A stretch of DNA of 33,337 bases. It comes from a virus. This document shows positions 1 through 33,337 of the stretch, one piece after another (the first letter of the stretch is position 1; every line of letters begins with the position of its first letter). The stretch is from IMG/VR virus record IMGVR_UViG_3300006854_000039, positions 1 to 33,337 of that record; one strand, written 5' to 3'. Below the pieces are notes generated by a model that saw only the letters and a program-made list of their open reading frames with translations, made no database searches and was not told where the DNA came from. Position numbers and translations under genes: made by a program.

Positions 1-1
1 G

Positions 2-124
2 AACACTCTAGCGATTGGTCTGTACTGCAAGTGGTGCGCGGATAAAATAAACGTGTTGCTTAAGAGCTTGCGCGCGTTGCCGGAGCCTGATAAACTAAAG
101 AAACAAAGGTTTACAGGCTCATAG
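2..124 (+). CDS. C-terminal end of a truncated gene, unknown function
   Basis: An open frame enters from the left edge and stops with TAG at 122-124, giving the last 40 residues of a protein whose start lies outside the window. The visible part has a CKWC motif near residue 9 and a basic tail rich in lysine and arginine. It lies 33 bases upstream of the small terminase gene and on the same strand, so it is probably the previous gene of the packaging operon. The CxxC pair hints at metal binding or a disulfide, but one pair alone is not enough to assign a function. I do not recognise a family. The frame is supported only by being open to the edge and by its position. Confidence 0.45.
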   Translation, partial: NTLAIGLYCKWCADKINVLLKSLRALPEPDKLKKQRFTGS

Positions 125-157
125 TTTCAGGCCCATAGGTGACACGCTCAGAGCTGA

Positions 158-805
158 ATGAAGTCAAACGCTGACCTAAATATTGATGCCGTGATGCGCG
201 AGAACGCTAGGCGGCGCGCTGTTTCTTTAGAGCGCCAGAACCAGGAACGCGCGTTTGCCGCGGCATACATCCGTACTAATAACCTCACACAAGCCGCCCA
301 CGAAGTCGGAATCTCACCGAAAAAAGCCCGCGAGTTAATCCATGAACCCGAAGTCCGCGACCTCGTAGAAGAAGGCCTGAGCAAAGCTGCTATCGCCGCC
401 GGTGTGTCCTCGCAGTGGGTGCTTGAAAAACTCAAAGAGATCGTAGACAGATGTATGGTGGCTGTGCCGGTGACGGATAAAGAAGGCAACGAAACCGGGG
501 AATGGAAATTTGACTCATCCCAAGCCAATCGCGCCTTGGAGCTCATTGGGAAGCACTTGCAGCTATTCAGGGACAAGGACGAATCAGCGGCGGCCCAGCT
601 TGGAAACGCTGTAATCCGTGTACTGGCACAAGAGGCACAGGCCGGTAGGCATCAGGCCAAGCCCATAGACACCAGCGCAGAGCCAGCAGAAAAGGGTCCC
701 ATTGCGGGCGCTGAAGAAGTTCAGGCTCCGGGGTCGGTCGACCGGGCTGGTGAGAGTGAGATAATAGTACCTCCATCCCCTCCCCCAGACATGCCCACGC
801 CATGA
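158..805 (+). CDS. terS: Terminase small subunit
   Basis: This 215-residue protein probably recognises phage DNA and recruits the large terminase to start packaging. Residues 31-72 look like the helix-turn-helix found in small terminases: a helix with AFAAAYI, then LTQAAHEVGIS, then a recognition helix. The segment ANRALELIGKHL at 123-134 is typical of the family's oligomerisation region. The C-terminal 50 residues are rich in proline, glutamate and alanine and are probably disordered. The ATG at 158 has only a weak ribosome site upstream. The large terminase gene follows after 49 bases, the usual order. Those 49 bases hold a run of eight C (806-813) and eight T (821-828). Family assignment is by motif and context. 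Confidence 0.85.
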   Translation: MKSNADLNIDAVMRENARRRAVSLERQNQERAFAAAYIRTNNLTQAAHEVGISPKKARELIHEPEVRDLVEEGLSKAAIAAGVSSQWVLEKLKEIVDRCMVAVPVTDKEGNETGEWKFDSSQANRALELIGKHLQLFRDKDESAAAQLGNAVIRVLAQEAQAGRHQAKPIDTSAEPAEKGPIAGAEEVQAPGSVDRAGESEIIVPPSPPPDMPTP

Positions 806-854
806 CCCCCCCCTCGTCGATTTTTTTTGCACGTGGCGATTTTGGAGTTTTTCT

Positions 855-2369
855 GTGAATCCCGCGGCGCAACGCCTGAGGGCCTGGACGGACGATCCCG
901 TAAAGATGGTCATGGAGGAGTTCAAGGTTGAGCGCCTGGACCCCTGGCAGATCGATTTTCTGCGCGCGTTTCCGCACAGGCAGAGGCTAGCGGCGATAGC
1001 GTGTAAGGGACCGGGAAAGACAGCGGTGACGGCGTGGTGTTGCTGGAACTTTTTGGGCACGCGGCCCGATGCGAAGATCCTCGCGACGGGGATAACCGAG
1101 GACAATCTAAACGACAACTTGTGGCCGGAGATGGCGAAGTGGCAAGCCCGGAGCGAGTATTTCCAGCGGGCCTTTGAGTGGAAGAAAACGAGGATCACGT
1201 GCAGGGCCGCGCCGGAGAACTGGTTTATGTCGCTCAGGACCTGGGCGCGCACCGCGGATAAGCAGAGACAGGCCGATGCCCTGGCCGGGGGTCACGCGGA
1301 TTACATCATGTACGTCTTGGAAGAGGCCGGCGGGATACCGGATTCCGTGGCGGCGACTGCCGAGGCGGGGCTGGCGACGGGCATAGAGTCGAAACTGCTG
1401 TGCGTGGGAAACCCCACGATGCTCGAGGGTCCGCTGTGGAGGGCATCGCGGGCCGATCCGAAGCTCTGGTATGTCGTGCACATCACCGGAGATCCCAGGG
1501 ATCCGAAGCGCTCGACACGGGTCTCGGCGCAGTGGTGTCAGGAACAAATCGACGAATACGGCGCCGAGAATCCCTGGGTCCTGGTGAACGTGTTCGGCCG
1601 GTTCCCGCCGAGCTCCCTGAACGTCTTGCTGGGGCACGATGAAGTCGAAGCCGCGATGCAGAGGATCGTAAAACCTGAATCGTACCTGCGCGCGCAGAAA
1701 CGATTGGGCGGGGACATGGCTCGTTTTGGGGATGACCGTATCGTGTTGTTCCCGCGGCAAGGGTTGCGGGCGTTTGAACCGATCATCCTGAGAAACGCGA
1801 ATGGCCCGGAAGTCGCGGCACGAATCGGGCTTGCCAAGCAGAACTGGAACTGGGAAGTCTGTCTCCTCGATGACACCGGGGGCTGGGCGGCGTCGGTGCA
1901 CGACTCGATGATCCAGGCCGGCATGACGCCGATCCCCGTGAACTTCGCGGGCAAAGCCGATGACCCCCGGTACCTGAATAAACGCGCGGAGATGCACTTC
2001 CGGATGGCGCAGTGGGTGAAACGCGGGGGCTGCTTGCCGCGCTCCACGACACTGAAAAAAGAACTCACGGCGCCGACCTACACATACGTGAACGGCAAGT
2101 TCCAGATCGAAGAAAAGAAACAGATCAAGGCTCGCCTGGGATTTTCGCCGGATGAAGCCGATGGCCTGTGCCTGACGTTTGCCCTGCCGGAACTCCGCGG
2201 CGCCGCCCAGGAATATCTCAGCGAAGAAAACCGCCGAGACCTCGCGGGCGGCAAGGCGCTCAGTGATTACGACCCGTTGCAAGAAATTGAAAAAAGCAGT
2301 ATATATACGGGTGTGCGGGAACGCGATTTGGATGAGGACCGCGACTTGCCGGTTCTTGAGGTGATCTGA
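855..2369 (+). CDS. terL: Terminase large subunit (packaging ATPase and nuclease)
   Basis: This 504-residue protein is the motor that drives DNA into the prohead and cuts the concatemer. The ATPase half shows DPWQIDFL at 29-36 (adenine-binding Q motif), a Walker A of the form KGPGKT at 51-56, a Walker B ending in VLEE at 154-157 and a coupling motif VGNPT at 184-188. The RNase H-like nuclease half shows GGDMARFGDD from 285 (metal aspartate near 287), LLDD at 337-340 and PDEAD at 432-436. Length and motif spacing fit the family. The start is GTG at 855, chosen because GGAG lies at 844-847. Third codon positions are strongly G/C, unlike the tail genes downstream. A long antisense frame over this gene is a by-product of that composition. 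Confidence 0.95.
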   Translation: MNPAAQRLRAWTDDPVKMVMEEFKVERLDPWQIDFLRAFPHRQRLAAIACKGPGKTAVTAWCCWNFLGTRPDAKILATGITEDNLNDNLWPEMAKWQARSEYFQRAFEWKKTRITCRAAPENWFMSLRTWARTADKQRQADALAGGHADYIMYVLEEAGGIPDSVAATAEAGLATGIESKLLCVGNPTMLEGPLWRASRADPKLWYVVHITGDPRDPKRSTRVSAQWCQEQIDEYGAENPWVLVNVFGRFPPSSLNVLLGHDEVEAAMQRIVKPESYLRAQKRLGGDMARFGDDRIVLFPRQGLRAFEPIILRNANGPEVAARIGLAKQNWNWEVCLLDDTGGWAASVHDSMIQAGMTPIPVNFAGKADDPRYLNKRAEMHFRMAQWVKRGGCLPRSTTLKKELTAPTYTYVNGKFQIEEKKQIKARLGFSPDEADGLCLTFALPELRGAAQEYLSEENRRDLAGGKALSDYDPLQEIEKSSIYTGVRERDLDEDRDLPVLEVI

Positions 2370-2500
2370 TGCCTGTGCCTAACTTGGAGGCGATATCGGT
2401 GTGGTGCGTGTTGATCCACAGACCGCGCGAGAATCAGACGCGGGTGTATTCGAATTTCGACTTGTTTGATGTGTTCTGCTCGTATTGGAGTCTGAACTGA
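2369..2500 (+). CDS. Small protein coupled to terminase, unknown function
   Basis: A 43-residue frame starts at ATG 2369, overlapping the TGA of the large terminase by one base (TGATG). It ends in TGA at 2498-2500, again overlapping the next ATG by one base. This double coupling is the main evidence that it is translated. The sequence contains a tryptophan- and cysteine-bearing patch (SVWCVLIH) and a C-terminal aromatic patch (FDVFCSYW). I see no known motif, signal peptide or convincing membrane helix. It could be a minor packaging accessory protein. Alternatively it may only serve as a coupled leader that passes ribosomes from the terminase to the GNAT-like gene. Confidence 0.6.
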   Translation: MPVPNLEAISVWCVLIHRPRENQTRVYSNFDLFDVFCSYWSLN

Positions 2501-2967
2501 TGCGATTCGCGCTCGAGCCCTACTCCGAAGAACTGGTCAGAGAAATGCGGCCGCTCTGGGAAGAACACCACGATGAAATCCCTCAACTCGACATGCCGCT
2601 GGACCCAGACCTTGAAACCTACGACCTCATGCAGAAAAGCGGAACCCTGAGGATCTTCACGGCTAGGCTTGGTGGTGCGGCCGACGCATGGGACAGTATG
2701 CTCGTCGGGTATCAGATATTTTTCGTCATGAATCACCCGCACCGCCGGTATTCCCTAGAAGCCACGCAGGACATCCTGTACCTGGAACCAGAAGTCCGGA
2801 AAGGAATCGTGGGCGTCAAGTTTATCCGCTGGTGCGATGAACAGCTAAAGGCCGAAGGAGTGAAGACTATTTTTCACCAGATCTCGGCGAAGAATGATTT
2901 CGGAAAGATTTTTACCCGCATGGGATACGAGCTCATGGATTTGACCTATGCCAGACGAGTCGCCTAG
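2500..2967 (+). CDS. GNAT-like N-acetyltransferase in the head module
   Basis: This 155-residue protein resembles the GNAT fold proteins often found between terminase and portal genes in phages. The middle carries a strand with VGYQIFFVMNHPHRR, then a YLEPEVRKGIVGVKFIRW segment that matches the acetyl-CoA-binding loop and helix of GNAT enzymes. A late ISAKNDFGKIFTRMGYEL segment is typical of the last GNAT motif. The substrate is unknown. A longer reading could begin at TTG 2485, but ATG 2500 fits better: it overlaps the previous stop by one base and has GGAG at 2487-2490 at proper spacing. The acetyl-CoA loop is not the textbook Q/RxxGxG/A, so activity is uncertain. Confidence 0.7.
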   Translation: MRFALEPYSEELVREMRPLWEEHHDEIPQLDMPLDPDLETYDLMQKSGTLRIFTARLGGAADAWDSMLVGYQIFFVMNHPHRRYSLEATQDILYLEPEVRKGIVGVKFIRWCDEQLKAEGVKTIFHQISAKNDFGKIFTRMGYELMDLTYARRVA

Positions 2968-2976
2968 GAGGACACA

Positions 2977-3300
2977 ATGCCAGCCGCCCCAGCCATCGCG
3001 CTTGCCATAACCGCCGGAGCCAGTGTCGCTAGTCTTGTCCAGCAGAACCAGAATATGCAGCACGCCAAAGGCGCGGCACAGGCCCAGGAAAAGCAGATGC
3101 AGGACCAGATCAAAAAAGTAAACGCCACGGAAGAAGAAAATAAAAAGAAACAATCCCAGACCGCGCAAGCCGGCGCTGCTCAGAAAATGGCGGCGCTCCT
3201 GGCAAGTATGACCCAGGCGGGCGGCGCGGGAGGCACCAATACCGGGGCCTCCACGATAGCTCCGGCGCCAACGGCGCAGAAAACGCTGATCGGTAGCTGA
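2977..3300 (+). CDS. Small virion-type protein, portal-adjacent
   Basis: This 107-residue protein has an alanine-rich hydrophobic N-terminus (residues 2-20), then a charged helical stretch rich in Gln and Lys (about 25-70), then a Gly/Ala/Pro-rich tail ending TAQKTLIGS. I recall similar small proteins next to portal genes in short-tailed phages, with a closing KTLLG-like motif, but their exact role is not established to my knowledge. A strong AGGAGG site at 2967-2972 precedes ATG 2977. Its TGA overlaps the portal ATG by one base. The amphipathic helical shape resembles a short ejection or core protein. Function is inferred from position only. Confidence 0.65.
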   Translation: MPAAPAIALAITAGASVASLVQQNQNMQHAKGAAQAQEKQMQDQIKKVNATEEENKKKQSQTAQAGAAQKMAALLASMTQAGGAGGTNTGASTIAPAPTAQKTLIGS

Positions 3301-5117
3301 TGCCGGCTAAATTCGAGCGAGTCGTCGGAAACTCCGAAGGCCAGCGCATCAAAGATCAGTACAATCCCGATCAGGGCGTCTTGTCGCGTACGCAGTTTGA
3401 ACGGCTCCGCGGGCAACTCCTGGTTGAACGATCAACGTTTATCACACACTGGGAACAGCTTTCCCGATTTATCTTGCCGCGCCGATCGCGGTTTTTCACG
3501 ACCGATCGTGACCGCGGAAACCGCAGGAACCAATCCATCATCGACTCCACGGCGGGACTGGCTTTTCGGACCCTGAGATCCGGAATGATGGCCGGTTTCA
3601 CAAGCCCGTCCCGGCCTTGGTTTCGACTCGCGACTTACGACCCCGACTTGGACAAGTGGGAACCCGTCAAGGAATGGCTATATATCTGCACCGACATCAT
3701 GACGAACATGTTTATGCGCTCCAATCTCTATACGACGCTGCCGACGTTTTACGGAGACATGGGCGTGTTCGCCAGCGGAACATTTTTAATCGAAGAAGAT
3801 TTCGATTCCGTGATGCGGTGCTACGGCCCGTTCCCAGTGGGATCGTATTACCTCATGGCCGACGATAAGTGGAAGATCAACGGGTTCATGCGCGACTTCC
3901 AGTTAACGGTTAGACAGGTCGTAGAACAATTCGCCATGGATCCCGGTTCGGGAACAATCCACTGGGATCGCGTCTCGGGATTCGTGAAAAGTATGTGGAT
4001 GGGCGGGACCACGGAAGCCTGGATGGAACTCAGCCATTGCATTATCCCCAATCCCGACTGGGATCCCCAGTCGCCGCTCTCGTACAAGAAAAAATATCTC
4101 TCCGTGTATTGGGAACGCGGTTCGCAGACCGGACAGTATTCCACGGAACTCATTGATACTCACCGGCTCTTGTCCCAGAAGGGATACGACAAATTCAGGA
4201 TTATCTGCGGGCGCTGGGAAGTCACCGGCGAGGATATCTACGGAACCTATTGCCCGGGCATGGAAGCTCTCGGTGATATTATGGGGCTACAAACCATGGA
4301 GAGGCGGGGAATGCAAGCCCTTGAAAAATCAATCAATCCCCCGATGGTCGCGCCGTCGAGTCTCCGGAATCAAAAAGCAACGGTGCTCCCGGGAGACATC
4401 ACGTATCAGGATCTCCGAGAAGGACAAGTCGGATTTCAGCCCGCGTATCAAATCAATCCCAATTTCCAGCAGTTAGAAAACAAGCAAGCGCAGATCCGGC
4501 AGCGCATAAAAGAGGCTGCGTATTACGATTTGTTCCGCGCGATTTCAGATATCGAAAAATCGAATGTCACGGCGGAAGAGATCCGCGCGCTTAAGGAAGA
4601 AAAACTTCAAGACCTTGGACCCATGGCCGATCGCCTGAACGTCGAAGTCTTGGATCCCATCGTTGAGCACGGTTTCGATTTGCTGCAAAAGCAAGGCCTT
4701 ATCCCGCCCCCTCCGCGGGAACTGCGCGGACGACCAATCCGCGCAGAATATATGTCGATTATGGCGGCTGCAACCAAGGCACAATCTGTTGCCGGCATCG
4801 AACGGTTCTGGGAAGATGCGATGAAAATAAGAGAGGTCGAGCCCAATGACCCCGGCGTTCTGGACAAGATCAATATCGATCAGATCATCGAGCACCTTGG
4901 AACGGATCTTTCGATACCGCCGGGATGTGTGCGCGATGATGAGGACGTAGAAAAGATTCGCCAGGGCCGGCAACAACAGCAGGAAGCCGCACAGCGCGCG
5001 CAACAGGTGGCCGCGGCCGCCGCCACAGCGAAAGATCTGTCTGGCGCCAAGACAGGAGAACAAAACGCTCTCACGGATTTGATGGATCAGGGCAATGCGG
5101 GAAGCCTTCTCCCTTGA
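3300..5117 (+). CDS. Portal protein (T7-type head-to-tail connector)
   Basis: This 605-residue protein forms the dodecameric ring at the capsid vertex through which DNA enters and leaves and to which the tail is joined. It matches the head-to-tail connecting protein family of podoviruses by length and by features such as a helical N-terminus with LSRFILPRR, the segment GMMAGFTSPSRPWFRL at about 95-110, a GDMGVFASGTFLIEED stretch and the helical stem region around residues 370-440. The C-terminal part, about 555-585, is a Gln/Ala-rich coiled segment, as in other connectors. The start overlaps the previous stop (TGATG). It is followed by small head-module genes, which is the expected context. 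Confidence 0.92.
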   Translation: MPAKFERVVGNSEGQRIKDQYNPDQGVLSRTQFERLRGQLLVERSTFITHWEQLSRFILPRRSRFFTTDRDRGNRRNQSIIDSTAGLAFRTLRSGMMAGFTSPSRPWFRLATYDPDLDKWEPVKEWLYICTDIMTNMFMRSNLYTTLPTFYGDMGVFASGTFLIEEDFDSVMRCYGPFPVGSYYLMADDKWKINGFMRDFQLTVRQVVEQFAMDPGSGTIHWDRVSGFVKSMWMGGTTEAWMELSHCIIPNPDWDPQSPLSYKKKYLSVYWERGSQTGQYSTELIDTHRLLSQKGYDKFRIICGRWEVTGEDIYGTYCPGMEALGDIMGLQTMERRGMQALEKSINPPMVAPSSLRNQKATVLPGDITYQDLREGQVGFQPAYQINPNFQQLENKQAQIRQRIKEAAYYDLFRAISDIEKSNVTAEEIRALKEEKLQDLGPMADRLNVEVLDPIVEHGFDLLQKQGLIPPPPRELRGRPIRAEYMSIMAAATKAQSVAGIERFWEDAMKIREVEPNDPGVLDKINIDQIIEHLGTDLSIPPGCVRDDEDVEKIRQGRQQQQEAAQRAQQVAAAAATAKDLSGAKTGEQNALTDLMDQGNAGSLLP

Positions 5118-5147
5118 AAAAAAATGAAAAGGAATGTACCCTAAACC

Positions 5148-5276
5148 ATGCCTTACGCATCTCAGGCGCAACGAAGGTATTTTAATTACAAGGCAAAACG
5201 CTCTAAGAAATTCGCGAAAATGGCGAAGGAATTTAATAAAGCATCTAAGGGTAAGAAATTACCGGAGCGCAAATGA
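5148..5276 (+). CDS. Small basic protein of the AQRRYF...LPERK type
   Basis: A 42-residue, strongly basic protein. It begins MPYASQAQRRYFNYKA and ends KGKKLPERK. This pattern, SxAQRRYF at the start and KxLPER(K) at the end, recurs in many phage genomes as a very small gene in head or packaging regions; I know no established function. ATG 5148 has an AAAAGG stretch about 15 bases upstream, which is weak. The TGA overlaps the ATG of the next gene (ATGA), which supports translation. The high lysine and arginine content would allow nucleic acid or capsid-surface contact, but that is inference. Confidence 0.7.
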   Translation: MPYASQAQRRYFNYKAKRSKKFAKMAKEFNKASKGKKLPERK

Positions 5277-5524
5277 GTTTTGATGAAGTCAAGTGCCAGG
5301 AAATTTCCCAGTCGATTCCAGCCATTTTCGATCATGCCGATGCGTCTCTGGCGGAAATATGTGCCGCCTCCAGCGTTGCTCTCCGTGTGGCTCTAGATTC
5401 GGAATCCGATAAAATGCTCCGGGCTTACCTTCTTATGAACCTGATAAAACACTTAACGATCGATCACGAAAAAAACTTTGGTGGAAAGCCCGGTCTTGAG
5501 CTAATCGTTCCCAATGGCGATTGA
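5273..5524 (+). CDS. Hypothetical 83-residue protein
   Basis: This frame starts at an ATG that overlaps the stop of the preceding basic micro-gene by four bases. The protein is acidic and largely helical in appearance, with a central ASSVALRVALDS and a leucine-rich YLLMNLIKHLT stretch that could pack as an amphipathic helix. It has no membrane segment, signal peptide or known catalytic motif. It belongs to the run of small genes between portal and scaffold. I do not recognise the family. Its coupling and regular codon use make it likely to be real. Confidence 0.65.
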   Translation: MSFDEVKCQEISQSIPAIFDHADASLAEICAASSVALRVALDSESDKMLRAYLLMNLIKHLTIDHEKNFGGKPGLELIVPNGD

Positions 5525-5540
5525 TCCATCTAGAGAAGGC

Positions 5541-5693
5541 ATGACAGAAAAAGATACGCCGACTGTTACGGTTAAGTGTGGATGTTGCAAGGATCCGTTT
5601 GGTGTTGCGCTTGGCGGGTCTGCGTATTGCTCATTGTGTTTGCGCGGCCGTGAGCCGCATATCCTAGCGAGGCAACTTTTAAATGGTGGATGA
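5541..5693 (+). CDS. Small zinc-ribbon protein
   Basis: A 50-residue protein with two cysteine pairs, KCGCCKD at residues 12-18 and YCSLC at 29-33, spaced like a compact zinc ribbon or rubredoxin-like knuckle. A short basic helix (RGREPHILARQLL) follows. ATG 5541 has a GAGAAGG stretch just upstream. The end overlaps the start of the Bbp19-like gene by 11 bases. Such zinc knuckles often bind nucleic acid or stabilise tiny proteins, but the role here is unknown. It sits in the head gene block, so it may be a minor structural or assembly factor. Confidence 0.6.
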   Translation: MTEKDTPTVTVKCGCCKDPFGVALGGSAYCSLCLRGREPHILARQLLNGG

Positions 5694-6072
5694 CGGATTT
5701 CGAGAGGGACCGCTTGCCGACAAAGAAAGAGTCCGCAAAAAAGGATTACAGGAACGGCTCGATAGACGAACCGAACTCAACGACATGGCTTACATTCTCA
5801 GTACGCGCTCCGGCCGGCGATTTATTTGGCGATTGCTTTCTGAGACTGGAATTTTCAAGTCCTCCTTCACCGGAAACAACACGACGTTTTTTAATGAAGG
5901 TCGAAGGGATATCGGTTTAAGATTTTTGGTTGATACGCAGGAATTTCCAGATCTTTATTTGCTCATGGTCAAGGAATCAAAACAGGCCGATGAAAAAGCC
6001 GATAAAGAAACTGGTCCGCGCATGATGGAGACACCGAGTGCGCGCGTATCAGTGGTTGGTGCTGAAGAATAG
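5683..6072 (+). CDS. Bbp19-like phage protein
   Basis: A 129-residue protein matching the Bbp19-type family named after Bordetella phage BPP-1. The diagnostic core is at about 45-82: GRRFIWRLLSETGIF, then SSFTGNNTTFFNEG and RRDIGLRFL. The family sits between portal and scaffold or capsid genes, as here; its exact job is not established to my knowledge. The N-terminus is charged and the C-terminus, after residue 100, is Lys/Glu-rich and probably flexible. It overlaps the upstream zinc-ribbon gene by 11 bases. This match and the Bbp16-like gene downstream place the head module near the BPP-1 type. Confidence 0.82.
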   Translation: MVDDGFREGPLADKERVRKKGLQERLDRRTELNDMAYILSTRSGRRFIWRLLSETGIFKSSFTGNNTTFFNEGRRDIGLRFLVDTQEFPDLYLLMVKESKQADEKADKETGPRMMETPSARVSVVGAEE

Positions 6073-6084
6073 TTCTTTAGAACT
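6071..6084. repeat. Short inverted repeat at the end of the Bbp19-like gene
   Basis: AGTTCT at 6071-6076 and AGAACT at 6079-6084 form a perfect inverted repeat with a two-base centre, overlapping the TAG stop. It could be an operator half-site pair or a small hairpin just before the large terminator-like structure. No function is shown. Confidence 0.4.
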
Positions 6085-6100
6085 TTAACTGACGTAAGCG

Positions 6101-6170
6101 AAACGAATCCCGTGCAGGGGCTCGGAGGCTGCACCCTCCGTTAAATTTTTGCATGGGATTCGTTTTTTTT
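6101..6170 (+). terminator. Nested hairpin with T-run before the scaffold gene
   Basis: AAACGAATCCC at 6101-6111 pairs with GGGATTCGTTT at 6155-6165, and the pairing continues inward through 6112-6116 with 6150-6154 (one G-T pair), a stem of 16 base pairs. Inside, CGGAGG (6123-6128) pairs with CCTCCG (6135-6140). The outer stem runs into eight T (6163-6170). This is a convincing intrinsic terminator shape between the portal block and the scaffold and capsid genes. Because the capsid genes must still be made, it may act as a partial terminator, a processing site or a 5' stabilising structure for the capsid message. Confidence 0.7.
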
Positions 6171-6193
6171 ATGTCAAACCAAGGAGAATCACT

Positions 6194-6874
6194 ATGACAC
6201 AGGCTGCTTCGGGCTCGACGGCCACAGCAGAACCACCAGTTACACCTCCGGTTACGCCGCCAGCGGCAACGCCGCCCGCGACACCTCCGGCTGCACCACC
6301 TGAGACGCCGCCAGCAGCACCGGCTACGCCTCCTGCTACTCCGCCAGCAACACCACCGGTCACACCGCCCGCCACGCCACCAGCGACCCCACCAGCGGGA
6401 GCTACAGGGACGTTTGAGCTTACGGCGCCGGAAGGAAATCTGCTGACGAAGGAGTACGTTGCCCAATTCCAGAAAGACGCTATTGCAGCGGGACTTTCCA
6501 AGGAAGAAGCGCAAGAACTCCTTGATACGCAAGTGAAGGCTGTGAAAGACTTTGAGGACCGGAACAAAGCGTCTGTAGAGCAAGCCAAACAGGATTGGGC
6601 CAATCAAGCAAGAGCCGCCACTGATATTGGTGGCGATAATTTCAACAAAACCGCAGAACTATCGCGCCGCGTTGTCGAGAAATTCGATACGAATGGCGAG
6701 ATGGCGAAGTTAATGACAGAAACGGGTTTTGGAAATTATCACGCGGTCTTGCGTTTTTTGTCCAAGATTGGATCGGCTTTCTCTGAAGATCAATTAAAGG
6801 CCGGCAACCCCTCCTCCGGAGGGACAAAAAAATCTAAGGAAGAAATTCTCTTTGGCGGGACAACCCCGGCCTAG
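6194..6874 (+). CDS. Probable capsid scaffolding protein with proline-rich tract
   Basis: A 226-residue protein directly upstream of the capsid gene, the usual place for the scaffold that shapes the prohead and then leaves. Residues 13-67 are a low-complexity run of TPP, APP and ATPP units. The rest is helical and charged: a segment with LLTKEYVAQFQKDAIAAGLS, then long helices to about 150, and a C-terminus with GFGNYHAVLRFLSKIG and KKSKEEILFGG. That C-terminal form is common in scaffold-type proteins encoded before capsid genes. A longer frame opens at 6149, but ATG 6194 is chosen because AAGGAG lies at 6181-6186 and the extension overlaps the hairpin. No protease motif is visible. Confidence 0.78.
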   Translation: MTQAASGSTATAEPPVTPPVTPPAATPPATPPAAPPETPPAAPATPPATPPATPPVTPPATPPATPPAGATGTFELTAPEGNLLTKEYVAQFQKDAIAAGLSKEEAQELLDTQVKAVKDFEDRNKASVEQAKQDWANQARAATDIGGDNFNKTAELSRRVVEKFDTNGEMAKLMTETGFGNYHAVLRFLSKIGSAFSEDQLKAGNPSSGGTKKSKEEILFGGTTPA

Positions 6875-6899
6875 AGCTTCCTAACAAGGAGAAAAAAAT

Positions 6900-7928
6900 A
6901 TGGTTGCAGCTCAAAGCAATACCGTATTGACGCTACTGGACATTGCTAAACGCACTGATCCGGATGGCGCCGTACCCGTTATTGCGGAACTTCTCTCTCA
7001 GCGCAACGAGATCCTCGCTGACATGGCTTGGAAAGAAGGGAATCTGCCGACGGGTCATCGCAACACGGTTCGTACTGGTTTGCCGCAAGCTTTCTGGAAA
7101 CTTCCGAACGTGGGAACGAATAGCTCCAAATCCACGACCAGCCAGATCGACGAAGCGACTGGCATTCTCGAAGCATGGTCCGTCATTGACTATGACATCG
7201 CGGAATTGAACGGAAATGTCCAGAAGTACCGTTTGACGGAAGCCGAAGCGTTCATTGAGTCCATGGAGCAGCAATTCGCCGGGGCTTTGTTCTATGGCGA
7301 TAGCACCGTTAATCCAGAGAGGATCACTGGTTTTGCACCGCGCTTCGGAGCGATCTCCGGCGCTGTCAATGCCCAGAACATCCTCAATGCGGGCGGCGGC
7401 GGCTCGACCAACACCAGCGTTTGGCTGGTATGCTGGGGCGATAATACCGTCTATGGAATCTATCCTCGCGGGACGCGCGCCGGCCTTTTCCACAAGGACT
7501 TTGGGGAAAGAATCATTCAGACCTCAGTGACATTGGGATCTGGCTACCTCCATGCCTATGTCGACAAATGGCAATGGAAGTGTGGTCTTGCCTTGAAGGA
7601 CTGGCGATTCGTGGTGCGCTGCGCCAACATCAGCGTTCCGGATCTTGTCAGTGGTGGTGGGACGCAGGGCGCGCAACAGCTCATCAAACTGATGAGCAGG
7701 ATGCTCGATCGTGCGCCGTCGTTCATGGGAGTGAAGCCGGTTTTCTACATGAACCGGACGGCTTATTCCATGCTCAGAATTCAGGGCTTGGATAAATCCC
7801 AAAATGCCATCAGTGTGACAGAGGCGCTTGACCAGTTTGGGAATGTCACAAGGGGTATGTTGCAGTATCAGGGCGTCCCTATCCGGCGATGCGATCAGAT
7901 TCTGAACACCGAATCGGCGATCAGCTAA
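6900..7928 (+). CDS. Major capsid protein
   Basis: This 342-residue protein is the main shell subunit, probably of HK97 fold. It resembles the major capsid proteins of BPP-1-like podoviruses: an N-terminus with LTLLDIAKR, then ELLSQRNEILADMAWKEGN, a TGHRNTVRTGLPQAFW loop and a SYSTEM-like central region with FYGDSTVNPERITGFAPRFG. The late segment VKPVFYMNRTAYSMLR is also typical. It has an AAGGAG site ending 9 bases before ATG 6900. The gene follows the scaffold and precedes the cement protein, the expected order. No delta domain or cleavage site is obvious at the N-terminus. Confidence 0.92.
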   Translation: MVAAQSNTVLTLLDIAKRTDPDGAVPVIAELLSQRNEILADMAWKEGNLPTGHRNTVRTGLPQAFWKLPNVGTNSSKSTTSQIDEATGILEAWSVIDYDIAELNGNVQKYRLTEAEAFIESMEQQFAGALFYGDSTVNPERITGFAPRFGAISGAVNAQNILNAGGGGSTNTSVWLVCWGDNTVYGIYPRGTRAGLFHKDFGERIIQTSVTLGSGYLHAYVDKWQWKCGLALKDWRFVVRCANISVPDLVSGGGTQGAQQLIKLMSRMLDRAPSFMGVKPVFYMNRTAYSMLRIQGLDKSQNAISVTEALDQFGNVTRGMLQYQGVPIRRCDQILNTESAIS

Positions 7929-7941
7929 AGGAGAAAAAACT

Positions 7942-8511
7942 ATGTATCGTGACGCATTATTGTGTTTTAGTGGTGTGCCGACCGCGGCTTCTCCAAAGCC
8001 GACGACGATCATCCCGGCCAGCGCGACGACAGTTATCATGCCTCAATCGATCGACTTGTCGCCGCTCGGACTTCCAACTGGTTCTGGTGGTGGTTCCTCG
8101 GCTCTGCCAAATGCCGGACGTGACCTTGGCATCGGTGGAGAAATGTGGATCCAGGTCTTATTGGCTACGGTCGCAGTTTCGGCCGGCGGCGGGACTTGGA
8201 AAGTAGACTTAATCACCGACACCGATCAGGCCCTGGCAACTGCCATGGTTGTTCTGATGTCGTCGCCTGTTCTGAGCAATGCTACGATGGTTGCAGCGTT
8301 GGCTTCAGGACCGACATCGGTTCTGTGGAGAACCCAGCTACCGGCGGGGAATTCCAGCCCTGGCGGGGCCGGCGGAACGGCATACAAAGCGTTCATCGGC
8401 TTGCAACAAGTGGTTGGAACGGCGGGCTTTACGGCGGGAACAGTGTTCGCCGAAATGCTGACGAACATCCAAGCTGCGGACCTCTTCGGTTCCGGCTACG
8501 CCATTGCCTAA
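7942..8511 (+). CDS. Bbp16-like capsid cement protein
   Basis: A 189-residue protein that resembles the Bbp16 family of capsid cement proteins, which bind the outside of the shell and stabilise it in BPP-1. The N-terminus MYRDALLCFSG is typical. A central beta-rich part reads GIGGEMWIQVLLATVAVSAGGGTWKVDLITD, followed by small-residue loops. It starts 13 bases after the capsid stop with an AAAGGAG site at 7927-7933. High glycine, alanine and threonine content fits a beta-sandwich decoration protein made in large amounts. Context and pattern agree, although no alignment could be run. Confidence 0.82.
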   Translation: MYRDALLCFSGVPTAASPKPTTIIPASATTVIMPQSIDLSPLGLPTGSGGGSSALPNAGRDLGIGGEMWIQVLLATVAVSAGGGTWKVDLITDTDQALATAMVVLMSSPVLSNATMVAALASGPTSVLWRTQLPAGNSSPGGAGGTAYKAFIGLQQVVGTAGFTAGTVFAEMLTNIQAADLFGSGYAIA

Positions 8512-8543
8512 AAATTAGCCTTCCCGGGCTTCTGCGCTGGTTT

Positions 8544-8568
8544 TGGGGGTTCCAGACAAAAACCCCCA
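8544..8568 (+). promoter_or_regulatory. GC-rich hairpin after the cement gene
   Basis: TGGGGGTT at 8544-8551 pairs with AACCCCCA at 8561-8568, with a nine-base loop. There is no T-run after it, so it is not a classical terminator. It lies in the 91-base gap between the highly expressed head genes and the next gene. It may trim or stabilise the 3' end of the capsid message. Confidence 0.5.
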
Positions 8569-8602
8569 GGCGGTCGACGCCGCCCAATTAAAGGAGGATC
8601 CA

Positions 8603-9115
8603 ATGCGTGTTCGAGCAACAAAAGACGGTACTTACGGCGGTTATTTGAGAGAAGGTCCAATCGAGGCTGTTCCTGGCGTTACAATCGGCCAAATGGGAGA
8701 AGTTTTTGATATTGATGACAGGCCGTATCCTGCCATTGATCCAGAGACTCTGAAGCCAATTATGGAACAAGTTTTGGATTCCAGGGGAAATCCCATCATC
8801 GACAAGGTAATGGTTCAAGCCGTAGATGAACGAGGGAATCCCATTCATGGAAACGATAAGAAGCCAGTTATGGCGCCGATCGAGCGTCCGCGGCTACGCC
8901 CGAAAATGTGGAGCTGGTTCAGTCCGGAATGGATGGAAAAAGTTTCAGATGATACGCCGCTTACCTACGATGATAGGGATAAACCGCGCGGCGTTCATCC
9001 TGCCATGAAAGACCGGAGCAAGAAGCCTTTGGCTTCAGTGGCAGCTCCGGTTTCAGCACCATTGGATTTGCAAGAAGAAGTTGGCAAGCCAATCGAGGAA
9101 CAAGTCAAAATCTAG
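8603..9115 (+). CDS. Head-module protein, paralogue A
   Basis: A 170-residue protein of unknown function. It begins MRVRATKDGTYGGY and has GEVFDIDD at about 36-43 and a WSWFSPEWMEKV segment at about 102-113. The next gene shows the same three landmarks in the same order, so the two are probably paralogues. The middle of this copy has an insertion with a repeated short unit (DSRGNPIIDK, then DERGNPIHGN). The C-terminus is Pro/Ala-rich. A longer frame starts at 8543, but ATG 8603 has AAAGGAGG upstream at 8590-8597 and the extension crosses the hairpin. Small proteins of this pattern sit next to capsid genes in other phages; the role is not known to me. Confidence 0.7.
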   Translation: MRVRATKDGTYGGYLREGPIEAVPGVTIGQMGEVFDIDDRPYPAIDPETLKPIMEQVLDSRGNPIIDKVMVQAVDERGNPIHGNDKKPVMAPIERPRLRPKMWSWFSPEWMEKVSDDTPLTYDDRDKPRGVHPAMKDRSKKPLASVAAPVSAPLDLQEEVGKPIEEQVKI

Positions 9116-9123
9116 GAGGCTTT

Positions 9124-9411
9124 ATGAAAGTTCGGGCAACTGCTCAAGGATTTTATCAAGGCCAACACATCGATATCGGCACCATCTTTGATGTCGATCC
9201 AAAATATTACGCCGGTCGCGACGATCAGGATCCAAAGAAAGCTGCGTTTGGATGGATGGAAAAACTCGAAGAGACTCCACAGAATCCCGCGCCAGCACCA
9301 GAAGTCAGTCAGCCGGCGCCAGATGCTACTCCCGCACCAGAGCAGCCATCCGCTCCCGAGGCTCCGGCTGCACCAGAAGCACCGGCCCCAGAAAGTGAAC
9401 CAGCGCAATGA
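9124..9411 (+). CDS. Head-module protein, paralogue B with Pro/Ala tail
   Basis: A 95-residue protein. Its first half begins MKVRATAQGFYQG, then GTIFDVD at about 19-25 and FGWMEKLEE at about 44-52, paralleling the preceding gene. The second half (from about 55) is a low-complexity run of proline, alanine and glutamate. It starts after TAGGAGG with eight bases between genes, and its TGA overlaps the next ATG (ATGA). It could be a minor head or head-tail joining component, inferred only from position and from the shared N-terminal pattern. No known catalytic residues are visible. Confidence 0.68.
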   Translation: MKVRATAQGFYQGQHIDIGTIFDVDPKYYAGRDDQDPKKAAFGWMEKLEETPQNPAPAPEVSQPAPDATPAPEQPSAPEAPAAPEAPAPESEPAQ

Positions 9412-9740
9412 AGCACATGATGATGACGGATGAGGAAAACAAGGAATCCGAGCCCGCTCTAGCCGTAAACAAACCAAAGTATCCATACGGTCTTGAGATT
9501 CGTCTCGATGATTCTGCTTTGAAAAAGCTTGGGATAAAAGAGCTTCCTCCCGTCGGAACCAAAATGCGCCTTGATGCCAAAGTCCATGTGTCTGGAGCTA
9601 TGAGCAATGAAGGCGACCATGGCAAATTTCGAAGCGTGAATTTACAGATCACGCATATGGATCTTGGAAAAGGCGGAGAACACGAATCCACCGATAAAGA
9701 TGAAAAAAGCAAGAGAATTTATGGCGAGAAGGAGAAGTAG
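9408..9740 (+). CDS. Capsid-associated (staple-like) protein candidate
   Basis: A 110-residue charged protein. The core from about 23 to 50 reads KYPYGLEIRLDDSALKKLGI and then ELPPVGTKMRLDAKVHV. I recall this pattern from small proteins encoded beside capsid genes in podoviruses and some myoviruses, sometimes annotated as capsid staple proteins; I hold the name loosely. The C-terminus is Lys/Glu-rich and likely disordered. ATG 9408 overlaps the stop of the previous gene. A later in-frame ATG (9417, 9420 or 9423) is possible because the start is a cluster of methionines. Confidence 0.65.
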   Translation: MKHMMMTDEENKESEPALAVNKPKYPYGLEIRLDDSALKKLGIKELPPVGTKMRLDAKVHVSGAMSNEGDHGKFRSVNLQITHMDLGKGGEHESTDKDEKSKRIYGEKEK

Positions 9741-9742
9741 CA

Positions 9743-10450
9743 ATGCCGCAAACACTGACGGATATCGCCACTCTTGCGGTTCTTCATTGTGGCGTTTCTA
9801 AGCCGATCAATAATGTCATCACCGAGAAAAGCCTTGAGGCCCAGGCTTGCCGTAATGTAGCGGATCTGGCTCGACAGACGACCCTGCGCGCGCACCCATG
9901 GCTTTTTGCTAAACGGTTCGCTACACCCGCTTTAGTGGCTGGTCCGAGCCCGATGGCGACGATTGAATGGATCTACGCCTACGCAGCGCCGGCCGACATG
10001 CTGCATATGTTTCGTTTTATCAGTACACGCCTAAACAACGACACGCGGCAAACCCGGATACCCTACACCATTGCCAACGATGCTACGAATGGAATTTTGA
10101 TTTACACGAATTGGCCGGGTTTTAATACCGCGCTGCCGGTGACGATCGAATACGTTTTTGACAACCAAAATATTTCGCAATGGACAATCGATTTTGGAAA
10201 GGCCATGTCATACTATATGGCTTATCTCATAGCTCCTGTTCTGACAAGCGGGGATCCCTACCAGATGCAACAAAAGCTTTTGGCTCTTTTCGACAAAGCT
10301 GTTATAGACGCGAGAAACAACAATGTAAATGAAGAGCAGCGACCGGAAGAGCCTCAGTCGGAATTTGTTCGTGCGCGCGATGGATTTGGCATGGAAGAAA
10401 CTCAGGGTCAAACCTGGCAAGCCGATCCCTCAGGATTTGCTATTGACTAA
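9743..10450 (+). CDS. Tail tubular protein A (adaptor, T7 gp11-like)
   Basis: This 235-residue protein forms the ring that connects portal to nozzle in T7-like tails. The N-terminal helices (TDIATLAVLHCGVSKPINN), the ARQTTLRAHPWLFAKRFATP segment at about 48-67 and the following EWIYAYAAPADMLHMFRF are characteristic of the family. A C-terminal helix pair with AMSYYMAYLIAPVLTSG follows the usual pattern. AGGAGAAGTAG lies just before ATG 9743. Tail tubular protein B starts immediately after the stop, as in T7-like phages. Confidence 0.9.
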   Translation: MPQTLTDIATLAVLHCGVSKPINNVITEKSLEAQACRNVADLARQTTLRAHPWLFAKRFATPALVAGPSPMATIEWIYAYAAPADMLHMFRFISTRLNNDTRQTRIPYTIANDATNGILIYTNWPGFNTALPVTIEYVFDNQNISQWTIDFGKAMSYYMAYLIAPVLTSGDPYQMQQKLLALFDKAVIDARNNNVNEEQRPEEPQSEFVRARDGFGMEETQGQTWQADPSGFAID

Positions 10451-13400
10451 ATGCCCGCCCAGAATATCATCGAACGAAGCTTCTCCGGCGGAGAAATTTC
10501 GCCCCCTCTCTACGCAAGAACAGACCTCGTAAAATACGCCACTGGCGCTCGGACGCTCCGCAATATGATCTGTATGCGTCATGGTGGCGCTACGCGCCGT
10601 CCAGGGTCCATGTACGTTGGGACCACGCTCAATGGCGGAAATTCAGTTCGACTCATTCCTTTTATTTTCGATGAAACCTCCAACGGTCAAAGCTATGTTC
10701 TTGAGTTTGGAAATCAGTACGTCACGTTCTGGCAAAACGGCGCCAACATTATTCAGTCAAGTGTTCAAATTTCTGGAATAACTCAGGCCAATCCAGCAGT
10801 TGTTACAACCGTTGTGCCCCATGCTTTTGCGAATGGCGATTTTATTTTGATAACCGGCGTTGTTGGGATGCTGGAAATCAACAACAGATATTTTATCGTC
10901 AACAACGTTACGCCCACCACATTTGAACTTAAGGATTTATCTGGGAATAACTTCGATTCAACGACGTTTACGGCATATGTCAGTGGCGGCCTAGCGAATA
11001 AAATACTTCGAGTTTCCACTCCATATTTACAGGCCGATCTTTCCACTCTCGATTTTGCTCAGAGCGCCGATGTCCTGACAATCACACATCAGAATTATGC
11101 GCCGCGCGATCTCGTCAGGAATGGCCCACTTTTTTGGAATCTTAATTTAGTCACTTTTGATGGTACTGGAGGAGAAGGATTTCCAATCGTCACTGCCGGA
11201 GGAACACTGACTGCTCCTCCACAACCAGGAACTTTTTATCGCGTCACTGCAATCATGGCAAATGGCGATGAAGGAGTCGTCGACCCCACTCATTCTAGCG
11301 GGGGAAATATCGTAGCCTCCACTGCAAATCCCATTGTTCTTACTTGGGGGCCTGTTGCAAATGCTGTTTCCTACCGAGTCTATAAATATGATTTGAGCGC
11401 CAATTTTGTGCCCAGCACGGTTGTTTTTGGTTTTATCGGAAACACCACAGATACGACTTTCAGTGATAGCGGAATATCGCCGAATTATGAGGATTCGCCA
11501 CCTATTTCCGGCGCATTGAAATCCCTGGTTGCATCAGGTCAATATCCCGCGAATGTCGGCTATGTTCAGCAGAGAAGGATTTTTTCAAATGTTCCGAATA
11601 ATCCAGTTGGCGCATGGGCTTCTGCCACTGGATCAAATACGAATTTTACGGTAAAGACTCCGATCACAGATGAGCAATCATTCGATTTTAATGTTGCCGG
11701 TGATGAAGTAAATTCTATCGAGCACATCCTTGAATTAAAATCGATGCTCGTAATGACCGCCGGCGCAGAACTTTTCGTTCAGGGAAATGGTTCTGGAGTT
11801 GTTACTCCTACGTCAATAAATGCTTCCGTTCAATCGCAATATGGTTCGAGTAAACTCCGTCCGATAAAAGCTGGAGATGTCGTTCTCTTCAATCAAGCGC
11901 TTGGAAGTTTTATTCGCGACCTTTCCTTCGATTTTGTGATCGATGGATACCGCGGGAATGACTTAACCGTTTTTTCGTCGCATCTTTTTGAAGGCCATGA
12001 AATTGCCGATTGGTCTTATCAAAAAACTCCTGATTCTATCCTCTGGGCAGTACGCGATGATGGTATTTTGCTTTCTTTGACCTATGTTAGAGAGCAACAA
12101 ATTGTGGCATGGACGCGGCATGATTTTGATAACGGTTCAGGCGGTAACTTTCTTTCACCTCCTTCGATTGTGGAAAATGTTGTCGCCATTCCAGAGAACG
12201 GTGATTATGCCGTCTATCTTTGCATCAAGAGAACGATCAATGGCTCCGATGTTCGTTACATCGAAAGGCTTTCCAGTCGAATTTGGAGCGATGTTATCGA
12301 TGCGAGATATCTGGATTGTCATGCTTCCTATGACGGGAGAAACGTTAGCAGCATGACAATGAGCCCTACTACGGATTCGTCGCAATTATTTGTTGAAGAA
12401 GAAATCAGCGACGGAATAGCTTTTACGGAACCATCTGCGGCGAACACGCAATTACTTGGCATTGTTCCCCCGGGCGTTTACACCGTATCGGCTTTAGCGA
12501 CCGCCGTTGGAGTAGCGATGACCGCGGCCGGCACTCAGGTCTATACCGGCTCGGTAACGGGCGGCGGTTTAATCGAAATCACTTGCTCCGGTGGCGGTTC
12601 ATTCACTCTGGATTTCAGTTCTTTATCCGCATATTTTTCAAGGTCTATCGCTTCTCTTATCGGGTATAACCCCACCGTTCACAGCGCCACAGGATTCATC
12701 GATGGCGATTTTCAACCAACGAGCCTCTTTGCTACTGGTGCCGCAGCATATCAACAGTCTTTGGTTCTGACATCGAGTGGAGCGTTTTTTGATGCAAGCA
12801 TGGTCGGCAACCAGATTTTTATCCAAGACGGTCTATGGAACCTGAGTCATGGGCAGTTGGGCAATCAGGTTCGCTTCACTATAACTGGATTTACAAATTC
12901 AACTACCGTAACCGTTCTACCAGATAAACCTGTTCCGGCAAGTCTGCAAACCCCGCTTACGTCTTGGGCGCGCGCCGTTTCCACCATCTCTGGTCTTTCC
13001 TATCTTCAGGGGTTACAGGTCAGCGTGTGGGCCGATCGTTTCGTTGTGGCGAGTCCCCTGAATCGATCCATGGCTGTGATGACTGTCCCGAGCTCTGGGA
13101 TTCTTACTCTTGACAAACAATATTCGGTAATTTTTGTTGGGCTTCCCATTGTTTCTGATCTTGAAACGCTGGCTATCGATACGGCTTTTGGTGAATCCAT
13201 CGCTGATCAACCAAAGGCTATTTCGCGCGTTGTGGTATCACTCTATAACTCTCGGGGATTCTTTGGTGGGACAGAAAATCCAGATACGAATATCGACAAT
13301 CCCATCAGTGCTAATACCGGATTAAACGATCCTCTTTTTGGTCTGATAGAAAATAAGGCTCAAGATGATCGTCGATATTATGATCCAGCGCCGAATCTTT

Positions 13401-13552
13401 TGAGCGATTCTCAGTTTACGAATGTCGAATGTAACTGGAGCAAAGAGGGTCGAATTTTTATTCGGGATGTCGATCCGATACCACTTTCCATCCTGGCTGT
13501 TATTCCGGCTGGACTGACAGCCGCTAAAGTTCCTTACTCGCAAAGGGTCTAA
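10451..13552 (+). CDS. Tail tubular protein B (nozzle, T7 gp12-like), enlarged
   Basis: A 1033-residue nozzle protein, longer than T7 gp12 (about 800). The first 60 residues (SFSGGEISPPLYARTDL and GARTLRNMICMRHGGATRRPG) are diagnostic. Residues about 108-182 look like the small FCCH-type beta domain often seen in phage tail proteins, with GITQANPAVVTTVVPHAF, NGDFILITGV and TTFEL. Residues about 255-350 look like a fibronectin type III-like insert (FYRVTAIMANGDEG, then AVSYRVYKYD). The rest of the body has family-like segments such as AWTRHDF and VRYIERLS. A further insert lies at about 655-860. ATG 10451 directly follows the previous stop. These inserts probably project from the nozzle surface. 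Confidence 0.92.
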   Translation: MPAQNIIERSFSGGEISPPLYARTDLVKYATGARTLRNMICMRHGGATRRPGSMYVGTTLNGGNSVRLIPFIFDETSNGQSYVLEFGNQYVTFWQNGANIIQSSVQISGITQANPAVVTTVVPHAFANGDFILITGVVGMLEINNRYFIVNNVTPTTFELKDLSGNNFDSTTFTAYVSGGLANKILRVSTPYLQADLSTLDFAQSADVLTITHQNYAPRDLVRNGPLFWNLNLVTFDGTGGEGFPIVTAGGTLTAPPQPGTFYRVTAIMANGDEGVVDPTHSSGGNIVASTANPIVLTWGPVANAVSYRVYKYDLSANFVPSTVVFGFIGNTTDTTFSDSGISPNYEDSPPISGALKSLVASGQYPANVGYVQQRRIFSNVPNNPVGAWASATGSNTNFTVKTPITDEQSFDFNVAGDEVNSIEHILELKSMLVMTAGAELFVQGNGSGVVTPTSINASVQSQYGSSKLRPIKAGDVVLFNQALGSFIRDLSFDFVIDGYRGNDLTVFSSHLFEGHEIADWSYQKTPDSILWAVRDDGILLSLTYVREQQIVAWTRHDFDNGSGGNFLSPPSIVENVVAIPENGDYAVYLCIKRTINGSDVRYIERLSSRIWSDVIDARYLDCHASYDGRNVSSMTMSPTTDSSQLFVEEEISDGIAFTEPSAANTQLLGIVPPGVYTVSALATAVGVAMTAAGTQVYTGSVTGGGLIEITCSGGGSFTLDFSSLSAYFSRSIASLIGYNPTVHSATGFIDGDFQPTSLFATGAAAYQQSLVLTSSGAFFDASMVGNQIFIQDGLWNLSHGQLGNQVRFTITGFTNSTTVTVLPDKPVPASLQTPLTSWARAVSTISGLSYLQGLQVSVWADRFVVASPLNRSMAVMTVPSSGILTLDKQYSVIFVGLPIVSDLETLAIDTAFGESIADQPKAISRVVVSLYNSRGFFGGTENPDTNIDNPISANTGLNDPLFGLIENKAQDDRRYYDPAPNLLSDSQFTNVECNWSKEGRIFIRDVDPIPLSILAVIPAGLTAAKVPYSQRV

Positions 13553-14190
13553 TGGGCGATACTGGCGCGATGACAGCAGCGCAAAGCAAGTCGCTATTGA
13601 ATTTTTCAATGGCGACAAGCGCGATTGCTCCCATTGTTTCGACAATCCAAGAAGTTAGTGCGATCAAGGCTCAGAGTAGTTATGCCCAGACCATCGCCAG
13701 AACTAATGCAGCTCTTGGAAAACTGAAAGCAGCTCAAGCAATTCAGGCCGGCGATGTGGCTGCGGCGCGCCGTGAAATGGTTACCAAAGGGCAAGCCGGG
13801 GCTTTTAAGGCGACGGCCGGCGGTTCTGGAATTGATGTTAATCGAGGCTCTACGGCCGCGATTGTGTCCGAGATAAAAACTGCCGGAGCAATAGACGCAT
13901 TGACGATAAAAAATAACGCAGCGCGCGCAGCCTGGGGTCACGAAACACAGGCGATGGAAGATACTTTTCAGGGCCAAATGGTACGACTGACATCGAGAGT
14001 GAAGGCCCAGCAATCTATCGCTACAGGCGGATTGCAAGCCGTGTCAGGTCCGCTTTCTATTTATGGAAACTATCTCAAGTGGAGTAGGTATATGGGTGGC
14101 GGTTCTGGCGGGCCTGGAATTGCGATGCCGTGGTCTAGCGGCTCTTCTCCGTCTAGAAGTTCAAGTCAAGACGATTTTTTAACGGGTTAG
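13552..14190 (+). CDS. Internal virion protein, T7 gp14-like
   Basis: A 212-residue protein that starts one base inside the stop of the nozzle gene (TAATG). The pattern fits small internal (ejection) proteins: a helical Ala/Gln-rich N-terminus, the segment GDVAAARREM, a G-rich turn with GGSGIDVNRGSTAAIVSEI and then ALTIKNNAARAAWGH. The C-terminus is Gly/Ser-rich. In T7, gp14 is ejected first and inserts in the outer membrane to open the DNA channel. That role is assumed from family and gene order: it precedes the gp15-like and gp16-like genes. Confidence 0.8.
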   Translation: MGDTGAMTAAQSKSLLNFSMATSAIAPIVSTIQEVSAIKAQSSYAQTIARTNAALGKLKAAQAIQAGDVAAARREMVTKGQAGAFKATAGGSGIDVNRGSTAAIVSEIKTAGAIDALTIKNNAARAAWGHETQAMEDTFQGQMVRLTSRVKAQQSIATGGLQAVSGPLSIYGNYLKWSRYMGGGSGGPGIAMPWSSGSSPSRSSSQDDFLTG

Positions 14191-14191
14191 C

Positions 14192-15919
14192 ATGGCGATC
14201 ATAATTCCCCAGGAAGCCGATCAACCTATTCAAACGCCAAGACTTCAAGTGTCTGCCGATGAGACGACATTTGGAGGCGGTCCCGGCGCTGCTGCTCAAG
14301 CGGATCAAGTAAGCAAGATCGCAGCGGCTACGGCCGACATCGCTACTTTTGAGAAACTGCGCGCTGACCAAACCGCTGTTGAGGAAGCCCAGGCCAAGAT
14401 GTCCGCCGCCCATGAGGACATTCTCTATAACCCGGAAACCGGAGTTTTAGGATCCAAGGGAACAGAGGCCCTTGTATCTCAACAAGAAGGTCGTAAGCGT
14501 TTCGAGGACTCTGCCAAAAAAATTTCCCAGTCTCTGCATGGCGCTCAACAAGTGGGGTCATTTCAGAAATGGGTCCAGTCGCAAGCTGTAAATTTCAACA
14601 AAGTAACGATGGTTCATGTCGATCAACAACTGACCGAGCATGATAAACAATCGCTTACCGAACTCATTAAAAATCAGAGCTCTTTAGCGGCTCTCGGCCA
14701 TGGTGATCCCGATATTGTGCGGTCGGCTTTTTCTACCGTTGATGACAATATCGATCATTTCGTGAAGCGTAATCGATTGGATGAAGATTCAGCCCAAGAG
14801 TTGCGCGCTGCTACGCATGGGAAAATGCACACGGACGTTGTTGCTCAGATGCTGAAGCAAGGATTTTCAGAGGAAGCAGATGCCTACTTTAAGGCAAATA
14901 AATCCGACATCAGCCCCCAATTTCAGGAGAAAATTTCCGATGCGATTCTTGAGGGGAATGTCCGCACTCAATCAACAAGGGCCGCGAATGACATATGGCA
15001 AAAAACTGATGGCAATTTGACGGAGGCTTTTAAGGCCGCCGACAAGATAGAAAATCTTAACGTTCAGGAGATGACGCGCGCGCGCCTAAGAGAACTGCAA
15101 AGGGATAAAGTAGATGGTCAAGAAGCAATCCAAAATGATTTTTATCAAAGTGCTTTCCGCCAAATTCAAGCGGCCGAGAGGAAGGGAACACCGATCGATA
15201 TTCAAACGGCCGTTGATCCGGCTACGTGGATTGGCATGGACGCCGCAAACCGGGAAAAAATAAAACGCCTTGTCTTGAATGATACGACAGACGCTCAGAA
15301 ATACACTACTTTCACCTTAATGACGCCCGAGGAAAAGAAGGCCATTACGCCCGCTGAACTACAACAAGACTGGTTGCCATATATCGCTCCCAAAGATCGT
15401 TCGCGGGTAATGAACGATTGGACAAAGGCGCGCGCCAGTAACGTCGATGCGAGTCTTACCCATGACCAAAATAAATTGATTGCAGATTCGGCGAAATCGA
15501 TTGGCGTTGGCGGACTCAATGCGTCAAAAGATCCGAGAAAACTGAAGGGCGATAATGCACAGGCATTTCACGATTTCAATATAGCGGCGCAAGATGCGAT
15601 TTTGAACTTTGAAAAAACAAAGCTCGGCGGAACGCGAAAAGCATCTGCCGAGGAAGTCCAGTCCGTTCTGGATGGATTAGTGCTTAAGCGTATCGGTCAG
15701 CACAGTTTATTCGGATTCAAATTTGGCGGCAAGGATGTCCCGGTGCTGTCCAACGCTACGCCATTCGATCAAATTCCGCGCCAGGATCGCTTGGACCTCA
15801 TAGATTACGCACGTAAGGCTGGTGTTCAGGATCCGACCAATGAGCAAGTCGAACAGGCTTATTTCTATGCTCAGAGCGGCGATCTTACCAGGGCGCGAAA
15901 CGTTTTGAGGCGTAAATAG
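14192..15919 (+). CDS. Internal virion protein, T7 gp15-like
   Basis: A 575-residue, mostly helical protein without membrane segment or signal peptide. Its N-terminus (PRLQVSADETTFGGG) and the following helix with KLRADQTAVEEAQAKMS are typical of second ejection proteins in podoviruses, and the long charged helical body fits the core-stack subunit. The segment LYNPETGVLGSKGTEAL resembles a motif seen in this family. It lies one base after the gp14-like stop and ends in TAG that overlaps the GTG of the next gene. In T7, gp15 forms the periplasmic tunnel with gp16. The assignment rests on order, size and composition. Confidence 0.75.
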   Translation: MAIIIPQEADQPIQTPRLQVSADETTFGGGPGAAAQADQVSKIAAATADIATFEKLRADQTAVEEAQAKMSAAHEDILYNPETGVLGSKGTEALVSQQEGRKRFEDSAKKISQSLHGAQQVGSFQKWVQSQAVNFNKVTMVHVDQQLTEHDKQSLTELIKNQSSLAALGHGDPDIVRSAFSTVDDNIDHFVKRNRLDEDSAQELRAATHGKMHTDVVAQMLKQGFSEEADAYFKANKSDISPQFQEKISDAILEGNVRTQSTRAANDIWQKTDGNLTEAFKAADKIENLNVQEMTRARLRELQRDKVDGQEAIQNDFYQSAFRQIQAAERKGTPIDIQTAVDPATWIGMDAANREKIKRLVLNDTTDAQKYTTFTLMTPEEKKAITPAELQQDWLPYIAPKDRSRVMNDWTKARASNVDASLTHDQNKLIADSAKSIGVGGLNASKDPRKLKGDNAQAFHDFNIAAQDAILNFEKTKLGGTRKASAEEVQSVLDGLVLKRIGQHSLFGFKFGGKDVPVLSNATPFDQIPRQDRLDLIDYARKAGVQDPTNEQVEQAYFYAQSGDLTRARNVLRRK

Positions 15920-18900
15920 TGGGCGCTCTTTTAGACCAACTCTCCGATACTTCTGATGAGCAGAAATCTCAAGGCCAACTCGGACAGCTTTTAAACCAAG
16001 ACGAATCTGAGCCGGCGCGCGCATCGATTCGACTCTCCAAAGACATCAAGCCGGATCAGGCTGCAAAAGTATTGGACCTCTCGGATCAGACCGGGTTTCC
16101 CACAGATTTTGTATCTCGGAACGTAGAATCACTTGAGCGCCAACGCACTCAGGAAGTCGTCACGCCAAAATTCACAGACGACCATCCGATCGTGTCATCA
16201 TGGCTGGGGCGGGATCCGCATCACGCAGCTTTGGCCCTTTCCGACATTCCTATTCTTGGCACGATGGAACGACAGTTTTCCTACCTCTCAAATCAGGCCG
16301 AGCGCGGCTTCTATGATCTTCATAATTCGTATCTAAAAATGAAGGAATATTCTGGCATAGCAACGCCAGATGATATCCGAGCTCGCCAACAGATCGAGAA
16401 GCGATTGCAGTTTGATTTGAACAAAGAAGCGCCGGGAACCATATCGAAGCTCTTTGGCAAGGCAGTTGAGACTGGACCCCAAATAGTTGGCATTACGGCC
16501 TTGTCGGCGCTTGGCGCGCAGATGAGTATTCCGGCCGGTCTTACGGCTGGTGTCAGTTTTGCGGCAATGGCTGCCGGCGACGCCTATACGGACTACCGGG
16601 ACCGCGGGATACCCGAAGGCGAGGCTAGAAACTGGGCAACGGCGGTTGGCGTTATCAATGGTGTTGCGGCTGGTTATGGCGCCAACGTTATTGAGAAGAT
16701 CCCTGGCTTGCGACTTTTGACAAAAGAATCGATCGCTTCCAATCCGGCCATGAGAACAGCACTTGCTAAATATATTGTCGGCATTGGCGAGTCCGGCATA
16801 ACCATGGGAAGTTTTAGTGGTATCCAGAGTCTTGTTCAAAATGGCCTTGGGAATGTCGCGCAGATACCCCCTGACGCATCACCCGCTGCGATTCTAGGCA
16901 CTATTTTCAGTAAAGAGAACATCCGGAAGGCCGCAGAGGCCGCGGGCGGCGGATTGGTCACAGGATTTATGGTCGGCGGCGGTTTGGGAGCCTGGGGCAT
17001 ATGGAAAGATTTCGGTCGTTCTAATGAAGCTTTGAACACGGAAAAAGCCTGGAATAACGTTGGAACTATTCTTCAAAACGCCAAAATACAAGAAATGGCG
17101 CCAGAGCAAGTTCAGAAATTGGTCAAGCAAATGACCAAGGATGGTCAGGTCTATGTCCCGCTCGAGCATTGGCAAACGTATTGGGAAGGCCAAAAGCTTG
17201 ATCCGCGCAAGGTTTTTGAGAGCTTGACCGGCAATACAGCGTCTTATGACGAGTCAATGCGTACTGGCGCCGATATCCAGGTTCCGATGTCAGATTACGC
17301 GAAAATTGCCGCATCGGAAGAACATTCAAAGCAATTTAACGAAGTGATTCGTAATTCTCCTGATGCCATGAATTCCAAAGAGGCAAAGGATTTTTTGGGC
17401 CAAAAGACCCCTGAACAAGAAGCTTCTGAAAAAATAGCTGGTGAAATCTCTCCGCAGGAAAATGTTCCACGCGGAACAATCCAAGAAGAAAATACCCAAA
17501 AGAACCAAGTTGAACAGCAGTTAGCAGCTACCGAATCGGAACTCGGTCACAAGCCACTTTTTGAAGATCTCAAATCTGTTGGCATGTCTGATGAGCAAGC
17601 GGCGCGTTATTCTCAAGCCATTGAAAAGGCCCGCGGCGCCGCCCAGGAGGATTTGACGCGCCGGATGACAGATATCGCTTTGCGAAAAAAGACAGCCGAA
17701 TATCGGGAAGAACGCCGGCAAGTAGAGCAAGAAGTTACTCAAGAAATTGATGGAAGAAAAGATCAAATCGCATTGACAGCATTGCAAAAAGGAGTTCTTC
17801 CTAACGATACCGAATTCCCAATAAAACTGTCGAAAGAAGCTATTAAGCGTGATTTTCCTGAAGTCGACACCTCTAAATTGCCGCGCGGCATATCTGTAGG
17901 AAAGCAAAGGGCGACTTCCGATGAGGTCATGTCATATGCGGAAGAATTGAGAAAAAGCGATATAACACGGCATGAATATGATATCCGTAGCTATGGCATT
18001 TTCCGCGAAGTCATTGGCAAGGGAATTTCTCTCCGGGGAAGCGAAGATTTAGCCAACGAATACAAAACGTTTGAGGCTTGGAAAAAGAATAAGTCTGGCC
18101 GGCCGCTCGATGAGGTGATTGATGAATTACGCGATCGCGGCGTTATTGGAGAAAACCAGGATCCAATCCAGGCGATTCGTGACATAAAAGCTCCTAAAAA
18201 GCCCGGAGCTGTTTCAAATTACCTTGAGCGCGCGCGTTATGATCTTGAGAAGGAGCGCGCTGATATGGAGGGCGCGCATCCGGATCAGGTAGCGCCATTG
18301 CTCGGTTATCAATCAGGGTCACATCTTTTACATGACTTAACAACTATGCCGAAGCGCGAGGAGTTGATCGCTAGCGAAATCGACAGGCGCATGGTTGAGC
18401 GCCGGCCGGACATAACTTCGGCTACAAATTTACCGGAAGAAACAATAAAAGCTCTTCACAATGAACACCGCGCAAAACTATTGCGCGCCGAGCTGGAACA
18501 TCTGGCTTCCCAAGATTTTGCTGTTACAAAAGGGCTTATTCGCGCGATTGCCCGCAGAGTGCCTTCAAATGAAGAGGTTCGCATGGAGGCCGATAGTTTA
18601 ATTGGCAACCGGACCTACAATGCTCTAAATCAAAATCTTTACTTGACGGCTGAGCGTATGGCTCGCAATGAGGCGGCAAACTTTTTCACCCAGGGAAATT
18701 TTGAGAAAGCTTTTGAGGCCAAGCAGAGAGAGCTTTTGAATTTTGAGATGTTTCGCGCTGCACAAAAGGCTAAAGAGACAATCGATAAAGGCTTGGATTT
18801 CCAACGCGCTTTCGATAAAAAATCTGTTCGTGATCGCTTGGCCCAGGCTTCTCGTGGTGGCGGAGAATGGCTGGATCAAATCGATGCGTTTCGAGAGCGT

Positions 18901-21261
18901 TTCGACTTCCGAAAATCTGTGAGTATGGAAGAGGCTATGAACCGAAAGAGCCTCCTCGAATTTATCGAACAACAAAAGCGAACTGGCAATCCGCTGGATC
19001 TACCGCAAGACATCTCTAACCCTGATTATCGACCATCGTGGAAAAGCATGACTGTCGACCAGCTTTACGATGTTTTTGGGACTCTTAAGCAGATGAAAAC
19101 CATGGCCTATAACGAGGGCCGGATGCTGGCCGATGAACGTCAGCGGTCATTTAATGAAGTGAAAGAAACGGTTTTTCAGGGATTAGAGAAGCATTTCGGT
19201 CCTCCGAAACCGCCAAAATGGGATTTCCACCCTGATTTTAAGGACTGGGGTGCAGATAAGATTTCCTGGTTCAATTCCTGGCGAACGCGGCCGGAGTTCT
19301 TTTTTCGCTGGATGGATGGCGGAGAGTATCACGGTCCCGTCTGGGAAACATTTATGAAGCCGATGAACGATGCGGAGAATTTCAAAACACAGCATCAGCG
19401 CGTCGCTGTTGAGAAACTCAACGAAATATTTAACGACTACTCCGTTCCTGAACGCGCGAAATTTTATTCGAAATTAGACTTCGTTCCTGAAATTCAAAAA
19501 TCCATGAACAAGATGGAAATGATGATGACCGTCTTGCATTGGGGCAATGACGGTAATCGTTCAGAATTGATGCGCGGTTATGGGTGGAATGAAGCCCAGG
19601 TCCGCGCAATCTGGAATCATCTCGACGCCAAGGATTTTAAGGCCATAAATAAAATTTGGGAATTGATTGAATCGTTCTGGCCACAAATCAAGCAACAGGA
19701 AATTGACCTCAAGGGCGTTGTGCCTGAGAAGGTCGATGCTTCTCCATTCAAAGTAACTGCTAGGGATGGCAAAGAAATCGCTATGGCCGGCGGGTATTTC
19801 CCATTGATCTATGACAGAAAAATTGGATGGAAGGCGGGTAATTTTAACGAATCAGAGGACGTGAACGCTCTGTTCGGAACAAATGCTGGCAGAGCAATGA
19901 CCAAGCATGGATGGACCAAAGAGCGTGTTGGCGGCGGAGGATTGCCGCCCTCTTTGCAGATGACGACTCTGATGAACCACGTCTCCGATGTGATCCATGA
20001 TCTCTCTTATAGAAAGCCCATTATCGATTTGTACAAGATGATTAACGATCCGGATGTCCGCGATCGTATAAGTTCCGCGGCTGGCAAAAATATGTATGAA
20101 CAGCTCAATCCATGGTTGAAACGTACAGCCGGCGATCGACCGTGGGCACCCATGGGTCCGCTTGAGGCTCTTTCAAAATTGCAACAAGGGATGACTATGG
20201 CGGAACTCGGCTTCAATTTTGCTGCCGCTTTAAACGACATCCCATCTTATATAACCGCTTCACGCTCTCTTGGTCCGAAATATGCTTTAAGCGGATTGCG
20301 CGACTCTGCAAATATTTTTAAAGCCTGGGAATTCGTCAAAGAGAATTCTGAATTTATGAGAGCGCGTCCGGATAATTTTGATCGCGACTGGAGGGCGACT
20401 GGCAGAAATCTGAATATTGCTGGCGTTGCTCCCGGTCCATTGAGCTATATCGAAACCATGAGCCCCATAAAGAGAGCCACTTTCAAGGCTGTTTCTCAGG
20501 CAACCGATCTTTGCGTGGCTATTCCAACGTGGCTTGGAGCTTATAGAAAAGCTTTGGAAGGCGATGTAAAAAATGTTCCGGAAAACAATCATCAAATGGC
20601 GGTGGAGTACGCTGATAATTTGGTTCGAGATATCAAAGGTTCCGGCGCTGCGAAAGACATGGCGGCGATACAGTCTGCTGGTGGTCAGCTCGGGCGTCTC
20701 TTTACGATGTTCTATAGTCAGGTAAACGTAATCGATAATCAGTTAATGATGGCTGGTCGTCAGGCCGCCATAGATAAAGATATTCCCAAGTTTGTCGCAA
20801 CAATGATGGCGGTTTGGTTTATTCCTGGTCCACTGGTTGAATCCATTATGGGCCACACTAAAAAAGAGGATGAGAGTACTCCGGAATGGCTGGCTAAGAC
20901 GGAATTGCTTTACCCATTGCGAATGGTTCCGGGCTTAAGAGAATTTGCAAATTATCTGGAAAATAAAAAAGCCGTTGAGATTACTCCAGTCAATAGGGCC
21001 GTGGAAACCATTTTTAAAACAGCCGGCAACATCCTTGGAAGCACCCCTGGAATTAAAGAACTTGTTGGAGAAAAAGAGGAATGGAAGGATAGCGATTACC
21101 GCGATGCTGTTATGGCGACAGGCTATCTGACTGGTTTACCAACAAGACAACCGCTTAAAACCATGTCTTACCTTCACGATTGGATGAATGGTGACGAGCA
21201 ACCCGATTCCCTTGGTGAAGGTATTTACCGCGCGATGGTAGGAAGGAAGCGTAGGGGTTGA
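15919..21261 (+). CDS. Giant internal virion (ejection) protein, T7 gp16 position
   Basis: At 1780 residues this is the largest gene in the window. It sits where T7-like phages encode gp16, the protein that enters the host envelope and drives DNA entry. Its start is a GTG overlapping the previous stop. The N-terminal 80 residues include AAKVLDLSDQTGFPTDFVSRN, a pattern common to such proteins. Small-residue hydrophobic segments lie at about 188-219, 239-258 and 342-360 and could enter membranes. The middle is charged helix. Near the C-terminus GQLGRLFTMFYSQVN and a hydrophobic MMAVWFIPGPLVESIMG recall large ejection proteins. I see no lytic transglycosylase motif, unlike T7 gp16 whose N-terminus has one. 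Confidence 0.78.
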   Translation: MGALLDQLSDTSDEQKSQGQLGQLLNQDESEPARASIRLSKDIKPDQAAKVLDLSDQTGFPTDFVSRNVESLERQRTQEVVTPKFTDDHPIVSSWLGRDPHHAALALSDIPILGTMERQFSYLSNQAERGFYDLHNSYLKMKEYSGIATPDDIRARQQIEKRLQFDLNKEAPGTISKLFGKAVETGPQIVGITALSALGAQMSIPAGLTAGVSFAAMAAGDAYTDYRDRGIPEGEARNWATAVGVINGVAAGYGANVIEKIPGLRLLTKESIASNPAMRTALAKYIVGIGESGITMGSFSGIQSLVQNGLGNVAQIPPDASPAAILGTIFSKENIRKAAEAAGGGLVTGFMVGGGLGAWGIWKDFGRSNEALNTEKAWNNVGTILQNAKIQEMAPEQVQKLVKQMTKDGQVYVPLEHWQTYWEGQKLDPRKVFESLTGNTASYDESMRTGADIQVPMSDYAKIAASEEHSKQFNEVIRNSPDAMNSKEAKDFLGQKTPEQEASEKIAGEISPQENVPRGTIQEENTQKNQVEQQLAATESELGHKPLFEDLKSVGMSDEQAARYSQAIEKARGAAQEDLTRRMTDIALRKKTAEYREERRQVEQEVTQEIDGRKDQIALTALQKGVLPNDTEFPIKLSKEAIKRDFPEVDTSKLPRGISVGKQRATSDEVMSYAEELRKSDITRHEYDIRSYGIFREVIGKGISLRGSEDLANEYKTFEAWKKNKSGRPLDEVIDELRDRGVIGENQDPIQAIRDIKAPKKPGAVSNYLERARYDLEKERADMEGAHPDQVAPLLGYQSGSHLLHDLTTMPKREELIASEIDRRMVERRPDITSATNLPEETIKALHNEHRAKLLRAELEHLASQDFAVTKGLIRAIARRVPSNEEVRMEADSLIGNRTYNALNQNLYLTAERMARNEAANFFTQGNFEKAFEAKQRELLNFEMFRAAQKAKETIDKGLDFQRAFDKKSVRDRLAQASRGGGEWLDQIDAFRERFDFRKSVSMEEAMNRKSLLEFIEQQKRTGNPLDLPQDISNPDYRPSWKSMTVDQLYDVFGTLKQMKTMAYNEGRMLADERQRSFNEVKETVFQGLEKHFGPPKPPKWDFHPDFKDWGADKISWFNSWRTRPEFFFRWMDGGEYHGPVWETFMKPMNDAENFKTQHQRVAVEKLNEIFNDYSVPERAKFYSKLDFVPEIQKSMNKMEMMMTVLHWGNDGNRSELMRGYGWNEAQVRAIWNHLDAKDFKAINKIWELIESFWPQIKQQEIDLKGVVPEKVDASPFKVTARDGKEIAMAGGYFPLIYDRKIGWKAGNFNESEDVNALFGTNAGRAMTKHGWTKERVGGGGLPPSLQMTTLMNHVSDVIHDLSYRKPIIDLYKMINDPDVRDRISSAAGKNMYEQLNPWLKRTAGDRPWAPMGPLEALSKLQQGMTMAELGFNFAAALNDIPSYITASRSLGPKYALSGLRDSANIFKAWEFVKENSEFMRARPDNFDRDWRATGRNLNIAGVAPGPLSYIETMSPIKRATFKAVSQATDLCVAIPTWLGAYRKALEGDVKNVPENNHQMAVEYADNLVRDIKGSGAAKDMAAIQSAGGQLGRLFTMFYSQVNVIDNQLMMAGRQAAIDKDIPKFVATMMAVWFIPGPLVESIMGHTKKEDESTPEWLAKTELLYPLRMVPGLREFANYLENKKAVEITPVNRAVETIFKTAGNILGSTPGIKELVGEKEEWKDSDYRDAVMATGYLTGLPTRQPLKTMSYLHDWMNGDEQPDSLGEGIYRAMVGRKRRG

Positions 21262-21286
21262 AAAAAGTACGAATTAACGATATCCT
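21258..21286 (+). promoter_or_regulatory. Sigma70-like promoter candidate before the fibre module
   Basis: TTGAAA at 21258-21263 and TATCCT at 21281-21286 are separated by exactly 17 bases, matching five of six and four of six consensus positions. It overlaps the stop of the giant ejection gene and points to the fibre genes. A transcript from here would carry the 21313-21342 hairpin in its leader. Host promoter preferences are unknown, so this is only a candidate. Confidence 0.35.
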
Positions 21287-21312
21287 AGTTGAAATAAGCC
21301 GTCAGTCATGGG

Positions 21313-21342
21313 CCGTGCAGGGCTTCTTCTGCGCGGTTTTTT
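21313..21342 (+). terminator. Intrinsic terminator between ejection and fibre genes
   Basis: CCGTGCAG at 21313-21320 pairs with CTGCGCGG at 21329-21336 (one G-T pair, eight-base loop), followed by six T at 21337-21342 and then ATTT. This is a textbook intrinsic terminator. It ends five bases before ATG 21347 of the fibre adaptor, so it could also hide or weaken that gene's translation start. Confidence 0.75.
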
Positions 21343-21346
21343 ATTT

Positions 21347-21841
21347 ATGACTCTCGCCGTCGCCACTCCGGTCGTCAGTTATGTCGGGACTGGGACATCC
21401 AATGCCTTCCCATTCTCTTTTCCGGTTTTTTCTTCCAGCCATCTTGTAGTCTCAATTCGATCCGCTGATTTATCGACAAACTATGTCCTCACTCTAAACA
21501 CAGATTTTACGGTTTCGGGTTTGTCGCCAAACGGAAGCCCAGCACTTCCCGGTACGATCACTCTTGTCAACAGTGGTCAAGCATGGCTTAGTGGAGGATT
21601 CCTTATAACTGGATACACCATTACCATTCAGCGCCTTGTGCCGCTTTCGCAAAATTTATCAGTACGGAATCAGGGAAGTTTTTATCCCGCAAATCTGGAA
21701 GATGCCTATGACTACATCACCATGATTTTGCAGCAACTAAATGTTCCAAATCAAAATCCTGTCTATACCGACATTGTTACTGGCGCCACTTATCAAATAG
21801 TTTTTGTTGATGGCGTTTTATCTAGCCAAAGGCTTACATGA
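21347..21841 (+). CDS. Tail fibre adaptor, T7 gp17 N-terminal-like, cytoplasmic
   Basis: A 164-residue protein that resembles only the virion-binding domain of T7-type tail fibres: VSYVGTGTSNAFPFSFPVF at about 10-28 and then DFTVSGLSP, followed by ITIQRLVPLSQ and a helix with LEDAYDYITMILQQL. In T7 this domain is the first part of a 553-residue fibre; here the protein ends soon after it. It has no signal peptide. A longer frame from ATG 21308 would add 13 residues encoded by the terminator hairpin, so ATG 21347 is preferred, although neither start has a good ribosome site. The stop overlaps the ATG of the next gene (ATGA), so the distal fibre is probably the separate protein that follows. Confidence 0.8.
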   Translation: MTLAVATPVVSYVGTGTSNAFPFSFPVFSSSHLVVSIRSADLSTNYVLTLNTDFTVSGLSPNGSPALPGTITLVNSGQAWLSGGFLITGYTITIQRLVPLSQNLSVRNQGSFYPANLEDAYDYITMILQQLNVPNQNPVYTDIVTGATYQIVFVDGVLSSQRLT

Positions 21842-23655
21842 AGAAATTACTTTTTGCCATGGTCGCTCTCTTCGGATTGTCGGTGCGATCGGAAGCTTTC
21901 CCCATTGTCGGATATGTTCAAATTACCACTGGTGCTGTACAGTCTGGCGGGTTTAGCACTCAGACAGGAAAAGTCCAGAGCCTTACCGTTAGCGGTTTAT
22001 CGCCGAATCAATGTGTCCAGACAACGACTGGCGGCCTTCTGGCTACTACTGGCGCGCAATGCAGCGCTGGAGGAGGAGGGGGCGCTTCGAGCCTCAATAT
22101 TTCCAGCGGTTCCGCCTCTGTTCCTATAACGATTAGTTCTCCCACTGTAAAAGTAATTGTCGATTCCAATACTTTCGTCGGATCGCTTGTTAATGCCGCC
22201 ACGGTTTTTCTTACGCTGAATCCATCTAGCGCGACGCTGCAAGGCAACACATTTAATTCAAGCAATCAGTTAGTCAAGCTCGATTCTTCGAGCCGTCTGC
22301 CGGCGCCAAATGGAATCACTCTGGCTGCTGTTGCCGGTCTTTCCGCATCTACGTTTACTTTCACTGGAGATACAAATAGCTGGATGTTCGGGAAAAACGG
22401 ATCCATCTATGGCGGTCCAACAGCCGGTAATCAGACGGGCCAATTTCAAACTTGTTTTGGGAATAACGTTTGCGCCAATCCCGGTGTATCAAACATAGGA
22501 ATTGGTTTTTTTGCGCTGTCGAGCACTTCTGGTTCCAGTGGAAACGATATTGCAATCGGGGAACAAGCTTTAGGCCAATCGAGTCTTTCTGCTGGCGAAA
22601 ACATTGCCATAGGTCACAATGCTATGGCTAGCGGCATTGGGCCGAGCATGGCAAACAATGTTGCTATTGGTCAGGGCGCTCTCCGGCACTTAGCAAGTTA
22701 TGGAGAGTGCGTTGCTATCGGGCAAAATGCCTTAACTGCCAATACCAGCGGATTTGAGAACATTGCTATCGGCATCAATTCTCTGACAGCTAATACTACT
22801 GGCTGGAGGAATATAGCCGTTGGTAATTTTTCCTTAACCAATAACGTTTCGGGAATTTCTAATACAGCAGTTGGAGATCAGGCCGGTGGCAATGTTACAA
22901 ATGCCGCAACCATTCCTAATCCAGCATCTCAGACCATGACTTTTTTGGGCTCTCAGACCGGGGTCATTTCTTCGCAGACTGTATTGAATGATGGCATGGC
23001 ATTGGGAAATCTAGCGCGCGTGGGATGTTCTGATTGTGCTTCACTCGGAAACGCTACCCTTACAGGCAATTATCGAGTTGGTATAGGCACCACTACGCCG
23101 GCTGCAAATTTGACAGTTATAGGGAATAGCCAGCAGTTCACGATGGCTGTTGGAACTTCCACAAGTGGTCCTTTTCTTCTATCCGTTTCATCTTCTGGCC
23201 CGGTTGCCATAGCTGGTGCAACAACGATTCAGGGCGCTGTTCCTCTTTTATCGACATCTACGCTTCAATCTGGAACCACATTTTTTGTTTCCAGTGGTAC
23301 GGTTTCAGGATCATTTTTGGTGACAGGAAATTCTGTTCTTGGCGGAATTGTTGACACTGCTCACTTTAACACGCGCGGATCAGTTCCCAGTCTTTCTTCC
23401 TGTGGCGCTACTCCCGCAATAACTACTGGATCTACTGATGTCTCGGGGCAAATAACGGAAGGGACTGGTAGCCCAACTGGGTGTACGGTAACATTTGCGA
23501 GCGCCTGGACAAATGCTCCATTCTGCGTTGTTCAGACGACATCAACTGTTACCACGGCAACAGTTTCTTCGACTACGAACTCGCAATTTTCTATCACGAC
23601 ATCTGTGCCGATTCCATCGAACACGATCACGTATCATTGCATTGGAAGAGATTAG
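21838..23655 (+). CDS. Exported fibre protein with YadA-like head repeats
   Basis: A 605-residue protein with an apparent Sec signal peptide: MKK, hydrophobic core to residue 14, cleavage after SEA at 20. A Gly-rich linker lies at 76-84. Residues about 218-350 hold tandem units of the form NIAIGxxAL...NTxGxxN (for example ENIAIGHNAM, ECVAIGQNAL, FENIAIGINSL), like the left-handed beta-roll of trimeric adhesins. YRVGIGTTTPAANLTV at about 412-427 is a familiar fibre motif. The last 95 residues form a domain with four cysteines (SSCG, TGCTV, FCVV, YHCIG) that I recall from phage and bacterial surface proteins. Eleven cysteines in the mature part suit an oxidising compartment. It is coupled by ATGA to the adaptor. 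It is probably a distal fibre or adhesin. Confidence 0.8.
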   Translation: MKKLLFAMVALFGLSVRSEAFPIVGYVQITTGAVQSGGFSTQTGKVQSLTVSGLSPNQCVQTTTGGLLATTGAQCSAGGGGGASSLNISSGSASVPITISSPTVKVIVDSNTFVGSLVNAATVFLTLNPSSATLQGNTFNSSNQLVKLDSSSRLPAPNGITLAAVAGLSASTFTFTGDTNSWMFGKNGSIYGGPTAGNQTGQFQTCFGNNVCANPGVSNIGIGFFALSSTSGSSGNDIAIGEQALGQSSLSAGENIAIGHNAMASGIGPSMANNVAIGQGALRHLASYGECVAIGQNALTANTSGFENIAIGINSLTANTTGWRNIAVGNFSLTNNVSGISNTAVGDQAGGNVTNAATIPNPASQTMTFLGSQTGVISSQTVLNDGMALGNLARVGCSDCASLGNATLTGNYRVGIGTTTPAANLTVIGNSQQFTMAVGTSTSGPFLLSVSSSGPVAIAGATTIQGAVPLLSTSTLQSGTTFFVSSGTVSGSFLVTGNSVLGGIVDTAHFNTRGSVPSLSSCGATPAITTGSTDVSGQITEGTGSPTGCTVTFASAWTNAPFCVVQTTSTVTTATVSSTTNSQFSITTSVPIPSNTITYHCIGRD

Positions 23656-23663
23656 GAGGTAGC

Positions 23664-23786
23664 ATGAAAAAAATAGCGTTGCTGTCATTGGTTGTTTTTC
23701 TGGTTTCCGCGATGCAAGTCTTGGCCGCAAAAGATAAAGGCGAACAAGGGCATCCATCGAAACAAAAGACAAGCACATACGAATAA
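23664..23786 (+). CDS. Tiny secreted peptide, unknown function
   Basis: A 40-residue frame with a strong AGGAGGT site at 23654-23660 just before ATG 23664. Residues 1-21 form a clear signal peptide (MKK, then LLSLVVFLV, cleavage after VLA). The mature part would be only about 19 residues, very polar and basic (starts AKDKGEQ, ends TSTYE), with no cysteine. It lies between two other exported genes on the same strand. It could be a periplasmic cofactor of fibre assembly, a secreted signal or a plug. Nothing in the sequence fixes the role. The strong ribosome site argues that it is translated. Confidence 0.65.
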   Translation: MKKIALLSLVVFLVSAMQVLAAKDKGEQGHPSKQKTSTYE

Positions 23787-23789
23787 ATT

Positions 23790-23805
23790 TGGCGAGGACT
23801 CGCCA
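23790..23805 (+). promoter_or_regulatory. Compact hairpin upstream of a ribosome site
   Basis: TGGCGA at 23790-23795 and TCGCCA at 23800-23805 pair perfectly around a four-base GGAC loop, six bases before the AGGAG site (23811-23815) of the next exported gene. No T-run follows, so it is not a terminator. It may stabilise or regulate the message for the small exported proteins. Confidence 0.5.
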
Positions 23806-23821
23806 TAAAAAGGAGACTTAA

Positions 23822-24316
23822 ATGAAAAAGTGGTTCGCGCTGTTTGGTTTGCTGTTGGGATTGTCGTCTATGGTTTATGCCGGTACGCCCCAAGAAAACT
23901 TCTATGTTGGTCAGGCGCCGCTATCGAATACGAGCCTCTGGACAAGCACGGCTTCGACGAACGCAAGCTCCAACTTGACGCTGGCTGTTGCGCCCGCGGC
24001 TGGTGCTGGGGCTACTGCCAGTCAATGCCGCGTCTGTGCGACAAAGTTCATCATCCAGATTCCAACGACTACTGTTGTGAGCATTTTGGATGGTGGAACC
24101 ACCAACTACACAATCTTTGGTGTTGGGCTTGGAACGAGCAGTGTGAGCACGCTTGTTCTTCCAGAAGATCATCTCGGCCCGCTCTGTGCATCTACCGGAA
24201 ATACCATGAATATCAACTTGGTTAATACCGCCGGCCTATCAACCACTCCGCAAGCCTTTAACTTTGAAGGCTATACGACTTGTGGCGGTACAGCGAACAA
24301 GGGGCCGATGCAATAA
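23822..24316 (+). CDS. Small exported beta-rich protein with four cysteines
   Basis: A 164-residue protein with a signal peptide: MKKW, a core of FALFGLLLGL, cleavage after VYA at 20. The mature protein is rich in Thr, Ser, Gly and Ala, and has four cysteines, CRVC close together, then one in PLCAS and one in TTCGG, which could form two disulfides. It looks like an all-beta domain (FIIQIPTTTVVSILDGGTTNYTIF) similar in style to fibre tips or small coat-like domains. AGGAG lies at 23811-23815. It belongs to the run of six exported genes. No family is recognised with certainty. It may be a tip or decoration subunit of an exported fibre. Confidence 0.7.
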   Translation: MKKWFALFGLLLGLSSMVYAGTPQENFYVGQAPLSNTSLWTSTASTNASSNLTLAVAPAAGAGATASQCRVCATKFIIQIPTTTVVSILDGGTTNYTIFGVGLGTSSVSTLVLPEDHLGPLCASTGNTMNINLVNTAGLSTTPQAFNFEGYTTCGGTANKGPMQ

Positions 24317-24340
24317 ATAAACGATCCCTGGGAGAATAAA

Positions 24341-24802
24341 ATGAAGAAATTCATCGCAAGGTTTATCTTGATCGCGGGATGTGCGGTTTTCTGGTTTCCT
24401 TTAACCGCGTATTCCGCTGGACCGATAAATCCTTCGTATACCTATCAGGTGGCGGTAAGTTCGATAACGACGGCGGTTGTAACTGTGTCGACGACTGTTG
24501 GCACTAAAATGGACAATCCGCAGTTGTCGAATCGCGCTGTCATTGAAATCGATAATATCGATTCAACGGCGAATTTGTGGTGCTTGCCAGTAAGCAGCTC
24601 TACGCCGGTCGCATTATCGACGACATCTGGTAGAAAAATTCTCCCAGGGAGTTCGTGGATTCTCAATCTGTTTGACACTTTATACACGGTGAGTTATTCG
24701 TCAATAACGAACACGACTACAAACGTGGCTGTTACGGCGAATCTCTGGTGTATATCGGACGGCGGAGCATCTACGAAAGCTGCTGTGACCCAGGCATATT
24801 AA
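24341..24802 (+). CDS. Small exported beta-rich protein with NLWC pair
   Basis: A 153-residue protein with an N-terminal hydrophobic segment (MKKFIAR, then core to about 22) and a probable cleavage after YSA at 26. An IAGC lipobox-like match at 11-14 is probably too close to the start for a lipoprotein signal, so ordinary Sec export is favoured. The mature protein carries two similar strands, TANLWCLPVSS and TANLWCISDGG, whose cysteines could pair, and ILPGSSWILNL between them. This layout resembles small beta-sandwich proteins found with phage fibres. GGGAG lies 10 bases before ATG 24341. The function is unknown, but it is part of the exported cluster. Confidence 0.7.
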   Translation: MKKFIARFILIAGCAVFWFPLTAYSAGPINPSYTYQVAVSSITTAVVTVSTTVGTKMDNPQLSNRAVIEIDNIDSTANLWCLPVSSSTPVALSTTSGRKILPGSSWILNLFDTLYTVSYSSITNTTTNVAVTANLWCISDGGASTKAAVTQAY

Positions 24803-24803
24803 A

Positions 24804-26573
24804 ATGAAAAAATCACTTATCGCACTTCTTCTTTTTCCGTCTTTTGTTTTTGCGGATAGCAGCCTCATTGGTGGAACTGGGGGCGGGGGTAGTGCCGGTG
24901 GTGGGTCGACAAATGGATCGATCGTCGCTTCTCCGACAAATCAGGTCCCGCGATACTCTGGTGCTGGATCCACTACAACCCTTACCGGAGCCGCAAATCT
25001 CACAAATGATGGAACCACGGTGGCGGTTATTGGAAGTGGCGGCCTTACGACTACTTTTGGCGTGTCGGCCGGAAGTATTACGGTTTCCACAAACAGCACC
25101 ATCGCGGGTTCGACATTCACGTTTCAGAACAACGGGCTCTTAAAGATAGGTCAGATCAACTGGTTTGATGGGACAATACAGGTATCGAGTCCTTCCGCAA
25201 GTGGATCTAATTTACTTCCAAGCACGAATACCTGGACCGGCGGTAATACCCATACCTCATCCACAACGTTTAATGGCGCGGTTGTAATTTCTACGAGCAT
25301 CAACGCTGGCGGACAAGGAACCAGCGGTCAATTTCTGAAGTCCAATGGACCCGGCGCCGCGGTGAGCTGGGGCACGGCTTCAGGATCTGGCGATGCGGTC
25401 CTGGCTGCGACGCAGACCTTTACCGGCCAGAACAACTGGACCACGCCGGCGATCAGCACTTTCTCTTTTGGTCTAGCCGTTGGGAGTTTGACTATTACCG
25501 GCTCCGGAACTACCGGAGCGTCATGGCAAGCCAAGCAGGGGACTGGTCCTTCGAGTACGCCGCAAACCGGCTATAGCACGATGTGGGCGGATTCTTCGAG
25601 TGGGACCCTCGTATTTGTTGATGGAACCTCTGTTGCGACGACGACTGTGGTTGGGACTACAAGCACCATCACAGTGGGGAATTTTGTCAAGTATGGAGCT
25701 CTGGGGAAATTGATTGATGGCGGATCATCTTCTGGCGGAACGCCCGGAGGTTCGTCGCCTCAATGGCAATATAATCAGAGTGGTTCTTTTGCTGGTGTTG
25801 CTCCCGTAACGATCAACCAAGCAAGTATCACGCTTTCTTCTACGCATACCATTGTGCTGGCATCGGCTACTGCTGGAGGAAGCACGTACACACTTCCCGC
25901 GGCTTCTAACACAGGTCAGATTTTGCAGATCACAAAGGTCGACGCAACGACCAATACGATCACGGTAGTTTCCGCGGGAACCGATCTTATAGCGGGAACC
26001 ACCGCAACGCTTATTCTCAACGCGATTGGTCAAACAGACGAGATAACGGCTGGCGCTTCGGGATGGTGGCCGCATGGTCAAGGGCTTCAGGTTACGCCCG
26101 CAAGGATAAGCCTTCCGAATATGACGGAATCAAATGGATTCCAGGTTGGCTCGTCAAGTAGTATGCTTGCAATTCCTATTCAAATTCCAGTTCCTGTAGC
26201 CGTTACGGGATTTGCCTGGGCAGCCGGTGCAGCCAACACGGTTGCGTTTGGAATAAACGATCGGAATGGAAATGTGCTTGTCAGCACCAATGGAATTGTG
26301 CAAGCAGGAAGTGGTACTCTCCAGGCAACGTTTACGCCTAAAAATCTTCCTCCGGGGCAATATTACGTTACAGTTCTCATCAAGGAAACAACTGCTAACA
26401 CAATGGATGGTGGTAGTAATAATAACAGCGGCGGCATCCTTGGATGTAGCATCCAGCAATTTGGTGGTGCCACTACAATTCAATCTTTTACCCCGCCGAT
26501 GGCCGCGGTTTGTTCGTCTGTTCCGGCAGTTCAAGTCTTAGTTTCCGGAGGAAATTCGCAAACGTTTAAATGA
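24804..26573 (+). CDS. Exported long fibre protein, Gly/Ser/Thr-rich
   Basis: A 589-residue protein starting one base after the previous stop. The signal peptide is short and clear: MKK, IALLLFPSF, cleavage after VFA at 17. A glycine-rich linker follows at about 22-38. The body is a beta-repetitive, Thr/Ser-rich fibre: GGQGTSGQFLKSNGPGAAVSWG at about 170-191 is a motif common in phage tail fibres, and SSPQWQYNQSGSFAG and TYTLPAASNTGQILQITKVD are likewise typical. The C-terminal 160 residues form a separate domain with TESNGFQVGSSSSMLAIPI and a closing GCSIQQFGG and VCSSVP with two cysteines. It looks like a tail fibre by pattern, yet is addressed for export, which is unusual. Confidence 0.8.
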   Translation: MKKSLIALLLFPSFVFADSSLIGGTGGGGSAGGGSTNGSIVASPTNQVPRYSGAGSTTTLTGAANLTNDGTTVAVIGSGGLTTTFGVSAGSITVSTNSTIAGSTFTFQNNGLLKIGQINWFDGTIQVSSPSASGSNLLPSTNTWTGGNTHTSSTTFNGAVVISTSINAGGQGTSGQFLKSNGPGAAVSWGTASGSGDAVLAATQTFTGQNNWTTPAISTFSFGLAVGSLTITGSGTTGASWQAKQGTGPSSTPQTGYSTMWADSSSGTLVFVDGTSVATTTVVGTTSTITVGNFVKYGALGKLIDGGSSSGGTPGGSSPQWQYNQSGSFAGVAPVTINQASITLSSTHTIVLASATAGGSTYTLPAASNTGQILQITKVDATTNTITVVSAGTDLIAGTTATLILNAIGQTDEITAGASGWWPHGQGLQVTPARISLPNMTESNGFQVGSSSSMLAIPIQIPVPVAVTGFAWAAGAANTVAFGINDRNGNVLVSTNGIVQAGSGTLQATFTPKNLPPGQYYVTVLIKETTANTMDGGSNNNSGGILGCSIQQFGGATTIQSFTPPMAAVCSSVPAVQVLVSGGNSQTFK

Positions 26574-26576
26574 TCC

Positions 26577-28685
26577 ATGAAGAAACTAGCCTCAGTTTTA
26601 ATCGTTTTGCTGGCTCAATATTCATGGGCCGTTCCTCCAGTTGTTACTCCTTCCACTCCAACTGTTTATGTGAGCTCATGTACAACTCTTACCTCTAATC
26701 AAAATGTCACATTCAGCCTTACTTCCGGAAGCACCGGAACGTTAACAGGCGCAACAGCCAACACGGTGTCGTATTGCGCCCCGGGTCCCCTTGTCGCCAA
26801 AAACGTTTGGCTGGGATGCCCGCAGGGTCCCCAGGATTCCGTATATAACACGCGGATCGATGCTTTGCCTGTTCAGGTCAGCAGCACCAATTACTTGCGA
26901 GCCCAAGCAGGGAGCGCCAACATCGCACTAGAAGTCGATTTGCCGGAAAATCGTTACACTACGGCAACCGCTTCAACCAGTTTGATCTTCGCCAATTCCG
27001 GCATCAACGGATATTACAAGACCCTACCTTTCCCAGATATGCGCGTGGAGAACGGCTTTTTTACGGACTCTCAGAGAGTCGATCAGCACATCTTGGGCAT
27101 GATTACCGACACCTGTCAGGCCTCTGAACTCTACAAGCTCTATCCCATTGGCTATGTGGGCTCAGGATCTTGCTCCATATGTAATTCCGGATCAGGCGTT
27201 GTTTATCCCAATGACTACATGATGCCGCAGGGTGTGGATGCCGCCGGGATGCCGATAGCGCGCCTCGCGCTTCGGTACAGCGAATTGAGGGATTGCATTA
27301 ACTCGGGTGGCGCAAAGCCCATCAAGCACGCTCTAAGAATGACGGCTTCTATTGGCATCCTTTCTAACCACCACATCTGGCCCGCTGTAGCAGAGGCCAC
27401 TGATGGCGGACAACTTCCATTTGGAGCAAGGGGAAGATTGGTTTCTACATTCACGGTGACGGGCTCCATGGGCGCTCAGTGCATCCAGACCGCGCTTAAA
27501 AATTACGGATTTTTTTTCAATGATGGCGGCATCAACGGGCACATCCAATCGATGCAAGATGTGGTTGCCGATTCCGACACATTCGTGATGGTCACTCAGG
27601 AGCTTTTGGGGATTTCGACTCTAAAACTAAATAATGTTGATATCGTTGACGAATCAAGCCTGATGATTAATTCTCTGAGCAGCCAGGTCAACCCTACCAA
27701 TGGATTTGTAACGCCCGAAAGCTTTGCGTTTGTTATCGCCTCTAATACGGCAACGCATGAATTTTCCACGATGACTGTTATCGTGCAGCCAGTGACGATC
27801 GGAACGGCCCAGCGCACGGGCTATTCCTTTATGGCCGGGACTCCGGCGCAGCAACTTGATGTCTGGGTAAATGGTTCTACGGATACAGTGTTTACGTGTT
27901 CGATGAGCCCTACGGTTGGGAGTCTGACTTCAGGAGGTTCTTACACAGCGCCGACCTCTGTGGTATCCAGGTCCAGTACAACTGTGACCTGTTCATCACG
28001 CATGGATTCCAATACATCGGTGTCATTTCCGGTGGTGGTTTATTCCAGTAGTGCAATCCGCGAAAGGCTTAGTACGGTGACGTTCGCGGATTACGGACCA
28101 GATGTAAATGGTAACACTTGGTTTTCTGACTACTCTTCTCTCTATCGATTTCAGGGCAGCGCGAACTGTGATTTCACAGGAGATCCCTGGTCAGGCGTGA
28201 CAGATGCTGATCTCTATAAACATTGCGAGTACGTTAACAGTGGATCGGGCGATCAATACTATCGGTTCTTTGTTCCGAACGGAACATATCGGATTCAGCT
28301 TCGTTATGCCATTGGTGGCGGTAGCCCTTTCACATCTGGCACATGGCAGGAAGCCATTGACTCCCAGGGCTCAGTCTTTTCTTCCAGTCCATCTACGACT
28401 ACGCTGGCCGGAGATGGCCCCTGGACACAGCAGGGCATTACAGGAAAGTATTTTGATCTTTGCACTCTTATTCCAGGGTGCGCCCAGCAGACCCCAGCTT
28501 CTATCACGTTCAGTAAAACAGTCACAAATAATCAACTTTATTTTTCGATCCGGCATCTGGCTCCGGTTGTCGTTAGCCAACCCGCAAGCGTTTTAACCGC
28601 TTTTTCGATCGAGGCATCTACAGCTTCTTTTTCATCAGTGAATTTTGGACAACAATCAATGTTTGGAACTGGGTCATTTAAATGA
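26577..28685 (+). CDS. Exported cysteine-rich adhesin with malectin-like C-terminus
   Basis: A 702-residue protein with a signal peptide (MKK, core SVLIVLLA, cleavage after SWA at 18) and 14 cysteines. After an Ig-like stretch (20-65) comes a large domain, about 70-350, that I recognise from secreted bacterial proteins of unknown function: DSVYNTRIDALPV, then VDQHILGMITDTCQASELY, AAGMPIARLALRYSEL, KHALRMT, HHIWPA, GARGRLVSTF, ALKNYGFFFNDGG and IVDESSLM. A second Ig-like segment follows at about 410-490 (GGSYTAPTSVV). Residues about 495-690 resemble malectin-type carbohydrate-binding domains (YYRFFVPNGTYRIQLRYAI). Function is probably glycan binding at the cell surface. The gene is coupled to the next by ATGA. 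It may be of bacterial origin. Confidence 0.78.
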   Translation: MKKLASVLIVLLAQYSWAVPPVVTPSTPTVYVSSCTTLTSNQNVTFSLTSGSTGTLTGATANTVSYCAPGPLVAKNVWLGCPQGPQDSVYNTRIDALPVQVSSTNYLRAQAGSANIALEVDLPENRYTTATASTSLIFANSGINGYYKTLPFPDMRVENGFFTDSQRVDQHILGMITDTCQASELYKLYPIGYVGSGSCSICNSGSGVVYPNDYMMPQGVDAAGMPIARLALRYSELRDCINSGGAKPIKHALRMTASIGILSNHHIWPAVAEATDGGQLPFGARGRLVSTFTVTGSMGAQCIQTALKNYGFFFNDGGINGHIQSMQDVVADSDTFVMVTQELLGISTLKLNNVDIVDESSLMINSLSSQVNPTNGFVTPESFAFVIASNTATHEFSTMTVIVQPVTIGTAQRTGYSFMAGTPAQQLDVWVNGSTDTVFTCSMSPTVGSLTSGGSYTAPTSVVSRSSTTVTCSSRMDSNTSVSFPVVVYSSSAIRERLSTVTFADYGPDVNGNTWFSDYSSLYRFQGSANCDFTGDPWSGVTDADLYKHCEYVNSGSGDQYYRFFVPNGTYRIQLRYAIGGGSPFTSGTWQEAIDSQGSVFSSSPSTTTLAGDGPWTQQGITGKYFDLCTLIPGCAQQTPASITFSKTVTNNQLYFSIRHLAPVVVSQPASVLTAFSIEASTASFSSVNFGQQSMFGTGSFK

Positions 28686-29008
28686 ACGACGACCACAGAC
28701 GGCGACTCACCGATAGCGGGGTGCTGCGCTGGATACCCCTGTGGCCTGTGTTTACTGGCCTTGTCATGGCTTGCGTGGCGGTGGGGGGATACATCGCGAC
28801 CATCAAGTACATCGCCCTGGACAACAAGATGCTTCACGACGATCTGAAGAGCATCCACCAGTGGATCAACTTGAGAGAGTCCTGGGAATCCGACAAGAGC
28901 GGAATATTGGAAAAGATCGTCGCGATTCAGGAGAGCCAGGAGAAGCGCATGAAACGCTTGGAGGATCATGAAGATGAAAACCGATCCTGGTTCAAGCACA
29001 GACCGTGA
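28682..29008 (+). CDS. Membrane-anchored coiled-coil protein, lysis module
   Basis: A 108-residue protein with one membrane helix at about 20-43 (PVFTGLVMACVAVGGYIATI) and a charged coiled-coil-like C-terminal half rich in Glu, Lys and Ser. It starts on an ATG that overlaps the adhesin stop (ATGA), so it is co-translated with the exported fibre module and begins the lysis genes. The shape, cytoplasmic N-terminus, one helix and helical tail, resembles inner-membrane spanins, but no partner lipoprotein is visible on this strand. It could also be a holin accessory or a membrane anchor for an exported fibre. The family is not recognised. Confidence 0.68.
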   Translation: MNDDHRRRLTDSGVLRWIPLWPVFTGLVMACVAVGGYIATIKYIALDNKMLHDDLKSIHQWINLRESWESDKSGILEKIVAIQESQEKRMKRLEDHEDENRSWFKHRP

Positions 29009-29195
29009 CCGGAAGTGGCCGATTGATAAGTTATGCCCGAGGTGTCTGCTTATGGACATCAAGAGTCAATGTGAGGCCCAGAAGTGGTATGACGGAGCAT
29101 TTCGATTGACATGCTCGAGCGCATCCTGTTCCTGGTCGCAAGAGTCCGACGCGGACTGGAGCTTAGGACAGCCTATACGGGGTACCAAGGAATGA
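28974..29195 (+). CDS. Small cysteine-rich zinc-ribbon-like protein
   Basis: A 73-residue protein overlapping the preceding gene by 35 bases. Cysteines at 21 and 24 (CPRC) and at 33, 47 and 52 (CSSASC) suggest a zinc ribbon. An upstream in-frame ATG at 28968 is possible, but ATG 28974 has better spacing (nine bases) from GGAGG at 28960-28964. Its TGA overlaps the ATG of the peptidase gene (ATGA), which supports expression. The role is unknown; zinc ribbons in lysis modules are sometimes regulators or enzyme partners. The sequence has no signal peptide. Confidence 0.58.
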   Translation: MKTDPGSSTDRDRKWPIDKLCPRCLLMDIKSQCEAQKWYDGAFRLTCSSASCSWSQESDADWSLGQPIRGTKE

Positions 29196-29686
29196 TTGAA
29201 AACCAGAAGTTAACCGAACACTACACGCTCTACGATTTGACCCGAACCGATCATGCCGATCTCCTGGAAGCTAACCGGCATGTCACAACCGATCAGGTCA
29301 TCAAGCTAATCCAAGTCGCAGAACTCTTCGAGACGGCCTGGCAGCTCCTCAATGTGCCGATCCTGATTTCAAGCGGGTACCGGTGCCCGGCGCTCAATGC
29401 CGCCGTGGGCTCTTCGATGCGGAGCCAACATCTATTGTGTGAGGCCGGAGACGGCGTTCCCAAGGGTATGCCAGTCGATGAGGCGTTTCGCATACTCCGG
29501 GCCCGGTCCAAAGAGGGGAAGATCAGGTTCGGTCAGATGATCTGGGAGAAGCAAAACCGGGGGTATGCCAATGGTGCAGTTGAGTGGATACACCTCTCGC
29601 TCGGATTCCCGTACAGAACCTCTGAGCGTTGCGGCCAGATCCTGACCATGGTAGACGGTCATTACGATCTCGTGGAGACGGTATGA
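29192..29686 (+). CDS. Endolysin: M15-type D,D-peptidase
   Basis: A 164-residue protein that resembles M15 zinc peptidases used by phages to cut peptidoglycan cross-bridges. It begins KLTEHYTLYDLTRT (residues 6-19), typical of the family. The zinc site is visible: SGYRCPALNAAVG at 61-73, His80 in SQHLLCEAGD with Asp87, and WIHLS with His134. No signal peptide is present, so it needs a holin to reach the wall. A longer frame starts at 29111 but the extra residues overlap the zinc-ribbon gene in another frame; ATG 29192 is coupled to the upstream stop. This is the only clear wall-degrading enzyme in the window. Confidence 0.85.
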   Translation: MIENQKLTEHYTLYDLTRTDHADLLEANRHVTTDQVIKLIQVAELFETAWQLLNVPILISSGYRCPALNAAVGSSMRSQHLLCEAGDGVPKGMPVDEAFRILRARSKEGKIRFGQMIWEKQNRGYANGAVEWIHLSLGFPYRTSERCGQILTMVDGHYDLVETV

Positions 29687-29808
29687 CGGGGTTTCCGTGG
29701 ACCTGGAAGGCCCTGCGTGACTGGTTCTTGGAACCTGTGATGAAGAGACTCGACGCTATTGAAACCGATATTCAGGTGATTCGCGGCAGGGATAAACCCG
29801 ATGTTTGA
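29683..29808 (+). CDS. Small tryptophan-rich protein, lysis module
   Basis: A 41-residue frame starting on an ATG that overlaps the peptidase stop (ATGA) and ending eight bases inside the next gene. It begins MTGFPWTWKALRDWFLEPV, which looks like an amphipathic helix rich in tryptophan, and ends in a charged helix (RLDAIETDIQVI). Coupling on both sides is the chief evidence. It may be a membrane-surface peptide of the lysis set. No family is recognised. Confidence 0.55.
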   Translation: MTGFPWTWKALRDWFLEPVMKRLDAIETDIQVIRGRDKPDV

Positions 29809-30064
29809 AGAGGTGTTTCGCATTATCTTTGACCGGCGGCACATCAAGGACATCCGGATCTGGGTGCTTATTATCCTGGTCATGGCCGAGGTCGCGTCGT
29901 TCTGGTGCTATGACAAGTACCGCTTGCAGCCCGTTCTGGACCGCCAGGAGCGCCAGGGCCTCAGAATCAGGCAGATCATTAAAGTAGGCCGGTTTCGAGA
30001 GAAAATCGACGCACTAAGACCAGAGGACACGCCACGCCGTGAACATCGTTCACCGCTGGATTGA
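29801..30064 (+). CDS. Small membrane protein, spanin- or holin-like
   Basis: An 87-residue protein with one strong membrane segment at about 18-36 (DIRIWVLIILVMAEVASFW) and a long basic, helical C-terminus with several Arg and Gln (QERQGLRIRQIIKVGRF). The N-terminus before the helix is charged (FRIIFDRRHIK). The overall shape fits an inner-membrane spanin or an auxiliary holin, but neither can be proven. It lies between the peptidase and the predicted holin, and overlaps the small gene before it by eight bases. Confidence 0.65.
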   Translation: MFEEVFRIIFDRRHIKDIRIWVLIILVMAEVASFWCYDKYRLQPVLDRQERQGLRIRQIIKVGRFREKIDALRPEDTPRREHRSPLD

Positions 30065-30083
30065 GGAATGGAGGGTACTTCGT

Positions 30084-30338
30084 ATGTTAGGCAAGATCGT
30101 GGACTTCTTCGACGGTAAGAAACAAATGATCGCTTCCGCCGGTGCGGCACTAGTCGCGACCGGAACGATCTGCATCAACTTCTCACAGCAGGGCATGGGA
30201 TATCTACTGCACCTGGCGAGTACGCCAGAATTCACGGCGGCAAGCATCGGGTGGGTGGGATTCTTCAATGCCCTGAAAGGCGAGAAGATCAGAAACGAAA
30301 TCGCGGCGGCAACCCCGCCAAAGGAGATCAATCAATGA
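30084..30338 (+). CDS. Holin candidate with two membrane segments
   Basis: An 84-residue protein. The opening KIVDFFDGKKQMIASAGAAL resembles the FLDGKKTYIGA pattern of many small phage membrane proteins found in lysis cassettes. Two hydrophobic segments lie at about 17-34 and 46-63. A charged tail follows, ending KEINQ. This is the shape of a small holin that would let the peptidase out. A GTG at 30039 could extend it by 15 residues, but ATG 30084 has GGAGGG at 30070-30075 at good spacing. The stop overlaps the next ATG (ATGA). Confidence 0.65.
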   Translation: MLGKIVDFFDGKKQMIASAGAALVATGTICINFSQQGMGYLLHLASTPEFTAASIGWVGFFNALKGEKIRNEIAAATPPKEINQ

Positions 30339-30859
30339 AACTTCGGAGCCCGTTGTTCGTTATCATCGTTGCTGTCATGGCGCTGTTCGCCATTGTCATG
30401 GAAGCCAGTCAGGCTCATGCACAACCTCTGGTATGGCAGACAGAGTATGGAACGTTTAACTTCAACCTTGCCACCACTGAGACAGGTCTAGGCTATGACG
30501 CGATCAATAAAAAGACCGTCGCCATCGCTTCGGTGCCTGTCTATACGTTGCCGCACGACATCCTGGCGCTTCAGTTCGGCGTTGATGGAGCATGGCCCAC
30601 TGGTCCAGCGAACCTGATCGAACCCTATGTCGCGGCCGGCCACGACATTCTGAGAGAGATTCCAGTGTTTGCGGATTACAAAAGCGCACATCTGAATGTC
30701 TTTGGGCGACTGGATACCACTAACGGAAGGCCTGGGGTCGGTATTTCTGGGACCTATGCTTTTGGTGGGACTGTTGAGCCTGAACAACCTTTGGCTTCGG
30801 CAGCGCCTGTCATGTCGATAACATCGCGCTTGAGTCTGATTCAGGGTTCATATATCTAA
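30335..30859 (+). CDS. Exported beta-strand-rich protein, possible outer-membrane protein
   Basis: A 174-residue protein with a long signal peptide: MKLRS, a core of about 18 hydrophobic residues, cleavage after AHA at 29. The mature part alternates polar and hydrophobic residues (EYGTFNFNLATTETGLGYD, then ALQFGVDGAWP and LNVFGRLDTTNG, then GVGISGTYAFGG), like a small beta-barrel. An AAGGAG site lies at 30320-30325. Longer frames starting upstream are out of place. It ends three bases into a leftward gene, stop to stop. It could alter the host surface, for example block superinfection, but that is inference. A late position after the lysis genes fits an accessory gene. Confidence 0.66.
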   Translation: MKLRSPLFVIIVAVMALFAIVMEASQAHAQPLVWQTEYGTFNFNLATTETGLGYDAINKKTVAIASVPVYTLPHDILALQFGVDGAWPTGPANLIEPYVAAGHDILREIPVFADYKSAHLNVFGRLDTTNGRPGVGISGTYAFGGTVEPEQPLASAAPVMSITSRLSLIQGSYI

Positions 30860-31302
30860 TCAGCCTTAAACCGTTCATCTAATACTCTTTGAATATCGCA
30901 TCGCCTACGGATGCGTGATTTTGAGAAAAGAATCCGCTTCTTTTTTCGACGAGGTGGTTTATAGTCTTTTCTTAATTCCAGTGGACCAAGGAGAGAGGAA
31001 TATTTTTTAGGTTTCGATTTCACTTGATACACCCCACTGATCCACGATTCCAAAAGCGCCGAGAAGCCTGTTATCGGGACGCCAGTACCGATTCTTATAT
31101 TTTTTCCACCATATCCTGAACTCTTTTGAGTCTTTGTGGGAATTTGGTCGGCGTGGTCTTTTTTGTTTCTTTTTTTTTGGTCTAAACCATGGTGCAGACA
31201 TACGACAAGATTACTCCCTCCGTCGACGACTTTTACTATAGCGTTGGCCCTGATCGGTTGCTCGGCGCCTTCCACCGATAGTTCGCGGCTTTCTACTGCC
31301 AC
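30856..31302 (-). CDS. Hypothetical leftward gene, possibly two overlapping small genes
   Basis: A 148-residue frame from GTG 31302, 18 bases after the Acb2-like stop. Its C-terminal third is strongly basic (KPPRRKKKRILFSKSR) and looks coding. Its N-terminal two thirds are less convincing. Another frame on the same strand, 31007-31201 (ATG start, 64 residues, with KEFRIWWKKYKNRYWRPDNR), looks at least as good. The true arrangement may be that 64-residue gene followed by a basic small gene starting near 31030, or a frameshift joined protein. No family is recognised. The frame meets the rightward gene stop to stop, so this is the convergent end of both operons. Confidence 0.4.
   Translation of the reverse strand: MAVESRELSVEGAEQPIRANAIVKVVDGGSNLVVCLHHGLDQKKRNKKDHADQIPTKTQKSSGYGGKNIRIGTGVPITGFSALLESWISGVYQVKSKPKKYSSLLGPLELRKDYKPPRRKKKRILFSKSRIRRRCDIQRVLDERFKAD
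31007..31201 (-). CDS. Alternative small basic protein in a second leftward frame
   Basis: A 64-residue frame from ATG 31201, inside the 148-residue frame. It has an N-terminal lysine/arginine block and then an aromatic-rich part (EFRIWWKKYKNRYW, LLGAFGIVDQWG) of the kind seen in real small phage proteins. A GGAGGG site lies about 14 bases upstream, which is far. Only one of the two overlapping frames may be used over this stretch. Listed separately so that it is not lost. Confidence 0.4.
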   Translation of the reverse strand: MSAPWFRPKKKKQKRPRRPNSHKDSKEFRIWWKKYKNRYWRPDNRLLGAFGIVDQWGVSSEIET

Positions 31303-31320
31303 TGCCGCAGGGCCAAACCT

Positions 31321-31656
31321 TTAGGCGACGTGAGTGCCTTCAACCTGTCGAGCCTCACGGTCTCTTGTGCGCTTATCAAGCCACAAGAGGGCTTCTTCGA
31401 GCTTCGTGATGGCGATAGCGTTCTCACGGCATTTGAATTTCCCGCCATTGACTATCTGGTAAAACTCGATGCGTTGCAGGGCTGCTGAAATCACAGTCTC
31501 AACGAAAGCGCCATTGGGCTCCTTGCGATCCTCGCCGCGGCCGAGCGGTCCGTTTTGCCATTCGATACTCAGGCCAACCCCATGGACAAAGCCACCGGCA
31601 GGGTTATCGTTCTCATCAACTTTGTTTTCTACGAGACAGTCTTTAATCGCGTTCAT
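31321..31656 (-). CDS. Acb2/Tad1-type hairpin protein (anti-CBASS/anti-Thoeris candidate)
   Basis: A 111-residue protein whose second half matches the small helical-hairpin family often annotated Acb2/Tad1: IEWQNGP at 31-37, then FKCRENAIAITKLEEALLWL at 74-93, with DREARQVEGTH at 99-109. Acb2 and Tad1 proteins are phage sponges that bind the cyclic nucleotide or gcADPR signals of CBASS and Thoeris defence. Whether this branch of the family binds such signals is not shown. The N-terminal 30 residues are extra and specific to this protein. AAGGAG lies five bases before ATG 31656. It is in a leftward operon of small genes, the kind of early region where anti-defence genes are found. Confidence 0.72.
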   Translation of the reverse strand: MNAIKDCLVENKVDENDNPAGGFVHGVGLSIEWQNGPLGRGEDRKEPNGAFVETVISAALQRIEFYQIVNGGKFKCRENAIAITKLEEALLWLDKRTRDREARQVEGTHVA

Positions 31657-31692
31657 TTGTTCTCCTTTTTTCTCTATTTGGTCTCAAAATCA

Positions 31693-31826
31693 TTCGATGG
31701 GTGTGGCCAGTCCTGCCCCGGCTACTGGCGAACAGTTACGGAGAAACACGCCAGTCGCTTTCGCTCGGTAATGGGCCGATCTCCGTTTTCGTGCGTGTCA
31801 TCTCGCCACGCCGCACACCCATCGAA
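31693..31826. repeat. 13-base exact inverted repeat with nested smaller pairs
   Basis: TTCGATGGGTGTG at 31693-31705 is the exact reverse complement of CACACCCATCGAA at 31814-31826. Between them ACGGAGA (31738-31744) and TCTCCGT (31780-31786) also pair, as do GCCAGT (31706-31711) and ACTGGC (31724-31729). The arms join the end of the gene at 31722-32045 to the gap before the Acb2-like gene. A folded leader or a small mobile palindromic element are both possible. Confidence 0.5.
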
Positions 31827-32045
31827 ATTGCGGGGATGGTAGGGAATTTCACCCATTCGTCTTTTGGCTGCCGCAACACCAAGACATCTATGCGCCTTTA
31901 CGCTCATCCCCAAAATAGAGGGTGCTGGAGTGGCCCGCCTTTCCGTCAATCCTGCGGCGGCTTGGACAAGAGAGTCACTCCTGCCGTCGGCGACGAACCC
32001 CGATTCCAGCCAGTTTAACCAGCACCCAAAATCCATCTCGTTCAT
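31722..32045 (-). CDS. Hypothetical protein in leftward operon
   Basis: A 107-residue frame whose ATG at 32045 overlaps the stop of the upstream micro-gene (ATGA). The N-terminus MNEMDFGCWLNWLESGFVADG is regular. The C-terminal two thirds (SILGMSVKAHRCLGVAAAKRR and later ERKRLACFSVTVRQ) is basic with scattered cysteines and recalls short repeat-encoded reading frames found in enterobacterial prophages; that likeness is from memory and weak. The end of the gene lies in the inverted repeat 31693-31826. The function is unknown. The forward strand also has open frames here, so the reading is less certain than for its neighbours. Confidence 0.5.
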   Translation of the reverse strand: MNEMDFGCWLNWLESGFVADGRSDSLVQAAAGLTERRATPAPSILGMSVKAHRCLGVAAAKRRMGEIPYHPRNFDGCAAWRDDTHENGDRPITERKRLACFSVTVRQ

Positions 32046-32206
32046 TTAGAGGCGGCTATTTCTTCGTCAATAATCTGCATTTGTTCATGGACGACTTCCG
32101 TCAGGATTTGAAGCACTTGCCTTTCGAGATGGAGCTTTATCATTCTCCGCCTATTGTCTTTCGAGTAAGTCCCAAATCCAACTTCTGTTCCCGTTAAATC
32201 ACTCAT
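32042..32206 (-). CDS. Small helical protein in leftward operon
   Basis: A 54-residue protein starting at ATG 32206 with GGCGGGG just before it. The first part (MSDLTGTEVGFGTYSKDN) is polar; the second is one long charged helix (MIKLHLERQVLQILTEVVHEQ, then IIDEEIAASK) that could form a coiled coil or dimer. The TGA overlaps the ATG of the next gene (ATGA), the best evidence for translation. No family is recognised. Confidence 0.6.
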   Translation of the reverse strand: MSDLTGTEVGFGTYSKDNRRRMIKLHLERQVLQILTEVVHEQMQIIDEEIAASK

Positions 32207-32224
32207 CCCCGCCGCCTTTCTGGG

Positions 32225-32761
32225 CTATTTCTCTACAGCAGTTTCTTTTGCTTTCGCAGACGCTACGCTTAATTTTGATTTGTGGTAGGACAAATTCTTT
32301 TCAGCATCTTTGATACACCTGCGATGATAAGAGGCGTTCCATGCCCAAGACTTAGTATCTTTTTCTTTTCGCAAAAGTCTTTCTTTTTCAGCATCTTCAG
32401 CCTCTTTAACCAATAGCTTGCATCGCTCTACGGCTTCTTCTTCTGTTAGGAATACATCCTTCTCATCAAATGAATAATACCCGCCTGTAAAAGAACTCAC
32501 TCGATATTTCGTATTTTCTCTGGTTTCCTCTATGCCATCGATTGCCGCGTTAATGACAAAGGCTTTGAATTTGTATTCCGTAATCGTTCCTGTAGCTCCC
32601 ATATAACCAAGCCCACAACCACCGCAATCAATCGATATTTGCTCATCGTTCGCCAGAATCATTCTGATTCGACGAGTCCCGTCACAATCAGGACAAGTGG
32701 TTTTAATTTCCTCTTGCCCGGCTCTTGCATACCAGCATTTATCGCCAATCTTGAATTTCAT
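32225..32761 (-). CDS. Zinc-ribbon protein of the early region
   Basis: A 178-residue protein with a DnaJ-like zinc ribbon near the start: TCPDCDGT at 22-29 and DCGGCGLGY at 45-53, the spacing seen in phage zinc-ribbon proteins. It begins MKFKIGDKCWYA, which looks like a small beta-barrel lead-in. The C-terminal half is a charged helical region (EEAVERCKLLVKEAEDAEKE, KSKLSVASAKAKE). A GTG at 32770 could start it, but ATG 32761 is preceded by AAGGTGG at correct spacing. The function is unknown; such proteins may bind nucleic acid or a host factor. Confidence 0.72.
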   Translation of the reverse strand: MKFKIGDKCWYARAGQEEIKTTCPDCDGTRRIRMILANDEQISIDCGGCGLGYMGATGTITEYKFKAFVINAAIDGIEETRENTKYRVSSFTGGYYSFDEKDVFLTEEEAVERCKLLVKEAEDAEKERLLRKEKDTKSWAWNASYHRRCIKDAEKNLSYHKSKLSVASAKAKETAVEK

Positions 32762-32783
32762 CCCAACCACCTTTCTAATTGAT

Positions 32784-32834
32784 CCCCGTAGAGCGGCGCG
32801 TGATGTTCGATTTTCTTCTAGAGCCGTTGCGGGG
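32784..32834 (-). promoter_or_regulatory. Two-step hairpin in the leader of the zinc-ribbon gene
   Basis: CCCCGT (32784-32789) pairs with GCGGGG (32829-32834) and GCGGC (32793-32797) with GCCGT (32823-32827), with two G-T pairs and a small internal loop. On the leftward strand it ends about 23 bases before ATG 32761, without a T-run. It may be a leader structure or processing site rather than a terminator. Confidence 0.4.
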
Positions 32835-32845
32835 AAATCTATCCA

Positions 32846-33151
32846 TCATTTAGCTTGAATTTTCCGCTTAAAATCATCAATCGTTATAGAGTCCATAGGA
32901 GTGCCTGTCGTCGATCCATATTTCAGTTGCTCCCGCCTTTCCCGGCTGTCATTCAGCGCGTTCGCGAGGTCTTTCAGGAATTCAGCGCATTTTAGCTCCG
33001 GAGGACACGTGTACATCGTGATGGCCGTTCGCGCATTTGGTTCCGCTGATTCATACTCATGAGTTTTGAGATAAGCATCTTCATTGCCTTCAAATCCCGT
33101 CGAAACAACCACGTAATACGGCAACACAAACAACCACTTTCTTGGGTTCAT
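32846..33151 (-). CDS. Hypothetical protein in leftward operon
   Basis: A 101-residue protein starting at ATG 33151 with AAGGAG seven bases upstream; that ATG overlaps the stop of the previous small gene (ATGA). The N-terminus has a beta-like hydrophobic strand (WLFVLPYYVVVSTGFEG), the middle two cysteines (TCPPELKC), and the end a charged helix (DLANALNDSRERREQL). No signal peptide or membrane helix is likely despite the hydrophobic start. I do not recognise a family. Good ribosome site and coupling make it a probable gene. Confidence 0.68.
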   Translation of the reverse strand: MNPRKWLFVLPYYVVVSTGFEGNEDAYLKTHEYESAEPNARTAITMYTCPPELKCAEFLKDLANALNDSRERREQLKYGSTTGTPMDSITIDDFKRKIQAK

Positions 33152-33297
33152 TTCGATCTCCTTTTCATATTCCTATCCAAAATCTTGAGGAAGAACGTGG
33201 CTTCCCAGGTGCTCACGTCATGGCCCTCGTCTCTGAGCCGCTGCAAGCGCATCCGGATGTCCTCGACTCGGGCTTTCTCTGCTTTGGTGAGGGTCAT
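33148..33297 (-). CDS. Small helical protein in leftward operon
   Basis: A 49-residue, basic, mainly helical protein (MTLTKAEKARVEDIRMRLQRL, then STWEATFFLKILDRN). GGAAGGA lies four bases before ATG 33297, and the ATG itself overlaps the stop of a truncated gene at the right edge. Its own stop overlaps the following gene start. Continuous coupling in this operon suggests co-regulated early proteins. The function is unknown. Confidence 0.58.
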   Translation of the reverse strand: MTLTKAEKARVEDIRMRLQRLRDEGHDVSTWEATFFLKILDRNMKRRSK

Positions 33298-33337
33298 CGA
33301 TCCTTCCAAAAGATCCACACGCCGATTATTCCGATGA
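33294..33337 (-). CDS. C-terminal end of a truncated membrane-type gene
   Basis: An open leftward frame enters at the right edge and stops at 33294-33296, giving 13 residues (IGIIGVWIFWKDR). They look like the end of a membrane helix followed by a positive tail. Its TGA overlaps the next ATG. The evidence is short, so confidence is limited. Confidence 0.4.
   Translation of the reverse strand, partial: IGIIGVWIFWKDR

Follow-up and report, generated by a model that had tools for sequence, protein, structure and literature searches.

Directly behind a stand-alone tail-fibre adaptor and ahead of the lysis genes, the phage described here carries five long genes whose products are predicted to be exported. 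Our preferred reading, held with moderate confidence, is a split tail-fibre module, in which a cytoplasmic adaptor would sit on the tail while Sec-exported distal fibres would join the virions at or after lysis. It is generally accepted that tailed phages produce and assemble their fibres in the cytoplasm, and the arrangement is possibly a new form of tail-fibre module and a new mode of virion completion.

The window, by which we mean the whole 33,337-base virus record analysed, was classed as a BPP-1-like podovirus. Its head and tail markers follow the BPP-1-like order (portal phrog_332, major head phrog_212, tail proteins phrog_394 and phrog_376), and a terminase and an internal virion protein (phrog_418) were recognised as well. 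A giant 1780-aa, Bbp10-like virion protein (15919..21261, + strand; phrog_9880, E 2e-227) shares 23-33% identity with BPP-1 and others in tblastn and served as the anchor of our census of related loci. A sister contig from IMG/VR (IMGVR_UViG_3300007076_000018; 40,150 bases) is 100% identical over window positions 1-23231 and 28046-33337. It ends within the fibre module on both sides, leaving 23232-28045 uncovered, and contributes about 11.6 kb of extra early genes, as reckoned from the match coordinates. Six of these early genes were scanned, giving one RecE-like, one RecT-like and two helicase-like genes, one endonuclease and one unmatched gene, with no integrase or fibre gene among the six. 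Across all genes scanned for the window phage, these six included, none outside the module was recognised as a fibre gene. Scans with PADLOC and Rfam and for tRNAs gave zero matches. An IMG/VR scan with the portal returned the sister contig and two short fragments, nothing else, and scans with the products of 15919, 26577 and the adaptor gene (annotated from 21308), each used singly, returned the sister contig as sole match.

The initial annotation had placed an adaptor ahead of the exported genes. This was borne out by a stand-alone protein of 164 aa without a signal peptide (21347..21841, + strand), which matches the N-terminal part of phrog_1640 with an E of 5e-24 and compares at 44% with the adaptor of the closest related locus, L029. 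Its start had been put at 21308; since the PHROG match begins at residue 14, the start is probably 21347. The adaptor stop is overlapped by 4 bp by the first exported gene at 21838, and an identical overlap is present in the related Geobacteraceae MAG loci L148 and L154. The remaining intergenic gaps inside the module measure 1 to 35 bp. At its distal end, the last exported gene is overlapped by 4 bp by a gene for a 108-aa protein (28682..29008, + strand), which has one hydrophobic stretch and no PHROG match and is by eye a holin or spanin candidate. An endolysin candidate with a Peptidase_M15_3 domain follows (29111..29686, + strand).

Signal peptides were called with our own rule-based scorer, which evaluates the charge of the n-region, the h-core and the -3/-1 site. 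The strict rule required a score of 10.5, or 9 for the lipoprotein type, together with limits on h-core start and cleavage; with these cut-offs, which were fixed after the E. coli and window scores had been seen, 13/17 exported proteins and 0/79 others of E. coli K-12 passed. Seven of the 40 window genes passed, namely the six consecutive + strand module genes, each beginning MKK as originally described, and a seventh gene with a predicted export signal outside the module at 30335-30859. If seven such genes were scattered at random over 39 positions, a run of at least six would arise with a probability of about 5e-5. When mechanical ORFs of at least 40 aa were scored at their longest start, 5/264 passed, every one from the six-gene set; 23664 and 30335 were missed there because a longer start exists for each. 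When residues 2-36 were shuffled in the product of each module gene, 2 to 46 of 2000 shuffles passed. Small residues occupy the -1 and -3 positions in all six, as had been claimed, and are retained in the L029 orthologs despite diverged letters. The one doubtful site is the YSA first proposed for the 24341 product, where the rule prefers LTA before YSAG. As a prediction, export of the distal fibre set is thus well supported.

The first exported gene (21838..23655, + strand; strict rule 10.8) encodes a fibre of 605 aa that starts MKKLLFAMVALFGLSVRSEA and matches both phrog_4636 (tail spike) and phrog_6002 (virion protein). It is followed by a gene (23664..23786, + strand; 12.2) which has an AGGAGG resembling a ribosome site upstream and encodes a product of 40 aa, consisting of a predicted signal peptide plus about 19 residues. 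Because this product is so short and has no blastp counterpart in the 167 related loci of the census, we left it out of the fibre count, so that the six fibre-module genes initially proposed become five long genes and one whose product is not counted as a fibre. The next two genes encode exported proteins of 164 aa with 4 mature cysteines (23822..24316, + strand; 11.42) and of 153 aa (24341..24802, + strand; 11.7), whose L029 orthologs stand at 42% and 52%, respectively. The fourth long gene encodes an exported fibre of 589 aa (24804..26573, + strand; 11.68), with an L029 ortholog of its distal part at 46%, and the fifth an exported protein of 702 aa (26577..28685, + strand; 11.17).

Four of the five long products (23822, 24341, 24804 and 26577) lack a PHROG tail match. 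Near its C-terminus the 589-aa fibre gave a weak match to the carbohydrate-binding Wzt_C (E 3e-5; 24.3 bits, below the Pfam cut-off of 30.4). The 702-aa protein matched nothing in PHROG or Pfam and had no blastp relative among the 167 loci; its residues 78-376 resemble a bacterial protein, with matches in 3/14 genomes and a best identity of 36%. PDB sequence searches with the 702-aa and 589-aa proteins gave no convincing match. Structure prediction was unusable, with a mean pLDDT of 31 for the 702-aa protein (one sequence) and 53 for the 153-aa protein (two sequences); the latter is probably beta-rich according to this low-confidence model. An IMG/VR scan with the 24804 product alone found no relative, and one with the 24341 pair alignment found the contig of L029 only. 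Neither product had a tblastn match in 50,697 phage records, and 24804 had none in 294 genomes from the phylum of the L117 genome, a search that was uninformative.

The five long products carry, in order, 11, 4, 2, 2 and 14 mature cysteines and the 40-aa product none, so the earlier description of most products as cysteine-bearing applies to the long ones. Cysteine content was 1.16% for the 24 exported proteins counted, against 0.83% for 11 fibres lacking a signal peptide and 0.48% for 11 other virion proteins of the window, and the mature count was even in 17/24 exported proteins, the 40-aa product being left out. As an argument for export, cysteine content is weak.

Diverged orthologs support the export prediction further. 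At L029, whose giant protein is 41% identical to that of the window, a 166-aa adaptor is followed by exported proteins of 166, 152, 788, 293 and 964 aa. The first four are orthologs of 23822, 24341, 21838 and 24804, respectively, arranged in a different gene order from the window, and their predicted signal peptides are intact although the letters have diverged. The 21838 ortholog shows 50% over the first 138 aa: 78 of the first 150 residues are identical, followed by about 9-16 per 50. Similarly, the L148 and L154 fibres share 134 of the first 150 residues and 59/291 thereafter. A conserved segment after the signal peptide joined to a variable distal part resembles virion-attached receptor-binding proteins; as judged from these alignments it tends to hold, with 24804 showing the reverse, its distal part being conserved in L029 and its proximal part not.

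To place the arrangement among relatives, we aligned the C-terminal part of the giant protein from five phages and scanned IMG/VR and species genomes. The best 80 loci per source and eight annotated phage records, with the sister contig dropped, gave 167 loci, in 163 of which the giant gene was readable. These include some kinship, L012 and L038 both being phage AF and L148, L153 and L154 being related. On the same strand, strict signal peptides occurred in 3/671 upstream genes versus 51/1039 downstream genes within 9 kb. Since many of the downstream passes were short and by eye resembled lysis lipoproteins, the count was then restricted to large proteins. The adaptor domain was found in 116/167 loci, and none of the 116 adaptor genes carried a signal peptide. 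Among most annotated relatives fetched, an adaptor-fibre fusion is the first gene after the giant protein; the exceptions are phage AF, with two short genes in between, and Vibrio phage 1.021 and vir555, each with a short adaptor. With short adaptors defined as 340 aa or less, a length cut chosen after seeing the data, an exported protein of at least 230 aa was present in 6/18 short-adaptor versus 5/84 long-adaptor loci (Fisher p 0.0036; cut 10.0, next five genes, at least 2.5 kb downstream, window itself excluded). Two proteins, the spike of L154 (10.27) and the 241-aa protein of vir555 (10.0), pass this looser cut only. The remaining 12 of these 18 short-adaptor loci lack such a large exported protein, and a split fibre therefore needs no export.

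The order of an adaptor followed by exported fibres, which the initial annotation had suggested looking for in related phages, was found in L029, L148, L154, L034, L092 and vir555, and as judged from predicted signals the arrangement is recurrent rather than unique to the window phage. In vir555 (BK063671), a 321-aa adaptor and a 133-aa protein, which may be a plain membrane protein, precede exported proteins of 768, 241 and 524 aa. In L034 a 221-aa adaptor is followed by a 605-aa protein that carries a signal of lipoprotein type and matches Beta_helix slightly below the Pfam cut-off, and in L092 a 215-aa adaptor is followed by an exported protein of 418 aa. L148 and L154 each combine a 245-aa adaptor with an exported fibre and an exported spike, names given by eye from repeats and position. 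These fibres have no PHROG match, and the L148 fibre has no tblastn match in the 50,697 phage records; its homologs were found in 5/141 genomes of that order, three being MAGs already in the census and two lying in different phages. L203 is a prophage with a siphovirus-type tail (tape measure phrog_1538, central fibre J phrog_31) adjoining what we take to be host housekeeping genes; its tail genes end with those for a base protein of 165 aa, a fibre of 354 aa (11.3) and a spike of 406 aa (11.9), the latter two exported. L204 has a base of 119 aa, then a fibre that fails the rule because its hydrophobic run is too long, and then a passing 562-aa spike (10.7). The related fibre and spike genes in L203 and L204 indicate that the export feature occurs behind different tail types. 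More tentatively, there may be a class of tailed phages, of podovirus and siphovirus types, that finish their virions outside the cytoplasm, the adaptor-tipped particles picking up oxidised exported fibres and enzymes at or after lysis.

In the preferred reading, the 164-aa adaptor would be made in the cytoplasm and sit on the tail as the virion-side part, while the distal fibres and probable enzymes of 605, 164, 153, 589 and 702 aa, encoded in the same late cluster, would be exported through Sec. Their cleavable signal peptides imply that these proteins would mature in the periplasm or outside, where they would fold, in part forming disulfides. Their mature N-terminal segments would then dock onto the adaptors of virions as lysis mixes the compartments. 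Signal grammar, gene order, adaptor coupling, conservation and recurrence can be read from the sequence; cleavage, location, docking and timing we infer. Signal grammar, its persistence in diverged orthologs and recurrence support the earlier proposal of distal fibre export. That proposal had offered both joining to the virion and display on the host. We favour joining on four grounds: the gene position, the 4-bp coupling to the adaptor, proximal parts that are conserved where distal parts vary, and the failure to recognise any further fibre gene. The last of these is the strongest argument, and its weak point lies in the tail nozzle and the remaining early genes. Compared with BPP-1, AF and Carin1, the nozzle carries a single insert of roughly 110-200 residues, which could be an alternative carrier of a binding domain.

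The main rival, which we consider rather unlikely, holds that the exported proteins never enter the virion and instead, while infection proceeds, mask receptors in the periplasm or at the cell surface against superinfection or loss of progeny on debris, or are secreted to bind or degrade polysaccharides. Receptor masking is known for some small phage envelope proteins. This explanation is at its most plausible in the cultured phages, with one exported protein each. BcepC6B gp19 and AF_025 pass the strict rule (12.05 each), PBR31 orf035 scores 9.93, below the cut, and AH02 gp17 has a signal, by eye, from an internal start only. Each of these four phages also has a conventional fibre or spike, so the exported protein there may be something other than a virion fibre. 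The C-terminal part of gp19, starting at about residue 217 (of 357), matches the C-termini of T7-like fibres from Klebsiella, Dickeya and Pectobacterium phages, three of which were checked and have no signal peptide; related fibre tips thus occur on both cytoplasmic and exported proteins. This sharing counts for the preferred reading, and the carriage of an exported fibre-tip protein by phages with a conventional fibre counts for masking. The TIG and GH123 N-terminal domains in the 964-aa last gene of L029 and the weak carbohydrate-binding match in 24804 also fit masking or secretion. However, the window phage, L029, L148 and L154 have no other recognised fibre gene, and something there must bind the host; neither the coupling to the adaptor nor the conserved proximal parts would be expected of a free protein.

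It is improbable that the N-termini stay uncleaved, as inner-membrane anchors or adaptor-docking helices, with assembly cell-bound or cytoplasmic. Signal-anchor endolysins do retain their signal (excerpt of PMC6116005), and the hydrophobic run of the L204 fibre exceeds the rule length. Against this stand the small -1/-3 residues in all six proteins, kept in the diverged L029 orthologs, and an adaptor without a signal peptide. Slightly less probable again is lysogenic-conversion or host-adhesin cargo located by chance between tail and lysis genes. The resemblance of the 702-aa protein to a bacterial one would suit such cargo, as would a hairpin with a T run at 21310-21339, ahead of the adaptor. 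Lom of phage lambda, whose signal-peptide gene lies among tail genes, is known cargo at such a site, but it is a single host outer-membrane protein expressed in lysogens, unlike the set found here (excerpt of PMC12309495). Terminator-like sites numbered 14, with 10.5 expected. Speaking against cargo, promoter-like sites were no commoner than in shuffles (7 versus a mean of 9.3), the module is tightly coupled to the adaptor, and a phage minus the exported set would have no recognised fibre. An assembly or prediction artefact is largely refuted and highly improbable, as the sister contig leaves 23232-28045 uncovered but is identical on both flanks, and a like layout in L029 and L148/L154 and the low probability of the run also speak against it.

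Passage of fibres through Sec would place one stage of virion assembly outside the cytoplasm and make disulfides usable in fibre folding. Co-lysing phages would share fibres in the lysate, which would make host range dependent on that pool, lead to phenotypic mixing between them and uncouple fibre identity from genotype inside one lysate. Since a fibre is not expected to bear a signal peptide, such receptor-binding proteins would have escaped notice under labels such as hypothetical or host-like secreted protein. The presence of exported proteins in cultured BcepC6B and AF, and less clearly in PBR31 and AH02, puts the idea within experimental reach now.

Several known systems share parts of this organisation. 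The coat proteins of filamentous phages are exported by the host and assembled at the membrane, and they resemble the proposed fibres in being virion proteins exported before assembly. Yet filamentous phages are non-tailed and membrane-assembled, with neither an adaptor nor lysis, unlike the window phage. The BPP-1-like (Rauchvirus) fibre modules of BPP-1 (bbp9/mtd), Cobetia phage Carin1 (gp31, Dpo31) and Pseudomonas phage AF (AF_019) match the window in gene order as far as the giant protein, and their adaptor domain likewise adjoins lysis genes. In these phages, however, adaptor and fibre form one fused protein that lacks a signal peptide, whereas the window has a stand-alone adaptor and exported distal proteins. 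Lys44 of the tailed phage fOg44 is a late endolysin that reaches the host Sec system by way of a cleavable signal peptide; it is a lytic enzyme, in contrast to the putative fibres here (excerpt of PMC6116005). Together, such endolysins and Lom show tailed phages putting export signals on lysis and envelope proteins. Exported fibres are not described in the excerpts of PMC3338817, PMC3556154 and PMC3974807, and a limited search of open-access literature, with subscription papers mostly outside it, found no description of exported tail fibres; within that scope, the first impression that no described system matches holds. Like the window, Burkholderia BcepC6B gp19, Xanthomonas PBR31 orf035, Pseudomonas AF_025 and AH02 gp17 are fibre-like proteins with an export signal, their genes lying either between those for the tail fibre and for lysis or last in the tail cluster, but each phage has one such protein, not a set, and the neighbour genes of AH02 gp17 belong to another tail type. 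All four are annotated simply as tail fiber, structural or hypothetical.

Within the fibre module, residues 78-376 of the 702-aa product of 26577-28685 matched bacterial proteins in three of the 14 genomes compared, with a best identity of 36%. These genomes represent the phylum of the genome carrying L130, another locus, which is recorded as Candidatus Omnitrophota. This bacterial likeness at the sequence level is a possible lead to the host. The sister contig, elsewhere identical to the window, ends inside the module from both sides and leaves 23232-28045 uncovered, a break of the kind that assembly might produce if this stretch differs among strains. A terminator-like hairpin of 13 pairs followed by a T run (21310-21339, plus strand) lies immediately upstream of the adaptor start. 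Outside the module, the tail nozzle protein (1033 aa, 10451-13552) carries roughly 110-200 additional residues around positions 636-836 compared with those of BPP-1, AF and Carin1, which could be an added binding domain.

By our rule score, a seventh window gene (30335-30859, plus strand) passes the signal-peptide rule; its 174-aa product, which had no match in PHROG and Pfam scans, is possibly a small outer-membrane barrel, as judged by eye. The same scans gave no match for a 96-aa early-region protein (L006:6474-6764, minus strand; L006 is apparently the sister contig), whose start looks signal-peptide-like by eye.

Proteins of the Acb2/Tad1 type are anti-CBASS. A PADLOC scan returned no match, including for the gene of this type at 31321-31656 (minus strand). 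Its small product matched Pfam Acb2_Tad1_hairpin with an E-value of 1.6e-4, a match too weak for the Pfam cut-off, and phrog_2428, a PHROG family without assigned function. This gene and L006:7620-7949 (minus strand) share 71 bp at 94% identity; their two small products are related and predicted to be of the Acb2/Tad1 type.
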